A program made the position numbers and the translations under genes. Of a DNA stretch of 64,000 bases, positions 1 to 64,000 are shown in pieces. The number at the start of each line of letters is the position of its first letter. Position 1 is the first letter of the stretch. The notes beneath the pieces are model-generated. The model was given only the letters and a program-made list of their open reading frames with translations, ran no database searches and had not been told where the DNA came from. The stretch comes from Prevotella sp. GTDB lineage: Bacteria; Bacteroidota; Bacteroidia; Bacteroidales; Bacteroidaceae. Location of the stretch: positions 50,090-114,089 of the forward strand of contig JAFZSI010000044.1 of assembly GCA_017619445.1 (NCBI GenBank). The letters are read 5' to 3'.

Positions 1-1
1 G

Positions 2-268
2 GAGGGCGAGAGCCACCACGAGACCTTGGTGCGCGAGATAAAAGAGGAAATGGACTGGGACATCTACGTAGGGGCCCTCATCGGCACCGTGGAGCACGAG
101 TATGACGATTTCTGCATTACGCTTACGGCCTACCGCTGCAAGGGTGGCGACGGTGAGTTCAAATTGCTGGACCACCTTGACTACCAATGGCTTGCTGCCG
201 ACGAACTGAAAACGCTCAAGTGGACGGCTGCCGACGAGAAACTGATTGACGAGTTTCTTGTCAAATGA
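2..268 (+). CDS. Nudix hydrolase, MutT/CTP-pyrophosphohydrolase-like (5' truncated by window edge)
   Basis: Only the last ~88 codons are present; the reading frame is open from the first bases, so the start lies before the window. The Nudix box is visible at its beginning: E-x7-REIKEEMDW fits E-x7-REUxEExGU, with Asp in the place of the usual Gly. The two-Glu EE core that binds Mg2+ is intact. The ending (a W-x-A-A-D-E-L segment, then K-W-T-A-A-D) is like that of 8-oxo-dGTP/CTP pyrophosphatases that cleanse oxidised nucleotides. The substrate cannot be read from this fragment. A strong terminator follows directly. Confidence 0.85.
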   Translation, partial: EGESHHETLVREIKEEMDWDIYVGALIGTVEHEYDDFCITLTAYRCKGGDGEFKLLDHLDYQWLAADELKTLKWTAADEKLIDEFLVK

Positions 269-270
269 AT

Positions 271-320
271 AAAGAGGGGGAGAACATCTGTTCAGCAGAC
301 GATTCTCCCCCTCTTTATTC
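271..320 (+). terminator. Rho-independent terminator after the Nudix gene
   Basis: A 14-bp perfect stem pairs 271-284 (AAAGAGGGGGAGAA) with 303-316 (TTCTCCCCCTCTTT). It starts two bases after the stop codon. The A run on one side and T run on the other let it work in either direction. Confidence 0.8.
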
Positions 321-354
321 GGTATTCCTCGAGTTCCAACTTATATTATTCACG

Positions 355-513
355 GGAGTTATCGGGAGGAGTGCCTTGAGGAAAGCGAAAAATATGAATT
401 CTGCGAATTCATTGGGAGTTAGCGGAAGTTAACGGACAACAGTCCTCCTAATGTCCGTTAACTCCTACAGCGGTCGCAGACCGCGATAACTTCAGTTAAC
501 TCCCGATAACTCC
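355..513. repeat. Nested inverted repeats based on GGAGTTAWCGG
   Basis: A 14-bp perfect inverted repeat (GGAGTTATCGGGAG at 355-368, its complement at 500-513) encloses a second one (GTTAACGGACA at 428-438, complement at 452-462). The motif 'gttaac/gataac + tccc' recurs in both orientations. The tract fills most of the gap between the Nudix and B3/4 genes and has no convincing ORF. It could fold into a long branched hairpin at the 3' ends of two convergent transcripts. Confidence 0.6.
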
Positions 514-526
514 ATAAATAATCAGG

Positions 527-1198
527 CTAATAATAGATGGTGCACGTGCCGCCGTCGCTGTCGCAGTACTGCCGCAGCAACTGCTGAATGAAGGCGGCAT
601 TGGCGCGCACCTGCTCCTCGTTGCCGTCGTATCCGTTGACGAGGGTGAGCAGATGCGTGGTTTCGAGCGTGATTTTGGTGCGCTCGTTGTCGCTTGTGGG
701 TGTTCCAACTCCACCCTCTGCATCGCGATAGACGGGCATGCCCTCGATGTTGATGAGTCCGCGGCCAATACCGTCGTATGGCTCTCCGTTGCGGCCAATG
801 CCCAGCGTGAGCGTGTCGCCAAAGAACTTGTCGGCATCAAAGCCGCCGATGCTATAGCCGAAACGCATGCTTGCCAGATTAATGAGGTCCACCAGCGTGT
901 CAATCTGATAGAGTTCCTTGCCTTGCAACACGCGGCGGATGAGTGCCTCGGCCGACGGGCGGTAGCGGCTGGGATCCTTGCCGCAGGCCTTATACACGCG
1001 GCGCGTGGACGTTATGCCGGGTATCTGCTCCTTGATGCTGGTGGTGTCAAGTTCGTTGCAGTATTTCTCCACCAATGCGTTGATGTCGCGCCACAGTTCG
1101 GGGCAGAACGGCGTGTTTTTTACTTGCGCCTCGACGGCTGCGCCCACAAACCTGGGGCACACCGTCTCTATCTCGTTCGATACTATTATTTTTATCAT
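527..1198 (-). CDS. Stand-alone B3/B4 (PheT-type) tRNA-binding domain protein
   Basis: The 223-residue protein matches the B3/4 domain found in the beta subunit of phenylalanyl-tRNA synthetase, but without the rest of PheT. Typical segments are the VxKACGKDPSRYRPSAEAL block near residues 70-85, then the NLASMRFGYSIGGFD block and the IGRGLINIEG segment. In PheT this domain carries the editing site. Stand-alone members are known in many bacteria and may clear mischarged aminoacyl species, but their role is not settled. The gene starts 12 bp after the ligA stop and is probably co-transcribed with it. Confidence 0.82.
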   Translation of the reverse strand: MIKIIVSNEIETVCPRFVGAAVEAQVKNTPFCPELWRDINALVEKYCNELDTTSIKEQIPGITSTRRVYKACGKDPSRYRPSAEALIRRVLQGKELYQIDTLVDLINLASMRFGYSIGGFDADKFFGDTLTLGIGRNGEPYDGIGRGLINIEGMPVYRDAEGGVGTPTSDNERTKITLETTHLLTLVNGYDGNEEQVRANAAFIQQLLRQYCDSDGGTCTIYY

Positions 1199-1210
1199 AT
1201 TCTTCGTTTT

Positions 1211-3397
<2,187 letters not shown>

Positions 3398-3403
3398 TTA
3401 TTT

Positions 3404-3467
3404 ACTCAAAGCATAGAACGAGGTTCCTAAATGCCCACTTTGGCCACAAATTTTCTAGAAAATTTGG
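3404..3467. repeat. 21-bp array family, locus A (short copy)
   Basis: The perfect 20-bp palindrome CAAATTTTCTAGAAAATTTG (3447-3466) lies just after the SDR stop codon. It is preceded by two degenerate 21-bp units, of the form CAAAGCATAGAACGAGGTT and CCTAAATGCCCACTTTGGCCA. This is the smallest and most decayed of six loci of this family in the window. Confidence 0.6.
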
Positions 3468-3469
3468 TT

Positions 3470-4201
3470 CTATAGTTTGAAGTGCCGCCAGAGGCATCGG
3501 GGAATACGGCGCCAGAATGCGGTGATGATGCGCCAACGCCAGTCGATGACGCGCGTGTGGCGGCGTTTCTCAATGGAAGAAACCATCTCTCGGGCCACTC
3601 GTTCGGGGCGCAGCATGAGGGGATAGTGGAAATTGTCGTTCAGCAGGTCGGTGTCAACAAAGCCGGGCCGCAGGTCGGTGAAGCGGATGTTCAGCCGGCG
3701 GGCGTTGGCAAGCTGCTCTAAAGACTGCAGATAGGTGTTCTGGAATGCCTTGGTGGCCGAGTAGGAGGGCGCGGGGCCAAGTCCTTTGGTTCCGGCGATG
3801 GATGTGATGGCGGCAATGTGTCCCCCGCCGTTTTGGGCGAAATGGTTGAAGGCCGTATCCACCATTCTTGTGAATCCCATGGCGTTGGTGCTCACGGTGT
3901 TGGTCTCGATTTCAGGTTCCAGTTGTCGGTTCTGCTTGCCGATGCCCGATGCGTGGAAGTAGAGGTCCATGCCTCCGAGTTCAGTAATGAGCTGTTGGAG
4001 CAGCTGTGGCGCGTCTTCTTGGGTGATGTCAATGGTTTTCACCTTCACTTGCTGCGGATGTTCGTTCTGAAGTTCAAGGAGTTTTTCCTGTCGGCGGGCG
4101 GCAATGCCCACTGTCCAGCCTTTGGCGATGAGCAGGCGTGCCACTTCGCGCCCAATGCCCGACGATGCTCCCACAATGATGGCTTTCTTCTGTGTGTTCA
4201 T
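3470..4201 (-). CDS. Short-chain dehydrogenase/reductase (SDR)
   Basis: A 243-residue classical SDR with the NAD(P)-binding GASSGIG loop (residues 11-17) and the catalytic S134, Y147 and K151 (YSATK). R37/R38 after the second strand suggest a preference for NADP(H). The C-terminal ~25 residues are basic and hydrophobic, which may allow membrane contact. It starts 5 bp after the MFS gene stop, so the two form an operon. The substrate is not predictable. Members of this subgroup are often annotated as SDR oxidoreductases of unknown substrate. Confidence 0.9.
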   Translation of the reverse strand: MNTQKKAIIVGASSGIGREVARLLIAKGWTVGIAARRQEKLLELQNEHPQQVKVKTIDITQEDAPQLLQQLITELGGMDLYFHASGIGKQNRQLEPEIETNTVSTNAMGFTRMVDTAFNHFAQNGGGHIAAITSIAGTKGLGPAPSYSATKAFQNTYLQSLEQLANARRLNIRFTDLRPGFVDTDLLNDNFHYPLMLRPERVAREMVSSIEKRRHTRVIDWRWRIITAFWRRIPRCLWRHFKL

Positions 4202-4206
4202 ACGAT

Positions 4207-5391
4207 TTATTTAACGTTCAAATTGGTTCTGCGGTTGAGGAAGAAACGCCGGGTGCGCACAAAGAAGAGCGCTACGCCCACGGCGTTGGCCGCGGCCACG
4301 GTCCAGAAGGCTGCCGCGTAGCCCAAATGCTCGGCAATGATGCCTCCGAGCAGTATGCCCAGGCCCATGCCGATGTCCCATGAGATAAGGATGGTGCTGT
4401 TGGCCGTGCCACGTTCGTTGTCGTTGGCCACGTTGATGGTCATGTTCTGGAAGGCTGGCCACAGATGGCCGTTGCCCAGTCCGATGAGTAGTGCCGAGCC
4501 GTAATAGCCCACCATGTTGGGGCAGAGGATGAACAGGATGTAGCCCGCCAGCGATATAACCAGGCCCGTACCGGCGTTGTAGGTGAGTCGGCCTTTGCGC
4601 AGCGCGCTGCTGCCTTGCAGACGCGAGAGAATGAGTCCCACGGAACAGAGCAGGAAATAGGTGCCGGTGCCGCTTGTGATGCCCAAAGTTTCTTTGCTGT
4701 AGATGGCGAGATAGTTGCTGAGCACTCCGAAGCAGAAACCGCAGAACACCATGTTGGCCCCGATGAGCCATCCTTTGAGCAGGAAAAAACGGTTGAGGGA
4801 AATTTTCTGTTTGTTTACAACACTGTCTCGGTGTTCCATCCTGATGGTCGAATCAACAGCCAGTCCTATGCAAGCTACGATAAGTGCCAGCCAGAACAAT
4901 AGGTCGAAACTGTTGCTCCAACGGTAGATGAAAATGCCCACGGTAGGTGCCAGGGCCATAGCAAGATTGTTGCCCAGTCCGTAGTAGCCAATGCCCTCGT
5001 TGCGGCGGCTTGGTGGCAGCACATCAATGGCCACGGTGGTATTGGCCACGGTAATTGCGCCGAAAGGGCCACCGTGCAGGGTGCGCACAATGGTGAACAG
5101 CAGCAGAGTAGAGGCTGCCAGATAGCCGGCAAAGAATATGGCAAAAAGTGCGAAACAAATCATCAGCACCGTTTTGCGGGGAAAGGTGTCAACAACGTAA
5201 CCGCTGAAGGGCCGCATCAGCAGTGCGGTGATGGTATAGCCCGAAAGTACCAGTCCTATGACATCCTTGGTGGCATGGAAATGCTCGCTCAGGTAGAGTG
5301 GCAGCAAGGGTGTGAGCACGTAGAAGGCGAAAAACAGCGTGAAATTGGCTGTCATCACCTTGATATAATTGCTGTTCCAGAGCTTTTCCAT
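4207..5391 (-). CDS. MFS transporter
   Basis: A 394-residue protein with about 12 hydrophobic segments. It has the MFS loop 2-3 signature in the form SGYVVDTFPRKTVL (near residues 58-72), and resembles the drug/sugar-efflux branch (AraJ/YfcJ/YhhS-like). The lack of a signal peptide and the short N-terminus fit an inner-membrane antiporter. It overlaps nothing upstream but sits 5 bp from the SDR gene downstream, so the two products may work on related compounds. The substrate is unknown. Confidence 0.88.
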   Translation of the reverse strand: MEKLWNSNYIKVMTANFTLFFAFYVLTPLLPLYLSEHFHATKDVIGLVLSGYTITALLMRPFSGYVVDTFPRKTVLMICFALFAIFFAGYLAASTLLLFTIVRTLHGGPFGAITVANTTVAIDVLPPSRRNEGIGYYGLGNNLAMALAPTVGIFIYRWSNSFDLLFWLALIVACIGLAVDSTIRMEHRDSVVNKQKISLNRFFLLKGWLIGANMVFCGFCFGVLSNYLAIYSKETLGITSGTGTYFLLCSVGLILSRLQGSSALRKGRLTYNAGTGLVISLAGYILFILCPNMVGYYGSALLIGLGNGHLWPAFQNMTINVANDNERGTANSTILISWDIGMGLGILLGGIIAEHLGYAAAFWTVAAANAVGVALFFVRTRRFFLNRRTNLNVK

Positions 5392-5400
5392 TGTTGATGT

Positions 5401-5543
5401 AGTTCAGAATTGCAAGTTACGAGTTCAGAGTTATGATTACTTTTTGTAGTACCGAGTTCATAATTACGAATTCAGAGTTATGATTACTTCTCAAATGGAA
5501 AAGGAAATCATAACTCTGAACTCTTAACTTGTAGTTCTGAACT
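5401..5543. repeat. Inverted and direct 'ttcagagttatgatt' repeats between pheS and the MFS gene
   Basis: TTCAGAGTTATGATT occurs at 5424-5438 and 5471-5485, with its exact complement at 5506-5520. The outer arms (5401-5423 and about 5521-5543) are also imperfect complements. The whole tract can fold as one long hairpin. It occupies the 166-bp gap after pheS and before the MFS gene (both minus strand), and may end the pheS transcript. No promoter box for the MFS gene was recognised here. Confidence 0.65.
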
Positions 5544-5557
5544 TGTAAGTATAAGAG

Positions 5558-6616
5558 TTAGTTCGCGGCCTCGAACTCCTCAAGGAAGCGAGTGTCGTTT
5601 TCGGAGAACAGGCGCAAATCGCTGACGCGGTATTTCAGGTTGGCAATGCGCTCAACGCCCATGCCGAAGGCATAGCCGCTGTAGATGCTGCTGTCGATGC
5701 CACACAGCTCGAGCACGTTGGGATCGACCATGCCGCAGCCCAGAATCTCCACCCAGCCGGTGTGTTTGCAGAATCCGCAGCCTTCGCCACCGCAGATGAA
5801 GCACGAAATGTCCATCTCGGCACTGGGTTCGGTGAATGGGAAGTAGCTGGGACGCAGGCGTATCTTGGTATCTGCGCCAAACATTTCGCGGGCAAACGAA
5901 AGGAGCACCTGTTTAAGGTCGGTGAAGCTGACGTTTTTGTCGATATAAAGTCCCTCAACCTGATGGAAGAAGCAATGCGCGCGCGCTGTGATGGCCTCGT
6001 TGCGATAGACGCGGCCCGGACAAATCACGCGGATGGGCTCGGTAAGCTTGCCGTCTTCGGTGTGCATGCGTTCCATGACGCGTGCCTGCACGCTGGAGGT
6101 GTGGGAGCGCAGCAAAATGTTCTTGGTCACGTCGTTGGGGTGCTCGCTTACGAAGAAGGTGTCCTGCATGTCGCGTGCGGGATGGTCGGCGGCAAAGTTC
6201 ATCTTGGTGAAGATGTGGTTGTCGTCCTCCACTTCAGGTCCGTCGGCCAGGACGAATCCCATGCGCGAGAAGATGTCGATGATTTCGTTTTTGACGATGG
6301 TCAGCGGGTGGCGTGTGCCGAGCTCTATGGGGTAGGCCGAGCGTGTCAGGTCGATATTGTCGGCCTGTGCCTCGCTGGTTTCCAGCTGTTCGCGGAGTGA
6401 ATTGATTTTATCGAAAGTGAATTGCTTGAGTTCGTTGATGCGAATGCCGACGGTTTTTTTCTGTTCGGCAGCAACATTGCGGAAATCGTTCATCAGCGCG
6501 TTGAGTTCTCCCTTTTTGCTGAGGTATTTCAGTCTCAGGTTCTCAATATCTTCGGCATTTGCAGCCTTCAGCTCGCTCACTTCTTTCAGCAGGGCTTCAA
6601 TCTTTTCGAGTATCAT
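5558..6616 (-). CDS. pheS: Phenylalanyl-tRNA synthetase alpha subunit
   Basis: PheS is the catalytic subunit of the (alpha-beta)2 class II enzyme. At 352 residues it is slightly longer than the usual ~340. Visible parts are the N-terminal coiled coil (1-85), motif 1 near GTRHPLTIVKNEI, motif 2 (RVICPGRVYRNEAITARAH...FHQVEG) and motif 3 (GMGVERIANLKY). A Cys cluster of the form CFICGGEGCGFC precedes the active-site GWVEILGCGM segment, as seen in some bacterial PheS; it may bind a metal. pheT is not adjacent, so the subunits are encoded separately in this genome. Confidence 0.96.
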   Translation of the reverse strand: MILEKIEALLKEVSELKAANAEDIENLRLKYLSKKGELNALMNDFRNVAAEQKKTVGIRINELKQFTFDKINSLREQLETSEAQADNIDLTRSAYPIELGTRHPLTIVKNEIIDIFSRMGFVLADGPEVEDDNHIFTKMNFAADHPARDMQDTFFVSEHPNDVTKNILLRSHTSSVQARVMERMHTEDGKLTEPIRVICPGRVYRNEAITARAHCFFHQVEGLYIDKNVSFTDLKQVLLSFAREMFGADTKIRLRPSYFPFTEPSAEMDISCFICGGEGCGFCKHTGWVEILGCGMVDPNVLELCGIDSSIYSGYAFGMGVERIANLKYRVSDLRLFSENDTRFLEEFEAAN

Positions 6617-6664
6617 GTTGTTCTAAAAAGTGTTTATTTCTTGTCTTTGGTGGGAAATTTGATG

Positions 6665-6672
6665 CAAAGGTA
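6665..6672 (-). promoter_or_regulatory. pheS -7 element
   Basis: TACCTTTG on the minus strand, about 49 bases upstream of the pheS ATG. No well-spaced TTTG -33 box was found, so this rests on the -7 match alone. Confidence 0.55.
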
Positions 6673-6750
6673 AATATTTTTGTGAAATTATGGAGCATAA
6701 ATCAAAAATAAGTTGTAATTTTGGGGGCAATTTTGAGAGATTCGTTGATT

Positions 6751-7596
6751 TTGAGAAAACAAACGTTCATAAAGAAGTGTGCAAGTGGCGTTGTTCTGGG
6801 CTGTCTGTTGGCAGTGGTGAACATCGGATGCAGCGACCGCAAGACAGCGGGCGGCGAGCCTTCTGCTGCTGCCGACTCTGTTTCGGTTGACACTTTGGAA
6901 CAGGACATTACCGAGATGCCCCGTGGTGCCGACGAATTGTTCGACGATTTTATTTTCAATTTTGCCGTCAGCCGCAAGCTGCAGCAAGAGCGCATCAGTT
7001 TCCCGCTGCTGGTGAAAACCAACGGTCGCGAGAGCCATGTGCAGCAAAACCAGTGGAAGACCGAGCATTTCTTCATGGATCAGGACTATTACACCATGAT
7101 ATTCGACACCCATGAGGAAATGGAGCTGATGAAAGACACGTCGGTGAGCCACGTGGTGATAGAGAAAATCTATCTCGACAAGAAAACCGTCAGGCAATAT
7201 GTGTTCAATCGCATTGGCGGCAGATGGATGATGCAGGAAATCAGCGAGAATCCTATTGAGCAGAACACAAATGCCTCGTTCCTGCAGTTCTATCAGCACT
7301 TTGCGAGCGATGAAGCCTTCCAGATTCAGAGCATGAACACCACCGTTGAGTTCACATCGCCTAATCCTGACGACGATTTCAGCAACCAGACGGGCGAGAT
7401 TCTGCCTGAGCAGTGGCCATCGTTCAAACCCGCACTCATACCTCAGGGATTTATTTACAACATTATTTACGGTCAGCAGTACAAGGACAGCGACGAGAAG
7501 ATTTTTGTCATTCACGGCATTGCCAACGGCTTTGCCTCGGAAATGACTTTCCGGAAAATACGCGGCAGTTGGAAGCTCGTAAAGTTTAATTCCTAA
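6751..7596 (+). CDS. DUF4348-type lipoprotein
   Basis: A predicted lipoprotein whose lipobox ends ...AVVNIGC, followed by a polar linker and one globular domain of about 230 residues matching the Bacteroidales DUF4348 family (function unknown). No in-frame ATG lies before the signal peptide, so the start must be a non-ATG codon. TTG at 6751 gives a compact 27-residue signal peptide starting with RKQTFIKK; TTGs at 6721, 6733 and 6745 are alternatives. A TAATTTTG -7 box (6716-6723) argues for one of the later TTGs. The gene ends 4 bp before murB, and they may be co-transcribed. Confidence 0.8.
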   Translation: MRKQTFIKKCASGVVLGCLLAVVNIGCSDRKTAGGEPSAAADSVSVDTLEQDITEMPRGADELFDDFIFNFAVSRKLQQERISFPLLVKTNGRESHVQQNQWKTEHFFMDQDYYTMIFDTHEEMELMKDTSVSHVVIEKIYLDKKTVRQYVFNRIGGRWMMQEISENPIEQNTNASFLQFYQHFASDEAFQIQSMNTTVEFTSPNPDDDFSNQTGEILPEQWPSFKPALIPQGFIYNIIYGQQYKDSDEKIFVIHGIANGFASEMTFRKIRGSWKLVKFNS

Positions 7597-7600
7597 TGGC

Positions 7601-8629
7601 ATGAAAGACCTCAGCAATTACAGTCTTTTGGCGCACAACACATTTGGCATAGATGCCAAGTGCAGGCGGTTTGTGGAGTATGCCAGTGTGGCAGAGGCCA
7701 TTGACGTGGCGGCCATGCTGCGTCAGCAGCCCGACACGCCTTTCCTCATTATCGGCGGGGGCAGTAACCTGCTCCTTACGGCCGACTTTCAGGGCACGGT
7801 TGTGCATTCGGGCATTCGCGGCATTGAGCGTGTGGAGGCTGATGGCCTTGACGACGGCGATGTGCTGGTGCGCTGTGGCAGTGGCGAGGTGTGGGACGAT
7901 GTGGTTGCCCACTGCGTGGCCTGTGGCTGGTATGGTGGCGAGAATCTGTCGCTCATTCCCGGTGAGGTAGGTGCAAGTGCCGTGCAGAACATCGGAGCCT
8001 ACGGGGCCGAGGCCAAGGATATTATATATAAGGTGGAAGCCGTGGAGATTGCAACGGGCAATGTCTGCGAGATTTCCTGCGACGAATGTGGTTATGCCTA
8101 CCGCCAAAGCCGTTTCAAGCACGAATGGCACAACCGATACCTCATTACACACGTCACATATCGCCTGAATACCGTGTTCACTGCCCATTTGGACTACGGA
8201 AACATCCGTCAGCAACTGCTCAACAGCGGCATTTCCGAGCCTACGGCCCAAGAGTTGCGGCAGGCAATCATAGATATTCGCAACGCCAAACTGCCCGACC
8301 CGAAAGTGGAGGGCAACGCCGGCAGTTTTTTCATGAATCCCATTGTCAGCCGCGAGAAGTTCAACGAGCTGATAGCACAGTATCCGCAGATGCCCCATTA
8401 TTTTGTTGACGAGCAGCACGAGAAAATACCTGCCGGATGGATGATTGACCAGTGCGGATGGAAAGGCCGCACGTTGGGAAAGGCAGGCGTGCACGACAAA
8501 CAGGCACTGGTGCTGGTCAACCGCGGCGGTGCGAGGGGCGAAGACATTGTTCGCCTCTGCGAAACCATCCGCCAGGACGTTTTCAACCGCTTCGGCATAG
8601 AAATACACCCCGAAGTGAACATCGTATAG
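7601..8629 (+). CDS. murB: UDP-N-acetylenolpyruvoylglucosamine reductase
   Basis: MurB makes UDP-N-acetylmuramate in the cytoplasm, the second committed step of peptidoglycan synthesis, using FAD and NADPH. The 342-residue protein shows the FAD-binding IIGGGSNLLL (residues ~48-58) and the IPGEVGASAVQNIGAYGAE block. It also has YRQSRFK with the type I loop, and the catalytic-region GNAGSFFMNP. The size is that of type I (E. coli-like) MurB. It lies between the DUF4348 gene (4 bp) and the MBL-fold gene (5 bp), so a three-gene operon is likely. Confidence 0.96.
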   Translation: MKDLSNYSLLAHNTFGIDAKCRRFVEYASVAEAIDVAAMLRQQPDTPFLIIGGGSNLLLTADFQGTVVHSGIRGIERVEADGLDDGDVLVRCGSGEVWDDVVAHCVACGWYGGENLSLIPGEVGASAVQNIGAYGAEAKDIIYKVEAVEIATGNVCEISCDECGYAYRQSRFKHEWHNRYLITHVTYRLNTVFTAHLDYGNIRQQLLNSGISEPTAQELRQAIIDIRNAKLPDPKVEGNAGSFFMNPIVSREKFNELIAQYPQMPHYFVDEQHEKIPAGWMIDQCGWKGRTLGKAGVHDKQALVLVNRGGARGEDIVRLCETIRQDVFNRFGIEIHPEVNIV

Positions 8630-8634
8630 CCGAA

Positions 8635-9408
8635 ATGAGCAAGATGCAACTGACTTTTCTCGGAACAGGAACATCGGGCGGTGTGCCCAGCATTGGGTGC
8701 AGCTGCGATGTGTGCCGCAGCAGCGACCCGCGCGACCGCCGTCTGCGCAGTTCAGCCCTGCTTGAGACGGCCACCACGCGCCTGCTCATTGACTGTGGTC
8801 CCGATTTCCGCCAGCAGATACTGCCGTTGCCGTTCCGGCGCTTCGACGCCATTCTGCTCACGCACATCCATTTCGACCATGTGGCGGGCATTGACGACCT
8901 GCGGCCTTTTTGCGTGTTTGGCGACCTGGAGATTTACACCAACCACCGCACGGCTGAGAGCCTCCGAACCACCATGCCCTATTGCTTCACCGAGCATTTG
9001 TATCCCGGAGTGCCGCGTCTGAACCTGCACGAGGTGCAGCCACGCAGCCCATTCACCGTGGGCGACATAGAAGTGCTGCCGCTCGAGGTGATGCACGACC
9101 GTCTGCCCATCCTCGGTTTCCGCTTTGGAAACCTGGCTTACATCACCGACATGAAAACCATGGCCGACAGCGAGGCCGCGCTGCTCAAGGGCATCGACAC
9201 GCTTGTGGTTGATGCGCTGCGGTGGGCTCCCGACCATCATTCGCACATGACGGTTGATGAGGCTGTGGCCTTTGCCCGCACCATTGGCGCAAGGCGCACC
9301 CTGCTCATGCACTGTAACCATCAGATAGGCCTTCACGCAGAGACAAACCGCCGTTTGCCGTCAGGCGTTGAACTGGCCTACGACGGCATGACGGTTGATA
9401 TTCCATGA
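8635..9408 (+). CDS. MBL-fold metallo-hydrolase (PhnP-like)
   Basis: A 257-residue metallo-beta-lactamase-fold protein. The metal-binding motif is HIHFDH (near residues 79-84), followed by later ligands in the VMHDRLP and ITDMK segments. An N-terminal GTGTSGGVPSIGCSCDVCRSSD block carries paired cysteines, as in PhnP-type cyclic phosphodiesterases. The exact substrate is unclear; in Bacteroidetes this family is usually annotated only as MBL-fold hydrolase. I chose the ATG at 8635, five bases after the murB stop, over an open frame that runs back into murB. Its stop codon overlaps the first palindrome of array B. Confidence 0.9.
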   Translation: MSKMQLTFLGTGTSGGVPSIGCSCDVCRSSDPRDRRLRSSALLETATTRLLIDCGPDFRQQILPLPFRRFDAILLTHIHFDHVAGIDDLRPFCVFGDLEIYTNHRTAESLRTTMPYCFTEHLYPGVPRLNLHEVQPRSPFTVGDIEVLPLEVMHDRLPILGFRFGNLAYITDMKTMADSEAALLKGIDTLVVDALRWAPDHHSHMTVDEAVAFARTIGARRTLLMHCNHQIGLHAETNRRLPSGVELAYDGMTVDIP

Positions 9409-9640
9409 TTTTCTAGAAAATCTGCACGTAAAGCATCGCTTTACGATAACAGAGTGGCACTTTACGATAACAGAGTGGCACTTTACGGTAACAAAACATA
9501 GGTTTACGATTAGATTTTCTAAAGAATCTGCAATCAACGTATTTGTTTGTTTCTGGATTTTCTAGAGAATGCACTTTTAAACCCACACTTTGGAATCGTA
9601 AAGCTTGGGTTTGCAAAAACAACTGGTGGTGTGGTTAGAA
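9407..9640. repeat. 21-bp array family, locus B
   Basis: Palindromes of the TTTTCTAGAAAA type start at 9409, 9515 and 9558, so the spacings are 106 and 43 bp. Between the first two lies an exact tandem repeat of the 21-mer CTTTACGATAACAGAGTGGCA (9439-9459, 9460-9480, partial from 9481), then a GGTTTACGATTAG unit. After the third come CCCACACTTTGG and GTAAAGCTTGGGTTTG units. Together with promoter sequence this fills the 370-bp gap before the toxin-antitoxin pair. Confidence 0.85.
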
Positions 9641-9721
9641 ACAAGTGGCGTGTGGAAATAACTCCGTTTCTTTGTCAAGGAGTGTTTTTTATACAGATTC
9701 TTCCATTTTGGCAGAAAAATG

Positions 9722-9753
9722 TTTGGAGGTTATGGGGAAAAAAGTTATTTTTG
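9722..9753 (+). promoter_or_regulatory. Promoter of the PIN toxin-antitoxin pair
   Basis: TTTG at 9722-9725 and TATTTTTG at 9746-9753, 20 bp apart. The antitoxin ATG follows 25 bases later. Confidence 0.7.
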
Positions 9754-9778
9754 CAGCAGACAACCAACATTATTAGTT

Positions 9779-10024
9779 ATGACACAGCTCGTAATAACCC
9801 TGAAAGACCAGTCGTATTTACCCAACATCCGCCGCATTGTAAAGTCGCTGAAAGGTGTTGAGAGTGTGAGTGTGGCAAGAAAAAAGAAAACCCCTAAGGA
9901 AAACAAATCAATCCAGGTTGTTCAAAAAGGCAGTTCCTCATTCCTGAAAGGTCTTGTGGTGCCCACAAATATGAACTCCCAGCAGTTGATTGACGAGTAT
10001 CTGACAGAAAAATACGGTTTATGA
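9779..10024 (+). CDS. Putative antitoxin of a PIN-domain toxin
   Basis: An 81-residue protein with no family I can name with certainty. It starts MTQLVITLKDQSYLPNIRRIVKSLKGV, which reads as a beta strand followed by a helix. A basic stretch (ARKKKTPKENK) and an amphipathic C-terminal end follow. Size, position and the ATGA overlap with the PIN gene are those of a type II antitoxin that binds and masks the toxin and represses its own promoter. This role is inferred from context only. Confidence 0.7.
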   Translation: MTQLVITLKDQSYLPNIRRIVKSLKGVESVSVARKKKTPKENKSIQVVQKGSSSFLKGLVVPTNMNSQQLIDEYLTEKYGL

Positions 10025-10479
10025 GGTTATTTCTTGATACAAACATTTTTGTAGAGTTTATCGAGCAACGCAAGCAGTTTGAGCAAGTTTGTCTGTTGAT
10101 TGATTCCATTCTCGAAAAAAGGTTTTCTGCCTTTATTTCAACAGGAAGTCTTTACACGTTGGCTTTTCTCTTTGAACGCAGTTTGAAACGGCAAGATGTT
10201 CATCGCCCCGAGCTAACAACACGATTACGTGGTTATTTGGATGAGGTGTTGAGTATGGCAACGTTGGTGGAATTATCTCACGCTGGGGCTGTTCGAGCTA
10301 TTTCTCCAAATGGCTTATGTGACATTGAGGACAGTTTCCAATATCAATGTGCCATTGAAAACCATTGTGACGTGTTCATTACCATTAATATTCATGATTT
10401 CGAAAAGAAGAACACTAAGGTAATGGAGATTCTAACTCCTTTGCAGTTTGTTGAAAAATATATGCAAAATCATCCATGA
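10021..10479 (+). CDS. PIN-domain protein, VapC-like toxin
   Basis: A 152-residue PIN-domain nuclease candidate. The acidic residues expected to bind Mg2+ are D6 (LDTNIF), E52, D104 (DIEDS) and D117 (CDVFIT). VapC toxins cut specific RNAs, often tRNA or 23S rRNA; the target here is unknown. Its ATG overlaps the antitoxin stop (ATGA), so translation is coupled. Base composition is visibly more A+T-rich than in the flanking housekeeping genes, which suggests acquisition. Confidence 0.82.
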   Translation: MRLFLDTNIFVEFIEQRKQFEQVCLLIDSILEKRFSAFISTGSLYTLAFLFERSLKRQDVHRPELTTRLRGYLDEVLSMATLVELSHAGAVRAISPNGLCDIEDSFQYQCAIENHCDVFITINIHDFEKKNTKVMEILTPLQFVEKYMQNHP

Positions 10480-10625
10480 AATGCACGCTGAACATACGGT
10501 GAACAGATTGTTCTTGAGTGTGGCGGCTAATGGGAGGAGACGGCTTTTCTGATGAAATCGCATGAAGTTGTTGGGCAAGAATAATCCCTGTTGCAGAATC
10601 TGTACGTACCGCATGGAAACAATTA

Positions 10626-10650
10626 CAGCGAAGCTGATGGGGCTTCGCTG
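10626..10650 (-). terminator. Possible terminator of the YtxH/holin-like operon
   Basis: A 9-bp stem (CAGCGAAGC / GCTTCGCTG) with a 7-base loop lies about 30 bases after the last minus-strand stop. The T tract beyond it on that strand is weak. The rest of 10480-10680 shows no gene that I recognise. Confidence 0.4.
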
Positions 10651-10681
10651 ACGAGCGGTGGAAGAAATCTGTTGCGGTTTC

Positions 10682-10960
10682 TTATTTCTTTTTTCCTTTG
10701 AACTTGCGGTAGAGTTTCCATCCCAGGATTAGCCCGTCGAGCACGCCGGCGCCCGTGTTCATGAGTCCTGACACGCGCATGCCTTTACTCGACTTTTCCG
10801 GTTTGTGGAAAAGCGTCTTCCAGAGTGCATGAATCTGAGCGTCGTCTTTCTGTATCTGCTTGCGCAGTTGCTCTTTGCGCTTTTTGATGGCAACGAGCGA
10901 CTTGTACGACGGCATCATGCCTTCGGGTTGTGCGGGGGGGAGTTGGTTGTAGGTGTTCAT
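10682..10960 (-). CDS. Small hypothetical protein of the YtxH/holin-X cluster
   Basis: A 92-residue protein with a basic coiled-coil-like middle (KKRKEQLRKQIQKDDAQIHALWKTLF) and a C-terminal hydrophobic hairpin (GLMNTGAGVLDGLILGWKLY) ending in a run of lysines. I do not recognise a named family. It is third in a minus-strand run with a holin-X-like membrane protein and a YtxH protein, a set common in Bacteroidales and linked to envelope or stress functions. A peripheral membrane location is likely. Confidence 0.72.
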   Translation of the reverse strand: MNTYNQLPPAQPEGMMPSYKSLVAIKKRKEQLRKQIQKDDAQIHALWKTLFHKPEKSSKGMRVSGLMNTGAGVLDGLILGWKLYRKFKGKKK

Positions 10961-10987
10961 GGGGATGATGAGGAGTGGTTGGCTGTG

Positions 10988-11335
10988 CTATTCCATGAGC
11001 AGGCTTGCGAGAAACCTTACCAGGGGTCGCTCCACCCAGCGTTTGCGGAAGATGACGAACAGCACGAGGGCCACCAGATAGACTGCGGCCACAATGCAGA
11101 AGGCCGTGGCCTGTCCGATGTGCGGGGCCAAGGCGTAGGCAGCTGCGAATGAGAAGTAGATGAGCATGATGATGAGCAGCAGAAACAGCACTGCCGCAAT
11201 GATGAGAGCAGTGATGAGCCGCACAACCTTGTCAATTACATCGAGCTTCACGAATTCGCTCTGAAGCCCGATGTAATGTTTCAGCACTTCGACCAGCTGA
11301 CCGATGGTTTCTATGTTTCTGTCGCTTGCGAACAC
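10988..11335 (-). CDS. Phage-holin-3-6/'holin-X' family membrane protein
   Basis: A 115-residue protein with a short amphipathic N-terminus and two long hydrophobic helices (about residues 39-63 and 78-96). It fits the Phage_holin_3_6 (putative holin-X) family. Despite the name, members in Bacteroidetes lie in chromosomal clusters with YtxH proteins and are not part of prophages; no phage genes are near. A role in envelope stress is assumed in the literature but not shown here. Confidence 0.8.
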   Translation of the reverse strand: MFASDRNIETIGQLVEVLKHYIGLQSEFVKLDVIDKVVRLITALIIAAVLFLLLIIMLIYFSFAAAYALAPHIGQATAFCIVAAVYLVALVLFVIFRKRWVERPLVRFLASLLME

Positions 11336-11354
11336 AGCCGGTGCAGTTTATCTG

Positions 11355-11573
11355 TTAGTCGATTGCCTCTGCGGCGGCCTCCTTGATGTCGTCAACGAGG
11401 TCTTCCATTTCCTTGCGGTTGATTTTGATGTTGTGCTTCTTGCAGAAATCATCTACGGTGTCTGAGATTTTTGCACGGGTGTCGGTACCCTTTTCGGGAG
11501 CCATGAGCAATCCGAGAGCTGCGCCAGCAATGGCACCTCCGAGGAATGCGCCGATATAGCCAATAGTTTTCAT
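11355..11573 (-). CDS. YtxH-domain protein
   Basis: A 72-residue protein with one Gly-rich membrane helix (YIGAFLGGAIAGAALGLLMAPEKG), the hallmark of YtxH, followed by an acidic helical tail. B. subtilis YtxH is a general-stress protein. The ATG at 11573 gives the standard N-terminus (MKTIGYIG); a longer frame to 11651 is probably not translated. It heads the three-gene operon with the holin-X-like protein and the small hypothetical protein. Confidence 0.82.
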   Translation of the reverse strand: MKTIGYIGAFLGGAIAGAALGLLMAPEKGTDTRAKISDTVDDFCKKHNIKINRKEMEDLVDDIKEAAAEAID

Positions 11574-11676
11574 ACGCTTTTTTGTTTTTATGGGGTTAAT
11601 AATAAATATGTGTGCTGTTTTCCATACGCTTGCCCGCTGTGTGTCGGGCATGAGGGTTGGTGTTGTAAAGCACTCG

Positions 11677-11684
11677 CAAATTTA
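11677..11684 (-). promoter_or_regulatory. -7 element for the YtxH operon
   Basis: TAAATTTG on the minus strand, about 103 bases upstream of the YtxH ATG. No clear -33 box was found at the right spacing. Confidence 0.4.
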
Positions 11685-11864
11685 CGAAATCTTTTGCGAA
11701 GTAAAGAAAAAAGCGGTCTATTTTTTGTTAAAAAGGGCGTATTTCCTTGATTTAACAAACTTTATGTGCCATTTTTCTGCTTTTTTGATTGTTTTTGTGT
11801 AATTTCGCACGGAAAAATAGAATCAAACAAATTATTAATCATAAAAAACAACACAGAATTGATT

Positions 11865-12356
11865 ATGAAAAAACTAATGATTGTTTGCGCAGGAATGTGC
11901 ATGTTGATTGCATTTGCAAGTTGTGGCGGTTCTAAGGAAAGCGCTTACCGCAAGGCTTATGAAAAGGCAAAGGCTCAGGAAGCTGCTAACAGCGGCCAGG
12001 GCATTGAGGAAGAGGTTACCGTAGTGGCTCCGGTGGTGACACGCCCCGCTACTCAGAACACTGTTGTTGACAACGGCGACAATGTTTCTGTACGCCAGGA
12101 GGCTGTATCGGTAATCAGCGGTGCCGGCCTGCGCAATTTCAGCGTGGTGGTTGGCTCGTTCTCTCTGAAGACCAACGCCGAAGGCCTGCAGAACACCCTG
12201 AAGTCTGCCGGTTACGACGCACAGATTGCCTACAACTCCGAGCGCAACATGTATCGCGTGATAGCCGCCACTTACGATAACAAGCTCGATGCCGCCCGCA
12301 GCCGCGACCAGTTCCGCAGTCAGTATCCTGACGCATGGCTGCTCTTCGCCAAGTAA
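11865..12356 (+). CDS. SPOR-domain lipoprotein
   Basis: A 163-residue lipoprotein (lipobox LIAFASC) with a low-complexity linker and a C-terminal SPOR domain of ~70 residues (FSVVVGSFSLKTNAEGL... to the end). SPOR domains bind denuded glycan strands at division septa, so it likely acts at the septal peptidoglycan in the periplasm. The ATG at 11865 starts the signal peptide; a longer in-frame extension has no support. A TAATTTCG box (11800-11807) is a possible -7 element. ruvX follows 16 bp downstream. Confidence 0.9.
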   Translation: MKKLMIVCAGMCMLIAFASCGGSKESAYRKAYEKAKAQEAANSGQGIEEEVTVVAPVVTRPATQNTVVDNGDNVSVRQEAVSVISGAGLRNFSVVVGSFSLKTNAEGLQNTLKSAGYDAQIAYNSERNMYRVIAATYDNKLDAARSRDQFRSQYPDAWLLFAK

Positions 12357-12372
12357 AAACAACGACAGCGAA

Positions 12373-12801
12373 GTGGCGCGTATCTTGTCTATCGATTACG
12401 GTAAGAAACGTACAGGAATAGCAGTCACCGACCCTCTGCAGATTATCGCTGGGGGGTTGGCGACTGTTTCTACTTCTGAGCTGTTCGGTTTTCTTTCCGA
12501 CTATGTGGCCCGCGAACCCGTAGAGCTGCTTGTGGTGGGCAAGCCTGTGCAGCCCGACGGGCAGCCCAGCGAGAACCTGCAGCGCGTGGAGCAGTTTGTC
12601 AACCGTTGGCGCAAAGCCATGCCCGCCATCCCCGTAGCGTATTTCGACGAGCGATTTACCTCAGTGCTGGCCCATCGGGCCATGATTGACGGTGGCCTGC
12701 GCAAGAAAGCCCGTCAGAACAAGGCACTGGTGGATGAAATCAGTGCCACCATCATTCTTGAGGACTATTTGCGCTCAAGACAATTGTCCGTAACTCCTTG
12801 A
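12373..12801 (+). CDS. ruvX: Putative Holliday junction resolvase RuvX/YqgF
   Basis: A 142-residue YqgF-family protein with the RNase H-like fold. ILSIDYGKKRTGIAVTD near the N-terminus carries the first catalytic Asp. A Glu/Asp pair lies in YFDERFTSVLA, and the final Asp is in LVDEISATIILEDYL. In E. coli the family acts in 16S rRNA 5'-end maturation and is also proposed to resolve Holliday junctions. No ATG suits; the GTG at 12373 gives the standard start (MARILSIDYG). It lies 16 bp after the SPOR gene. Confidence 0.92.
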   Translation: MARILSIDYGKKRTGIAVTDPLQIIAGGLATVSTSELFGFLSDYVAREPVELLVVGKPVQPDGQPSENLQRVEQFVNRWRKAMPAIPVAYFDERFTSVLAHRAMIDGGLRKKARQNKALVDEISATIILEDYLRSRQLSVTP

Positions 12802-12824
12802 CTCTCCATAAATAGCAATCGAAA

Positions 12825-12862
12825 ATTGTAAATAGTAAATAGTAAATAGTAAATAGTAAATG
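12825..12862 (+). repeat. Heptanucleotide repeat (AAATAGT)n that contains the def start codon
   Basis: Four to five tandem copies of AAATAGT run up to and into the ATG of def at 12860; the start codon is made by the last, changed unit (AGTAAATGG). The same 'gtaaatagtaaat' sequence recurs in frame inside the metal-ATPase gene near 57420-57475. Confidence 0.85.
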
Positions 12863-13420
12863 GTTTTACCTATTTATATATATGGGCAGCCTGTGCTCCG
12901 AAAGGAGTCGCAGGACATACCCAAAGACTATCCTGGCCTGCAGCAGCTGATCAGCGACATGTATGAGACGCTCACTCAGGCCGACGGCATCGGACTGGCC
13001 GCGCCGCAGATTGGCAAGGACATCCGCGTGGTGGTAATCGACCTCACTCCGCTGGCCGACGACATGCCCGAATACAAGGATTTCCGCCATGCCTACATCA
13101 ATGCGCACATCGTGGAGTACGACGACACCAAGACCGAGACGATGGAGGAGGGCTGCCTGAGCTTGCCCGGCATCCACGAGAACGTCAACCGTCCGACACG
13201 CATCCACGTGCAGTATCTTGACGAGCAGCTTCAGGAGCACGACGAATGGGTGGAGGGCTATCTGGCCCGCGTCATGCAGCATGAGTTCGACCATCTCGAT
13301 GCCACCATGTTTGTTGACCGCGTCAGCCCCCTTCGCAAACAGCTCATCAAGAGCAAGCTGCGCTCGCTGCTTCAAGGCCGTTTCCGCTGCGCTTACCGTA
13401 ACAAGCCAGCGAGAAGATAA
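12860..13420 (+). CDS. def: Peptide deformylase
   Basis: Removes the N-formyl group from new proteins. All three motifs are present: GIGLAAPQ (residues 43-50), EGCLSLP (97-103, metal ligand C99) and QHEFDHL (140-146, ligands H141 and H145, catalytic E142). At 186 residues it is of standard size. The start codon is embedded in a heptanucleotide repeat and has no Shine-Dalgarno-like sequence. It lies 58 bp after ruvX. Confidence 0.96.
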   Translation: MVLPIYIYGQPVLRKESQDIPKDYPGLQQLISDMYETLTQADGIGLAAPQIGKDIRVVVIDLTPLADDMPEYKDFRHAYINAHIVEYDDTKTETMEEGCLSLPGIHENVNRPTRIHVQYLDEQLQEHDEWVEGYLARVMQHEFDHLDATMFVDRVSPLRKQLIKSKLRSLLQGRFRCAYRNKPARR

Positions 13421-13428
13421 ATGATGAT

Positions 13429-13540
13429 TGATAATTGACAATTGATTTTCTATTTTTAATTCTAAGTAAAATATCAATGGGATTGAAGTGTGGAATTAAA
13501 AGGCTATTGTTGTTTGCCGTGCTTCAATTGTCAATTATCA
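13429..13540. repeat. Inverted 'caattgtcaattatca' repeat around the TPR gene start
   Basis: TGATAATTGACAATTG (13429-13444) is the exact complement of CAATTGTCAATTATCA (13525-13540). More direct copies of 'gtcaatt' follow to 13557. The left arm lies in the leader and the right arm inside the signal-peptide codons. A hairpin of these arms would enclose the start codon at 13477. Confidence 0.8.
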
Positions 13541-15471
13541 GTTGTCAATTGTCAATTTGCAGAGCCCAGTTCAACACCGAACGCCTGATAAACGTGGGGC
13601 GGAGCGCGCTTTATTATGAGGACTACGTGCTTAGCATCCAGTATTTCAATCAGGCCATATCGGCAAAGCCTTGGCTGTATGAGCCGTGGTTCTACCGTGG
13701 TGTGGCCAAGTTCTATCTCGACGACTTCGGGGGCGCTGAGGCCGACTGCACCGAGGCCATCCGCATCAATCCCTATATTACCGGCATCTACGAGCTGCGC
13801 GGGCTGTGCCGCATCAGGCAGAAGAAATACACCGACGCCATCACCGACTACGACAAGGCCCTGCAGTACGACCCCACAAACCAGGGATTCTGGTATAACC
13901 GTGTGCTCTGCCGCATTCAGGACAAAGACTTCGAAGGCGCGCACCACGACCTCGACTCCATGACCTCGCGGTGGAAGAAATATGCGCCTGCATTCTCGCT
14001 CAAGGCCGACGTGTTCATACAGCAGGGCGATACGCTCAAGGGAGCCGAATGGCTCGACAAAAGCCTTGAGATTGACCCCTACAATGGCGATGCCTGGACC
14101 GTGCGCGCCGCCATCAGCCTGTCGCGCCGCAACTGGCGCGAGGCAGAACAGCAGCTAAGCAAGGCCATACACCTGAAGCCCAAGGTGGTTGGCAACTACA
14201 TCAACCGCGCCCTGGCCCGCTACAACATCAACAACCTTCGTGGTGCCATGCAAGACTATGACAAGGCTATCGACCTCGACCCCAACAACTTTATCGGACA
14301 CTACAACCGCGCGCAGCTACGTGTGCAGGTGGGCGACGACAACCGCGCCATTCTCGACTTCGACTACATCCTGGAGCATGAGCCTGACGACGTGATGGCC
14401 CGATTCAACCGTGCGCTGTTGCGTGACCGTACGGGTGACCTTCGCGGAGCCATCGAAGACTATTCGCGCGTCATTGATGTCTATCCGAACTTCTGGACCG
14501 GCTTGCACTATCGCGCCCGCTGCTACCGCCGTCTGGGCATGACGGCCAAGGCCGAGATGGACGAGTTCCGCATTTTCAAGGCTCAGATGGACAAGCACTT
14601 GGGAATACAGCCACGGTTGAAGAAACACCAGATGCGAAAGCAGAGTGACATTGACTTGGACAAGTACAACCAGCTCGTTGTGGCCGACGACCAGAATGTG
14701 GAGCACGAGTACAACAGCGCATGGCGCGGTAAGGTTCAGAACCGCAAGGTGGAAACGCAGCTCATGCCCATGTATCAGCTCAGTTTTGCCCAGTACGACA
14801 ACGGCGTGAACACGTTCCAGGCTTTTGACACAGAGGTGGAACGGTTCAACCGCACACAGTCACCCGGCAGACAGCTATTCCTGAGTTGTTCGCAGCGCAC
14901 CCTCACGCAGGAAGAATTGGAGGAGTGCTTCAAACTCATTGAATCGCTCACCCAGGCCATTACCGGCAAGCGCACGGCTGCCGAAAGTATGCCCTTGCTG
15001 CTGCAACGTGCCGTGGCCTATGCCAAGACCCAGAATTTCGACGATGCTATGAGCGACCTCACGCTGTGCATACAGACCGACAGCACCTGTGTGCTTGCCT
15101 ACTGGCAGCGCGCCGCCTGTCAGGCAATGGTCAATGAGTTCAACGCATCGCAAGGCATTGACGTACAGCTGAAAAGCGCGCGAGCCATGGACGATTTCAA
15201 CCATGCCGTTAGCTTGCATTCCAACAGTGCCTATCTGCTCTACGACCGAGCCAATCTCCATGCCGCACGCAAAGAATATGCAAAGGCTATTGACGACTAT
15301 TCCGCCGCGCTCAAAATCAATCCACGGCTTGCCGAAGCCTACTTTAACCGCGGCTATGCCCGCATCATGGCTAACCAGAAGACCGATGGCATTCGCGACC
15401 TAAGCCGCGCAGGCGAACTTGGACTATACGATGCCTATAGTGTCATCAAGCAGTTCAGCGGCGAGAAGTAG
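13477..15471 (+). CDS. Secreted tetratricopeptide-repeat (TPR) protein
   Basis: A 664-residue protein with a signal peptide and about ten TPR units. Eight are almost continuous (residues ~30-350), then comes a linker with the KKHQMRKQSDIDLDKYNQLVVADDQ segment, and further TPRs lie at the C-terminus (AKAIDDYSAALKINPRLAEAYFNRGYA). TPR arrays bind partner proteins; a periplasmic or outer-membrane role is likely. The hydrophobic core of the signal peptide (LQLSIISCQLSI) is encoded by the CAATTGTCAATT repeat, an odd origin for a functional element. The ATG at 13477 is preferred to an in-frame codon at 13435. Confidence 0.88.
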   Translation: MGLKCGIKRLLLFAVLQLSIISCQLSICRAQFNTERLINVGRSALYYEDYVLSIQYFNQAISAKPWLYEPWFYRGVAKFYLDDFGGAEADCTEAIRINPYITGIYELRGLCRIRQKKYTDAITDYDKALQYDPTNQGFWYNRVLCRIQDKDFEGAHHDLDSMTSRWKKYAPAFSLKADVFIQQGDTLKGAEWLDKSLEIDPYNGDAWTVRAAISLSRRNWREAEQQLSKAIHLKPKVVGNYINRALARYNINNLRGAMQDYDKAIDLDPNNFIGHYNRAQLRVQVGDDNRAILDFDYILEHEPDDVMARFNRALLRDRTGDLRGAIEDYSRVIDVYPNFWTGLHYRARCYRRLGMTAKAEMDEFRIFKAQMDKHLGIQPRLKKHQMRKQSDIDLDKYNQLVVADDQNVEHEYNSAWRGKVQNRKVETQLMPMYQLSFAQYDNGVNTFQAFDTEVERFNRTQSPGRQLFLSCSQRTLTQEELEECFKLIESLTQAITGKRTAAESMPLLLQRAVAYAKTQNFDDAMSDLTLCIQTDSTCVLAYWQRAACQAMVNEFNASQGIDVQLKSARAMDDFNHAVSLHSNSAYLLYDRANLHAARKEYAKAIDDYSAALKINPRLAEAYFNRGYARIMANQKTDGIRDLSRAGELGLYDAYSVIKQFSGEK

Positions 15472-15607
15472 TTTTTCATGGTTAAGAGGCTTTTCTTCCC
15501 TATAGGATTTATAGGGCTTTTTAACTTCGTTGCATTGCTGTGCTTGTTTATGAACGTTAAATAATGAAAAAACGGGCTTTTCGTTTTCTTATTTGACGGC
15601 ATAGTAG

Positions 15608-15615
15608 TATCTTTG
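15608..15615 (+). promoter_or_regulatory. thrS -7 element
   Basis: TATCTTTG followed by GCAGG, 28 bases upstream of the thrS ATG. A TTTG lies only 12 bp upstream, too close, so the -33 box is unclear. Confidence 0.55.
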
Positions 15616-15643
15616 CAGGTTGAAAAATAAATACTAAGTTGTT

Positions 15644-17590
15644 ATGGTAATTAAAATCACTTTCCCTGACGGTTCTGTTCGCGAATACGAACAGGGCGTT
15701 ACTGGTTATCAAATCGCAGAGAGCATTTCGCCGGCTCTCGCCCGCGACGTTGTATCTTGCGGGGTCAATGGCGAGACTGTTGAACTCAACCGGCCTATTA
15801 ATGAGGATGCCTCCATCGCCCTTTATAAGTTTGGCGACGACGAGGGCAAGCACACCTTCTGGCACACCAGCGCACACCTGCTGGCCGAGGCGCTGAAGGA
15901 GCTTTATCCTGGCATTCAGTTCGGATTCGGACCAGCCATTGAGAACGGATTCTTCTACGATGTGCTGCTGCCCGACGGACAGGCCATTAAGGAGAGCGAT
16001 TTCCCGAAGATTGAAGACAAGATGCGCGAACTGGCCAAGCAGAATGAGCCCGTGGTACGCCGAGAGGTGGCTAAGGCCGACGCGCTCAAAGAATTTGCCG
16101 CCGACGGTCAGACCTACAAGTGCGAGCACATTGACCAGGATCTTGAGGACGGCACTATTTCCACATACACGCAGGGCAGTTTCACAGACCTTTGCCGCGG
16201 CCCACACCTGGTTTCGACAGGTGCCATCAAAGCCCTGAAACTCACCAGCGTGGCTGGCGCATTCTGGCGTGGCGATGCCAACCGTGAGCAGATGCAGCGA
16301 CTGTATGGCATTTCTTTCCCCAAGAAAAAAATGCTCGACGAATATCTCGTCATGCTTGAGGAAGCCAAGAAGCGAGACCATCGCAAAATCGGCAAGGAGA
16401 TGGAGCTGTTCATGTTCTCCGAGCGTGTGGGCAAGGGTCTGCCCATCTGGCTGCCCAAAGGCACAGAGTTGCGCCTGCGGTTGCAGGACCACTTGCGCCG
16501 GGTTCAGAAACGCTTTGGTTATCAGGAGGTAATCACGCCGCATATTGGTTCGAAGAATCTCTACGTAACCAGCGGACACTATGCACATTATGGAAAGGAT
16601 TCGTTCCGTCCCATCACTACTCCCGAGGAGGGCGAGGAATACATGCTGAAACCCATGAACTGTCCTCACCACTGCGAGATTTTCGCATCGAAACCGCGTT
16701 CCTACCGCGAGTTGCCGCTGCGATTGGCTGAGTTTGGAACGGTCTATCGTTACGAGCAGAGTGGTGAGCTTCACGGACTGACACGCGTGCGTTCGTTTAC
16801 ACAGGATGATGCCCACCTGTTCTGCCGCCCCGACCAGGTGAAGCAGGAGTTTCTGAATGTGATGGACATCATTAACATCGTCCTCACCGCTTTTGGATTC
16901 AACTTCGAGGCACAGATTTCGCTCCGCGACCCCAACGACCACGAGAAATACGTGGGAACCGACGAAGACTGGGCACTCGCTGAGCGCGCCATCGTCGAGG
17001 CCTGCGAGGAAAAGGGTCTGCCCGCGAAGGTGGAGTACGGCGAGGCTGCTTTCTACGGTCCCAAACTCGACTTCATGATTAAGGATGCCATTGGCCGACG
17101 CTGGCAGCTGGGCACCATTCAGGTGGACTACAACCTGCCCAAGCGTTTCCAGTTGGAATATACCGACGAGGACAACACCAAGAAAACGCCCGTCATGATT
17201 CACCGTGCGCCATTCGGAAGTATGGAGCGATTCACCGCCGTGCTTATCGAGCATACCGCCGGACATTTCCCGCTCTGGCTCACGCCCGACCAGGTGGCCA
17301 TTCTGCCGCTTTCGGAGAAATACAACGACTATGCCCGCGAGGTGGCCAAGAAATTTGACATGCAGGGAGTGCGCGCCACTATCGACCTGCGCAACGAGAA
17401 ACTGGGCCGCAAGATTCGCGACAACGAGCTGAAACGAGTGCCCTATATGGTGATTGTTGGCGAGAAAGAGGCTGCCGACGGACTGGTCAGCATGCGCCAG
17501 CAGGGTGGTGGAGAACAGGCAACCATGACCATTCAGGAGTTCATTGACAAAATCAATGGTGAAGTGGCCGAAATGACAAAGAACTTTTAA
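15644..17590 (+). CDS. thrS: Threonyl-tRNA synthetase
   Basis: A full-length class II synthetase of 648 residues. It has an N-terminal TGS domain (1-60), and the HxxxH editing domain ([15 protein letters not shown] near residue 72, with a CxxxH partner near 180). The catalytic core includes [10 protein letters not shown] and the [23 protein letters not shown] motif 2 block, and the C-terminal anticodon-binding domain ends near [13 protein letters not shown]. The zinc-binding Cys is in MNCPHH. A terminator-like hairpin follows before infC. Confidence 0.97.
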
Positions 17591-17675
17591 GAAGTTATGG
17601 TGAGATAACGTGTTAATATGTAGCAAATAACAGAATTTGTCAGAATGTTATTCTGCCTTTAATCACGTTGCTTTG

Positions 17676-17712
17676 AATATTCCCGAAAGTCTAAATGATT
17701 TTCGGGAATATT
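17676..17712 (+). terminator. Terminator after thrS
   Basis: A 13-bp perfect stem, AATATTCCCGAAA (17676-17688) with TTTCGGGAATATT (17700-17712) and an 11-base loop, followed by TTCT. Confidence 0.7.
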
Positions 17713-17783
17713 TTCTATGTTAAAAAAATGTAATTTGTGAAAAGAAATTTCTTTTTGCAGACTCCTAACTCCCAACTTTTCAC

Positions 17784-17791
17784 TACCTTTG
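17784..17791 (+). promoter_or_regulatory. infC operon -7 element
   Basis: TACCTTTG followed by CACCCGC, 24 bases before the infC ATG. The same TACCTTTGCACCCGC sequence stands before rpsF (55697), so the two ribosomal operons share an extended core promoter. Confidence 0.65.
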
Positions 17792-17815
17792 CACCCGCTT
17801 AACAAAAACAGTTGA

Positions 17816-18541
17816 ATGAAGAACGACAAAAAAGGACCTCAGTACCGCGTTAATGAGCAAATCAGAGTGCGCGAAGTACGCATTGTTGGGGATGGCGGTT
17901 CTACCGTTGTGCCCACTCGTCAGGCATTGGACATGGCACGTCAGCAAGGCGTTGACCTTGTGGAGATTTCGCCCAACGCCAACCCGCCCGTTTGTCGTAT
18001 CATTGACTACAGCAAATTCCTCTACCAGCAGAAAAAACGCGCCAAGGAGCTCAAGCAGAAGCAGGTGAGACAGGAAGTGAAGGAAATACGTTTCGGACCT
18101 CAGACCGACGACCACGACTACAACTTCAAGCTGAAGCATGCCAAGGAATTTCTTGAGGAAGGCAACAAAGTGCGTGCCTACGTGTTCTTCCGCGGACGTT
18201 CCATTCTGTTTAAAGAGCAGGGCGAGGTGCTGCTGCTGCGTTTTGCCAACGATTTGGAAGAATACGGAAAGGTGGAGTCGATGCCCTCGCTCGAAGGCAA
18301 GAAGATGTTCCTCTATCTGTCGCCCAAGAAAACGGCCATCGTGAAAAAGAGCCAGCAGAAACGCGACAACGAGCGCCGCGAGGCGGAAGCCAAAGAGGCC
18401 GAGCGCAAGAGCAAGGAACAGGCTACCGAGACATTAGAAGGCAATGAAGGCGAACTGCCAGCCAACGGCGGACTCTTTGCCAACATCAAAGGCGGCGAAG
18501 AACTGCTGAAAAAGCTCAAAGGCGAAGAGGCAGAGGGATAA
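17816..18541 (+). CDS. infC: Translation initiation factor IF-3, with C-terminal extension
   Basis: IF-3 binds the 30S subunit and checks the start codon and initiator tRNA. The N domain begins [26 protein letters not shown], and the C domain holds the [30 protein letters not shown] block. At 241 residues it is about 60 longer than usual because of a Lys/Glu-rich tail (from ~residue 178 to 241), a feature seen in Bacteroidetes IF-3. The start is ATG at 17816, not the rare AUU used in E. coli. It leads the classic infC-rpmI-rplT operon. Confidence 0.95.
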
Positions 18542-18618
18542 ATGAATGAAGAGAAGTGCGTAACGCCCGGTATATGCGTTGCCACATATAATAAATAACC
18601 AATTAAATAAACAAAAAA

Positions 18619-18816
18619 ATGCCAAAAGTAAAGACAAATTCCGGCGCAAAGAAGCGTTTCCGCTTCACCGGTACAGGTAAGATCAAGAGACATCACGCTT
18701 ACCACAGTCACATCCTGACTAAGAAAACCAAAAAGCAGAAGAGAAACCTTGTGCACGATGCTATCGTTGACACGAGCAATGTAAAGCAAGTGCGCGACCT
18801 GCTGTGTCTCCGTTAA
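18619..18816 (+). CDS. rpmI: 50S ribosomal protein L35
   Basis: A 65-residue, highly basic protein with the L35 signature [21 protein letters not shown] near its start and the [20 protein letters not shown] block. It is the second gene of infC-rpmI-rplT. In E. coli, L20 represses this operon through the rpmI leader; the 77-base infC-rpmI gap here could hold such a site, but I cannot confirm it. Confidence 0.97.
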
Positions 18817-18850
18817 ACCCTATTGTCGAACATTTAAAGAGTAAAAAATT

Positions 18851-19195
18851 ATGCCAAGATCAGTAAATCATGTCGCTTCAAGAGCAAAGCGCAAAAGAAT
18901 CTTAAAGCTCACACGTGGCTACTTCGGAGCCAGAAAAAATGTTTGGACAGTAGCCAAGAACACATGGGAGAAAGGTCTCACATACGCTTATCGTGACCGT
19001 CGACTGAAGAAGCGCAATTTCCGCTCACTGTGGATTCAGCGCATCAACGCTGCCGCTCGTCTCGAGGGACTGAGCTACTCGCAGTTCATGGGCAAGCTCA
19101 GCAAGGCTGGTATTGAGATTAACCGCAAGGTGCTCGCCGACCTCGCCGTCAACAACCCCGAGGCTTTCAAGGCCATCGTTGAGAAGGTGAAGTAA
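18851..19195 (+). CDS. rplT: 50S ribosomal protein L20
   Basis: A 114-residue protein with the L20 pattern: basic N-terminal arm ([19 protein letters not shown]), the [15 protein letters not shown] block and the globular end ([22 protein letters not shown]). It binds 23S rRNA early in 50S assembly. Last gene of the operon, followed by a strong terminator. Confidence 0.97.
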
Positions 19196-19220
19196 ATCGC
19201 CTAACAGAAACACTCATACA

Positions 19221-19257
19221 AAAGGACCGGTTCTCGTGTAGAGCCGGTCCTTTTTTT
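19221..19257 (+). terminator. Terminator of infC-rpmI-rplT
   Basis: A GC-rich stem AAAGGACCGGTTC / GAGCCGGTCCTTT with a short loop, followed by a T7 run. It begins about 25 bases after the rplT stop. Confidence 0.9.
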
Positions 19258-19346
19258 GATTTGAGATTTGAGGGTTGAACTTTTGAAGTTTTCTCCTACC
19301 TCCGTACCATCGCACCTCCGTACCCCCGAACATTTAGTGGTCGGGG

Positions 19347-21554
19347 TTACTTGATGCCTCGCATGGTGAGGCTGATGCGGTTGCGGCGTGTGTCAATTTC
19401 CTTGACGCGCACACGGACGTGCTGATGAAGTTTCACCACCTGATTCGGGTCGCTGACGTATCGGTCGGCAAGCTGTGACACGTGAACGAGGCCATCCTGA
19501 TGCACACCGATGTCAACGAATGCGCCGAAGTTGGTGATGTTGGTTACAATGCCCGGCAACACCATTCCCTCTACCAAATCGTCGATGGTATGCACGTTGG
19601 GGTCGAACTCAAACTCTTCGATGTGCTCGCGCGGGTCCAGACCAGGCTTTTCCAGTTCATGGATGATGTCGGTCAGTGTGAGTTTGCCTGCGTTCTCGCG
19701 CACGTACTTATCAATATTTATCTCTTTCAGCCTTTCTTTGTTGCCGATGAGCTCGCCGACGGTGCACTGCATGTCGGCAGCCATCTGTTCCACCACGTCA
19801 GAGCTTTCGGGGTGAACGGCACTGTTGTCAAGTGGGTTCTTGGCGTTGGGAATGCGCAGGAATCCAGCGCACTGCTCATAGGCCGACGGTCCCAGTCGGG
19901 GCACTTTCTTCAGCTGTTCGCGCGAGCGGAATGCGCCGTGCTCGCGCCGGTAGTCCACAATGTTCTTGGCCAGAGCCGGTCCCAGTCCGCTGACATACAT
20001 CAGCAAGTGCTGGCTGGCGGTGTTGAGGTTCACGCCCACGGTGTTCACGCAGCTCATGACGGTCTGGTCGAGGCTGTGTTTGAGCTTTGTCTGGTCCACG
20101 TCGTGCTGATATTGTCCCACGCCGATGCTTTTCGGGTCTATTTTCACCAGTTCGGCCAGCGGGTCCATGAGTCTGCGCCCGATGCTGACGGCTCCGCGCA
20201 CGGTGACATCATAGTCGGGAAACTCATCGCGCGCCACCTTAGATGCAGAGTAGATGGAGGCGCCGTCTTCGCTGACGGTGAATACCTGTGGCTTCTTTTG
20301 TTGTCTTGGCGTTTGCTGTTCCGTCTGTTCAAATTGCTCTAAAGAGTCCATAGAATCAATAGAATCCGCCACAAAGCTATTCGTTTCGCGGCTGGCGGTA
20401 CCGTTGCCGATGGCGATGGCCTCGATACCGAAGCGGCGAATCATGTTGAGCAGGTGTATCTTGGCCTGCATGTAGTGGTTAATGGGCGGGTGGGGGAATA
20501 TGGCCTCGTTGTGCAGCAGGTTGCCCTGCTCGTCGAGACACACCACCTTGCAACCTGTGCGGAATCCCGGGTCGATGGCCATCACACGTTTCTGTCCGAG
20601 GGGAGCCGAGAGCAGCAGTTGGCGCAGGTTTTCGGCAAACACTTGTATGGCCTCGTCGTCGGCGCGCTCCTTGCTGGCTGCTGCAAACTCGTTCTCAATG
20701 GCCGGGCGCAGCAACCGCTTGTAGCTGTCCTCCACAGCCTCGGCCACGAGCCGTGCGCAGGCTCCCGACGTGTCGCCGCCCTGAGTGTATGGTTTAATGT
20801 GCAGCTTTCGCAACCGGTGGATGCACTCCGCGTCGTCGGCCCCTATGCTGACGCGCAGGAAGCCTTCCTCTTCGCCTCGCCGCATGGCCAGCAGCCGATG
20901 GCTGGAGCACCGTTTCAGCGGCTCATGCCAGTCGAAATAGTCGCTGAACTTCTGTGCCTCGTCGCTGTCTTTTTTCGCCTTCACCGCCTTCGACGCAATG
21001 ACGGCCTCGCGGCGGAACATTGCGCGCAGGTTGTTGCGCGAGCGTTCGTCCTCGCTCACCATTTCGGCGATAATGTCCTGTGCGCCGTGTATGGCAGCCT
21101 CGGTGTCGCCGACTTCGCCGCCCACGAAACGTGTGGCGGCCCGCTCCGGGTCGCGCTCACGCTGCAAGTAGATGAGCTTGGCCAGCGGCTCCAGTCCCTG
21201 CTCGCGGGCAATCTGTGCGCGCGTGCGCCGTTTGGGACGGTAGGGCAGATAGATGTCCTCTATCTCCGTGCTGTCCCAGCAGTCGTTGATGCGCTGCTGC
21301 AGTTCGGGTGTCATTTTTCCCAGCTCGCTGATGGTTTTGTTGACGGTTTCCTTGCGGCGTGCAAGTTCTTTGAGCCGTTCGTTCTGCTCGCTGATGGCCG
21401 CTATTTGCATCTCGTTCAACGCGCCCGTGCGCTCCTTGCGGTAGCGGGCAATGAAAGGTATGGTGCAGCCCAGTTCGAGCAGCGCCAGGGTGTTGGCAAC
21501 ATTCTGCTCCGGCAGGCTGAGCCTTGTGGCGATGATTTTTGCGAATGTGTTCAT
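19347..21554 (-). CDS. tex: RNA-binding transcriptional accessory protein Tex
   Basis: A 735-residue Tex protein with an N-terminal HTH-like region, a YqgF-like domain (VMAIDPGFRTGCKVVCLDEQG near residue 325), HhH motifs (SGLGPALAKNIVDYRREHG) and a C-terminal S1 RNA-binding domain (GMVLPGIVTNITNFGAFVDIGVHQDGLVHVSQL). It binds nucleic acids and influences transcription. Residues ~395-421 form a polar insert (a SID-SMD-SLEQFEQTEQQTPRQQKK-type run) absent from usual Tex, encoded by a tandem 'tctaaagagtccatagaatcaatagaatc' tract. A cryptic intergenic-like repeat thus sits inside a conserved gene. Confidence 0.95.
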   Translation of the reverse strand: MNTFAKIIATRLSLPEQNVANTLALLELGCTIPFIARYRKERTGALNEMQIAAISEQNERLKELARRKETVNKTISELGKMTPELQQRINDCWDSTEIEDIYLPYRPKRRTRAQIAREQGLEPLAKLIYLQRERDPERAATRFVGGEVGDTEAAIHGAQDIIAEMVSEDERSRNNLRAMFRREAVIASKAVKAKKDSDEAQKFSDYFDWHEPLKRCSSHRLLAMRRGEEEGFLRVSIGADDAECIHRLRKLHIKPYTQGGDTSGACARLVAEAVEDSYKRLLRPAIENEFAAASKERADDEAIQVFAENLRQLLLSAPLGQKRVMAIDPGFRTGCKVVCLDEQGNLLHNEAIFPHPPINHYMQAKIHLLNMIRRFGIEAIAIGNGTASRETNSFVADSIDSMDSLEQFEQTEQQTPRQQKKPQVFTVSEDGASIYSASKVARDEFPDYDVTVRGAVSIGRRLMDPLAELVKIDPKSIGVGQYQHDVDQTKLKHSLDQTVMSCVNTVGVNLNTASQHLLMYVSGLGPALAKNIVDYRREHGAFRSREQLKKVPRLGPSAYEQCAGFLRIPNAKNPLDNSAVHPESSDVVEQMAADMQCTVGELIGNKERLKEINIDKYVRENAGKLTLTDIIHELEKPGLDPREHIEEFEFDPNVHTIDDLVEGMVLPGIVTNITNFGAFVDIGVHQDGLVHVSQLADRYVSDPNQVVKLHQHVRVRVKEIDTRRNRISLTMRGIK

Positions 21555-21682
21555 AGTTGCATGGTGGTGTCTTTCGGTTGTCGGCAGTCATCACCATGCC
21601 GGCCATGCCGGCCGTTGTGGTGGTGATGACAGCCTTTGTGAGGACAAAGATAAGCATTTTTCGTGCACTATCATCCTTTATT

Positions 21683-21830
21683 GCCAAATTTTCTAAAGAA
21701 TTTCATCCTAAAAGTGCTCTTTACGACCGCAAAGCTATGGTTTGTTTTCACAGCGCATCGGTTTATGAATGCAAAGCACAGGTTTGTGATTAATTTTTCT
21801 AGAAAATTTGCACGTAAAGTGTGGGTATCA
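21683..21830. repeat. 21-bp array family, locus C
   Basis: Palindrome cores start at 21689 (TTTTCTAAAGAA) and 21795 (TTTTCTAGAAAA), 106 bp apart. Between them are four 21-bp units: CCTAAAAGTGCTCTTTACGAC, CGCAAAGCTATGGTTTGTTTT and two more ending GGTTTATGAA and GGTTTGTGAT. Another unit follows the second palindrome. The array lies in the 460-bp gap between divergent tex and the ABC-F gene. No other gene was found in that gap. Confidence 0.85.
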
Positions 21831-21977
21831 GTTTTTGACGTTTCGTTTCCTAATGACAGCGTTTGGGTTTACGCACGCGAAAAACCGAGTTTTTGGCGTC
21901 AATGTTCATGTCAACTATAAAAATCTTATACCTTTTGCTTCATCAAAGGTTCTCACGTTCGGAAAATTGCAAATAAA

Positions 21978-22009
21978 TTTGCATTTTCACTCACTTAATA
22001 GTACCTTTG
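21978..22009 (+). promoter_or_regulatory. ABC-F promoter, probably giving a leaderless mRNA
   Basis: TTTG (21978-21981), 20 bp, TACCTTTG (22002-22009). The ATG at 22015 begins five bases after the -7 box, about where transcription should start, so the mRNA would have no or almost no leader. Confidence 0.75.
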
Positions 22010-22014
22010 CAGAC

Positions 22015-24024
22015 ATGATATCGGTAGAAGGACTGAAAGTTGAGTTTGGGGCCAAGCCTCTGTTCGCTGATGTGAGCTTTGTGGTGAACGACCGCGACCG
22101 CATTGCGCTGGTGGGCAAGAACGGGGCTGGCAAATCGACTCTGCTCAAGATATTGTGCGGACAGCAGCAGCCCACGGCTGGCGTCGTGGCCATTCCCAAC
22201 GACACCTCCATCGGCTATCTGCCGCAGGTGATGCGTGTGGCCGATGATACCACTGTGCGCGACGAGGCCCGCAAGGCATTTGCCGACAGCACTGCTTTGA
22301 AGGAGCGCGTGGAACGGATGGAGCGCGAGCTGGGCGAGCGCTCCGACTACGAGAGCGAGGACTACCTGCGGCTTGTGGAGCGTTTCACGCAGGAGCACGA
22401 GCGCTATCTGCTGATGGGTGCCGACAACTACGAGGCTCAGATTGAGCGCACGCTCGTCGGCCTGGGCTTCGAGCGCAGCGATTTTGAGCGTCCCACAAGC
22501 GAGTTTTCTGGCGGCTGGCGCATGCGCATCGAACTGGCCAAACTGCTGCTGCGGTGTCCCGATGTGCTGTTGCTCGACGAGCCTACCAACCACCTCGACA
22601 TTGAGAGCATTCAGTGGCTGGAGCAGTTTTTGGCGCAGAGCGGCAGCGCGGTGGTGCTGGTGAGCCACGACCGCGCGTTCATCAACAATGTAACCACGCG
22701 TACGTTGGAGATTTCGTGTGGCCACATCATCGACTACAAGGTGAAATACAATGAGTATGTGGTTATACGTCGCGAACGTCGCGAACAACAGCTGCGTGCC
22801 TACGAGAACCAGCAGAAGGAGATGGCCGACATGCGGGCCTTCATCGAGCGTTTCCGCTACAAGGCCACCAAGGCCGTGCAGGTGCAGCAGAAAATCAAGC
22901 AGTTGGAGAAGATTGTGCCCATTGAGATTGACGAGGTTGATAACTCCGCGTTGCGTCTGAAGTTCCCGCCCTGTCTGCGCTCGGGCGACTATCCCGTAAT
23001 CTGCGAAGAGGTGGCCAAGAGCTACGGCAGCCATCGGGTGTTCGCCGATGTGTCATTCATTTTGAAACGGGGCGAGAAAGTGGCGTTCGTGGGCAAAAAC
23101 GGCGAGGGCAAATCCACGCTCGTGAAGTGCATCATGGACGAGATACCGTTTGACGGTCAGCTGAAAATCGGCCACAATGTGCAGATAGGATATTTTGCGC
23201 AGAACCAGGCGCAGTTGTTGGATGAGACTCTCACCGTTTTCGAGACCATCGACCGCGTGGCCCGTGGCGACATCCGTCTGCGCATCAACGACATTCTTGG
23301 TGCCTTTATGTTTGGAGGCGAGGAATCCGACAAGAAAGTGCGTGTGCTCAGCGGCGGCGAGCGCAGCCGTCTGGCCATGATTAAACTGCTGTTGGAGCCG
23401 GTGAACCTGCTGATACTCGACGAGCCGACAAACCATCTGGATATGCAGTCGAAGGATGTGCTGAAAGAGGCCATCCGCGCCTTCGACGGCACTGCCATCA
23501 TCGTCAGCCACGACCGCGAGTTCCTCGACGGGCTTGTCAGCAAGGTATATGAGTTTGGCGGCGGACGTGTGCGCGAGCATCTGGGCGGCATCTACGACTT
23601 CCTGCGAGCCAGGAAGATTGACGAGCTGAACGAATTGGGGAGAGGAGAGAGGAGAGAGGAGAGTGGAGAGAGAATACTCAAACCTCAGCCCTCAATTGCC
23701 ACTTCGTTCTCGCTTTCAGCTCGCGACCCCTTCGGCGTTCTCAACCCTCAACCCACCAAACAGAACTACGCCGAGCGCAAGGAACTGCAACGGCGCATAG
23801 GCCGCGTGGAGAAAGCCGTGAAAGAATGCGAGGCGAAGATTGCCGAAATGGAAAAACGCATCAAGGAACTCGACCAACTGCTGATGCAACCGGAGAATGC
23901 CGCCGACATGGTGCTCGTAACGGAATACACAACCACCAAAAGCGCGCTCGACACAGAAAGCGACCGCTGGATGACGCTCTCGGAGGAACTTGAAGAGCGG
24001 CGCGCTGAACTACAGAACTTATAA
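22015..24024 (+). CDS. ABC-F family ATP-binding protein
   Basis: A 669-residue soluble protein with two ABC domains and no membrane segments. The first has GKNGAGKST (36-44), SGGWRMRIELAK and LLLDEPTNHLD. The second has GKNGEGKST, LSGGERSRLAM and LILDEPTNHLD. The linker between them and the coiled-coil C-terminus are typical of ABC-F factors that act on the ribosomal E site. Residues ~541-582 hold an insert of low-complexity sequence (Arg/Glu run, then Pro/Gln/Ser) encoded by a 'gaggagag' tract. The ATG at 22015 is right after the promoter; the longer frame upstream is not supported. It is not a clear antibiotic-resistance type; closest to the Uup/YheS-like group. Confidence 0.93.
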   Translation: MISVEGLKVEFGAKPLFADVSFVVNDRDRIALVGKNGAGKSTLLKILCGQQQPTAGVVAIPNDTSIGYLPQVMRVADDTTVRDEARKAFADSTALKERVERMERELGERSDYESEDYLRLVERFTQEHERYLLMGADNYEAQIERTLVGLGFERSDFERPTSEFSGGWRMRIELAKLLLRCPDVLLLDEPTNHLDIESIQWLEQFLAQSGSAVVLVSHDRAFINNVTTRTLEISCGHIIDYKVKYNEYVVIRRERREQQLRAYENQQKEMADMRAFIERFRYKATKAVQVQQKIKQLEKIVPIEIDEVDNSALRLKFPPCLRSGDYPVICEEVAKSYGSHRVFADVSFILKRGEKVAFVGKNGEGKSTLVKCIMDEIPFDGQLKIGHNVQIGYFAQNQAQLLDETLTVFETIDRVARGDIRLRINDILGAFMFGGEESDKKVRVLSGGERSRLAMIKLLLEPVNLLILDEPTNHLDMQSKDVLKEAIRAFDGTAIIVSHDREFLDGLVSKVYEFGGGRVREHLGGIYDFLRARKIDELNELGRGERREESGERILKPQPSIATSFSLSARDPFGVLNPQPTKQNYAERKELQRRIGRVEKAVKECEAKIAEMEKRIKELDQLLMQPENAADMVLVTEYTTTKSALDTESDRWMTLSEELEERRAELQNL

Positions 24025-24052
24025 CAACAACCAAATAAAAAGAATCGTACGT

Positions 24053-26080
24053 ATGAAAAAACTTTTATTGACTATGGCAATTGCAGGAATGTCTGTGGCC
24101 GCAATGGCACAGCTGCAGTCGGGCATCAAGCTCGAAAACCTTAATCAAGGCGTCAGGGCAGGCGACGACTTCTATCAGTTTGCCTGTGGCGGATGGATGA
24201 AAAACAATCCGCTGCCCGCAGCTTATTCGCGCTTCGGTAGTTTCGACCAGCTGGCGCAAGACAACAACAAGCGCATCAACTCTATTCTCAGCGACCTGCT
24301 CACCAAAAGCTTTGAGCAAGGAACCAACGAGCAGAAAATGAGCGATTACTACAAACTCGCCATGGATTCCACCCGCCGCAACAAAGAGGGCGTGAAACCC
24401 GTGCTGCCGCTGATTAAGGAAATAGAAAAAGCCAAGACCAAGTATGCCTTGCTGGCCTTGCAACAGAAGTATGCAGCCTTTGGCTATGGCCGCGTCATCA
24501 GTACTTATTTTGCTGCCGACGAGAAAGACAGCAAGAACAACATCCTCAGCGTGAGTCAGGCTGGACTGACACTGCGCCTGAAAGACTATTATCTGGAAAC
24601 CGACGAGGCAACGACGGCCATCCGCGAGGCATACAAGAAACACATTGTGCGCATGTTCAAGATGTTTGGCTTCAAGGAGAAAGTTGCCCAGCAGAAGATG
24701 GAGAGCATCATGCGCGTGGAGACTGAGCTGGCAAAGGTGTCGAAAAGCCGCACCGAGTTGCGCGACCCCGTGGCCAACTACAACAAGATGACCCTCGTGG
24801 AGTTTGAGGAGAAGTATCCCAATATGCGGCTCACCCAGATGCTCAATGCCGAGGGCGTGAAGACCGACTATTTCCGCACGCTCGTAGTAGGACAGCCGTC
24901 GTTCGTGGCTGCTGCCGATGGCATTGTAGAGGGCATGACACCCGACGAGCTGCGTGCCTACATGGAGTGGGATGTCATTAACAGTTCGGCTGGCTATCTG
25001 AGCGACGACGTGGTGGAGGCCAACTTCGACTTCTATGGCCGTACCATGAGCGGACGTAAGGAAAACCATCCGCGCTGGAAACTTGCCACCGACCAGGTGG
25101 AGGGTGTATTTGGCGAGGCTTTAGGCAAGATGTATGCTGAGCGTTATTTCCCCGCTTCCTCGAAGGAGCGCATGGAGAAACTGGTGCGCAACCTGCAGAT
25201 TGCACTTGGTGAGCGCATTGACGCACAAGACTGGATGAGCGACACCACCAAACAGGCCGCCCACGAGAAACTGAACACGTTCTACGTGAAAATTGGCTAT
25301 CCCAACAAGTGGAAAGACCTGAGCCGACTCACCATCAATCCGCAGCTTTCGTTCTATGAGAACGCGCAGGTGTGCCACAAATTCTGGAACGACTTCCAGA
25401 TTGAGAAGAATGCGGGTAAACCTGTTGACCGCGATGAGTGGTACATGACTCCGCAGACCGTCAACGCCTATTACAATCCCACTACCAACGAAATTTGCTT
25501 CCCCGCCGGAATCCTGCAATATCCGTTCTTCGATGCCACTGCCGACGATGCTTTCAACTACGGAGCCATCGGTGTGGTCATTGGACACGAGATGACACAC
25601 GGATTCGACGATCAGGGGCGTCAGTACGACAAAGACGGCAACATGAAGGATTGGTGGACCGAGAGCGACGGCAAGAATTTCGTTGCCCGCACGGGCAAAT
25701 ATGCCGACTTCTTCTCTGCCATTAAGGTGTTGCCCGACCTCAATGCCAACGGCAAGCTCACACTGGGTGAGAATCTGGCCGACCATGGTGGACTGCAGGT
25801 GGCTTTCACCGCCTTTAAGAATGCCACGGCTGAGGCTCCGCTCGGCACTATCGACGGTTTCACTCCTGAGCAGCGTTTCTTCCTTGCTTACGCTGGTGTG
25901 TGGGGACAGAACATCACCGAGGCAGAAATACGCAATCGCACCAAGAGCGACCCCCATGCGTTGGGCGAATGGCGCGTGAACGGCGCGCTGCCGCACATAG
26001 ATATGTGGTATGAGGCCTTTGGCGTGAAAGAAGGCGACAAGATGTTTATTCCCAAGAGCCAGCGCCTGCAGCTCTGGTAA
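24053..26080 (+). CDS. M13-family zinc metallopeptidase (neprilysin/PepO-like)
   Basis: A 675-residue secreted peptidase with a signal peptide (MKKLLLTMAIAGMSVAAMAQ). It has the M13 zinc site HEMTH (VIGHEMTHGFDDQGRQYD) and the third-ligand motif ENLADHGG; NAYYNPTTNEICFPAGILQ is the substrate-binding segment. Periplasmic or outer-membrane peptide degradation is likely. The start is ATG 24053, 28 bp after the ABC-F gene; an upstream in-frame codon (23990) inside the ABC-F gene is unlikely. The two genes may be co-transcribed. A strong terminator follows. Confidence 0.95.
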   Translation: MKKLLLTMAIAGMSVAAMAQLQSGIKLENLNQGVRAGDDFYQFACGGWMKNNPLPAAYSRFGSFDQLAQDNNKRINSILSDLLTKSFEQGTNEQKMSDYYKLAMDSTRRNKEGVKPVLPLIKEIEKAKTKYALLALQQKYAAFGYGRVISTYFAADEKDSKNNILSVSQAGLTLRLKDYYLETDEATTAIREAYKKHIVRMFKMFGFKEKVAQQKMESIMRVETELAKVSKSRTELRDPVANYNKMTLVEFEEKYPNMRLTQMLNAEGVKTDYFRTLVVGQPSFVAAADGIVEGMTPDELRAYMEWDVINSSAGYLSDDVVEANFDFYGRTMSGRKENHPRWKLATDQVEGVFGEALGKMYAERYFPASSKERMEKLVRNLQIALGERIDAQDWMSDTTKQAAHEKLNTFYVKIGYPNKWKDLSRLTINPQLSFYENAQVCHKFWNDFQIEKNAGKPVDRDEWYMTPQTVNAYYNPTTNEICFPAGILQYPFFDATADDAFNYGAIGVVIGHEMTHGFDDQGRQYDKDGNMKDWWTESDGKNFVARTGKYADFFSAIKVLPDLNANGKLTLGENLADHGGLQVAFTAFKNATAEAPLGTIDGFTPEQRFFLAYAGVWGQNITEAEIRNRTKSDPHALGEWRVNGALPHIDMWYEAFGVKEGDKMFIPKSQRLQLW

Positions 26081-26110
26081 ACGGCGAATGGAGGTTTTCC
26101 TTCAAAACAT

Positions 26111-26149
26111 AAAAACGGCTGTTGTCCAAAAGGGCAGCAGCCGTTTTTT
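26111..26149. terminator. Terminator between the convergent M13 and M24 genes
   Basis: Stem AAAAACGGCTG / CAGCCGTTTTTT around a ~16-base loop. The gene on the left runs rightward and the gene on the right runs leftward, so the hairpin can serve both. Confidence 0.8.
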
Positions 26150-26211
26150 ATGGTTCGATGAGGGCGGGGGAGAGCTGCGCTTGTAGTGCAGCCTGCCAGA
26201 CGGGAAGAGAG

Positions 26212-28035
26212 TTATAGCGGGGCACAGGCCTCGCTCAGCCATTGCTGCTCGTCGGCATCAAGATGCGGGGCGAGTGCTGCATAGACATGGGCGTGATAGT
26301 CGTTCAGCCAACCAGTTTCCTCGTCGGTGAGCAACTCGCGGATGATAGGAGTCTTGTCAATGGGACAAAGCGTGAGCGGCTCAAACTGCAAAAACTCGCC
26401 GAATTCTGTCTGTCGTTCAGGAACAATAAGCAAAGTGTTCTCTATGCGCACCCCGAAACGCCCGGTGAGGTAGATGCCTGGCTCATCGGTGACAGTCATG
26501 CCTGCCACAAGTGGTGCGGGCTTCCATTCCATGCGAATTTGGTGAGGCCCTTCGTGAACGTTGAGAAAAGCACCCACGCCGTGGCCGGTGCCGTGCAGGT
26601 AGTTCAGTCCGTTTTTCCATAGCGGCAGGCGTGCCAGCGCGTCAATCTGCGTGCCGCTGGCCCCTGCGGGAAACACGGCGTTCTGCAGTTGCAGGTGGCC
26701 TTTCAGCACCAGGGTGTAGATGCGCTGCTGTTCGTCGCTGACAGGTCCAAGGCTGATGGTGCGGGTGATGTCGGTGGTGCCGCCGAGATACTGTCCGCCG
26801 CTGTCGATGAGCAGCAGGCCTTCGGGTTTCAACGGAACATCGGTGTCGGGCGTGGCCTCGTAGTGCACAATGGCCCCGTGAGCCTCGTAGGCCGCAATGG
26901 TGTCGAACGATGTGCCGTGGAACAGCGGCTGTTCCGCGCGCAGAGCCGTGAGTTTGCGGTCGATGGACATTTCGGTTTGCCCGCCGTTCTCTACAGCGGG
27001 CTTGAGCCAGCGGAGAAATTTTACAAGTGCGATGCCGTCGTGCAGCATCGCTTGCCTAAAACCCCGTATCTCGGTGGGGCTTTTAATGGTTTTCATGCGT
27101 TTGACGGGCGACTCTTCCTCAACAATCTGTATGGGGCTGCGCGTGCCACTGTGCTGGTGGTTTTTCACTAAGTCGAAGAGTGTGTAGTTCACCTCGTCGG
27201 GGTCTAAGAGAATGTTGTACTCGAAATAGTTTTTCAGTCCGCTTTTCACGTTCTCGTATTCATCCACGTGAATGCCCTCGGTTTTCAGGTAGCTCAGCAC
27301 GTCGGGCGTCAGTTTACTGCGGTTGACAAAGAGCGTGGCGCTTTTCGAGGCTATGAGCAGGTAGCTCACGAACACAGGGTTGCAGTGCACGTCGCTTCCG
27401 CGCAGGTTGAGCGTCCATGCTATGTCGTCGAGCGATGCCATGAGCATACCATCGGCATGGTGTTCGCGCAATGCCTGTCGTATGCGTGCGAGTTTCGATG
27501 CTGTTGTCTCGCCTGCATAATCCAGTGGGTAGCGTTCCACGGGATTTGTGGGCACTGGCGGACGGTCTTTCCAGATGTGGCGGAGTGCGTCGAAGTTTGT
27601 GCGCACGGTGATGCCGCCCTCGCGGCGCAGGTCGCTGATGAGTTGGCGCACCTCGTTGGCAGAACTAACCATACCGTCGATGGCCACCTCGGTCCAGTCG
27701 GCCTTGGGGTGTCGCGTGTTGCGAATTTCCTGCCCCAGCCACTGTGCGATGGTGGGTGTTCCGGGCATTTTCAGTTTCATCAGCTGGTATTCGGTGCCGC
27801 GCAACTGTTCTTCGGCAGCCAGGAAGTAACGCGAGTCGGTCCAAAGCGCCGCGTTCTCCAGTGTCACCACGGCTGTGCCCGCCGAACCGTCGAAACCGCT
27901 GATCCATTCGCGGCATTTCCAGTGGTCGGCCACGTATTCACTCTGGTGAGGGTCTGAACTTGGAAAGATGACAGCCGCCAACGATTCGCGCTGCATCACC
28001 TCACGGAGGGCTGATAGTCGGTCATTGATGTTCAT
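26212..28035 (-). CDS. M24B aminopeptidase P family (Xaa-Pro aminopeptidase)
   Basis: A 607-residue protein of the long (APP1/eukaryote-like) form, with two creatinase-like N-terminal domains and a C-terminal pita-bread catalytic domain. Metal ligands appear in order: Asp in LLIDSGGQYLGGTTDITRT, His in GTGHGVGAFLNVHEGP, Glu in VTDEPGIY, and Glu in RIENTLLIV. It removes N-terminal residues before proline; a cytoplasmic location is likely since no signal peptide is present. ATG at 28035 gives the normal N-terminus. It is transcribed divergently from mdh. Confidence 0.93.
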   Translation of the reverse strand: MNINDRLSALREVMQRESLAAVIFPSSDPHQSEYVADHWKCREWISGFDGSAGTAVVTLENAALWTDSRYFLAAEEQLRGTEYQLMKLKMPGTPTIAQWLGQEIRNTRHPKADWTEVAIDGMVSSANEVRQLISDLRREGGITVRTNFDALRHIWKDRPPVPTNPVERYPLDYAGETTASKLARIRQALREHHADGMLMASLDDIAWTLNLRGSDVHCNPVFVSYLLIASKSATLFVNRSKLTPDVLSYLKTEGIHVDEYENVKSGLKNYFEYNILLDPDEVNYTLFDLVKNHQHSGTRSPIQIVEEESPVKRMKTIKSPTEIRGFRQAMLHDGIALVKFLRWLKPAVENGGQTEMSIDRKLTALRAEQPLFHGTSFDTIAAYEAHGAIVHYEATPDTDVPLKPEGLLLIDSGGQYLGGTTDITRTISLGPVSDEQQRIYTLVLKGHLQLQNAVFPAGASGTQIDALARLPLWKNGLNYLHGTGHGVGAFLNVHEGPHQIRMEWKPAPLVAGMTVTDEPGIYLTGRFGVRIENTLLIVPERQTEFGEFLQFEPLTLCPIDKTPIIRELLTDEETGWLNDYHAHVYAALAPHLDADEQQWLSEACAPL

Positions 28036-28065
28036 AATTGTGTTTGTTTTGTCATTTCTACATGA

Positions 28066-28097
28066 CAAAGATAAACGTTTTTAGTATTAATAACAAA
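28066..28097 (-). promoter_or_regulatory. Promoter of the M24 aminopeptidase
   Basis: Minus-strand TTTG (28094-28097), 20 bp, TATCTTTG (28066-28073). A short hairpin TTTGTCAT / ATGACAAA overlaps the -7 box. Confidence 0.75.
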
Positions 28098-28136
28098 TAA
28101 TAAACAAAATAAATTCTTCCATCGCCTTTTTTTTGT

Positions 28137-28144
28137 TATCTTTG
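28137..28144 (+). promoter_or_regulatory. mdh -7 element
   Basis: TATCTTTG about 62 bases upstream of the mdh ATG; a T-rich run precedes it but no TTTG box at 19-20 bp. Confidence 0.55.
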
Positions 28145-28206
28145 CGCTGTGTTTTAGCAATCAACCATAAATATAAACTATCAAACTCACAAAAATACAA
28201 AGAATT

Positions 28207-29199
28207 ATGGCATTTTTAACCAACGACAAACTGACCATCGTCGGCGCAGCCGGAATGATCGGTTCAAACATGGCTCAGACCGCCCTGATGATGGGTCTGA
28301 CAAGTGAAATCTGTCTTTACGATGTGTTCTCGCCCGAAGGTGTGGCCGAGGAGATGCGCCAAAGTGGCTTCGACGATGTGAACATCGTTTCTACAACCGA
28401 TCCCGAGGTAGCATTCACGAACGCCAAGTATATCATCTCAAGCGGCGGTGCGCCCCGTAAGGCTGGTATGACGCGCGAGGACCTGCTCGCCGGCAACTGC
28501 AAAATTGCCGAGGAGCTGGGCCAGAACATCAAGAAATTCTGCCCCGACGTGAAACACGTGGTCATCATCTTCAATCCCGCCGACCTGACAGGTCTTGTTA
28601 CCCTGCTTTACTCGGGTCTGAAACCCGGACAGGTGACCACACTGGCAGGACTCGACACCACCCGTCTGCAGAGCGCATTGGCCAAGAAGTTCGATGTGAT
28701 GCAGAACCAGATTACAGGTTGTGCCACCTATGGCGGACACGGCGAGCAGATGGCCGTATTTGGCAGCCACGTTGAGATTGCAGGCCGCAAGCTGACAGAC
28801 ATCATCGGCACCGACGAGTTCCCCGCCGAGGAGTGGGAGCAGATGAAGGTTGACGTGACCAAAGGCGGCGCCAAGATTATTGAACTGCGCGGACGCAGCT
28901 CGTTCCAGAGCCCTTCGTATCTCTCGGTTGAGATGATTCGTGCTGCCATGGGCGGCGAGCCTTTCCGTTTCCCCGTTGGCACCTACGTGAAGACCGACAA
29001 GTACGACCACATCATGATGGCCATGAAGACCACCATGGACAAGGACGGTGCACACTTCGAAGTGCCGCAGGGAACTGCCGAGGAGAACGCCAAGCTCGAC
29101 CAGAGCTACGAGCACCTCTGCAAAATGCGCGACGAGCTCGTTACGCTCAACATCGTTCCGCCCATCAGCGAGTGGAGCGCCATCAATCCTAATCTCTAA
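28207..29199 (+). CDS. mdh: Malate dehydrogenase
   Basis: A 330-residue lactate/malate dehydrogenase-fold enzyme interconverting malate and oxaloacetate with NAD(H). It shows the Rossmann loop GAAGMIGSN (near residues 13-21), and IIFNPADLTGLVTLLYSG with the substrate Asn. DTTRLQSALAKKF and the catalytic-His loop ATYGGHGEQMAVFGS follow. In Prevotella-like fermenters it feeds fumarate reduction and succinate production. Monocistronic: own promoter and a strong terminator. Confidence 0.94.
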   Translation: MAFLTNDKLTIVGAAGMIGSNMAQTALMMGLTSEICLYDVFSPEGVAEEMRQSGFDDVNIVSTTDPEVAFTNAKYIISSGGAPRKAGMTREDLLAGNCKIAEELGQNIKKFCPDVKHVVIIFNPADLTGLVTLLYSGLKPGQVTTLAGLDTTRLQSALAKKFDVMQNQITGCATYGGHGEQMAVFGSHVEIAGRKLTDIIGTDEFPAEEWEQMKVDVTKGGAKIIELRGRSSFQSPSYLSVEMIRAAMGGEPFRFPVGTYVKTDKYDHIMMAMKTTMDKDGAHFEVPQGTAEENAKLDQSYEHLCKMRDELVTLNIVPPISEWSAINPNL

Positions 29200-29268
29200 G
29201 CCGTCTGCCTTTGGGGCAGAGTAGCCCCACACAACAGAAAGATGCTTAGCCTTTAGAAACGCTAACCA

Positions 29269-29310
29269 AGGAGCAAGCAGGCTGGCAACAGCCTCTTGCT
29301 CCTTTTTTTC
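29269..29310 (+). terminator. Terminator after mdh
   Basis: AAGGAGCAAGCAGGCTG pairs with CAGCCTCTTGCTCCTTT across a 4-base loop, followed by a T run. Confidence 0.9.
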
Positions 29311-29449
29311 GTGTACTTCGCCATCGATTCGCACACTTGTCATTCCCGCCCGCGTTGTTATTCTTCCTGCCTTCGCTTTTGTTTTTCCCGTTTCATGCTT
29401 TGTTGTTCCTATCTCCAGCATGGCAAAACCACACCTATGTTTTATGATG

Positions 29450-29620
29450 CAATTTTCTAGAGAATTTGGTCATAAACCTGCACATTATTCTTCTAAACCT
29501 ACACTATATTCTTCTAAACTTATGCTTTGTGAAAACAAACCTACGCTTTATGAATACAAACTTATGCTTTGCGTTCAGATTTTCTAGAAAATTTGCGCGT
29601 AAAGCATAGGGTTGTGTTTG
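29450..29620. repeat. 21-bp array family, locus D (best-preserved 21-bp register)
   Basis: Palindrome cores start at 29453 (TTTTCTAGAGAA) and 29580 (TTTTCTAGAAAA), 127 bp apart (6x21+1). Between them five units of exactly 21 bp can be cut: 29470-29490, 29491-29511, 29512-29532, 29533-29553 and 29554-29574. All have the form N4-AAAC-YTAYGCTTT-N4, which is the reverse complement of the AAAGYRYAGGTTT units at other loci. The array sits in the 711-bp gap between mdh and the VWA gene. The rest of that gap has only a C/G-rich hairpin at 29805-29840. Confidence 0.9.
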
Positions 29621-29804
29621 TAGCTCGTAGGGTGGTGAAAACAACATCAAGAGTTAGGAATCTCATTTATGTGGTTGGGGTTGCGTTGCGTCTTGCCGTA
29701 CATACAAGAAAAAAGGTGGTTAAGAAGAAATAATGTTAAGGATGGTTAAATGGGTTTGTTCTACGTGCAAGTATTCAGATGCTGGTGCGTTTAACAGGTA
29801 AAAG

Positions 29805-29840
29805 GGGAAGCCCCCCGTGCCCCCCGGAGGGGGGGAGGGA
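29805..29840. repeat. GC-rich hairpin (CCCCCC...GGGGGG)
   Basis: CCCCCCGTG CCCCCC GGAGGGGGGGAGGG just before the VWA lipoprotein gene. A related CCCTCCCAAAGGGAGGG hairpin lies at 39907-39925. Both stand in otherwise empty gaps and look like copies of a short mobile hairpin. Confidence 0.6.
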
Positions 29841-29910
29841 AGCAGAAAGCTTCAATTATCAAACCTCAATTCCCAAACCAGAAACAGTAAAAACCAAAAA
29901 CATATTTAAG

Positions 29911-31173
29911 ATGAAAACAAAAAAGAAACTCTTTTCTTTTGCCGGCATCGGTCTGCTGGCAGTTGTGTTTGCCTTGGCATCGTGTTCAAAAACGGATGAC
30001 GGTTCAGATGTTTATTTAAACGAGAGCGACAGAGAAGGCTTTGCTTATGCAATGGGCGGCGATGGTGATTCCTCTGGAGCTGGCGGTGGTGATAATCCTG
30101 GGGAAGGCACAGACTTGGGCAACACGCAGGCCGGAGTCGTAACGGCGGGCGAGTGGTGCGACCTTACGAACTGGGATTTCTGGTCTAAGCTGATGCTGGG
30201 TGAGGAGTATTCAAACATGGCCGAGTATTGGCAATTATATACCAACAACCGCGTGGCAGTGAAAGTGACCGACGAGCATGGCAATGCCATGGCCGGGGTG
30301 AAGGTGAAGCTGCTGCGCGAAGGCGATGGCACAAGCACCGTCTGGGAGACTGTTACCGACAATCACGGCATGGCCGAATGCTGGCTGGGCCTTTTGCAGC
30401 AGTCTGACGGCAAAGCCGACCGTCTGCGCGTGAGTCTGAACGGCGAAATGATGGACGGCCATCCTGCAATTTGCCCCATGGACTCGCTCCTGCAGTCGGT
30501 AACAGTCAATGAGTATGTGTGCAAGAAGTCATCGTCGGTATCGCAGCAGGCTGACATTGCTTTCATCGTCGATGCCACAGGCTCCATGTCCGACGAGATT
30601 GATTTTCTGAAAGAAGACCTCATGGACATCATCCGGCGAGTGGAGTCTGTAAGACCCTCCATGAAGATGCGTACGGCGGCGCTGTTCTACCGCGACGAGG
30701 GCGACGAGTACCTGACGCGCCACCACGACTTCACCACCAATCTGAGCCAGACTGTCAGCTTTGTTGAGCAACAGCGTGCCGAGGGTGGCGGAGACTATCC
30801 GGAGGCTGTGCATACCGCGCTTGACCGTATGCTGCAAGACCTGTCGTGGGACAGCCAGGCGCGCACTCGCATTGCGTTTCTTGTGCTCGACGCGCCCGCC
30901 CATCACGAGGATGCCGTCATCCATTCGCTGCAGAAGTCGGTTGAACAGTGCGCCAAGCAGGGCATCCGCCTGATTCCCGTGGCTGCCAGCGGTGTGGACA
31001 AGAACACAGAGTTCATGCTGCGCTTCTTCGCCGTCAGCACAGGCGGAACCTATGTGTTCATCACCGATGACAGCGGTGTGGGCAACAGCCACTTGGTAGC
31101 CTCTGTGGGCGACTACAAGGTGGAGCAGCTCAACAACCTGATTATCCGCTTAATAGAATATTACACGGAATAG
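29911..31173 (+). CDS. VWA-domain lipoprotein
   Basis: A 420-residue lipoprotein (lipobox VFALASC) with an acidic Gly-rich spacer (residues ~50-75), an Ig-like carboxypeptidase-regulatory or Big-type middle part (VAVKVTDEHGNAMAGVKVKLL) and a C-terminal von Willebrand A domain. The domain carries the MIDAS motif DATGSMS (near residue 220) and the later Thr/Asp residues (GGGDYPEAV, DAPAHHED). VWA domains bind metal and partner proteins; surface adhesion or sensing is likely. The ATG at 29911 starts the signal peptide; the earlier in-frame codon at 29779 would add a proline-rich stretch and is rejected. Confidence 0.88.
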   Translation: MKTKKKLFSFAGIGLLAVVFALASCSKTDDGSDVYLNESDREGFAYAMGGDGDSSGAGGGDNPGEGTDLGNTQAGVVTAGEWCDLTNWDFWSKLMLGEEYSNMAEYWQLYTNNRVAVKVTDEHGNAMAGVKVKLLREGDGTSTVWETVTDNHGMAECWLGLLQQSDGKADRLRVSLNGEMMDGHPAICPMDSLLQSVTVNEYVCKKSSSVSQQADIAFIVDATGSMSDEIDFLKEDLMDIIRRVESVRPSMKMRTAALFYRDEGDEYLTRHHDFTTNLSQTVSFVEQQRAEGGGDYPEAVHTALDRMLQDLSWDSQARTRIAFLVLDAPAHHEDAVIHSLQKSVEQCAKQGIRLIPVAASGVDKNTEFMLRFFAVSTGGTYVFITDDSGVGNSHLVASVGDYKVEQLNNLIIRLIEYYTE

Positions 31174-31330
31174 CTTTCCGTCAGCTTGCTTACATTTTGA
31201 TATGCACGAGTCCGCTTGTTGGAACGCGCTGAGGCGCATCCTGGCAAGCGGACTCAAACCGTTTGGTGGGATTTTTGACACGAAAACGCGTTTTTTGTGT
31301 TGATAGCGGTGGATTTTTCATTTTTTTGAG

Positions 31331-31338
31331 TACTTTTG
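31331..31338 (+). promoter_or_regulatory. metA -7 element
   Basis: TACTTTTG, 85 bases before the metA start, leaving a structured leader. No TTTG box at the usual spacing. Confidence 0.5.
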
Positions 31339-31347
31339 CATCCAAAT

Positions 31348-31394
31348 ATGCTGACAGCGAGGCCATGACAATCTGTCATGGTCCAAAACAGCAT
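31348..31394 (+). promoter_or_regulatory. Structured leader of metA (candidate cis-regulatory RNA)
   Basis: The leader can form an outer 6-bp helix ATGCTG (31348-31353) / CAGCAT (31389-31394), enclosing a perfect 8-bp inner hairpin CCATGACA / TGTCATGG (31363-31370 / 31374-31381, loop of 3). A 9-base bulge lies on the 5' side and 7 bases (TCCAAAA) on the 3' side. The compact shape and place before a methionine gene suggest a ligand-binding leader, but it does not match a riboswitch class that I can name. Confidence 0.45.
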
Positions 31395-31423
31395 GGAGAA
31401 GAACAAGAGAAAGGAACACAGAA

Positions 31424-32341
31424 ATGCCACTCAGACTACCCGACCGACTGCCAGCCATCGACCTGCTGAAGAAAGAAAACATATTCGTGATGGACAACTC
31501 GCGCGCCACCACGCAGGACATCCGTCCGCTGAAGATTGTGATTCTGAACCTCATGCCCCTGAAAATCACAACCGAAACCGACCTGGTGCGCCTGCTGTCG
31601 AACACGCCGTTGCAGATGGAAATCTATTTCATGAAGCTGAAAAGCCACACGCCAAAGAACACGCCGATAGAGCACATGATGATGTTCTATAAGGATTTTG
31701 AGGAACTGAGGCTGCAGAAGTTCGACGGCATGATTATCACTGGCGCACCCGTAGAGCTGATGGAATTTGAGGAGGTGAGATATTGGGACGAGATGAAGGA
31801 CATCTTCGCTTGGGCGAAGACGCATGTCACCAGTACGCTCTATATATGCTGGGCTGCGCAGGCCGGGCTCTATTTCCATTATGGCATTCCGAAGTATCCG
31901 CTGCCGAAAAAGAAGTTCGGCATCTTTGAGCAACGGGCATTGCAGCCCTATCTGCCCATTTTCCGTGGCTTCGACGACGTGTTTATGATGCCCCACAGCC
32001 GCCACACCGAGCTGCACCGCGAGGACATAGAGGCCAACCCCGACTTGCAGCTCATTGCCGACTCCGACGAGTGCGGCGTGAGCATCGTGATGGCCCGTGG
32101 CGGCAGGGAATTTTTCATTACGGGCCATCTGGAGTATGCGCCCAACACGCTTGACACCGAATACCGACGTGACCGAGACACGCGCGACGACGTGGAACTG
32201 CCCGAGCACTACTACCACAACGACAACCCCGACGAGAGGCCGTTGGTAACGTGGCGCGCCCATGCCAACCTGTTCTACAGCAACTGGATAAACTATTACG
32301 TCTATCAGGAGACACCCTACAATATTGAGGAGATTGAGTGA
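31424..32341 (+). CDS. metA: Homoserine O-acetyltransferase, MetA family
   Basis: A 305-residue MetA-family enzyme that activates homoserine for methionine synthesis. The nucleophile is C142 in LYICWAAQAGLY, and the catalytic His/Glu lie in PHSRHTE and TGHLEYAP. Residue 111 is Glu (ITGAPVE), the residue known to favour acetyl-CoA; succinyltransferases have Gly there. So the product should be O-acetylhomoserine. The start at 31424 lies after a structured leader. Its stop overlaps the ATG of the U32 gene (TGATG), an unusual pairing. Confidence 0.92.
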   Translation: MPLRLPDRLPAIDLLKKENIFVMDNSRATTQDIRPLKIVILNLMPLKITTETDLVRLLSNTPLQMEIYFMKLKSHTPKNTPIEHMMMFYKDFEELRLQKFDGMIITGAPVELMEFEEVRYWDEMKDIFAWAKTHVTSTLYICWAAQAGLYFHYGIPKYPLPKKKFGIFEQRALQPYLPIFRGFDDVFMMPHSRHTELHREDIEANPDLQLIADSDECGVSIVMARGGREFFITGHLEYAPNTLDTEYRRDRDTRDDVELPEHYYHNDNPDERPLVTWRAHANLFYSNWINYYVYQETPYNIEEIE

Positions 32342-34311
32342 TGCAGACCATCGAACTGCTGGCTCCGGCCAAGAACTTGGAATGCGGCATGGCGGCCATC
32401 GACCATGGTGCCGACGCCGTGTATATCGGAGCCGAGCGCTTCGGTGCCAGGGTTGCTGCCGGCAATTCGGTGGATGACATTGCGGCGTTGTGCCGCCATG
32501 CGCATGTGTTTGGCGCGAAGGTGTATGTCACTGTCAACACCATCATTTATGACGACGAACTGGACGACACCCGCAGGTTGACTGAACAGCTGCACGAGGT
32601 GGGTGTGGACGCGATTCTCGTGCAGGATATGGTGCTCGTTGAGGGGTTCAAGGGGGACAAAGGTTTCAAGGGGGGCAACGGCTTGGCTCTCCATGCTTCC
32701 ACACAGACCGACAACCGCACGGTTGAGAAGGTGAGGTGGTTGCGGAGCCTTGGCTTCAGGCGTGTGGTATTGGCGCGCGAGCTGACACTCGAAGAGATTC
32801 GGATGATTCACGAGGCAGTGCCCGATGTTGAGCTGGAAGTGTTTGTTCACGGTGCGCTGTGCGTCAGTTATTCCGGCCTATGCTATGCCTCGCAGTATTG
32901 TTTCGGGCGTAGTGCCAACCGTGGTGCCTGTGCGCAGTTCTGCCGACTGGCATTTGATTTAGCAGATGCCGACGGCCGTGTGATTGAGCGCGGCAGACAT
33001 CTGCTGTCGCTAAAGGATATGTGCCGCATCGACCAGCTGGAACCGCTGATGGAGGCTGGGGTGGTTTCGTTTAAGATAGAGGGCCGGCTGAAAGATGTTT
33101 CCTATGTGAAAAATGTGGTGGCCGCCTATAGCCAGCGGTTGAACGAAATTGTTGACCGCCATCCCGACCGCTACCAACGCGCTTCGAAAGGACGTTGTAT
33201 CTATACTTTCAAACCCAATCTGAAGAAAACCTTCAACCGTGGCTTCACCCACTATTTTCTGTATGGACGGCAGCCCGACATTGCATCTTTCGACACGCCA
33301 AAGGCACTGGGTGAATTTGTGGGACAAGTGAAGGAAATACGCGGCAATTCTTTTACCGTCGCAGGAACGGCGAGCTTTGCCAACGGTGACGGGCTGTGCT
33401 TCTTCAGAAAAGAAAAAGCAGAGAGGCTGGGGGAGCGTGGAAACATGGTCTTGGAGGGATTTCGGGTGAACAAAGTGGTGAACAACCGTCTGTTTCCATT
33501 GACAATGCCGAAGGGTCTGCACCCTGGTATGGCTCTATACCGTAATAACGACCAAGAGTTCGAGCGGCTTTTGGCAAAACCCAGCAGTGAACGGAAAATC
33601 GAGGTAGAGTTGTTGTTCGAAGCTGTGCAGGATGGTTTTAGGTTGCAGATGACCGACACCGACGGGCATCTGCTTGCCTCGGTTGCTGCCGATTTTGAGC
33701 ATCAGACAGCGAAACAACCGCAGGGAAACAATATCCGTAACCAACTTTCAAAACTTGGCGGAACTCCGTTTGTGTGTCGTCAGGTGGAAACCGAAAGCCA
33801 GACCGACAGTCTTTTTGTTCCATCGAGTTTATTGGCCAATATGCGTCGCATGGCCGTGGAGGCAGCTGTAAAACAAATCATGGAGAAACATGGATTGCAA
33901 GTTGCCTTGAACAGCGAAGGGAAGGATGAAGCAAAGGAAAACAAAAAGGAGGAGGGAACGAATCTGTTCTTGCCAGCTCTTTATGAGCAATTTCCATATA
34001 TGCTGAACGTGGCCAACAGCATGGCCCGCGAGTTCTATCGCCGTCATGGACTTGACAATGTGGAACCTGCATTTGAGTTGCAGCAATCGTTATCTGCTAA
34101 TGCCGATTCGCCTTTGCTGCTCATGCAGTGCCGCCATTGTCTGCGCTATTCGCTGGGATACTGCAACAAGAGCAACGACAAAGACTACGGACAACGGAAC
34201 AGTCGTCCTCAATGGCGCGAACCCCTCTACTTGGTGCTGCCCGACGGCAAGCGCTTTCGGCTTCAGTTTGATTGCAAACGATGTCAAATGAATGTTTATG
34301 CAGAAAGATAA
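32341..34311 (+). CDS. U32 peptidase-family protein, RlhA/TrhP-like RNA hydroxylation factor
   Basis: A 656-residue long-form U32 protein. The U32 signature is in VFVHGALCVSYSGLCYASQYCFGRSANRGACAQFC (near 170-205), with four or more Cys that hold an Fe-S cluster in the family. A C-terminal Cys set lies in CRHCLRYSLGYC and CKRCQM. E. coli YdcP (RlhA, ~650 residues) hydroxylates C2501 of 23S rRNA and YegQ (TrhP) acts on tRNA; this length matches RlhA. An FKG-type insert at residues 101-115 is coded by a short tandem repeat. Translation is coupled to metA. Confidence 0.85.
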   Translation: MQTIELLAPAKNLECGMAAIDHGADAVYIGAERFGARVAAGNSVDDIAALCRHAHVFGAKVYVTVNTIIYDDELDDTRRLTEQLHEVGVDAILVQDMVLVEGFKGDKGFKGGNGLALHASTQTDNRTVEKVRWLRSLGFRRVVLARELTLEEIRMIHEAVPDVELEVFVHGALCVSYSGLCYASQYCFGRSANRGACAQFCRLAFDLADADGRVIERGRHLLSLKDMCRIDQLEPLMEAGVVSFKIEGRLKDVSYVKNVVAAYSQRLNEIVDRHPDRYQRASKGRCIYTFKPNLKKTFNRGFTHYFLYGRQPDIASFDTPKALGEFVGQVKEIRGNSFTVAGTASFANGDGLCFFRKEKAERLGERGNMVLEGFRVNKVVNNRLFPLTMPKGLHPGMALYRNNDQEFERLLAKPSSERKIEVELLFEAVQDGFRLQMTDTDGHLLASVAADFEHQTAKQPQGNNIRNQLSKLGGTPFVCRQVETESQTDSLFVPSSLLANMRRMAVEAAVKQIMEKHGLQVALNSEGKDEAKENKKEEGTNLFLPALYEQFPYMLNVANSMAREFYRRHGLDNVEPAFELQQSLSANADSPLLLMQCRHCLRYSLGYCNKSNDKDYGQRNSRPQWREPLYLVLPDGKRFRLQFDCKRCQMNVYAER

Positions 34312-34315
34312 TAGA

Positions 34316-35326
34316 ATGTTTGCCAGTCGTTTACGGAAAATCTCCGTATTGTTTCTTTATGCCATGATAGGCACTTTCGTACTGACGGGATGCTATCATC
34401 GGCACAGACCTTCCTCGCCCGATGCTGTGGTATATACCGAGCAACAGCTCGATTCCATTTCTTTTTCCACCACGCACCACTATTCGCAGAACTACAATTT
34501 CGTGGTGAAAGCCGACTCCATTGTGCTGCTTCGCCAACAGCCCGAGGAAATGCTCAACCAGCTGTTGACCGACTCGTTGGTTGTACGAAAGAACGATAAT
34601 TTGGTGGTGGCCGACATCCGCATGATTCCCACTGACTCTATTGATTCGGTGTGGGTGCAGTTAGCTCGCGACCAGGAAACATTCGGGTGGATTCACGAGA
34701 GTGAGCTTTTACCACAGGTTTATCCCGACGACCCAATCTCACAGTTCATTTCGGTGTTTTCAGATGTGCATTTGCTGCTGTTTTTGTTTGTCATAGTCAT
34801 CATTGGTGTGGCCTATCTGGCCCGTCTGGTTTACCGCAGCAATGCCAAGATTGTTCATTTCAACGACATCAATTCGTTTTATCCTACGCTTCTGGCATTG
34901 TTGGTTGCCTCATCGGCCACGCTCTATGCCAGCATACAGACCTTTGCGCCCGACATGTGGCGTCATTTCTATTACCATCCTACGCTTAATCCTTTCATTA
35001 CGCCGACGCTGTTGTCAGTATTTTTGGTGTCGGTGTGGGCAATCGTGATAGTCGCGCTGGCTGTGGTCGATGATGTGTTCCGTCAATTGGCGGTGGGCGA
35101 GGCCATTCTTTATCTGTGTGGCCTGGCAGCCATTTGTGCGGTCAATTACATGATTTTCAGTGTGTTTACCCTGTATTATATAGGTTACATACTGCTGGCT
35201 GTCTATTTCTTTTTTGCACTCCGCACATACTTTTCAGAGTCGCGCTATAATTACATCTGCGGCCATTGTGGTGCCCAGCTGCACAAAAAAGGCAGATGTC
35301 CGCAATGTGGAACCCTGAACCAATGA
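34316..35326 (+). CDS. Membrane lipoprotein with SH3-like and zinc-ribbon domains
   Basis: About 336 residues (ATG at 34316; an in-frame ATG at 34292 overlaps the U32 gene). The signal peptide ends in a lipobox FVLTGC. The next ~110 residues resemble a bacterial SH3 fold (VRKNDNLVVADIRMI... FGWIHESELL). Four to five membrane helices follow, and a C-terminal zinc ribbon (CGHCG-x7-CPQCG) faces the cytoplasm. I do not recognise a named family. Bacteroidales proteins of this layout are annotated as zinc-ribbon membrane proteins. Confidence 0.78.
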   Translation: MFASRLRKISVLFLYAMIGTFVLTGCYHRHRPSSPDAVVYTEQQLDSISFSTTHHYSQNYNFVVKADSIVLLRQQPEEMLNQLLTDSLVVRKNDNLVVADIRMIPTDSIDSVWVQLARDQETFGWIHESELLPQVYPDDPISQFISVFSDVHLLLFLFVIVIIGVAYLARLVYRSNAKIVHFNDINSFYPTLLALLVASSATLYASIQTFAPDMWRHFYYHPTLNPFITPTLLSVFLVSVWAIVIVALAVVDDVFRQLAVGEAILYLCGLAAICAVNYMIFSVFTLYYIGYILLAVYFFFALRTYFSESRYNYICGHCGAQLHKKGRCPQCGTLNQ

Positions 35327-35398
35327 TGGCATGTTTTAAGGGGGCTGTATTCAGTGTTTTGCGGGTAGTATGTCGTTTTTAAGGATTATTATGTCCTT

Positions 35399-35418
35399 AT
35401 TTAGGGAAATCCCTAAAT
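35399..35418. promoter_or_regulatory. Short palindrome upstream of the CarboxypepD_reg gene
   Basis: ATTTAGGGA-AA-TCCCTAAAT, a 9-bp perfect inverted repeat with a 2-base centre, about 40 bases upstream of the -7 box at 35459. The size and place fit a repressor operator or an mRNA hairpin of the upstream gene. Confidence 0.4.
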
Positions 35419-35458
35419 ATTTTAGTGAAAAACCTCTGTTTTCGTTCTGATTTTTTAC

Positions 35459-35466
35459 TATCTTTG
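35459..35466 (+). promoter_or_regulatory. -7 element of the CarboxypepD_reg gene
   Basis: TATCTTTG, 83 bases before the ATG, with a T-rich run upstream but no exact TTTG box. Confidence 0.55.
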
Positions 35467-35549
35467 CAACAGAAACTAAAAGCTTCTCCCGTTTTTGTAG
35501 ATTTTGATTGTAGATAATTGCATACAGTTTAGCAGGAAAGGACAATAAT

Positions 35550-36767
35550 ATGAGACGATACCTCATTTTTATGTTGACTGTGGTCATGGCCTTGGCGGTT
35601 TCGGCCCAACAGAAATTAGAAGTCATAAGTGGCATTGTGATTGACCGTGACACCAAAACGCCGCTTGTGAACGTAAGCATTAGTGTTGACAAGGGCTCTT
35701 TATCGACAGTGACCAATGCCGACGGCCGCTTTTCGCTTAAGACTGTCAAACGGCCCTCGCGCATTGTGGTTTCCCACATAGGTTATAGGACCCGCTATGT
35801 GACAGTGCCCGACGACGGCAGTGAGTTGCGTGTGCCAATGGCCTCCACCTCGGTGATGCTGAGCGACATCGTGGTTATGCCCGAAGACCCTTTGGAGGTG
35901 TTGTTGCAGGCATTGAATAGGGTGGTGGATAACTACGGCAAGTCTCCACGACTCATGCAGACATTCTACCGCGAGACGGTGCAGAAGCGGCAACGCTACA
36001 TCTACATTGCCGAGGCCGTGGGTGAACTGCTGAAAACAGGCTACCACCGTGCCTCATCCACGCGCGACTGGGTGTCGGTGCTGAAAGGCCGTAGGCTGGT
36101 GAGCACCCGCCAGAGCGACACGCTCGGCGTGAAGATTCAGGGTGGCCCCGTTCTGATGAACACACACGATGTGGTGAAGAACAGGAACATTGTATTTGAC
36201 CCTGAAATCATAAACCACTACAACTATTTCATGGAAATGCCTGCCAAAATTGACGACCGGCTGCAGATAGTCATTTCTTTCCATCCCCGCGATATGTCGC
36301 CCGATGCGCTCTACCACGGTCTGGTTTATATTGACAATGAAAACTATACCATCACGCGCGTAGAATTGTCGCTTGATATGCAGAACCGCGAGATGGCCAC
36401 AAACATGATGCTGGTGAAGAAACCTGCCGGACTGAAGTTCAAGCCCAAGGAGCTTTCGTTGCTTGTTACTTTCAAACGAGATGGCGAGTTCAGCCGCATC
36501 AATTACATGCGCACGGAAATGAAATTCAGCTGTGACTGGAAGCGTCGTCTGCTCAGCACCACCTATACCGCGATTACTGAAATGGTGGTTACCGACCAAC
36601 TGAGCGAAATTAAAGGCAAGCCCGAAAGTGGCACTTTCGGTGAGCGCGATTCAATCTATGACAAGATGAGCTACTTTGATGACCCTGCCTTCTGGGCCGA
36701 CTACAACATCATTGAGCCTACTGAGAGCCTTGAGAATGCCGTGAAGAAAATCAAGAGGCAACGTTGA
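35550..36767 (+). CDS. CarboxypepD_reg-like secreted protein
   Basis: A 405-residue protein with a signal peptide (…VVMALAVSAQQ) and an N-terminal CarboxypepD_reg-like Ig domain (ISGIVIDRDTKTPLVNVSISVDKGSLSTVTNADGRFSLK, residues ~26-100). The rest matches the uncharacterised family that often follows this domain in Bacteroidetes (LLQALNRVVDNY... FYRETVQKRQRYIYIAEAV). These proteins are periplasmic or outer-membrane associated; the function is unknown. It has its own promoter and terminator. Confidence 0.88.
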   Translation: MRRYLIFMLTVVMALAVSAQQKLEVISGIVIDRDTKTPLVNVSISVDKGSLSTVTNADGRFSLKTVKRPSRIVVSHIGYRTRYVTVPDDGSELRVPMASTSVMLSDIVVMPEDPLEVLLQALNRVVDNYGKSPRLMQTFYRETVQKRQRYIYIAEAVGELLKTGYHRASSTRDWVSVLKGRRLVSTRQSDTLGVKIQGGPVLMNTHDVVKNRNIVFDPEIINHYNYFMEMPAKIDDRLQIVISFHPRDMSPDALYHGLVYIDNENYTITRVELSLDMQNREMATNMMLVKKPAGLKFKPKELSLLVTFKRDGEFSRINYMRTEMKFSCDWKRRLLSTTYTAITEMVVTDQLSEIKGKPESGTFGERDSIYDKMSYFDDPAFWADYNIIEPTESLENAVKKIKRQR

Positions 36768-36796
36768 ACACAAAAATAACAAAGTGGTAAACAATA

Positions 36797-36830
36797 AGGA
36801 GCAACGCGAACGGCGTTGCTCCTTTTTTGT
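36797..36830. terminator. Terminator between convergent genes
   Basis: AAGGAGCAACGC / GCGTTGCTCCTTTTTT with a 5-base loop, about 30 bases after the CarboxypepD_reg stop and 25 before the lctP stop. Confidence 0.9.
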
Positions 36831-36855
36831 TTACATGGAACATTTGCAGAATGGC

Positions 36856-38460
36856 TTAGAATACGTGGAGTCCGAGGAACACCATCAGGCCATTCATCAG
36901 TATCCAGAAGATGGCGAAAGGCATGGTCTTGCGCATAATGTCGCCGTCCTGGCCCTCCATGTCGCAGGCTGCCGTAGCGATGGCAATTGACTGCGGCGAC
37001 AAGAGTTTACCACCCTCAGAACCTGCACAGTTGGCAGCTGCCAGCCAGTTGGTCTCGTTACCGCTTACGCCGAAGAAGGTGCTCTGGTTGACAAGGCCAA
37101 GGTCGCTTGCGGCCGTTGCTTGCAGCTTACCAAACAGGATGTTCGCGTTCGTGGCACTACCCGTGACAAATGTGCCGATAGAACCGATGAGGGGTGCGAA
37201 GAACGGGAAGAATGTGCCAGTAAGTGCTACCAGTCCCTTTGCGATGTCGTTCGTCATACCCGTGTTGTTCATCAGCATGGCCATGGCAACAAGGCAGCAG
37301 ATGGTAACGACTGTTTTTTGGAGGTTGATGGTGGTCTTGGCAAGCAGTTTCATCAGCTTGCCGAAGCTCATTCCCTGAATCAGACCGCCAATAACGGCAC
37401 CGAGGAAAATCATCAGACCGGCATTGGAGAGCCATCCGAATTTAAACGTGTTGCCAGTAACGGGCAGGTTGAACTGTGTAACCAATGTGCTGTTCAGAGC
37501 TGAATTGATGGTCGGGACAATCTTGCTGCTGATAAGGATGAAGAAGATGATGAGGCCATAGACGCTCCATGCCTTGAGCGTTTTGGTCGTGCCGAATTTC
37601 TTCTTCTCCACAACCACCTCGTCGGCAGGATTCTCGTCGCGAATGAACAGCTTATTGTAGATGAGCATGGCAATGATGGCAGCCACACTACCAAGGATAG
37701 CGGGTGTCTCAGGGCCAATGAAGTGTGCACAGCAGAACTGCACGATGATGGAGAATGTGCCTACAAACAGGGCAAGCGTAATGTTTTTCACAATCTTCGT
37801 GCGGTCGGTCATCATCAGGATGAGGAACGGCGTGATGTAGAACATCAGGGCCAGCTGGATGATGATGAAAGTGGCAACCTCGCAAAGCATCTCGGGCGAG
37901 GCCACTCCCTCAGCGGCCACCTGGTTGGCCAGCGTTGTGGCGGGAAGACCCACGGCACCGAAGCCCACGGCAACGGTGTTGGCAATCAAACAGATGACGG
38001 CCGAGAACATCGGCTTGAAGCCCAAACCAATGAGGATGGCGGCGGGAATGGCCACGGCTGTACCGAAACCGGCCATACCTTCGAGCACACCGCCAAGACC
38101 CCAGGTGAGCAGAAGCACGAGCAAGCCTTTGTCGGAGGTCATCTGAATGAACTGGGTCTTGATGGTCTCAATTTCCTTCGTCTCACAGAGGATGTTGTAG
38201 CTGAAGATGGCGCAGATGATAATCAGGATAATCGGGAAGCAGGCTTTCAGGAAACCCTCAATGACCGACCAGAGGGTGATGCCATAGATAGACGCCGCAG
38301 AATACTTCTCGGGAATGATGCCCATCGCCGGAGTGGCAAACAGGGCCAGCAGGATTGTTACTACAAGGGTAACGATGGCACTCTTGTAGCCAGACACTTT
38401 GAAGCCCATCATCAATACAATGAGCAACACAATTGGGATTACGGAAATTAAAGCTGACAT
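36856..38460 (-). CDS. lctP: L-lactate permease
   Basis: A 534-residue inner-membrane protein with about 12-13 helices of the LctP (LldP/GlcA) family. Conserved segments include WGLGGVLEGMAGFGTAVAIPAAILIGLGF and GSIGTFVTGSATNANILFG near the C-terminus. It exchanges lactate and possibly glycolate with protons. In a fermenting Bacteroidales, lactate export or uptake is both possible. Monocistronic, with a candidate -7 box TATATTTG on the minus strand at 38534-38541. Confidence 0.93.
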   Translation of the reverse strand: MSALISVIPIVLLIVLMMGFKVSGYKSAIVTLVVTILLALFATPAMGIIPEKYSAASIYGITLWSVIEGFLKACFPIILIIICAIFSYNILCETKEIETIKTQFIQMTSDKGLLVLLLTWGLGGVLEGMAGFGTAVAIPAAILIGLGFKPMFSAVICLIANTVAVGFGAVGLPATTLANQVAAEGVASPEMLCEVATFIIIQLALMFYITPFLILMMTDRTKIVKNITLALFVGTFSIIVQFCCAHFIGPETPAILGSVAAIIAMLIYNKLFIRDENPADEVVVEKKKFGTTKTLKAWSVYGLIIFFILISSKIVPTINSALNSTLVTQFNLPVTGNTFKFGWLSNAGLMIFLGAVIGGLIQGMSFGKLMKLLAKTTINLQKTVVTICCLVAMAMLMNNTGMTNDIAKGLVALTGTFFPFFAPLIGSIGTFVTGSATNANILFGKLQATAASDLGLVNQSTFFGVSGNETNWLAAANCAGSEGGKLLSPQSIAIATAACDMEGQDGDIMRKTMPFAIFWILMNGLMVFLGLHVF

Positions 38461-38624
38461 AGGCTTAGATGTTTGTGTGTATTATTAGATAAATCAGATA
38501 TTACGTAGGTTAACGTGTTTGAAAAAAACTATGCAAATATATAAATAATATGAATAAAAACGGATTTTCTTTACTTAAAAAATATAAAATGTGAACAAAA
38601 TAACCGTTTCAATGGCTATTTTAT

Positions 38625-38632
38625 TATTTTTG
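38625..38632 (+). promoter_or_regulatory. -7 element of the BspA-like gene
   Basis: TATTTTTG, 33 bases before the ATG at 38666. The 205-bp gap to lctP is divergent and A+T-rich. Confidence 0.55.
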
Positions 38633-38665
38633 CACAGTATTAATCGTAAATTCAAACCATTTGTC

Positions 38666-39487
38666 ATGAAGAAATATCTCATTGCATGCGCCATGCTGAT
38701 GCTCTGCGCATCCATGCACGCGCAAAAGAGCGTAAACCTGACAGAGCCGGGAACGCTATCCGCACAGCTCAATGCCGCTGAGCGACAGTCAATCACAAGC
38801 CTGAAGATTGCCGGGCCACTCAATGGCACCGACATGCTGCTGCTGCGCACCATGGCAGGCGCCAACGGCACAGCCGGACATCTGTCTGAGCTCGACCTGA
38901 GCGAGGCCACGATGGTGAAAGGCGGCGACTGCTATTCCGCAGGCAAGGAACAGCAGAATGCATACACGCAGGACAATGCGCTCTCCACACGTTTGTTCTA
39001 CGGATGCGGCGCCCTGCGGCGCGTGGTCATCCCCAATACGGTGCGCCGAGTGTCCAACGATGCCTTCTCTGCCTGTCCCGCGCTCGAGGAGATTGCCGTT
39101 GACGACAACCCGCTTTTCATTTCCATTGACGGTATGCTGATGCGCCACGACAGCACCCTGATTTACCGCTGTCCGCAGGGCCGCAAACTCACCTCGCTCG
39201 TCGTTGCGCAAGGCGTGAAGCAAATCTATCCCAGTGCTTTCCGCGGCATAGCAACCCTCACCGAGGTCGTTCTGCCCGCCACCATTCAGGGTGTCAACGA
39301 CATGGCCTTCTGGGGCTGTCCGAAAATCAGCGTCATACGCATTGAGACCCCCAATCCGCCTGCCATGGAGAACGCCTTCGACGCCGCAGTACTGGCCAAC
39401 GCCCGTCTTGTGGTGCCCAAGGGAGCTGCCGAGCGTTACCGCTCGAAAGCAGGTTGGGAAAACTTCAAGCACGTGAGCGAGGAATAA
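38666..39487 (+). CDS. BspA-like leucine-rich-repeat protein
   Basis: A 273-residue secreted protein with a signal peptide (MKKYLIACAMLMLCASMHAQ) and several LRR_5 (BspA/TpLRR) repeats, e.g. LFYGCGALRRVVIPNTVRRVSNDAFSACPALEEI and AFRGIATLTEVVLPATIQGVNDMAFWGC. Such proteins of Tannerella, Treponema and Prevotella bind host matrix or other bacteria. No C-terminal sorting domain is visible. The ATG at 38666 begins the signal peptide. Confidence 0.88.
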   Translation: MKKYLIACAMLMLCASMHAQKSVNLTEPGTLSAQLNAAERQSITSLKIAGPLNGTDMLLLRTMAGANGTAGHLSELDLSEATMVKGGDCYSAGKEQQNAYTQDNALSTRLFYGCGALRRVVIPNTVRRVSNDAFSACPALEEIAVDDNPLFISIDGMLMRHDSTLIYRCPQGRKLTSLVVAQGVKQIYPSAFRGIATLTEVVLPATIQGVNDMAFWGCPKISVIRIETPNPPAMENAFDAAVLANARLVVPKGAAERYRSKAGWENFKHVSEE

Positions 39488-39564
39488 TGCGGCTCCTGCA
39501 TCTGTGAGAGCAGAACGTCTGACTTTGGATGGCAGACTGTTCTTCCGAGCCAGTAGCCTGCACT

Positions 39565-39872
39565 TCAATCAGTCAAACCCATGCTTTGCGAGCGCAAAGC
39601 ATGGGTTTGTTTTTACCAAGCATTTGTTTGTTTTCGTAAAGTGCAGGTTTATGATTGAATTTTCTAAAGAATTTGCATGTAAAGTGCAGGTTTGTTTTTA
39701 CCAAGCAATTGTTTGTTTTCGTAAAGTGCAGGTTTATGATTGAATTTTCTAAAGAATTTGCATGTAAAGTGTAGGTTTGTTTTTACCAAGCAATTGTTTG
39801 TTTTTGCAAAGTGCAGGTTTATGAAAACAAAGTGCAGGTTTATGAACAGATTTTCTAGAAAAATTATACGTA
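39565..39872. repeat. 21-bp array family, locus E, with an 85-bp tandem repeat
   Basis: An 85-bp unit occurs twice in full (39606-39690 and 39691-39775) and a third time in part (from 39776). Each contains four modules of 21, 21, 21 and 22 bp: a TTTTCTAAAGAA palindrome, TGTAAAGTGCAGGTTTGTTTT, TACCAAGCAATTGTTTGTTTT and CGTAAAGTGCAGGTTTATGATT. Palindrome cores start at 39661, 39746 and 39851 (steps of 85 and 105). A GCTTTGCGAGCGCAAAGC hairpin opens the array. It ends one base from the decayed hemW copy. Confidence 0.9.
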
Positions 39873-39983
39873 CATCAAATCGCTGATGATGGAACCCACC
39901 CCAGCCCTCCCAAAGGGAGGGAGTAAGGGTGTTAGGTGGTCACCACCATGTCATCGTACTTCTCGTTTGTGGTGAGCATTTCT
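39864..39983 (-). pseudogene. Decayed 3' fragment of hemW at the restriction-island boundary
   Basis: Bases 39864-39892 are identical to 49306-49334, the last 29 bases of intact hemW including its stop codon. Bases 39938-39982 match 49504-49548 (45 bp, five mismatches). In hemW these two blocks are 169 bp apart; here only 45 bp separate them, filled by a C/G-rich hairpin. So this is a hemW 3' end with an internal deletion. It abuts the hsdR stop codon (39984). Confidence 0.85.
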
Positions 39984-42422
39984 CTATGCGCAATACAATC
40001 TGCGTTGCAACTCAAAGTAGTGCGCACGTATATCAGCGACAGACATATTCAATCTTTCCTTAGCATCGCTCATCGAGTTGAACTTGATGGTGATAAAGGT
40101 CTTCAGTTTATCAGTCCCCAGCTCTTTGAAACCGTTGCTGACGTAGTATTGCAGGATGAGGTTGTCGAAATCGCGCTGCTCCTCGTTCAAAGAATCCACA
40201 TACTGCTTCTTCACAAGTTCCACTCGTTTTTCCCTCTCTATGGGTGTAGAGTCATAGGCAATGTATTCCAGCACATCCAGCAAGTCGCATTTCTGCATCT
40301 TCAGCATGTTCTTCAGGAGATTCAGTTTGTCCTCCGCAAACCCTGCCTCATCAAGCGTTCTCAGCAGTTGCTCTCGGGTTTCGGGATTAGCCCATTTTTC
40401 TCTCAGGTCATCTGCTCCTGAGAAGAAATCAGGAATTCTGCCAAACAACTTATCTACATATTCATTCAGGGTGATGAACTCATCGCCAAAGAATATCTTT
40501 TGTTCCCAGGTCGTTTCTAGCGACAACTTTCTTCCGTTCGACAACTTAATGTCTATCAGGTTTGTCTTTGGTCCTTCACACGTACAGGGCAGGTGTCCGC
40601 ATACGGGGCACGGCTTTGGTTCGCTTACTATACCGTCATCGTCTTCTTCTGGTGGCATCGGGTATGGCTTCTTCTTACACGTGCAAGGCCAGTTGCCACA
40701 AATCGGGCAGTATGTGTCGCCATCCCAATCCGGGTCTTTGAACATGTCGCAAGCCCCTACAAAGTCATAGATGGTGAAATAATACTTCTTGTCAAACAAG
40801 CGTGTGCCACGACCTATAATCTGCTTAAACTCAACGATGTTCTGAACAGGGCGCATCAGTACGATGTTGCGCACATTGCGGGCATCAACACCAGTACTCA
40901 ACTTATAAGATGTAGTCAGGATGGTCGGCAGAAGCTTTTCATTGTCCTGGAAGGCTCTCAACGTCGCTTCACCCACTTCTCCGTCATCAGCCGTTACTCG
41001 CTCACAATAGTTGCTGGCAGGGCGCCGTTTGTGCTTGTTCACCATATCGCGCACGATCATCGCATGTTTCTGAGTGGCACAGAAGATGATGGTCTTTTCG
41101 TCGGGGTCAATCTTGTTCAGCAACTCTTGCACACGATGCTCGTCACGCTCCTTTATCTGTATTCTGCCATTATAGAAATCCGACTCCGAGTAAACCTTTT
41201 CATAGTCTATCTCTCCACTCTTCACGATGTCGCCTTCTTCATACTGATAGTCGTCAATGTTGCTCGTAGAGATGTCAACGCGGAAAGGAACAAGGAAACC
41301 GTCCTCGATTCCTTGTTTCAGAGAATAGGTATAGACAGGGTCTCCAAAGTAGGCATAGGTGTTGACATTTTCCTTTCTTCTGGGTGTGGCAGTCATACCA
41401 AGCTGGTAAGCGCTGTCGAAATACTCCATCAGCTTTCGCCACTCGCTTTCGTCATTGGCACCACCACGATGACACTCGTCGATGATGATGAAGTCAAAGA
41501 AGTTGCGCTCATACTGCATGTAGTAGGGCTGGTCGTCTGAGCCTTCTGGCAACTTGATGCCTTGCTCCTCTGCCTTTTGGGCGTTGGGCGAGGTCATCAT
41601 CGTCTGGAAAATGGTGAAATAAAGATTGCGGGCTGTGGGCACCTTGTAATTGTTCTTCCGCAGTTCCTTGGGCGTAATTCGACACATAGCATCCTCTGGG
41701 AACTGGTCGAAGTCGTTGATGGCCTGATTGGCAAGAATGTTTCTGTCGGCTATAAACAAGATTCTTGGTGCGCGCTCAACGCCCTTGTTCGTCCATTTCG
41801 TCTGTGTCAGTTTCCAGCATATTTGGAAAGCCGTGTAGGTCTTTCCTGTGCCTGTAGCCATTGTCAGCAAAATGCGATTCCGCTGCTTTGCCACCGCCTC
41901 CAGCACATTCTTAATGGCAATTTCCTGATAGTAACGAGGCGTTCGCCCACCGCTGCGATTGAGCGCACACAGATTGAACTTGTCGCGCCAAGGGTTCTCT
42001 TCAGGGAAGGTCATCTGCCACAAGTCCTGTGGCGTTGGGAAATTGTCAATATCCTTTTCCTTGCTGGAAATGATATACTCTCCCTTGCTGTTCTTCACAC
42101 CCATGTCGATGAACCATATCTCATCGCCATTCGAGCTATAGGTGTAGCGAATCTTCAGGGCATCGGCATAGAGTTTGGCCTGGTCCACGCCTTCAGCCAC
42201 GTCTTTCTCGTCGCTCTTGGCTTCTATTACGGCAAGTTTCATACCCTTGTATTCAAGGATATAGTCTGCCTTCTTCGGATTCTTGTTACCAGTAGTGGTG
42301 ATGCGGCCAGGCGCAATATAAGCACTCTGCTCCACAAGTATATTACTTCCTGGAACAATCCCCCAGCCTGCATCCCTTAGCTTGGGGTCTATTTTGTTAA
42401 ATCGAGTCTGCGCTTCGTTCAT
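39984..42422 (-). CDS. hsdR: Type I restriction enzyme, R subunit (EcoEI-like)
   Basis: An 812-residue HsdR that translocates and cuts unmodified DNA. The N-terminal nuclease core shows D53 and E67-x-K69 (D...EAK). The SF2 motor has ATGTGKT (189-195) and DECH (315-318), followed by GMTATPRR. Two Cys clusters near residue 610-640 (YCPICGNWPCTC, PCPVCGHLPCTC) may bind zinc. The C-terminal part is EcoEI-like. The ATG at 42422 gives the standard start (MNEAQTRFNKIDPKL); the longer frame to 42494 is mere read-through. Last gene of the island operon. Confidence 0.95.
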   Translation of the reverse strand: MNEAQTRFNKIDPKLRDAGWGIVPGSNILVEQSAYIAPGRITTTGNKNPKKADYILEYKGMKLAVIEAKSDEKDVAEGVDQAKLYADALKIRYTYSSNGDEIWFIDMGVKNSKGEYIISSKEKDIDNFPTPQDLWQMTFPEENPWRDKFNLCALNRSGGRTPRYYQEIAIKNVLEAVAKQRNRILLTMATGTGKTYTAFQICWKLTQTKWTNKGVERAPRILFIADRNILANQAINDFDQFPEDAMCRITPKELRKNNYKVPTARNLYFTIFQTMMTSPNAQKAEEQGIKLPEGSDDQPYYMQYERNFFDFIIIDECHRGGANDESEWRKLMEYFDSAYQLGMTATPRRKENVNTYAYFGDPVYTYSLKQGIEDGFLVPFRVDISTSNIDDYQYEEGDIVKSGEIDYEKVYSESDFYNGRIQIKERDEHRVQELLNKIDPDEKTIIFCATQKHAMIVRDMVNKHKRRPASNYCERVTADDGEVGEATLRAFQDNEKLLPTILTTSYKLSTGVDARNVRNIVLMRPVQNIVEFKQIIGRGTRLFDKKYYFTIYDFVGACDMFKDPDWDGDTYCPICGNWPCTCKKKPYPMPPEEDDDGIVSEPKPCPVCGHLPCTCEGPKTNLIDIKLSNGRKLSLETTWEQKIFFGDEFITLNEYVDKLFGRIPDFFSGADDLREKWANPETREQLLRTLDEAGFAEDKLNLLKNMLKMQKCDLLDVLEYIAYDSTPIEREKRVELVKKQYVDSLNEEQRDFDNLILQYYVSNGFKELGTDKLKTFITIKFNSMSDAKERLNMSVADIRAHYFELQRRLYCA

Positions 42423-42496
42423 ATTTAATCTCGTTTTTGTCCTTGTTCCTCTTTCACTTAATCCTCCTGTTGAACTTCGTTCGACAAGCCTCACGC

Positions 42497-43372
42497 TTAA
42501 TCGGCTTGTTCGAAATAATAAGAGTAGTCGATACCCTTCATGAAAAGCTCACGGTCGTCAATCTTATCGGTCAAAGCACCCTTTAACAATGCTTTGATGG
42601 CAGAGGAGTCTGTCATACTGAGTTTCATGGCTGAAAGATATTCTTTCTTGTCAATCTTGCTCCAATCGACACATAGCCTCAGACGCTTTTTAAGTATCAG
42701 GTCGAGCCAAAGTCGTGTGCTACGCCCATTGCCTTCCATAAAAGGATGTGCCACATTCATCTCAACATACTTATTCGCTATTTCATCAAAGGTCGTCTCA
42801 GGCATTGCCTCGATAATACTCAGATTCTTCTTCAAGTACTCTGCACGACAAAACAGCGTACCATCCTTCCAAATTGTCTTGGTGCGTATCTGCCCAGCAA
42901 AGTCATAAAGACCGCCAAACAGGTAGGCATGAATCTGTTGCAGACACTTCATAGTGCCTGGCTCCATACTGTATAGCATTCCGCCCTCTATCAGCGTATA
43001 GGCTTTTTTCTTACTCTGTCCGTCAATACTATTATCGCTGTAGGTGAACCATTCAAGGAATTTGCGCGCACGGTTGTTGGGATAGTTCTTGGCCAATGTC
43101 TGCACACACGCTGCATCCAACGCATCAGCATAACGCTGTTTGCCGTCAGGAGCTTGGAATTTGAACTCGTGAGTGACACTCACGAGTTGAACACCATCTG
43201 TGTTTAGTTTCCTTTTCAGCCAACGCCAGTAATTGCCCGCTTTGACGTAATCTTCTTCATCGTTAACAGCCCGCACGATGTCTGTGGCCGAGAACCACCA
43301 CTTATTGTGGTCATCGTCCCACACGGCTCGCACTTCGCGATCATTGAAAAATCGTATAGACTTCTTGCTCAT
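42497..43372 (-). CDS. BRO-N-like domain fused to a Fic domain
   Basis: A 291-residue protein with two parts. Residues 1-110 resemble the BRO-N/DinD-type antirepressor domain (VWDDDHNKWWFSATDIVRAV... RKFLEWF). Residues ~130-291 form a Fic domain with the full active site HPFMEGNGRSTR (209-220) and the YDFAGQIRTKTI flap. Fic enzymes usually transfer AMP from ATP to a protein side chain. An SYYFEQ motif at 284-289 resembles the C-terminal inhibitory helix ([S/T]xxxE[G/N]) of class III Fic proteins. The start overlaps the hsdS stop (TAATG). Its target is unknown. Confidence 0.85.
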   Translation of the reverse strand: MSKKSIRFFNDREVRAVWDDDHNKWWFSATDIVRAVNDEEDYVKAGNYWRWLKRKLNTDGVQLVSVTHEFKFQAPDGKQRYADALDAACVQTLAKNYPNNRARKFLEWFTYSDNSIDGQSKKKAYTLIEGGMLYSMEPGTMKCLQQIHAYLFGGLYDFAGQIRTKTIWKDGTLFCRAEYLKKNLSIIEAMPETTFDEIANKYVEMNVAHPFMEGNGRSTRLWLDLILKKRLRLCVDWSKIDKKEYLSAMKLSMTDSSAIKALLKGALTDKIDDRELFMKGIDYSYYFEQAD

Positions 43373-44568
43373 TATTCAAATACTTGTCGTAATATTGCTT
43401 GTTTCAATGCGTCACACTCCTGAGAAATCTTGGCGTAGTTCTCTTGGAGACGGTCAACCTTGGATTTGAGGGAGTCGAGAGTGACTGCAATTTGTTGCTG
43501 AACCTCAATATGGGGATAATAGAATAATATCCTTCTCAAATCCTTTATGTTTATCTGTTTCAGAGTTGAGCCCGTTGTCTTCTCTGCAAATATAGATTGC
43601 ATTGCAGGAGATAACATCTCATAATAGATGAAATCCCTGCAAATAATATCTTTGAAGAACAATGGTACAATACCTCTGTTTACGTTACATCCATTCAATT
43701 CTTCTGTTGCTATGCCTACTATTCCAGTTGTCCCTCGAACACCAAGCAATATCTCATCACCTCGAAGAATTGTTCGCTTGTATGATGATGATATAGATTT
43801 TGTCGTGCATTTTAGGTTATCTACTGTAATGTACTTCTTATTTAAATCTACTGGTCGTACTACTGGTACTCCTCCTTCAACATGGTTACCTTGCTGAACA
43901 ATTCCATAGGATATAGGGCAATTTGTATCCACAATATCTTTTAATTCTTTCTCTTCCCACCCTTCTTTTGGTTCAAGCATTTCTTTGAGGGATGCTTGGA
44001 AGAGGGCTTTGGCTTCATTGAGGGCTTTTTCTGCATTAGCCTTCATCGCATCTATCTTAGCAAAAGCAGAGTCAAGATAATCAACAATGGATTGCTGCTC
44101 AGAAAGAGAAGGAACAGGAACTTCAAGATTCTTTATTTTTACCTGTGAAATGTTTGGCTGAGCACCACCTTGTGCCTGAGAAGCAAGGAAATCCTTTCTA
44201 TAGCTAAAGAAATAATATAGAAACTCTGGTTGGAATTTGTTATTGGGTATTATACCACATACTGCTTGATTAGATGTAGCTTGAATTTTTAATATACCAA
44301 CTTGTGCGGCTGTAGCACCATACATAGCGACTACTACCGTATCTATCGGATAATACTTTGCAGAAGAATTCTCTAAGCCTTTCTGGGTGATAAACATTTC
44401 TGTTTCAAAAATATATTTCTTGCATACCTCACCGCTTCTGAGCCATGGTATATTACCATCTTGATAATATTCATTGACATTCTTAAGCGGGGTACCACCT
44501 GAATAGGTCTTACAGACCTCTCCTAACTTCTTATATTCCCAACCTTCTTTCATTCCTTGGTCTCTCAT
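43372..44568 (-). CDS. hsdS: Type I restriction enzyme, S (specificity) subunit
   Basis: A 398-residue HsdS with two target recognition domains (starting at about 8 and 208) and two conserved helical spacers (SEQQSIVDYLDSAFAKIDAMKANAEKAL near 160 and QQQIAVTLDSLKSKVDRLQENYAKI near 355). Each TRD reads one half of a bipartite target; the sequence cannot say which. The ATG at 44568 overlaps the upstream stop; a Met five codons later is also possible. No second hsdS copy or recombinase is near, so phase variation by shuffling is not evident. Confidence 0.93.
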   Translation of the reverse strand: MRDQGMKEGWEYKKLGEVCKTYSGGTPLKNVNEYYQDGNIPWLRSGEVCKKYIFETEMFITQKGLENSSAKYYPIDTVVVAMYGATAAQVGILKIQATSNQAVCGIIPNNKFQPEFLYYFFSYRKDFLASQAQGGAQPNISQVKIKNLEVPVPSLSEQQSIVDYLDSAFAKIDAMKANAEKALNEAKALFQASLKEMLEPKEGWEEKELKDIVDTNCPISYGIVQQGNHVEGGVPVVRPVDLNKKYITVDNLKCTTKSISSSYKRTILRGDEILLGVRGTTGIVGIATEELNGCNVNRGIVPLFFKDIICRDFIYYEMLSPAMQSIFAEKTTGSTLKQINIKDLRRILFYYPHIEVQQQIAVTLDSLKSKVDRLQENYAKISQECDALKQAILRQVFE

Positions 44569-45302
44569 TAATACTTGATTCTGAAATAGTCGAGAACAGC
44601 TTTATAGTTGTCCTGTGCTGTGAGACAAGTGTCGGTAAGATAGCCGTCAATATGTCCCCACTCGCGCAGACCTCGGTAATAGAACATCTTCAATTCGTCG
44701 GTGATGATGAAAGGAACGACACCACTACGCAGGCACTCCTTAAACATGACGAGACGCCCAACGCGGCCATTACCATCCTGGAACGGGTGTATCTTCTCGA
44801 AACGAACATGAAAATCGAGAATGTCTTCCAGCGTGTGCTGCTGCTTGGCGTTGTAATTGTCTATCAGTCGTTGCATACTTTCCTGCACCCGTTCTGGCTC
44901 ACACGTATCCTCGCCCCCCACCTCGTTGGGCAGACGCTTGTAGTCGCCAACGGCAAACCAATCTTTGCGGCTGTCGGAAGTGCCTGATTTCAATAGGCCA
45001 TGCAGCGTCTTTACCAGTTCTTCCGAAAGCGGTTCTTCGGCCTTATCAATAATCAGGTCAATACAGCGGAAATGGTTCATGGTCTCCACGATATCGTTCA
45101 CGTTTATGGTCTCGTCGGCTGTCACACCAATGGTGTTCGTCTCAAAGATATAGCGTGTTTGGTCGTGCGTCAATCGGCTACCCTCGATATGGTTCGAGTT
45201 ATAAGTCAGGTCTATCTGTGTTTTGTGATAGATACTGCCTTTCATCTTCATTTCTTTCTGCTCGCGAAGGGCAGCAAGCAGGGGTGTTATTTTGATTTCC
45301 AT
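44568..45302 (-). CDS. Fic-family protein, class II-like
   Basis: A 244-residue protein with the Fic motif HPFQDGNGRVGR (172-183) and an N-terminal inhibitory motif SNHIEG (36-41, [S/T]xxxE[G/N]). This is the layout of class II Fic proteins, where the Glu blocks ATP until moved. It likely AMPylates a protein; the target is unknown. It lies between the hsdM-tail fragment and hsdS, with overlapping start/stop codons. Together with the BRO-N-Fic gene it flanks hsdS on both sides. Confidence 0.9.
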   Translation of the reverse strand: MEIKITPLLAALREQKEMKMKGSIYHKTQIDLTYNSNHIEGSRLTHDQTRYIFETNTIGVTADETINVNDIVETMNHFRCIDLIIDKAEEPLSEELVKTLHGLLKSGTSDSRKDWFAVGDYKRLPNEVGGEDTCEPERVQESMQRLIDNYNAKQQHTLEDILDFHVRFEKIHPFQDGNGRVGRLVMFKECLRSGVVPFIITDELKMFYYRGLREWGHIDGYLTDTCLTAQDNYKAVLDYFRIKY

Positions 45303-45318
45303 ACTTTTTGAGTTTCTT

Positions 45319-45438
45319 TCATTTCACCATCTCCAAGATTTCGTCAATAAGAGTCTGATTCTCGCTGTTTGCCAAAATCCACTGCGGTGTAGCGGATTTT
45401 GAGAATGTCAGGAAAGGCAGCGTGTTATTTCTATCCAT
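45319..45438 (-). pseudogene. Duplicate of the hsdM 3' end (39-codon ORF)
   Basis: A small ORF begins two bases after the DUF1016 stop. Its last 15 residues (ENQTLIDEILEMVK) match the end of HsdM (ENQTLIDEIMEMVK) except for one residue. The first 25 residues have no HsdM match. It looks like the old hsdM tail left behind when the DUF1016 gene entered at that point, but the ORF stays open and could be translated. Confidence 0.75.
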
Positions 45439-45440
45439 TA

Positions 45441-46634
45441 TTAGTCCTCCTTCTTATCATGCTCTTTGTCTCTCATCAGTTTCTTAAGAGCATTAATATC
45501 AGGCAGTGCTTTGCGAATCTTCTCAGGCATATCATCTGCCGTTTTGTAAGTGGCTACACCCATTGGCTTTGAGTAGTCGCGAATCATAAACTCCACATAC
45601 TCACGATTAGCGGACTTGCACAACACCATGCCTATGCTGGGGTTCTCATGCGGTTTGCGAATCTTTTCATCCAGAATCGTCAGATAACCCATTAACTGGC
45701 CAAGATAGCTGGTTTTGAATTCTCCCGTTTTTAACTCTATCACCACCATAGCATTCAGTTCGCGATTGAAGAACAATAGATCAGGGAATTGCTCAACGCC
45801 ATAAACTTCCAACAACTGCTGGTTGCCCATGAATGTAAAATCGCGACCAATGGTCATGATGAAGTTCTTTACCTTATTCACGATTTCCTTTTCCACTACA
45901 CGTTCATCCACATCAATACTGTCACGCACGCCAATCTCCTCAACATTGATGTAGTCAAGCATGTAAGAGTCCTTGAACATCATGACCGCCTTGCGCATCA
46001 TTTCTGCATTAGAGATGGTCTTGGTGAAGTTGCTCGGCATCTGCTCGCGATGACCATAGGCGTTGTTCTTCGCAAGTTTAATAACATCTTTTTCAGACAA
46101 ATGCTCTTCTGCAGTACGATGTATATAATAGTATCGTGCATTGATATCTTTTGTTCCTTCTATTATTCTAACATGATGAGTAAAAGGCACTCTAAAGAAA
46201 TCCTCAATAGGGAAATCTTTTGTCAAAGGAACCTGCAAAGTGTTGTATATATCAATTTCAGCAAGTGCGCTTGCTGAAATTGCAACAGCTTGATTATCTT
46301 TGTTTTGCAATTCAGCAAGTGCACTTGCTGAATTAGAATCAAGCATATCCCAATTCTCATAGAACTTACGCATATTTCTTAGAGCTGTTGACGAGTACCC
46401 TCTTAATCCTGGCAATTCCCTTCGCAACTGTTCGCTGATGGTTTCTAATGCGCCTGTACCCCAAACGCCCTTTCGCGTATGCTGAGATATATACTTTCCA
46501 ATACCAAAATACACAGCCAATTGGATGCGGTTAACCCCTTTGCAAGCCTCATACTGTCCTTGCAAAATGGCTTCTTTAATAACTGCAACGGCTCGTTGCA
46601 GTATTTCGTCATATAATTGTATTTCGTTATTCAT
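45441..46634 (-). CDS. DUF1016/YhcG-type PDDEXK nuclease
   Basis: A 397-residue protein. The N-terminal DUF1016_N domain (LQLAVYFGIGKYISQHTR-like, then GYSSTALRNMRKFYENW) precedes a C-terminal PDDEXK-like nuclease domain (DLLFFNRELNAMVVIELKTGEF, with D and ELK near residues 288-303). Such proteins often lie beside type I systems and help nuclease or modification functions. It overlaps the hsdM stop by four bases. Two palindromes inside the gene (46254-46281 and 46309-46334) encode a duplicated SASALAE-type peptide near residues 100-126. Confidence 0.88.
   Translation of the reverse strand: MNNEIQLYDEILQRAVAVIKEAILQGQYEACKGVNRIQLAVYFGIGKYISQHTRKGVWGTGALETISEQLRRELPGLRGYSSTALRNMRKFYENWDMLDSNSASALAELQNKDNQAVAISASALAEIDIYNTLQVPLTKDFPIEDFFRVPFTHHVRIIEGTKDINARYYYIHRTAEEHLSEKDVIKLAKNNAYGHREQMPSNFTKTISNAEMMRKAVMMFKDSYMLDYINVEEIGVRDSIDVDERVVEKEIVNKVKNFIMTIGRDFTFMGNQQLLEVYGVEQFPDLLFFNRELNAMVVIELKTGEFKTSYLGQLMGYLTILDEKIRKPHENPSIGMVLCKSANREYVEFMIRDYSKPMGVATYKTADDMPEKIRKALPDINALKKLMRDKEHDKKED
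46254..46334. repeat. Two related palindromes inside the DUF1016 gene
   Basis: AATTTCAGCAAGTG/CGCTTGCTGAAATT (46254-46281, one mismatch) and AATTCAGCAAGTG/CACTTGCTGAATT (46309-46334, perfect). They lie 27 bp apart and are in frame, so they add Ser-Ala-Leu-rich peptides rather than break the gene. Confidence 0.85.
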
Positions 46635-48088
46635 TTCACCATCTCCATTATTTCGTCTATCAGAGTCTGATTCTCCTGTCCAAGGGCATAGATGCTTTCT
46701 GCAATTTCACTTGGTGTGCGCTCGTCAACTTCCTCCACCTTGTTGGGATTCTTTACACTGAGGTCGCAAGCATCGTCGAGGGTGCTGACATCCAGCGTCC
46801 AAGAATGTTCGCTCTCTGCCTGTGTCTTCTGCAAAGTGAGGAACTCCTGCAAATCAGCCTCAGTCAATGGCTGCGTCTTGGTGAAGTGCTTATCTACCTG
46901 GTAGTACCAAATCTTCTCCGTTGGTTCGCCTTTGGTAAAGAACAATACAACGGTCTTCACACCAGCACCCGTGAACACGCCAGAAGGAAGGTCGAGGATG
47001 GTATGAAGGTTGCAATTCTCCAAGAGCATTTTGCGGATGGCACTTGCATCGCCGTTGCTGAGGAAAGTATTCTTGATGACAATACCTGCACGTCCACCAG
47101 CCTTCAGCATCTTGATGAAATGCTGCATAAACATGTAGGCAGTCTCTGAGGTGCGAATCTCAAAGTTTTGCAACACCTCTCCTCGCTCGTTGCCACCAAA
47201 GGGAGGATTGGCAAGAATGACGTTCTTGCGGTCGCTTTCCTGAATCTGACTGAGGTTCATAGCAAGGGTGTTTCCATGAGTGATGTTGGGAGCAGATACG
47301 CCGTGGAATATCATATTCATGGTGGCGATGATATAGGGCAAGCCTTTCTTCTCCTTGCCAAAGAAGGTGTCTTTCTGCAAGATTTCGTGGTCTTTCACAC
47401 TCTTGATTTTGTCCTTCATGTAGAGGAAAGCCTCACAGAGGAAGCCAGCCGAACCGCAAGCAGGGTCATAGACCGTCTCGCCAATCTTGGGGTCAACCAC
47501 CTTGATGATGCTACGAATCAATGGGCGTGGGGTGTAATACTCACCACCATTGCGCCCGGCATTACCCATGCGCTGGATGTTGCTTTCATAGAGCACGGTC
47601 ATTTCGTGCTTGTCCTCGGCACTCTGGAAATGGAGTTCATCAATCATGTTGATAATCTCGCGCATATTGAATCCAGAGCGTATCTTGTTGTGCAGTTCGC
47701 CAAAGATTTCGCCTATCTTATATTCAAGGCTATCCGTCTGGGTAGCGGTATTCTGGAAATCTTTGAGATATGGGAAGAGTTTCTGGTCAACAAACTCCAC
47801 AAGGTCGTCGCCACTCATGGCATTGACAGTATCCAAGACCATCTTGCCCGTCTGAGGGTCGCGCTTCTTGGGCGTTGCCCACTGGCTCCAACGGTAGAAG
47901 CCCGAAACAAGTCGTTTGTAGGTCTTGCCTTCAAGTTCGGCCTCTTCCTCGCGTTCTGTTTCAAGGTCATCAAGGTACTTGAGGAACAGCATCCACGATT
48001 TCTGCTCCAGGTAGTCCAACTCGCTACCGCAACCCTGCTCCTTCCACAAAATTTGGTCTATCGCTTTGAATGTATTTTCGTATTTCAT
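46631..48088 (-). CDS. hsdM: Type I restriction enzyme, M subunit (N6-adenine methyltransferase)
   Basis: A 485-residue HsdM with the N-terminal helical HsdM_N domain, the SAM-binding motif DPACGSAGF (near residue 206) and the catalytic NPPFGG (near 294). It methylates adenine in the two halves of the target and joins HsdS and HsdR. It is the second gene of the island, 21 bp after dinD. Its 3' end is the source of the tail copy at 45319-45438. Confidence 0.95.
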   Translation of the reverse strand: MKYENTFKAIDQILWKEQGCGSELDYLEQKSWMLFLKYLDDLETEREEEAELEGKTYKRLVSGFYRWSQWATPKKRDPQTGKMVLDTVNAMSGDDLVEFVDQKLFPYLKDFQNTATQTDSLEYKIGEIFGELHNKIRSGFNMREIINMIDELHFQSAEDKHEMTVLYESNIQRMGNAGRNGGEYYTPRPLIRSIIKVVDPKIGETVYDPACGSAGFLCEAFLYMKDKIKSVKDHEILQKDTFFGKEKKGLPYIIATMNMIFHGVSAPNITHGNTLAMNLSQIQESDRKNVILANPPFGGNERGEVLQNFEIRTSETAYMFMQHFIKMLKAGGRAGIVIKNTFLSNGDASAIRKMLLENCNLHTILDLPSGVFTGAGVKTVVLFFTKGEPTEKIWYYQVDKHFTKTQPLTEADLQEFLTLQKTQAESEHSWTLDVSTLDDACDLSVKNPNKVEEVDERTPSEIAESIYALGQENQTLIDEIMEMVK

Positions 48089-48109
48089 TAATCTTTTCTG
48101 TTTTTCATT

Positions 48110-48967
48110 TTACTTCTTTGGCAGTTTCTGGGTGCCTTTCTGCATATCTTTCTCGTCTTTCGCTACACGACGCTCTACCTTCTTGATATCCTCGGCAGGC
48201 GGAAGTGACTCAGGCTTGATGCCTCGTTGACCTAACATTCCACGAACACTACGGTTGTTCTGTACATGCTCTGACGTGATGTCCGTCTCGCCATAAAGGT
48301 CTTTCTGCTCCACGTTGTAGTTGGTCATCTCCGTGGCCAGATTCTTGGCGGCAATGGTAAGAGTGGGCAGACGGTCGGCCAAGGCTCCGCTCTTGATGCC
48401 AAGCCGTTTCTTCATCTGTTCCGTCGTTAAGCCGCCAAACAGGGCTTGGTCACCCTTGGAGCGGATTCGTCCGAACCCACGGTCATCTACTCCACGCTGG
48501 AAAATGTTCCGGCTCAGCTGCTTCTCTGATACACGTAGTCGCTCGCGGGTGTTCAGACGGGCTATTTCGTTCAGGCGTTCTTCTATGAGTTCAGCCTTGC
48601 GGGTTTGCACAGCGAAATAGCTCTGCGCAAATGCTATCTCTTCCTTCTTCGGGTCGCCGTTCTGCGCTATCAAGTAACAGGCATATCGAGTAAGTATAAA
48701 GTCCTGAATGGGACGTTGTGAACCACTACCCAAACCTACCATTTTCGTGACCTCACGAAAATGGTCATCAACATTGGTTCCCAGCGTCTTACACGATTCT
48801 ATGGCACGACCAATAGCACCCACAAAATTCTCCCAACGGGCGTACCCCAGCACCTCCTGAAGCTCACGGGCGTACCATACTTCAATACTGTTGTCGTCAT
48901 CGTCTTTAACGGCTTTCGCAATTTTGTCAAAGGCTGACTTATATAGCTGTATCTTTTGAATGTCCAT
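48110..48967 (-). CDS. dinD: DinD-like DNA-damage-inducible protein
   Basis: A 285-residue protein matching the DinD family: the N-terminal BRO-N-like part (VWYARELQEVLGYARWENF, then FILTRYACYLIAQNGDPKK) and the C-terminal FGGLTTEQMKKRLGIK... block. E. coli DinD disassembles RecA filaments. ATG 48967 gives the family N-terminus (MDIQKIQLYKSAFDKI); the frame extends upstream without support. It is the first gene of the restriction operon, so it may restrain RecA or the SOS response while the island acts. Confidence 0.9.
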   Translation of the reverse strand: MDIQKIQLYKSAFDKIAKAVKDDDDNSIEVWYARELQEVLGYARWENFVGAIGRAIESCKTLGTNVDDHFREVTKMVGLGSGSQRPIQDFILTRYACYLIAQNGDPKKEEIAFAQSYFAVQTRKAELIEERLNEIARLNTRERLRVSEKQLSRNIFQRGVDDRGFGRIRSKGDQALFGGLTTEQMKKRLGIKSGALADRLPTLTIAAKNLATEMTNYNVEQKDLYGETDITSEHVQNNRSVRGMLGQRGIKPESLPPAEDIKKVERRVAKDEKDMQKGTQKLPKK

Positions 48968-49114
48968 ATTTCTCCGTATTACATAATTCCTGTTCCAGCA
49001 GGTATAGAGGCCACGCAGGTTGTTGCTGTCTTCTCTCAACGTCTTGTGAACTTCTGCACGTACTTGCTATGTAGCCATTAAATAATCGTTTTTTCTAATT
49101 TAGGTTATATTCCG

Positions 49115-49145
49115 CAAAGATACTAATAACCGAGGAAAATACAAA
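49115..49145 (-). promoter_or_regulatory. Promoter of the restriction island operon
   Basis: On the minus strand TTTG (49142-49145), 19 bp, TATCTTTG (49115-49122), about 150 bases upstream of dinD. All island genes lie downstream on the same strand with overlaps or short gaps, so one long transcript is likely. The rest of the 338-bp gap up to hemW shows no gene that I recognise. Confidence 0.75.
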
Positions 49146-49305
49146 GGAAAATGACTTTTATTTTTCGGTGGAACCGCGTTTCGTTCATATTCTGTTCCTT
49201 GTCTTTATTATCTACTTGTTCCACGATTCTTTTTTCCATCAGAGGCAGTCAATTTCAGTTGGGTAGTGTTACTATCCACCTCACTCCCAGGGGCAGGGAG
49301 ATGAT

Positions 49306-50499
49306 TTATACGTACATCAAATCGCTGATGATGGCATCGCTGAGAAAGAGACCGTCGCGTGTGATGCGGAGGCGGCCGTTGTCAACGATGAGCAGGTTGC
49401 GGTCGATGTGGGGCTGTGCGTTGCTGAGCAGGTGGTGCTGGTAGTCGGTGCCAAAGCGGCGGGCAATGTCGCTGAGGCTGAGTCCCTGGCTTGTGCGCAG
49501 TGCGGTCATCACCATATCGTCGTACTTCTCGCTTGTGGTGAGCACTTCGCGCTGTTCCACGGGCAGTTGGCCTTGGCTGATGGTTTGGATGTAGCGCTCA
49601 ACATCGCTGACGTTCCACGAGCGCGTGTCAATGTCGTAGGAATGGGCCGCCGCGCCGATGCCTATGTAGGGAATGCCCTGCCAATAGCTGCTGTTGTGGC
49701 GCGAGCGGAATCCAGGCCGTGCGAAGTTGCTGATTTCGTAGTGCTCATAGCCGGCGGCAGTGAGGCGGTCGATGAGCAGGTGGTACATGGCGAGGCTCAG
49801 TTCGTCGGAGATGGGTGCGTAGCGCGGGTCGCTCTGGCTGAGACGTTGCAGCGGGGTGCCTTCTTCATAGGTAAGCGAGTAGGCGGAGATGTGCTCGGGA
49901 TTGAGGGCGAGGGCTTGGTCGATGTCGTCGGCCCATTGTGGCAGCGTCTGTTGTGGGAATCCGAACATGAGGTCGATGCTGATGTTGTGGAAACCGTGGG
50001 CGCGCAGGGTGCTCATGGCTTCTGCCACTTGCGAGGCGGCGTGGCGGCGGTGCGATAGGCGCAGGCGGGAGTCGTCGAAGGTCTGTGCGCCCATGCTGAT
50101 GCGGTTGATGGGGAGCCGCGATAGAATCGCGGCGTACGAAGACGGAGAAGGACTATCGGCGGGGGAAGAAGAGTCGGCGGTGGGGGAGCAGGGAACTGCG
50201 AGTGCGATGTCGTCGGGGTTGCATTCAATGGTGATTTCCGCGTTGGGTTCCACCTTATATATATTATAAATGTGGCTGAAGATTTGCCGCAGCTGTGATT
50301 CTGTGAGTTGCGATGGCGTTCCGCCGCCGAGATAGATGGTGCCGATTGACTGGCGGGCAGCCTCTGCCGCGCGCATTTCCATTTCACGGCAAAGCGCGTC
50401 AACGTATGGTGCTCGCAGGTGGCCGAGCGTGGTGGAGTAAAAGCCGCAGTAAATGCAGCGGCTTTTGCAGAAAGGAATGTGAATGTAGAGTCCGGCCAT
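49306..50499 (-). CDS. hemW: Radical SAM protein HemW (coproporphyrinogen oxidase-like)
   Basis: A 397-residue HemW. The radical-SAM Fe-S motif is C11-x3-C15-x2-C18 (CKSRCIYC), followed by GTIYLGGGTPS and the conserved RISMGAQTFDD block. HemW binds heme and is thought to insert it into respiratory proteins; it lacks CPDH activity. A 20-25-residue Ser/Pro-rich insert lies at about 98-120, coded by a purine-rich low-complexity tract. Its 3' end is duplicated at the far side of the restriction island. Confidence 0.93.
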   Translation of the reverse strand: MAGLYIHIPFCKSRCIYCGFYSTTLGHLRAPYVDALCREMEMRAAEAARQSIGTIYLGGGTPSQLTESQLRQIFSHIYNIYKVEPNAEITIECNPDDIALAVPCSPTADSSSPADSPSPSSYAAILSRLPINRISMGAQTFDDSRLRLSHRRHAASQVAEAMSTLRAHGFHNISIDLMFGFPQQTLPQWADDIDQALALNPEHISAYSLTYEEGTPLQRLSQSDPRYAPISDELSLAMYHLLIDRLTAAGYEHYEISNFARPGFRSRHNSSYWQGIPYIGIGAAAHSYDIDTRSWNVSDVERYIQTISQGQLPVEQREVLTTSEKYDDMVMTALRTSQGLSLSDIARRFGTDYQHHLLSNAQPHIDRNLLIVDNGRLRITRDGLFLSDAIISDLMYV

Positions 50500-50607
50500 G
50501 GGTTGACGAATAATGGTTTGAAAATGCTTCTAACGGTCTGAAAAAACGAAATATCGGCACAAAAATACTAATATATTTAAAAATAATGTTGGTTTTTCGG
50601 GATTTCT

Positions 50608-50638
50608 TTTGTCAATTGTCAGAAAATAACTACCTTAG
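50608..50638 (+). promoter_or_regulatory. Promoter of the EF-G2-like gene
   Basis: TTTG (50608-50611), 19 bp, TACCTTAG (50631-50638), one mismatch in the -7 box. The 39-base leader ends at ATG 50678. Confidence 0.65.
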
Positions 50639-50677
50639 GCCCCAATTATCGAATAACACCTAAATCTATTAAAAGAT

Positions 50678-52837
50678 ATGAGAGTATATCAGACAAACGA
50701 AATCAAGAACATTGCACTGCTTGGCAGTGCGGGTAGCGGCAAGACTACTCTTGCCGAAAGTATGCTTTTCGAAGCAGGTATCATCAAGCGCCGCGGTACG
50801 GTGGAACAGAAAAACACCGTCAGCGACTATTTCCCCGTTGAGCAGGAGTATGGCTATTCGGTATTCTCAACAGTATTCCATGTAGAGTGGAACAACAAGA
50901 AGCTGAACGTCATCGACTGCCCAGGCTCTGACGACTTTGTGGGCGGTGCCATTACTGCCCTGAACGTCACCGACCAGGCCGTGATTTTAGTGAACGGCCA
51001 GTATGGTCCCGAGGTGGGAACACAGAACGCATTCCGCTACACCGAGAAACTGCAGAAGCCCGTCATCTTCCTGGTCAACCAGCTGGACCGCGACAACTGC
51101 GACTTTGACGTGATTCTTTCGAACATGAAGGAAATCTATGGCGACAAGTGCGTTCCCGTGCAGTATCCCATTGAGACCGGAGCCGGATTCAACTCTGTGA
51201 TTGATGTGCTGCTGATGAAGAAATACTCGTGGAAACCCGAGGGAGGCGCTCCCATCATCGAGGACATTCCCGCAGACCAGATGGACAAGGCAGAGGAACT
51301 GCACGCCGCTCTGATTGAGGCCGCAGCCGCCAACGACGACACGCTGATGGAGAAATTCTTCGAAGAAGAGAACCTCACCGAGGACGAGATGCGCGAGGGC
51401 ATCCGCAAGGGTCTTGTCACGCGCAGCATCTATCCCGTGTTCTGTGTTTGCGCAGGCCGCGACATGGGCGTGCGCCGTCTGATGGAGTTCCTGGGCAACG
51501 TGGTGCCTTTCGTCAGCGAGATGCCGAAGGTTAAGAACACCCGTGGCGAGGAAATCAATCCCGACTCAAACGGTCCTACTTCGCTCTACTTCTTCAAGAC
51601 CGGCATGGAGCCGCACATTGGTGAGGTGAGCTACTTCAAGGTGATGAGCGGAAACGTGAAGCCAGGCGATGACCTGACAAACGCAGACCGCGGCTCTAAA
51701 GAGCGCATCGGTACCATCTACGCCTGCGCCGGAGCCAACCGCATTGCTGTTGACCAGCTCAACGCTGGCGACATTGGCTGCACCGTGAAGCTGAAGGACG
51801 TGAAGACCGGCAACACCTTGAATGGCAAGGATTGCGACTGGCACTTCGACTTCATCAAGTTCCCCAACTCAAAGTACTCGCGTGCCGTGAAGGCTCTCAA
51901 CGAGAGCGAGACTGAGAAGATGATGGCCGCCCTGACCAAGATGCGTCAGGAAGACCCCACATGGGTTGTGGAACAGTCGAAGGAACTGAAGCAAATCATT
52001 GTTCACGGACAGGGTGAGTTCCACCTCCGCACGCTGAAATGGCGCATGGAGAACAACGAGAAAATCCAGATTCAGTATCTGGAGCCGAAGATTCCTTATC
52101 GTGAGACCATCACAAAGGCCGCCCGTGCCGACTATCGTCACAAGAAACAGTCGGGAGGCGCAGGCCAGTTTGGTGAGGTGCATCTCATTGTCGAGCCGTA
52201 TTCAGAAGGAATGCCCGATCCCACGCTGTTCAAGTTTGGTGGTCAGGAATTCCGCATGAACATCAAGGGCAAGGAAGAAATTGAAATGGAGTGGGGAGGC
52301 AAGCTTGTCTTCATCAACTCTGTGGTGGGCGGTGCCATCGACACACGCTTCATGCCGGCTATCCTCAAGGGTGTGCTCGAGCGCATGGAGAGCGGCCCGC
52401 TGACCGGTTCTTACGCCCGCGATGTCCGCGTCATTGTCTATGACGGTAAGATGCACCCGGTGGATTCCAACGAGCTCTCGTTCATGCTTGCCGCGCGCAA
52501 TGCGTTCAGCGCAGCGTTCAAAGAGGCAGGCCCGAAGATTCTGGAGCCTATCTATGACCTCGAAGTACTTGTGCCCGCCGACTACATGGGCGACGTGATG
52601 AGCGACCTGCAGGGCCGCCGCGCCCTCATCATGGGCATGGACAGCGAGGCTGGCTATCAGAAACTCTCTGCCAAGATTCCTCTCAAGGAGCTTTCAAATT
52701 ACTCCATTGCATTGTCGTCGCTTACAGGTGGCCGCGCTTCGTTCACAACCAAGTTCGCAAGCTACGAACTCGTGCCGAACGACATTCAGCAGCAGCTCAT
52801 CAAGGAGCACGAGGCAGAACAGGCAGAGGAAGATTAA
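50678..52837 (+). CDS. fusA2: Elongation factor G paralogue, EF-G2-like (altered GTPase site)
   Basis: A 719-residue five-domain EF-G-like protein. The P-loop is GSAGSGKT (16-23). The G3 motif is DCPGSDDF (80-87) rather than DTPGHVDF, so the catalytic His is Ser at residue 84. G4 is NQLD (134-137) rather than NKxD. In Bacteroides thetaiotaomicron an EF-G2 paralogue with no detectable GTPase activity supports translocation and gut fitness under carbon limitation; this gene has the same features. The canonical fusA is not in the window. Its own promoter and terminator suggest separate control. Confidence 0.9.
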   Translation: MRVYQTNEIKNIALLGSAGSGKTTLAESMLFEAGIIKRRGTVEQKNTVSDYFPVEQEYGYSVFSTVFHVEWNNKKLNVIDCPGSDDFVGGAITALNVTDQAVILVNGQYGPEVGTQNAFRYTEKLQKPVIFLVNQLDRDNCDFDVILSNMKEIYGDKCVPVQYPIETGAGFNSVIDVLLMKKYSWKPEGGAPIIEDIPADQMDKAEELHAALIEAAAANDDTLMEKFFEEENLTEDEMREGIRKGLVTRSIYPVFCVCAGRDMGVRRLMEFLGNVVPFVSEMPKVKNTRGEEINPDSNGPTSLYFFKTGMEPHIGEVSYFKVMSGNVKPGDDLTNADRGSKERIGTIYACAGANRIAVDQLNAGDIGCTVKLKDVKTGNTLNGKDCDWHFDFIKFPNSKYSRAVKALNESETEKMMAALTKMRQEDPTWVVEQSKELKQIIVHGQGEFHLRTLKWRMENNEKIQIQYLEPKIPYRETITKAARADYRHKKQSGGAGQFGEVHLIVEPYSEGMPDPTLFKFGGQEFRMNIKGKEEIEMEWGGKLVFINSVVGGAIDTRFMPAILKGVLERMESGPLTGSYARDVRVIVYDGKMHPVDSNELSFMLAARNAFSAAFKEAGPKILEPIYDLEVLVPADYMGDVMSDLQGRRALIMGMDSEAGYQKLSAKIPLKELSNYSIALSSLTGGRASFTTKFASYELVPNDIQQQLIKEHEAEQAEED

Positions 52838-52896
52838 TCGTTGGCGGAAGTATGGCGGACAATCTGCCTGCCACGACTCTTTGCACAGGACTATCT

Positions 52897-52940
52897 CTCG
52901 GAGAGTCGCACACCGTTTCGTGTGCGGCTCTCTTTTTATT
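52897..52940 (+). terminator. Terminator after the EF-G2-like gene
   Basis: GAGAGTCGCACAC / GTGTGCGGCTCTC with a 6-base loop and one mismatched pair, followed by TTTTTATT. Confidence 0.88.
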
Positions 52941-53030
52941 GCGCAAGACAAAGTCAAGTTGATAATTATCAAATAAAAACAGAAAATTGGGTTAATTGAA
53001 TTAAATTTAACTGAATTATTTAACAAAATG

Positions 53031-53062
53031 TTTGTGGTATAAAACCAAAAGCACTACTTTTG
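53031..53062 (+). promoter_or_regulatory. rprX promoter, probably leaderless
   Basis: TTTG (53031-53034), 20 bp, TACTTTTG (53055-53062). The ATG starts at 53070, seven bases past the -7 box, where transcription should begin. Confidence 0.72.
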
Positions 53063-53069
53063 CAAGCGT

Positions 53070-54623
53070 ATGAAAAAAAGAACGATTTGGGTCATAGCCA
53101 TAGTAATGGGTTTCTCATTCCTGGTGTTGCTTGGTTTGCAGCTGAGCTATATCGAGGAAATGGTGAAAATGAAAAAGGAGCAGTTCGACGAGAGCGTCAA
53201 CCGCGCCCTCTATCAGGCCAGTCGCAACCTGGAACTCAACGAAACGCTGCGCTATCTGGAAAAGGACGTCAACGAAACCGAACGGCGTGCTTTCAGAAAA
53301 GACTCCGTTGCAGGCGAACTTAATGGTGCCGTGCAACATTCGCACCAGTATTCGGTTACCGGCAAGGATGGCACCATCTACTCGTCGTTCGAACTCAAGA
53401 CAATCACCACCCGGCCGGCATCAATGCCAAAAGCCATGATTCTGCGTACGGACAAAAACAGCATATCGCAGGCCTCGAAGTCCATGCAGGAGATTGTGAA
53501 AAACCGCTATGTCTATCAAAAAGGACTGCTTGACGAGGTGGTGTATAGCATACTTTATACGGCTTCAGAAAAACCGCTCAAGGAGCGCATCAATTTCAAG
53601 CTGTTAGACTTGGACCTGAAGGCCGAGCTGATGAACAACGGCATCAACATCCCCTATCACTTCAGGGTGAGCACACAGGACGGTCGTGAGGTGTATCGCT
53701 GTCCGGAGTATTCGGAAGATGGCGAGGAATATACCTACTCGCAGGAGTTGTTCCGCAACGACCCGTCAAACAAAAAGGGCGTGGTTCGGATACATTTCCC
53801 CGACATGAACAGCTATATCTTCTCGAGCATCCGTTTCATGATTCCGAGCATCGTGTTCACCATCGTACTGCTCATCACGTTCATTTTCACCATCGTCACC
53901 ATTTTCCGTCAGAAACGCTATACGGAAATCAAAAACGATTTCATCAACAACATGACGCATGAGCTGAAGACGCCGATAGCAAGCATCTCCTTGGCTGCGC
54001 AGATGATGAATGACGAAAGCGTAACCAAGAGCCCGGCCATGATGAACCATCTGGGCACAGTCATCAACGATGAGTCTAAACGGTTGCGCTTCCTGGTGGA
54101 AAAGGTGCTCCAGATGTCAATGTTCGACCGCAAGACAGCCTCATTCAAGAAAAAAGAACTCGACCTCAACGAAATGCTTGAGAGCATTGCTGGCACATTC
54201 TCGCTGCGAGTGGAACATGCAGGCGGTAAAATCTATACTGAGATTGAGGCTGTGGATTCGGCCATCTATGTTGACGAGGTGCATTTCCAGAATGCCATCA
54301 CCAATCTCATGGACAATGCGGTGAAGTATAAGAAGGAGGAAGTGCCACTCAACATCTACATCAAAACGTGGAACGCCAACGACCGCCTCTACTTCTCAAT
54401 CAGAGACACTGGCCAGGGAATTAAGAAGGAGAACCTGAAGAAAATCTTCGACAAGTTCTATCGAGTGCACACCGGAAACCGCCACGATGCCAAGGGATTC
54501 GGCTTAGGACTGGCATACGTGAAGAAAATCATTGACCTGCACGACGGTGAGATTAAAGTGGAAAGCGACTACGGCAAAGGCACCAAATTCACCGTGTCGC
54601 TGCCCATCATGAAAGAAGAATAA
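53070..54623 (+). CDS. rprX: Sensor histidine kinase, RprX-like
   Basis: A 517-residue membrane kinase. TM1 is at 6-26 and TM2 at 257-279, with a ~230-residue extracytoplasmic sensor domain between them. A HisKA domain follows with the phosphorylated H297 (NNMTHELKTPIAS), then HATPase_c with N, G1 (DTGQGI) and G2 (GFGLGLAYVKKI) boxes. A HAMP domain is not evident. Size, layout and its partner match the RprX/RprY system of Bacteroides fragilis, whose stimulus includes envelope or oxidative stress. The response regulator follows 100 bp downstream. Confidence 0.92.
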   Translation: MKKRTIWVIAIVMGFSFLVLLGLQLSYIEEMVKMKKEQFDESVNRALYQASRNLELNETLRYLEKDVNETERRAFRKDSVAGELNGAVQHSHQYSVTGKDGTIYSSFELKTITTRPASMPKAMILRTDKNSISQASKSMQEIVKNRYVYQKGLLDEVVYSILYTASEKPLKERINFKLLDLDLKAELMNNGINIPYHFRVSTQDGREVYRCPEYSEDGEEYTYSQELFRNDPSNKKGVVRIHFPDMNSYIFSSIRFMIPSIVFTIVLLITFIFTIVTIFRQKRYTEIKNDFINNMTHELKTPIASISLAAQMMNDESVTKSPAMMNHLGTVINDESKRLRFLVEKVLQMSMFDRKTASFKKKELDLNEMLESIAGTFSLRVEHAGGKIYTEIEAVDSAIYVDEVHFQNAITNLMDNAVKYKKEEVPLNIYIKTWNANDRLYFSIRDTGQGIKKENLKKIFDKFYRVHTGNRHDAKGFGLGLAYVKKIIDLHDGEIKVESDYGKGTKFTVSLPIMKEE

Positions 54624-54723
54624 AAAACAGAAACACTAATTCTATAACAATACGCCTGTCAGCAAACTCCCACAAACCGGCAGGCACTGCCCGCAAACCA
54701 CAGGGCAGGGGGAGTGAAACTAT

Positions 54724-55422
54724 ATGGAAGATAATTTGAAGATTTTGTTGTGCGAAGACGACGAGAACCTGGGAATGTTGCTTCGCGAGTATCTGCAGGC
54801 CAAAGGCTATGTTGCAGAGTTGTGCCCCGACGGCGAGGCAGGCTACAAAGCTTTCCTGAAAAGCAAGTTCGACATTTGCGTGCTCGACGTGATGATGCCG
54901 AAGAAAGACGGCTTCACACTGGCTCAGGAAATCCGCCAGGCCAATGCCGAAATGCCCATCATCTTCCTTACTGCCAAGACGTTGAAGGAAGACATTCTCG
55001 AAGGTTTCAAGATTGGTGCTGACGACTATATCACCAAACCTTTCTCCATGGAAGAGCTGGTGTTCCGTATTGAGGCCATCCTGCGCCGTGTGCGTGGTAA
55101 GAAAAACAAGGAGAGCTCGGTCTATCAGATTGGCCGCTTCACCTTCGACACTCAGAAGCAGCTGCTCACCATCGGCGAGAAGCAGACCAAGCTCACCACC
55201 AAGGAAAACGAGTTGCTGGCCCTGCTTTGCAGCCATGCAAACGAGATTCTGCAGCGCGACTTTGCCCTGAAGACCATCTGGATTGATGACAACTACTTCA
55301 ACGCCCGCTCCATGGACGTGTATATCACCAAGCTGCGCAAGCATCTGAAGGACGACGACCAGATTGAAATCATCAACATCCACGGCAAGGGCTACAAGCT
55401 CATCACGCCCGAGGTGGAATAA
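54724..55422 (+). CDS. rprY: OmpR-family response regulator, RprY-like
   Basis: A 232-residue regulator. The receiver domain has E11/D12/D13, the phosphoacceptor D55 (VLDVMMPK) and a conserved Lys near 105 (YITKPF). A winged-helix DNA-binding domain follows (SSVYQIGRFTFDTQKQLLTI to the end). RprY homologues are essential or near essential in Porphyromonas and control oxidative-stress and envelope genes. Partner of the RprX-like kinase just upstream. Confidence 0.93.
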   Translation: MEDNLKILLCEDDENLGMLLREYLQAKGYVAELCPDGEAGYKAFLKSKFDICVLDVMMPKKDGFTLAQEIRQANAEMPIIFLTAKTLKEDILEGFKIGADDYITKPFSMEELVFRIEAILRRVRGKKNKESSVYQIGRFTFDTQKQLLTIGEKQTKLTTKENELLALLCSHANEILQRDFALKTIWIDDNYFNARSMDVYITKLRKHLKDDDQIEIINIHGKGYKLITPEVE

Positions 55423-55444
55423 GCTGGAAAGGAGAGTGGTCATC

Positions 55445-55636
55445 ATGCCGACTTTCGTCAGAAAGCACATGAACCGCATCGCAGTGGCACTGGTCTTGAC
55501 CGGTGCCATTGTGTTGCTGGTGGCAGTGCTCACGACACTTTCGCGTGTCAACGCAGTGCTCATTATTGGCCTTGCGCTCATCATTTTGGGCGTGTTGCTC
55601 TATGTAAAAGCCATAAAAAACGGCGGGAAATATTAA
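55445..55636 (+). CDS. Small two-helix membrane protein
   Basis: A 63-residue protein with a basic N-terminus (MPTFVRKHMNRI) and two hydrophobic helices (about 12-32 and 36-55), ending KAIKNGGKY. I do not recognise a family. It starts 22 bp after rprY and may be co-transcribed with it. The ATG at 55445 is the first one inside a longer open frame that overlaps rprY. Confidence 0.6.
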   Translation: MPTFVRKHMNRIAVALVLTGAIVLLVAVLTTLSRVNAVLIIGLALIILGVLLYVKAIKNGGKY

Positions 55637-55696
55637 AAACAGTTAACGCAAAGCGTAATTTCTAAGCCTAAATTCTTGATTCTTAATAAATAGTAG

Positions 55697-55704
55697 TACC
55701 TTTG
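55697..55704 (+). promoter_or_regulatory. rpsF operon -7 element
   Basis: TACCTTTG followed by CACCCGC, the same core as before infC (17784). The leader to rpsF is about 50 bases. Confidence 0.65.
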
Positions 55705-55754
55705 CACCCGCTTTTCGAAGCAACAAGTATTTATTAATCAATTTTTTAACACAA

Positions 55755-56102
55755 ATGAATCAATACGAAACCGTTTTCATTTTGACTCCCGTTTTGTCTG
55801 ATGAACAGATGAAGGAAACGGTCGCTAAGTTCACAAAGCTGCTCACCGATAATGGTGCTGAGATTCTGAATGAAGAGACCTGGGGACTGAAGAAGATGGC
55901 TTATGCTATTCAGAAGAAATCTACAGGTTTCTACTGCCTGTTAGAGTTCAAAGCAGAGCCAACAGTAATCAAAAAGCTCGAGACTGGCTATCGCCGCGAC
56001 GAGAAAGTTATCCGTTACATGACTGTTAAACTTGACAAGTATGCAGCCGCTTACGCAGAGAAGCGCCGTGCAAAGCTTGGTAAAAAAGAAGAGGAGGCTT
56101 AA
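55755..56102 (+). CDS. rpsF: 30S ribosomal protein S6
   Basis: A 115-residue protein starting [18 protein letters not shown], with the S6 strand-helix pattern and ...[36 protein letters not shown]6 pairs with S18 on the 30S platform. First gene of rpsF-rpsR-rplI; rpsR begins 3 bp after its stop. Confidence 0.97.
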
Positions 56103-56105
56103 ACC

Positions 56106-56372
56106 ATGGCAGAGCAATCAGAAATCCGTTATCTTACAGCTCCTTCTATCGACACGAAGAAGAAGAAGTATTGCCGTTTCAAGAAAAGTGGCATTAAGTA
56201 CATCGACTACAAGGATCCCGAGTTCCTCAAGAAGTTCCTGAACGAGCAGGGCAAGATTCTGCCCCGCCGCATCACAGGCACCTCTCTGAAGTATCAGCGC
56301 CGTGTGGCCCAGGCCATCAAACGCGCCCGCCAGATTGGCTTGCTGCCCTACGTAACCGATTTGATGAAGTAA
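56106..56372 (+). CDS. rpsR: 30S ribosomal protein S18
   Basis: An 88-residue S18 with the conserved core [50 protein letters not shown]. It begins with [25 protein letters not shown]; the single Cys is part of a YCRF segment. It binds S6 and 16S rRNA. Confidence 0.97.
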
Positions 56373-56390
56373 AAACAAGGAGGACGCAAC

Positions 56391-56975
56391 ATGGAATTAA
56401 TACTGAAAGAAGATATTATCGGTCTGGGATACAAGAACGATATCGTGAATGTTAAGTCGGGTTATGGCCGCAACTATCTCATCCCGCAGGGAAAGGCTGT
56501 CATCGCTTCTGCTTCTGCCAAGAAAGTTCTCGCCGAGAATCTGCGTCAGCAGGCTCACAAGCTGGCTGCCCAGAAGGCTGCTGCTGAGGACAAGGCCAAG
56601 GTGCTCGAGGGCGTGGCTCTTGAGATTGCCGCCAAGGTGAGTGCCACTGGTCAGCTCTACGGTTCAGTTGGTGCCGCAGCCGTGGCTGCCGAACTGGCCA
56701 AGCAGGGCATTGAGATCGACCGCAAGATCATCACCATGCGCGATGCCAAGCAGGTGGGCGACTACGAGGCCGTTGTTCACTTCCACAAGGAGGTTGAGAT
56801 TAAGGTTCCCGTGAAGGTTGTTCCCGAGAACGCTGCTCCCGCTGCCGTTGAGGAAACTCCTGCCGAGGAGGCTCCCGTAGTGGAGGAAGCTCCCGTAGCA
56901 GAAGAGGCTCCTGTTGAGGAAGCACCTGCCGAAGAGGCTGCTCCCGCAGAGGAAGAGGCACCCGCAGAGGCTTAA
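56391..56975 (+). CDS. rplI: 50S ribosomal protein L9 with acidic repetitive tail
   Basis: A 194-residue L9. The N-terminal RNA-binding domain (MELILKEDIIGLGYKNDIVNVKSGYGRNYLIPQGKA) and the C-terminal globular domain end near residue 148, the normal length. Then comes a ~46-residue Glu/Ala/Pro/Val-rich tail of EEAPVxEEAP repeats, which is not part of the usual fold. It could be a disordered interaction segment. Last gene of the operon. Confidence 0.95.
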   Translation: MELILKEDIIGLGYKNDIVNVKSGYGRNYLIPQGKAVIASASAKKVLAENLRQQAHKLAAQKAAAEDKAKVLEGVALEIAAKVSATGQLYGSVGAAAVAAELAKQGIEIDRKIITMRDAKQVGDYEAVVHFHKEVEIKVPVKVVPENAAPAAVEETPAEEAPVVEEAPVAEEAPVEEAPAEEAAPAEEEAPAEA

Positions 56976-57020
56976 TTGTTTAGAGCATATTTTTGCACTG
57001 TAAAGCAGTATTTAATAGGA

Positions 57021-57056
57021 AATCCCGACTCATCAATGCGATGGTCGGGATTTTTT
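57021..57056. terminator. Terminator between rplI and the convergent metal-ATPase gene
   Basis: AATCCCGAC / GTCGGGATT around a ~14-base loop, followed by T's on the plus strand. Confidence 0.82.
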
Positions 57057-57075
57057 GTGTCTTGATGTTTCTTGC

Positions 57076-59166
57076 TTATACCCTCAGCGCGCGCATGGCG
57101 TTTAGGACGGCAAGGACGGTGACACCGACATCGGCGAAGACGGCCATCCACATGGTGGCGAGACCGAAGGTGGCCAGGATAAGCACCGCAATCTTCACGC
57201 CGATGGCAAACCACACATTCTGGCGGGCTATCGAGAGTGTGCGGCGGGCAATGGTTATGGCCCGCGCAATCTTTGTGGGCTTGTCGTCCATGAGCACCAC
57301 GTCGGCGGCCTCTATGGCTGCGTCGCTGCCCAGTCCGCCCATGGCAATGCCCACGTCGGCACGAGCCAGTACAGGCGCGTCGTTGATGCCGTCGCCCACA
57401 AAAGCCAGGAAAGACTTGTTGGATTTACTATTTACAGATTTACAATTTACGGATTTACTATTTACGGATTTACGATGCGATAATTCTTCCTGCAAATTTT
57501 CAATGAACTTCACTTTGTCGGCAGGCAACAGCTCGGCGTGATACTCGTTCAGTTGCAGTCGCTTCGCCACGTCTTCGCCCACCTCCTTGCGGTCGCCGGT
57601 GAGCATTACCGTGCGGTTGATGCCCAGCTCTTTCAGCTGTGCGATGGCCTCCGCGCTGTCGTCTTTCACCTTGTCGTTGATGACAATGTGGCCGGCGTAA
57701 GTGCCGTCAACCGCCACGTGGATAATGGTGCCTACATGCGTGCAGTCGCGCCATTGTGCGCCCACGCTGTCCATCATCTTCGTGTTTCCCACGCACACCG
57801 TCTGTTCTCCCACGCGCGCCCTGATGCCGTGACCGGCAATCTCCTCCACGTCAGCCACCTCGCAGCCGTCGGTCGCCTCGTCGGGAAAAGCGTCGCGTAG
57901 GGCCGCACCGATGGGGTGGGTGGAATAGTGCTCCACGTGGGCAGCCAGATGCAGCAGTTGCCGCTCGTCGATGGTGTCGGGATGCACGGCGGTAACGGCA
58001 AACTGTCCGTGAGTAAGCGTGCCCGTCTTGTCGAACACCACGGTGCCCACCTTGGCCAGCACGTCCATATAGTTGGCACCCTTGATAAGGATGCCGTTGC
58101 GCGATGCGCCGCCGATGCCGCCAAAGAAGGTGAGCGGCACGCTGATGACCAGTGCACAGGGGCACGAAACCACGAGGAACAGCAGCGCGCGGTAGAGCCA
58201 TGTGGGGAACGTTGCAGCAAACTGGCCAGACAACAGCGGTGGCAGCAGAGCCAATGCAACGGCCAGGCCCACCACCACGGGTGTGTAGATGCGGGCGAAG
58301 CGCGTGATAAACGTCTCGCTCTTCGATTTGTGCTCGCTGGCATTCTCTACCAGGTTGATGATTTTTGAGACGGTGCTCTCGCCGAAACTCTTGGTGGTGC
58401 GCACGCGGATGACGCCCGACAGATTGACGCACCCCGACACCACCTCGTCGCCTACGGTGGCCTCGCGTGGCATACTCTCACCTGTCAGCGCAACAGTGTT
58501 CAGGGCGGTACTGCCTTCTATCACCACGCCGTCGAGTGGTACCTTCTCGCCTGGTTTTATGACAATTACAGAGCCTGCTTCAACGTTTTCTGGATTCATG
58601 TCGCAGACCTCTTTGTCTTCTTTTGTCTCGACGTGCGCCACATCGGGACGTATGTCCATCAGGTGGGCAATGCTCTGGCGGCTCTTGCCTTCGGCGTAGC
58701 CCTCAAACAGTTCGCCAATCTGGAAGAACAGCATCACGAACACCGCCTCGGGGAACTGGTGTTCTGCTCCGGGCAGAAAACCGATACAGAGCGCGCCGAT
58801 GGTGGCCACCGACATGAGGAAATGCTCGTTGAATGCCTCGCCGTGGGCCAGTCCCTCAGCAGCCTCTTTCAGCGTTCCGTGGCCCACCGACAGGTAGGGC
58901 ACTAAATAGACCAACAGCAGCTGCCAAGTGCTCAGCCCGAAGTTCTTCTCTATCAGCACCGCTGCGATAAGCAGCACAACGGTGGACACAATCAGCCAGA
59001 TTTGGCCTTTCAAACTGCCGTGATGATGGTGCTCGTGTCCCTCATGCCCGTGTTCATGTCCTCCGTGTTCGTGCTCGTGTCCGCAGCACTCATGCTCGTG
59101 ATAATGGTGCTCGTGCTCGTGTCCGCAGCACTCATGCTCATGCATGTGTTTTTTGTTATCATTCAT
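57076..59166 (-). CDS. P1B-type heavy-metal-exporting ATPase with His/Cys-rich N-terminus
   Basis: A 696-residue P1B ATPase, Zn/Cd/Pb (ZntA-like) group. It has the membrane CPC motif (C335-P-C337), the phosphorylated D379 (DKTGTLTHG), TGES (228-231), the HP motif (HYSTHPIG) and GDGINDAP. The N-terminus (residues 7-49) is a metal-binding tail with repeated CCGHEHEH and HHHH blocks in place of the usual HMA domain. A 20-residue insert (~562-582), made of repeated VNSKS/VNCKS units and coded by the 'gtaaatagtaaat' repeat, sits just before GDGINDAP. Zinc export is the likely role. Confidence 0.93.
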   Translation of the reverse strand: MNDNKKHMHEHECCGHEHEHHYHEHECCGHEHEHGGHEHGHEGHEHHHHGSLKGQIWLIVSTVVLLIAAVLIEKNFGLSTWQLLLVYLVPYLSVGHGTLKEAAEGLAHGEAFNEHFLMSVATIGALCIGFLPGAEHQFPEAVFVMLFFQIGELFEGYAEGKSRQSIAHLMDIRPDVAHVETKEDKEVCDMNPENVEAGSVIVIKPGEKVPLDGVVIEGSTALNTVALTGESMPREATVGDEVVSGCVNLSGVIRVRTTKSFGESTVSKIINLVENASEHKSKSETFITRFARIYTPVVVGLAVALALLPPLLSGQFAATFPTWLYRALLFLVVSCPCALVISVPLTFFGGIGGASRNGILIKGANYMDVLAKVGTVVFDKTGTLTHGQFAVTAVHPDTIDERQLLHLAAHVEHYSTHPIGAALRDAFPDEATDGCEVADVEEIAGHGIRARVGEQTVCVGNTKMMDSVGAQWRDCTHVGTIIHVAVDGTYAGHIVINDKVKDDSAEAIAQLKELGINRTVMLTGDRKEVGEDVAKRLQLNEYHAELLPADKVKFIENLQEELSHRKSVNSKSVNCKSVNSKSNKSFLAFVGDGINDAPVLARADVGIAMGGLGSDAAIEAADVVLMDDKPTKIARAITIARRTLSIARQNVWFAIGVKIAVLILATFGLATMWMAVFADVGVTVLAVLNAMRALRV
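57418..57476. repeat. In-frame (GTAAATAGTAAATCC)-type repeat inside the metal-ATPase gene
   Basis: On the minus strand four to five copies of CGTAAATAGTAAATC/TGTAAATCC-like units code for the VNSKS repeats. It is the same oligomer as the repeat before def at 12825. Confidence 0.85.
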
Positions 59167-59200
59167 ACGCTTTATTTGTTTTTTGTTTTCTTTCTGGGTG

Positions 59201-59208
59201 CAAAGATA
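59201..59208 (-). promoter_or_regulatory. -7 element of the metal-ATPase gene
   Basis: TATCTTTG on the minus strand, 35 bases before the ATG. A TTTG is 25 bp upstream, wider than usual, so a regulator may be needed. Confidence 0.5.
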
Positions 59209-59285
59209 CGGCAGTTTGCTTGCAACTTGGTTGCAAACCTTCGCCTAAAGCCTCAAATTGTTCTTGCCCTTGTTTGCATGGCGGG

Positions 59286-59510
59286 CACAAAGTGCAGGTT
59301 TACGTTCAAATTTTCTAGAAAAATTCATCGTAAAGCATGGGTTTGAAAATGCCACGCTTAGGACGGTTATCACAGAGTGCAGGTTTACGTTCAAATTTTC
59401 TAGAAAATTTCACCGCAAAGTGATGGTTTGTGTCCGTAAAGTGTGGTACGGGAAAAACAAAGCGATGCTTTGTTGGCGCAAAGTGGATGTCTGGTTGCGT
59501 GTTTTGTTGA
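59286..59510. repeat. 21-bp array family, locus F
   Basis: Palindrome cores start at 59311 and 59396, 85 bp apart, each preceded by GTGCAGGTTTACGTTCAAA. Units of 21 bp follow in register: CGTAAAGCATGGGTTTGAAAA, TGCCACGCTTAGGACGGTTAT, then CGCAAAGTGATGGTTTGTGTC, CGTAAAGTGTGGTACGGGAAA, AACAAAGCGATGCTTTGTTGG. The array sits in the 460-bp divergent gap between the metal ATPase and the PAP2-like gene. Confidence 0.88.
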
Positions 59511-59592
59511 CTGTGTGCCTGCGATTCAGGCAAATATTGCGGCATGGCATAAAAAAGGGAACAAAAGGTGTGGGTTTCTGAAGAATAATTGG

Positions 59593-59600
59593 TAATTTTG
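59593..59600 (+). promoter_or_regulatory. -7 element of the PAP2-like gene
   Basis: TAATTTTG, 26 bases before the ATG at 59627, right after the repeat array. Confidence 0.5.
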
Positions 59601-59626
59601 CACACCAATTTTAAAAAAACAACAAC

Positions 59627-60487
59627 ATGAAAAAGATTCTACTAATGGTTGTAGCCGCTGTGATGGCTACAGTGAATGTGAATGCACAGTATGGTGATGC
59701 ACAGCCGTATTTTGAGTTAAACGAACTGCCCGAGCTTTTGGACATTATGCCGCCGCCTCCTGCTTTTGAGAGCCCGGAGTTTGCCAACGACGTGGTGCGC
59801 TATGGTTGGGGAAAACTGCAGCGTCAGGATGAGGACCGCGTGAACCTGGCCGTTGCTGATGCTGAATGGAATGACCTTGCCAAGCTTTTCTTGCAGTGGA
59901 AGGATGCCTTTGGCCTGGAGATTACCGAGAATGGTACACCCGAAATCTACAAAGTGATGGTCAGAAGCCTCGCAACCACCGACCCCATGCGCAAGAAGAC
60001 CAAGGCTTTCTATCACCGTCAGCGCCCCTTTGAGCGTTTCGACGACTCAATGCCTTCGCACGAGGAGGACGACCTGCGCGGTGAGGGCAGCTATCCCTCT
60101 GGTCACAGCCTGCGCGGATGGGGTATTTCGCTGCTGTTGGCTCAGATAGCTCCCGATCGTGCCGCTGAGATTTTCAAGCGTGGCTGGGACTACTGCAACA
60201 GTCGCGTCATTGTGGGTGCCCACTGGCAGAGTGATGTTGATGCCAGCCGCACCGCCGCCAGCATCGGCTTCTGCGCCCTGCAGGGCAGCGATGAATTCGT
60301 TGCTGAGATGAAGAGAGCTAAGGCAGAGTACAGACAGAAGATTATCGCTCAGGAAATGGGCGTGCAGTCTCCTGCCGCTGCTCCCCGTCAGCAGTCAGCC
60401 CGCATCTATCACATTGACGGCACACTGGCCGACGAAGATGCCCGCGGCATCGTCATTGAGGAAGGTCAGAAAGTAATGAAACGATAA
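59627..60487 (+). CDS. PAP2-family acid phosphatase, periplasmic
   Basis: A 286-residue protein with a signal peptide (...MATVNVNAQ) and the three PAP2/class A acid phosphatase motifs: K-x6-RP (KKTKAFYHRQRPF), PSGH (GSYPSGHS) and SR-x5-H-x2-SD (SRVIVGAHWQSD). The latter two hold the catalytic histidines. It is like bacterial non-specific acid phosphatases (PhoC/PhoN type) that remove phosphate in the periplasm. A ~40-residue C-terminal extension (APRQQSARIYHIDGTLADEDARG) has no assigned domain. Confidence 0.9.
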   Translation: MKKILLMVVAAVMATVNVNAQYGDAQPYFELNELPELLDIMPPPPAFESPEFANDVVRYGWGKLQRQDEDRVNLAVADAEWNDLAKLFLQWKDAFGLEITENGTPEIYKVMVRSLATTDPMRKKTKAFYHRQRPFERFDDSMPSHEEDDLRGEGSYPSGHSLRGWGISLLLAQIAPDRAAEIFKRGWDYCNSRVIVGAHWQSDVDASRTAASIGFCALQGSDEFVAEMKRAKAEYRQKIIAQEMGVQSPAAAPRQQSARIYHIDGTLADEDARGIVIEEGQKVMKR

Positions 60488-60634
60488 GCATCAACAAACA
60501 ATCTTCACATATAAGGCAAGGAAAAAACTCTTTTTCTTTGCCTTTTTCTTTGCTTTTCGCTCACTTATTTGATAAAATCTTCACACTTGGCAAAGAAAAG
60601 GTGTTTTCTTTGCATTCTCTTACTCGAAATTTTG

Positions 60635-60642
60635 TACCTTTG
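60635..60642 (+). promoter_or_regulatory. fabD -7 element
   Basis: TACCTTTG with a CTTTG 22 bp upstream (60608-60612), 45 bases before the fabD ATG. Confidence 0.6.
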
Positions 60643-60687
60643 CACCGCTTTATATGAATAAATAGGTATTAAAAAGAGAGTAAAAAG

Positions 60688-61578
60688 ATGAAAGCATTTG
60701 TTTTTCCCGGTCAGGGAGCACAGTTCGTAGGCATGGGTAAAGAGCTTTACGACAACAATCCAAAAGCAAAGGAACTTTTCGAGAAGGCTAACGAGATTCT
60801 CGGCTACCGCATCACCGACATCATGTTTGACGGCACCGACGACGAGCTGAAGCAGACCAAGGTCACTCAGCCTGCCGTCTTCCTCCATAGTGTAATCAGT
60901 GCCATTTGCATGGGCGACGAGTTTAAGCCCGACATGACTGCCGGCCACTCTTTGGGCGAGTTTTCCGCGCTGGTGGCTGCCGGTGCGCTGAGTTTTGAGG
61001 ACGGTCTGCGCTTGGTCTATGCCCGTGCCATGGCCATGCAGAAGGCTTGCGAGGCTGCTCCTTCTACGATGGCCGCCATCATTGCGCTGCCCGACGACAA
61101 GGTGGAGGAGATTTGCGCCGAGGTGAGCAACATGGGCAAAGGAGTGGTGGTTCCCGCCAACTACAACTGCCCGGGCCAGCTGGTCATCAGCGGCAACATC
61201 GATGCCATTGCCGAGGCTTGCGAACAGCTCAAGGCTGCCGGTGCCAAGCGCGCTCTGCCCCTGAAGGTGGGTGGCGCATTCCATTCGCCGCTTATGCAGC
61301 CTGCCAAGGACGAACTGCAGGCCGCCATCGAGCAGACCGAAATAAAGTCGCCCGTGTGCCCCGTCTATCAGAATGTGGACGGCAAACCGCACACCGACCC
61401 CGCAGAAATCAAGCAGAACCTCATTGCACAGCTCACCAGCTCGGTGCGTTGGACACAATGCGTGCAGAACATGATTGCCGACGGTGCTGACGAGTTCACC
61501 GAGTGCGGCCCAGGCAAGGCCCTGCAAGGCATGATTGTGAAAATCAATCGCGAGGTGACTGTGAAAGGAATTGCATAA
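60688..61578 (+). CDS. fabD: Malonyl CoA-acyl carrier protein transacylase
   Basis: FabD moves malonyl from CoA to ACP for fatty-acid synthesis. The 296-residue protein shows FPGQGAQFVGMG (6-17), GHSLGEFSAL with nucleophile S88, the malonyl-binding Arg region (YARAMAMQKAC, residues ~111-121) and the active-site His in GGAFHSPLM (~200). No fab neighbours are in the window, so it is separate from the fatty-acid cluster. Confidence 0.96.
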   Translation: MKAFVFPGQGAQFVGMGKELYDNNPKAKELFEKANEILGYRITDIMFDGTDDELKQTKVTQPAVFLHSVISAICMGDEFKPDMTAGHSLGEFSALVAAGALSFEDGLRLVYARAMAMQKACEAAPSTMAAIIALPDDKVEEICAEVSNMGKGVVVPANYNCPGQLVISGNIDAIAEACEQLKAAGAKRALPLKVGGAFHSPLMQPAKDELQAAIEQTEIKSPVCPVYQNVDGKPHTDPAEIKQNLIAQLTSSVRWTQCVQNMIADGADEFTECGPGKALQGMIVKINREVTVKGIA

Positions 61579-61647
61579 AACCATTTGAATGCACGGATGG
61601 GCAAAAGTATTTGCCCGTCGTTGCATTCTTCATTATTCATGAATGCC

Positions 61648-63294
61648 ATGGAAAGTTCAAAGAAAATCATAGTTTACCAAATCTTTACGAGGCTGTTTGG
61701 CAACCGCAACGACACTTGCAAGCCAAACGGAACTATCGAGGAGAACGGCAGCGGAAAGATGAACGACATCGACGCGAAGGTGCTGCGGCAGATTCGCGCC
61801 ATGGGCGTGACGCACATCTGGCTGACGGGCATCATCCGCCATGCCACGCAGACCGACTACTCGGCCCACGGCATTCCCCGCCAGCATCCCGACGTGGTGA
61901 AGGGTAGGGCAGGCTCGCCTTACGCCATTACCGACTACTACGACGTGGACCCCGACCTGGCCGTCGATGTGGACAGCCGCATGGAAGAGTTCGTGCAGTT
62001 GGTGGAGCGCATCCACAAGGTAGGCATGAAGGTGGTTATCGACTTTGTGCCCAACCACGTGGCGCGCGAGTACCACAGCATCTGCAAGCCCGCAGGTGTG
62101 AAGGACCTTGGCGAGGAAGACGATGTGAACATGCACTTCTCCACCAAGAACAACTTTTACTATTGCTGGGGGCAGACTATGCAGCTCGGCGATTACACGG
62201 AAACGCCTGCCAAGGCTACGGGCAACGACGTGTTCTCCGCCTCGCCTTCGCAGAACGACTGGTATGAGACGGTGAAGCTGAACTATGGCATTGATTACTG
62301 CGACGCGGGCGGACGCTCGGAGCACTTCACACCCATCCCCAACACGTGGGGCAAGATGACCGACATCCTGCTGTTTTGGGCTGCGAAGGGCATCGACGGT
62401 TTCCGCTGCGACATGGCCGAGATGGTGCCGTCTGCATTCTGGACATGGGCCACCGACAAGGTGAAGTTCCGCTATCCCGAGAAAATCTTCATCGGCGAGG
62501 TGTACGACCCCAACCAGTACCGCCGCTACATCGGCGCGGGCTTCGACTATCTGTACGACAAGGTGGGCATGTACGACTGCATCCGCGACGTTATCAGTCA
62601 CCGCCGCCGCGCTGCCGACATTACCACGCAATGGCAGCAAACCGACGACATCCGCCGCCACATGCTTTACTTCCTTGAGAACCACGACGAGCAGCGCATT
62701 GCCAGTCCGTTCTTCGCGGGCGATGCCCGCAAAGGTGTGCCCGGACTTATTGTCAGCGCGCTGTTCGGCCAGAATCCGTTCATGCTCTATGCTGGTCAGG
62801 AAGTGGGCGAGCCAGGCATGGATGCAGAGGGCTTCAGCGGCTGCGACGGACGCACCACCATCTTCGACTATTGGAACGTTGGCTCGCTGCGCCGCGCCTA
62901 TTTCGACCGCCGCCGTATGACGAAGGGTGAGCGCGCCTTGGAGCAGACTTATAGCAAGGTGCTGCAAATGGCAGTCAGTGAGCGCGCCGTCACCGACGGT
63001 CAGGCCTACGACCTGATGTATGTGAATCCGCAGCTGGCCGACCGCCAGTTTGCCTTTCTCCGCAGCGCCGACAACGAGCTGCTCATTGTTGTGGCCAATT
63101 TCGAAGACCAGCCCGTCAGCACCTCGCTCGTCATTCCCCGCCATGCCTTCGAGTTCCTGCAACTCCCGCAGACCGAAGCCACGGCCACCGACCTGCTCAC
63201 CGGCAAGCAGCAGAAACTCTTGCTCTATCCCGATACACCGATGAGCATCGAATTGCCTGCCAACGGCGGCATCGTCTTGAAGATAAGCAAATAA
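61648..63294 (+). CDS. GH13 alpha-amylase-family glycosidase
   Basis: A 548-residue (beta/alpha)8 enzyme of family GH13. The four conserved regions are present: DFVPNH (I), GFRCDMAE with the nucleophile D255 (II), FIGEVYD with the acid/base E284 (III) and ENHDEQR (IV, near 346). There is no signal peptide, so it acts in the cytoplasm on maltodextrins or stored glycogen. The ATG at 61648 is preferred (MESSKKIIVYQIFTRLFG); in-frame codons at 61585 and 61639 are alternatives. It lies 69 bp after fabD. Confidence 0.92.
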   Translation: MESSKKIIVYQIFTRLFGNRNDTCKPNGTIEENGSGKMNDIDAKVLRQIRAMGVTHIWLTGIIRHATQTDYSAHGIPRQHPDVVKGRAGSPYAITDYYDVDPDLAVDVDSRMEEFVQLVERIHKVGMKVVIDFVPNHVAREYHSICKPAGVKDLGEEDDVNMHFSTKNNFYYCWGQTMQLGDYTETPAKATGNDVFSASPSQNDWYETVKLNYGIDYCDAGGRSEHFTPIPNTWGKMTDILLFWAAKGIDGFRCDMAEMVPSAFWTWATDKVKFRYPEKIFIGEVYDPNQYRRYIGAGFDYLYDKVGMYDCIRDVISHRRRAADITTQWQQTDDIRRHMLYFLENHDEQRIASPFFAGDARKGVPGLIVSALFGQNPFMLYAGQEVGEPGMDAEGFSGCDGRTTIFDYWNVGSLRRAYFDRRRMTKGERALEQTYSKVLQMAVSERAVTDGQAYDLMYVNPQLADRQFAFLRSADNELLIVVANFEDQPVSTSLVIPRHAFEFLQLPQTEATATDLLTGKQQKLLLYPDTPMSIELPANGGIVLKISK

Positions 63295-63333
63295 AGTTCA
63301 AAGTTCAAAAATCAAAGTTCAAAGATAAAAGCC

Positions 63334-63825
63334 ATGGAACTGAACGACCATAACAAAGAGGAGTTTCCACCCGCCCACACGGCTGAGCACCTGCTTAACC
63401 AACTGATGATGCGCATGTTCGGATGCGAGCGTTCGAACGATGCACACATAGAACGCAAGAAAAGCAAAATCACCTATATACTCGACCATAAGCCCGACCG
63501 CAAGGAGGAGCGTGCCATCGAGCGCACCATGAACGAACTCATCGACGAGGATATGCCCGTGACGTTCGAGTTTGTCAGCCGTGCCGAGCTCGAGGGCATC
63601 ATCATGGAAGCTGATGAGGACTCACCCGATGCCCGCATTTCGCTCGACCGTCTGCCCGATGATGCGAGCGACACCATTCGCCTGGTGCGCATAGGCGACT
63701 ACGACGTGTGCCCCTGCATCGGCAAGCATGTAAGGAGTACCGCCCAAATTGGTCGTTTTGAGTTGCTTGGCACCAACTGGGACAATGCCACCATGGCTTT
63801 TCGCATCCGCTACAAAATTGTGTGA
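63334..63825 (+). CDS. AlaX-like tRNA-editing domain protein
   Basis: A 163-residue protein related to the editing (second additional) domain of alanyl- and threonyl-tRNA synthetases. The zinc site is visible as H15-x3-H19 (HTAEHLL) and C126, C128...H132 (CPCIGKH). AlaX proteins remove Ser or Gly wrongly joined to tRNA-Ala. The substrate of this branch is unproven, and short HTAEH proteins in Bacteroidetes are often just called hypothetical. It starts 39 bp after the GH13 gene and may be in its operon. Confidence 0.8.
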   Translation: MELNDHNKEEFPPAHTAEHLLNQLMMRMFGCERSNDAHIERKKSKITYILDHKPDRKEERAIERTMNELIDEDMPVTFEFVSRAELEGIIMEADEDSPDARISLDRLPDDASDTIRLVRIGDYDVCPCIGKHVRSTAQIGRFELLGTNWDNATMAFRIRYKIV

Positions 63826-63873
63826 TTGAGAGCTTTTTTTGCCATATTGCATGGCGGTTTCAAAATAATTGCT

Positions 63874-63881
63874 TATCTTTG
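63874..63881 (+). promoter_or_regulatory. -7 element near the window end
   Basis: TATCTTTG, about 24 bases before an ATG at 63905 (MKNSVCIFYKTPFN...). The gene it serves runs off the window. Confidence 0.45.
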
Positions 63882-63971
63882 CCCTTGAATAGATATCAGA
63901 GGGCATGAAAAACAGTGTATGTATATTTTATAAAACACCTTTTAACACAAAATGTTTGGGCATTCCAAGAT

Positions 63972-64000
63972 TTTGTGTAAACACACACACACACACACAC
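63972..64000. repeat. (CA)n dinucleotide tract at the window end
   Basis: About 11-12 CA units in a row, running to the last base. If the frame from the ATG at 63905 is real, the tract codes Thr-His repeats. It could also mark a real contig or assembly end. Confidence 0.7.

Follow-up and report, generated by a model that had tools for sequence, protein, structure and literature searches.

Intergenic arrays of 21-bp units punctuated by palindromes keep a common register across a rumen Prevotella genome

Six arrays in the window

The window, by which we mean the whole 64,000-nt stretch of DNA analyzed here, contains six intergenic arrays of 21-bp units punctuated by short palindromes (all coordinates of arrays and their parts are given without strand). 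The array at the center of this study, at 29453 to 29614, follows the mdh gene and has palindromes at 29453 and 29580 (spacing, 127 bp), with five AAAC..CTTT-type unit cores between them (29473 to 29571) and one AAAG..GTTG core outside (29600). Its second palindrome, at 29580 to 29591, is an exact copy of TTTTCTAGAAAA, 1 of 129 in the genome, and lies 8 bp from the next unit core. The remaining arrays vary in size. A weak one at 3404 to 3475 consists of a single palindrome (3451 to 3462) and a single unit core over threshold (3428 to 3442). The array at 9409 to 9613, which starts immediately past an open frame ending at 9408, has palindromes at 9409, 9515, and 9558 (spacings of 106 and 43 bp) and seven unit cores, and the array at 21689 to 21806, flanked by divergent genes, has palindromes at 21689 and 21795 (spacing, 106 bp) and cores over threshold at 21730, 21751, and 21772. 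The largest, at 39574 to 39862, lies between convergent genes and is made up of an 85-bp super-unit repeated 2.6 times, with palindromes at 39660, 39745, and 39851 (spacings of 85 and 106 bp) and eight unit cores; a Type I restriction R-subunit-like gene (39984 to 42335) adjoins it. At 59246 to 59472, finally, palindromes at 59311 and 59396 (spacing, 85 bp) and six unit cores are flanked by divergent genes, a P-type ATPase and PAP2, which occupy separate places in relatives among the matches listed. Units occur in both orientations: the five inner ones at 29450 are of the AAAC..CTTT type, and most of those at 39565 are AAAG..GTTT.

A sequence-only reading had pointed to arrays at 3404, 9407, 21683, 29450, 39565, and 59286. 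All six are present, and we confirm that together they form a real family that extends through the genome. Allowing up to two mismatches, TTTTCTAGAAAA matches the window 14 times, compared to 2.65 ± 1.59 times in shuffles, and 13 of the 14 matches are inside arrays (the exception is at 56176). The palindrome-to-palindrome distances in the window are 106, 43, 106, 127, 85, 106, and 85 bp; among the distances listed by the earlier reading, 43, 85, 106, and 127 bp do occur, and a distance of 105 bp and one of three 85-bp distances are absent.

Copy number and register in the genome of origin

The window comes from a rumen Prevotella genome of 2.87 Mb in 81 contigs (here G000), and the best 80 of 579 relatives of its malate dehydrogenase are mostly from ruminant-gut Prevotella or Prevotellaceae assemblies, with 93 to 96% protein identity. 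The 129 copies of TTTTCTAGAAAA in G000 compare with none for the reversed control and with 0 to 3 copies in each of 59 relatives. A longer oriented pattern, with up to three mismatches, has 235 matches per strand in G000, and its control has none.

We determined the register of the arrays in 225 kb of sequence, made up of the window and 80 G000 loci of ~2 kb around matches among those listed. All 42 palindrome spacings below 400 bp are 0, 1, or 2 modulo 21, and 37 of them are 1 modulo 21, in agreement with the proposed role of palindromes as punctuation. A symmetric unit matrix identified 499 unit cores in this sample, 29 of them in predicted genes. Because the reversed control also gave 90, a part of the single unit-core matches must be due to chance. 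When spacings between consecutive units were counted within 130 bp in the window and the 80 loci, 351 of 366 were 21n or 21n+1 by script tally (353 if a single 126 and a single 127 are counted), including 189 of 21 bp, 55 of 42 bp, 84 of 43 bp, and 15 of 85 bp, with 13 off phase. A spacing of 20 bp occurs once and of 22 bp twice (3/366). The phase lock that had been proposed from the window therefore extends to the genome-wide tally.

This regularity of length is accompanied by considerable divergence in sequence. Neighboring units 21 bp apart differ at 39% of positions (189 pairs), which corresponds to ~13 substitutions per adjacent pair and ~2,470 in all (Jukes-Cantor). Indels usually arise at a ratio of about 1 per 10 substitutions, from which ~250 would be expected between units. 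The claim that the arrays argue against simple slippage was correct in part: tandem duplication of 85-bp super-units is seen in some arrays, indicating that duplication makes units, but the scarcity of indels between diverged units calls for either an additional constraint or a mode of copying that preserves length.

Anatomy of the arrays

At the center of the arrays is a 12-bp palindrome of the form TTYTC-NN-GARAA, flanked on both sides, at a distance of 8 bp, by units of 21 bp (YAAN-N7-NTTR). Read outward from the palindrome, the core RYAAAGC-NNN-GCTTTRY starts at this 8-bp offset, and runs of AAA and TTT then succeed one another at alternating distances of 10 and 11 bp. In spacers of at least 106 bp between palindromes nearly all units are canonical, the exceptions being locus L163 (107-bp spacer) and one unit of L158. 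The 84/85-bp spacer class (n = 18, of which 17 are exactly 85 bp) has a degenerate middle 21-mer in 17 cases: by the better of two readings, 8 of the 18 middles score within the lower 95% of background, 9 score between −1 and ~6, and one is canonical (10.9), although the 18 spacers are not independent, as L107 provides two, L135 three, and L139 two, and L103/L139 and L172/L173 are mutual copies.

The units are not simple dyads. At some mirror positions of the G000 core, complementarity is below expectation (178 versus 242 and 193 versus 238 of 499); one position is above it (289 versus 261), and the remainder are near it. In a second genome of the genus (G215, described below), two mirror positions are far under the expected complementarity (21 versus 123 and 33 versus 137 of 308). 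These deficits show the units to be polar. Of 252 first linkers of the TTTTC type in G000, 150 are directed away from the palindrome and 77 toward it, and 25 are tied; the corresponding numbers for 164 such linkers in G215 are 131, 28, and 5. Second linkers tend to point inward in both genomes, as do third linkers in G000, whereas those of G215 lean outward. Outward polarity is confined to the immediate neighborhood of the palindrome.

Genomic placement

Using a home-made codon-usage gene caller, we found that all 84 palindrome groups in the G000 sample lie outside predicted genes. Tandem genes flank 31 of them, convergent genes 22, and divergent genes 20, and 11 are at a locus edge, giving 73 placed arrays. 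The 64 groups in G215 likewise all avoid genes, with 30 in tandem, 14 in divergent, and 13 in convergent settings and 7 at locus edges. With the window shares treated as fixed, the tandem share of the placed G000 arrays (31/73) is lower than that of gene pairs in the window (35/49; P = 3e-7) and less clearly lower than that of gaps longer than 150 bp (14/25; P = 0.02). After mdh (window 29199 to 29911), the next gene is kept in 1 of 77 eligible relatives, and the preceding gene is kept in 38 of 75. The array between mdh and the next gene stands at a synteny break, as judged from this gap alone.

Helical phasing and folding

The idea that the units share one face of the helix is borne out in G000 by the distribution of AA/TT steps, whose power in the arrays is 1.16 at 10.5 to 10.6 bp compared to 0.29 at 10.0 bp and 0.26 at 11.0 bp. 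A second peak lies near 12.1 bp (0.80), and in G215 the 12.1-bp peak (0.73) is higher than the one at 10.7 bp (0.58). With A/T runs every ~10.5 bp, the G000 units would lie on one face of the helix, and the helix itself is predicted to curve. A wedge model gave an end-to-contour ratio of 0.852 for 85 G000 arrays versus 0.933 for shuffles, with a mean z of −2.15 for predicted curvature and 45% of the arrays below −2 (control flanks, −0.14). For AAA/TTT, individual arrays show modest power at 10.5 bp, with a mean z of 1.35 and 27% above 2 (controls, 0.10 and 7%). By this modeling, the G000 arrays would count among phased A-tract sequences, with A/T runs at the helical period and curvature predicted to exceed that of shuffles.

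Treated as single-stranded RNA, array segments of 120 nt form more stable folds than their shuffled counterparts (mean z, −3.1 in G000 and −4.3 in G215; flanks, −0.45), as expected from a dyad-symmetric consensus. A stricter hairpin test asks whether departures from consensus in one arm are matched by the other arm, with and without G-U pairs. In G000, this co-variation has z scores of −1.6, −2.2, and −4.3 at 20, 30, and 60 bp (−1.9, −2.3, and −4.7 with G-U allowed). In G215 it is weak and confined to near the center, at 2.6, 3.1, and 0.4 (2.6, 3.5, and 0.9 with G-U allowed), and shared unit polarity may account for part of it; some G215 dyads are nearly perfect (26 and 24 of 30 positions; 2 of 82 have at least 26/30). 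The lack of co-variation between the G000 arms argues against a hairpin RNA or a cruciform as the selected form in this genome, and recognition as double-stranded DNA is favored there; in G215, the arrays may act as hairpins.

Arrays in other species

We searched a genus sample of 398 genomes, G000 included, and the oriented palindrome pattern matched 8 of them. Forward and reverse matches to TTTTCTAGARAA number 78 and 69 in G215, 6 and 8 in G353 (corresponding to nine palindromes), 3 and 0 in G247, and 1 and 1 in G022. A unit-only pattern matched 72 of the 398 genomes, many of them through heptamer repeats, which are a different thing from the 21-bp arrays, and it revealed a further genome, G330, with 113 and 107 matches.

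The units of G215 read TAACGTCGTGAGTTATTTTCA around a palindrome nearly the same as that of G000, and those of G330 resemble TAAACCACTGGTTTACGATGC around TTCTC(GA/TC)GAGAA, a palindrome that differs from that of G000. The sequence-only reading had allowed that the spacings might prove random in other genomes; instead, they are in phase in 230 of 234 cases in G215, where 308 unit cores were found compared to 13 in the reversed control, and in 69 of 72 in G330, where 14 of the 18 flanks measured have a unit at the 8-bp distance from the palindrome. Palindrome spacings in G215 are 43, 85, or 106 bp in 17 of 18 cases. The last, of 116 bp, also occurs in G353 and seems to reflect a single element, common to both genomes, in which the second palindrome lacks an array; we set it aside as evidence for that reason. 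The letters of the units thus differ among G000, G215, and G330, and the spacing geometry is kept.

High copy numbers were seen only in these three of the 398 genus genomes sampled, in addition to the nine palindromes of G353, and the arrays are therefore not essential in the genus. In an order-level sample of 393 genomes, the longer pattern matched G000 and three genomes with a single one-mismatch match each. Viral contigs searched with one pattern, and plasmids and phages searched with the array at 39570 to 39880, yielded no match.

Spread of the arrays and candidate proteins

Several arrays are copies of one another at loci whose flanks are unrelated: L103 and L139 are 83% identical over 182 bp, L172 and L173 are 86% identical over 132 bp, and further copies link L107 with L135 and L117 with the window array at 9409. 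A ~250-bp mobile-like element containing an array is common to L128, L136, and L150 of G000 and L185 of G247, with GTGCACAATTTGTGCACAAAA near one of its ends. In G330, the arrays at L212 to L217 lie within long elements that have inverted ends around GGTGCGGGACGTGCGACACGTGCGGGTGTTTTT, and three of these six loci are located at contig starts. Together, the inter-locus copies, the shared element, and the carriage between inverted repeats indicate that, irrespective of function, the arrays behave like mobile or copied DNA.

No support was found for two protein families as partners of the arrays. The suggestion that the copy number of a nucleoid protein would track them failed for HU-HIG (PF18291), the family covered by this search: its copy number, 13 in G000, 12 in G215, 4 in G330, 7 in G353, and 2 to 30 in 24 other genomes, does not follow the arrays. 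For Y1 transposases (PF01797, 23-bit cut-off), G215 has one match above the cut-off (31.2 bits), G000 and G330 have one match below it each, and G353 has none.

Comparison with known repeats

The arrays are an interspersed intergenic repeat set apart by base-exact spacing at the helical period, palindromic centers, and species dialects. The iterons of plasmid origins are repeats of ~17 to 22 bp on one face of the helix, found at single origin loci next to a Rep gene; the arrays share this repeat length and single helix face but are dispersed over many intergenic places. In the sections of PMC4596501 that describe it, BrickBuilt of Porphyromonas gingivalis is present in 19 copies and has a 23-nt imperfect tandem repeat without spacers, together with a leader, a tail, and terminal inverted repeats; it is always intergenic and lineage-restricted, and its repeat number varies among strains. 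Like BrickBuilt as described there, the arrays occur in Bacteroidales, are imperfect tandem repeats, are intergenic (0/84 in G000 and 0/64 in G215 within genes), and are lineage-restricted. They differ in having a 21-bp unit in three species rather than a 23-nt repeat and in number, with 84 arrays in part of G000 and ~170 by scaling (63 of 129 exact palindromes), compared to the 19 copies given in those sections, which also report neither palindromic punctuation nor helical phase (PMC4596501). Possible counterparts to the BrickBuilt leader and tail would be the inverted-repeat ends at the G330 arrays and the one element present in three G000 loci and in G247; for the other G000 arrays, the comparison of flanks covered the longest of the pairwise matches.

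According to the relevant passages of PMC6379681 and PMC3733652, Escherichia coli REPs are hairpins, many of them with GTAG tags and RAYT transposases, and gyrase binds BIME-2, the gyrase motif consisting of phased ~10-bp G/C variation in arms around a center (PMC6379681). Set against these descriptions, the arrays resemble BIME-2 and REP clusters as intergenic palindromic mosaics, and by analogy only their phasing resembles gyrase sites; unlike REPs, the G000 arrays have neither arm co-variation nor a Y1 transposase over the cut-off, and their spacing is quantized at 21 bp. With A/T runs 10 to 11 bp apart, they are also similar to the phased A-tract curvature signals of prokaryote genomes, which the relevant part of PMC3940949 presents as a genome-wide periodic signal, whereas the arrays are discrete dispersed elements with palindromic centers.

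A model for the arrays and its alternatives

The geometry, register, intergenic placement, and unit dialects observed in three species lead us to prefer, with a probability of about 0.42, a model in which the arrays are copied intergenic elements, similar in kind to BIMEs and to the MITEs of BrickBuilt, that would offer a wrapping protein phased sites on double-stranded DNA at the boundaries of transcription units. In this model, phased A/T steps would set the DNA on a curved path, as predicted for G000, and we infer a dimeric or oligomeric wrapping or bending protein that would take the palindrome as its dyad, candidates being nucleoid proteins and topoisomerases such as gyrase. The register would persist because any indel would rotate the following unit onto the wrong side of the helix and then be removed, as the scarcity of indels suggests. 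By analogy with E. coli BIMEs, the arrays may have a boundary or supercoil-handling role between transcription units, and they spread through inter-locus copying, tandem duplication, and carriage in MITE-like repeats. The structural selection put forward by the sequence-only reading is in part supported, by the phase lock, the palindromic punctuation, and the 10.5-bp AA/TT period of G000; the lack of tracking by HU-HIG goes against it. Also weighing against the model are the restriction of high copy numbers to three genomes of the genus sample, the AA/TT peak near 12.1 bp, the modest AAA/TTT signal, the loss of outward polarity away from the palindrome, the stable folding as RNA, the weak co-variation in G215, the mutual duplication among 85-bp spacers, and the inverted-repeat setting of the G330 arrays.

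The main rival, which we consider quite possible, is a neutral or selfish minisatellite carried in MITE-like elements, as in BrickBuilt, whose 21-bp period comes from duplication and whose arrays persist where they are harmless. Duplication can pass on a 21-bp period, and 85-bp tandem duplicates are present. The absence of arrays from the predicted genes (0/84), the lineage-restricted high copy number, the L103/L139 and L172/L173 copies with unrelated flanks, the inverted-repeat elements of G330, and the ~250-bp element in three G000 loci and G247 are consistent with it as well. A minisatellite accounts for spread and placement but not by itself for the scarcity of indels between strongly diverged units, and the recurrence of this geometry in two further species whose units are spelled differently also argues against it, as does the boundary bias, though at a P of only 0.02 against long gaps.

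Transcribed hairpins, acting as terminators or as REP-type RNA-stability elements through RNA stem-loops, are an improbable explanation. They would fit the better-than-shuffle folding, the weak co-variation (z = 3.1) and near-perfect dyads of G215, and the location of many arrays at gene 3' ends; however, compensatory change in G000 is not merely absent but in deficit, divergent genes flank 20 of the 73 arrays placed in G000, and a search of the window against Rfam 15 at the gathering score returned no match.

It is more doubtful still that the arrays are mobile promoter or regulator sites setting the expression of their neighbors. The Bacteroidales −7 motif, TAnnTTTG, is enriched in the arrays, but only mildly (25 versus 16.4 ± 3.6 in G000 and 19 versus 8.9 ± 2.3 in G215), which led us to reject a TAnnTTTG promoter array; its TA is not conserved at the required unit position, and 22 of 73 placed arrays lie between convergent genes. 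BrickBuilt segments do have bidirectional promoter activity, as stated in part of PMC4596501. Least credible of all are decayed fragments of a repeat gene with 7-residue repeats, an origin already considered by the sequence-only reading: a period of 21 is divisible by three, some arrays are traversed by open frames, and no stop occurs in 4 of the 30 frames read across five arrays of the window, but the other 26 contain stops (which alone do not exclude coding), none of the 84 arrays overlaps a gene predicted from codon usage, and palindrome spacings of 21n+1 shift the frame.

Among the papers listed by literature searches, none describes a 21-bp palindromic array family in Prevotella, and those listed for the palindrome letters concern, judged by title, unrelated human-cell topics. 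A broader proposal, which we advance tentatively and think on balance unlikely, is that the arrays belong to a kind of bacterial chromosomal element not described before, in which a palindromic dyad and the polar 21-bp units beside it would form a phase-locked nucleoprotein scaffold at dispersed transcription-unit boundaries. Its letters would vary by species with spacing fixed, implying a co-evolving DNA-wrapping protein that reads the helical face more than the sequence. If the phase is selected, three species with one geometry provide a natural experiment on how bacteria mark transcription-unit boundaries by DNA shape; if it is neutral, the arrays are a minisatellite family that diverges in sequence with its length almost unchanged, which bears on how arrays are copied.

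Other features in and near the arrays

At L118 (~1064 to 1245) and L144 (~750 to 925, reverse strand), a ~170-bp repeat interrupts the palindrome at its center and is bordered on each side by CTA, which would fit use of the palindrome as a target for transposition. At L134 (~1060 to 1113), an inverted repeat with ~24-bp arms, seen by eye, lies at the outer edge of the array. Heptamer simple repeats (AAATAGT, GATAATT, TCAATTG, GAGAGGA, and AAAGTTC) are also present in the window, at 12823 to 12861, 13416 to 13446, 13524 to 13557, 23640 to 23672, and 63293 to 63331; they are unlike the 21-bp units, and other heptamer repeats occur in many genomes of the genus.
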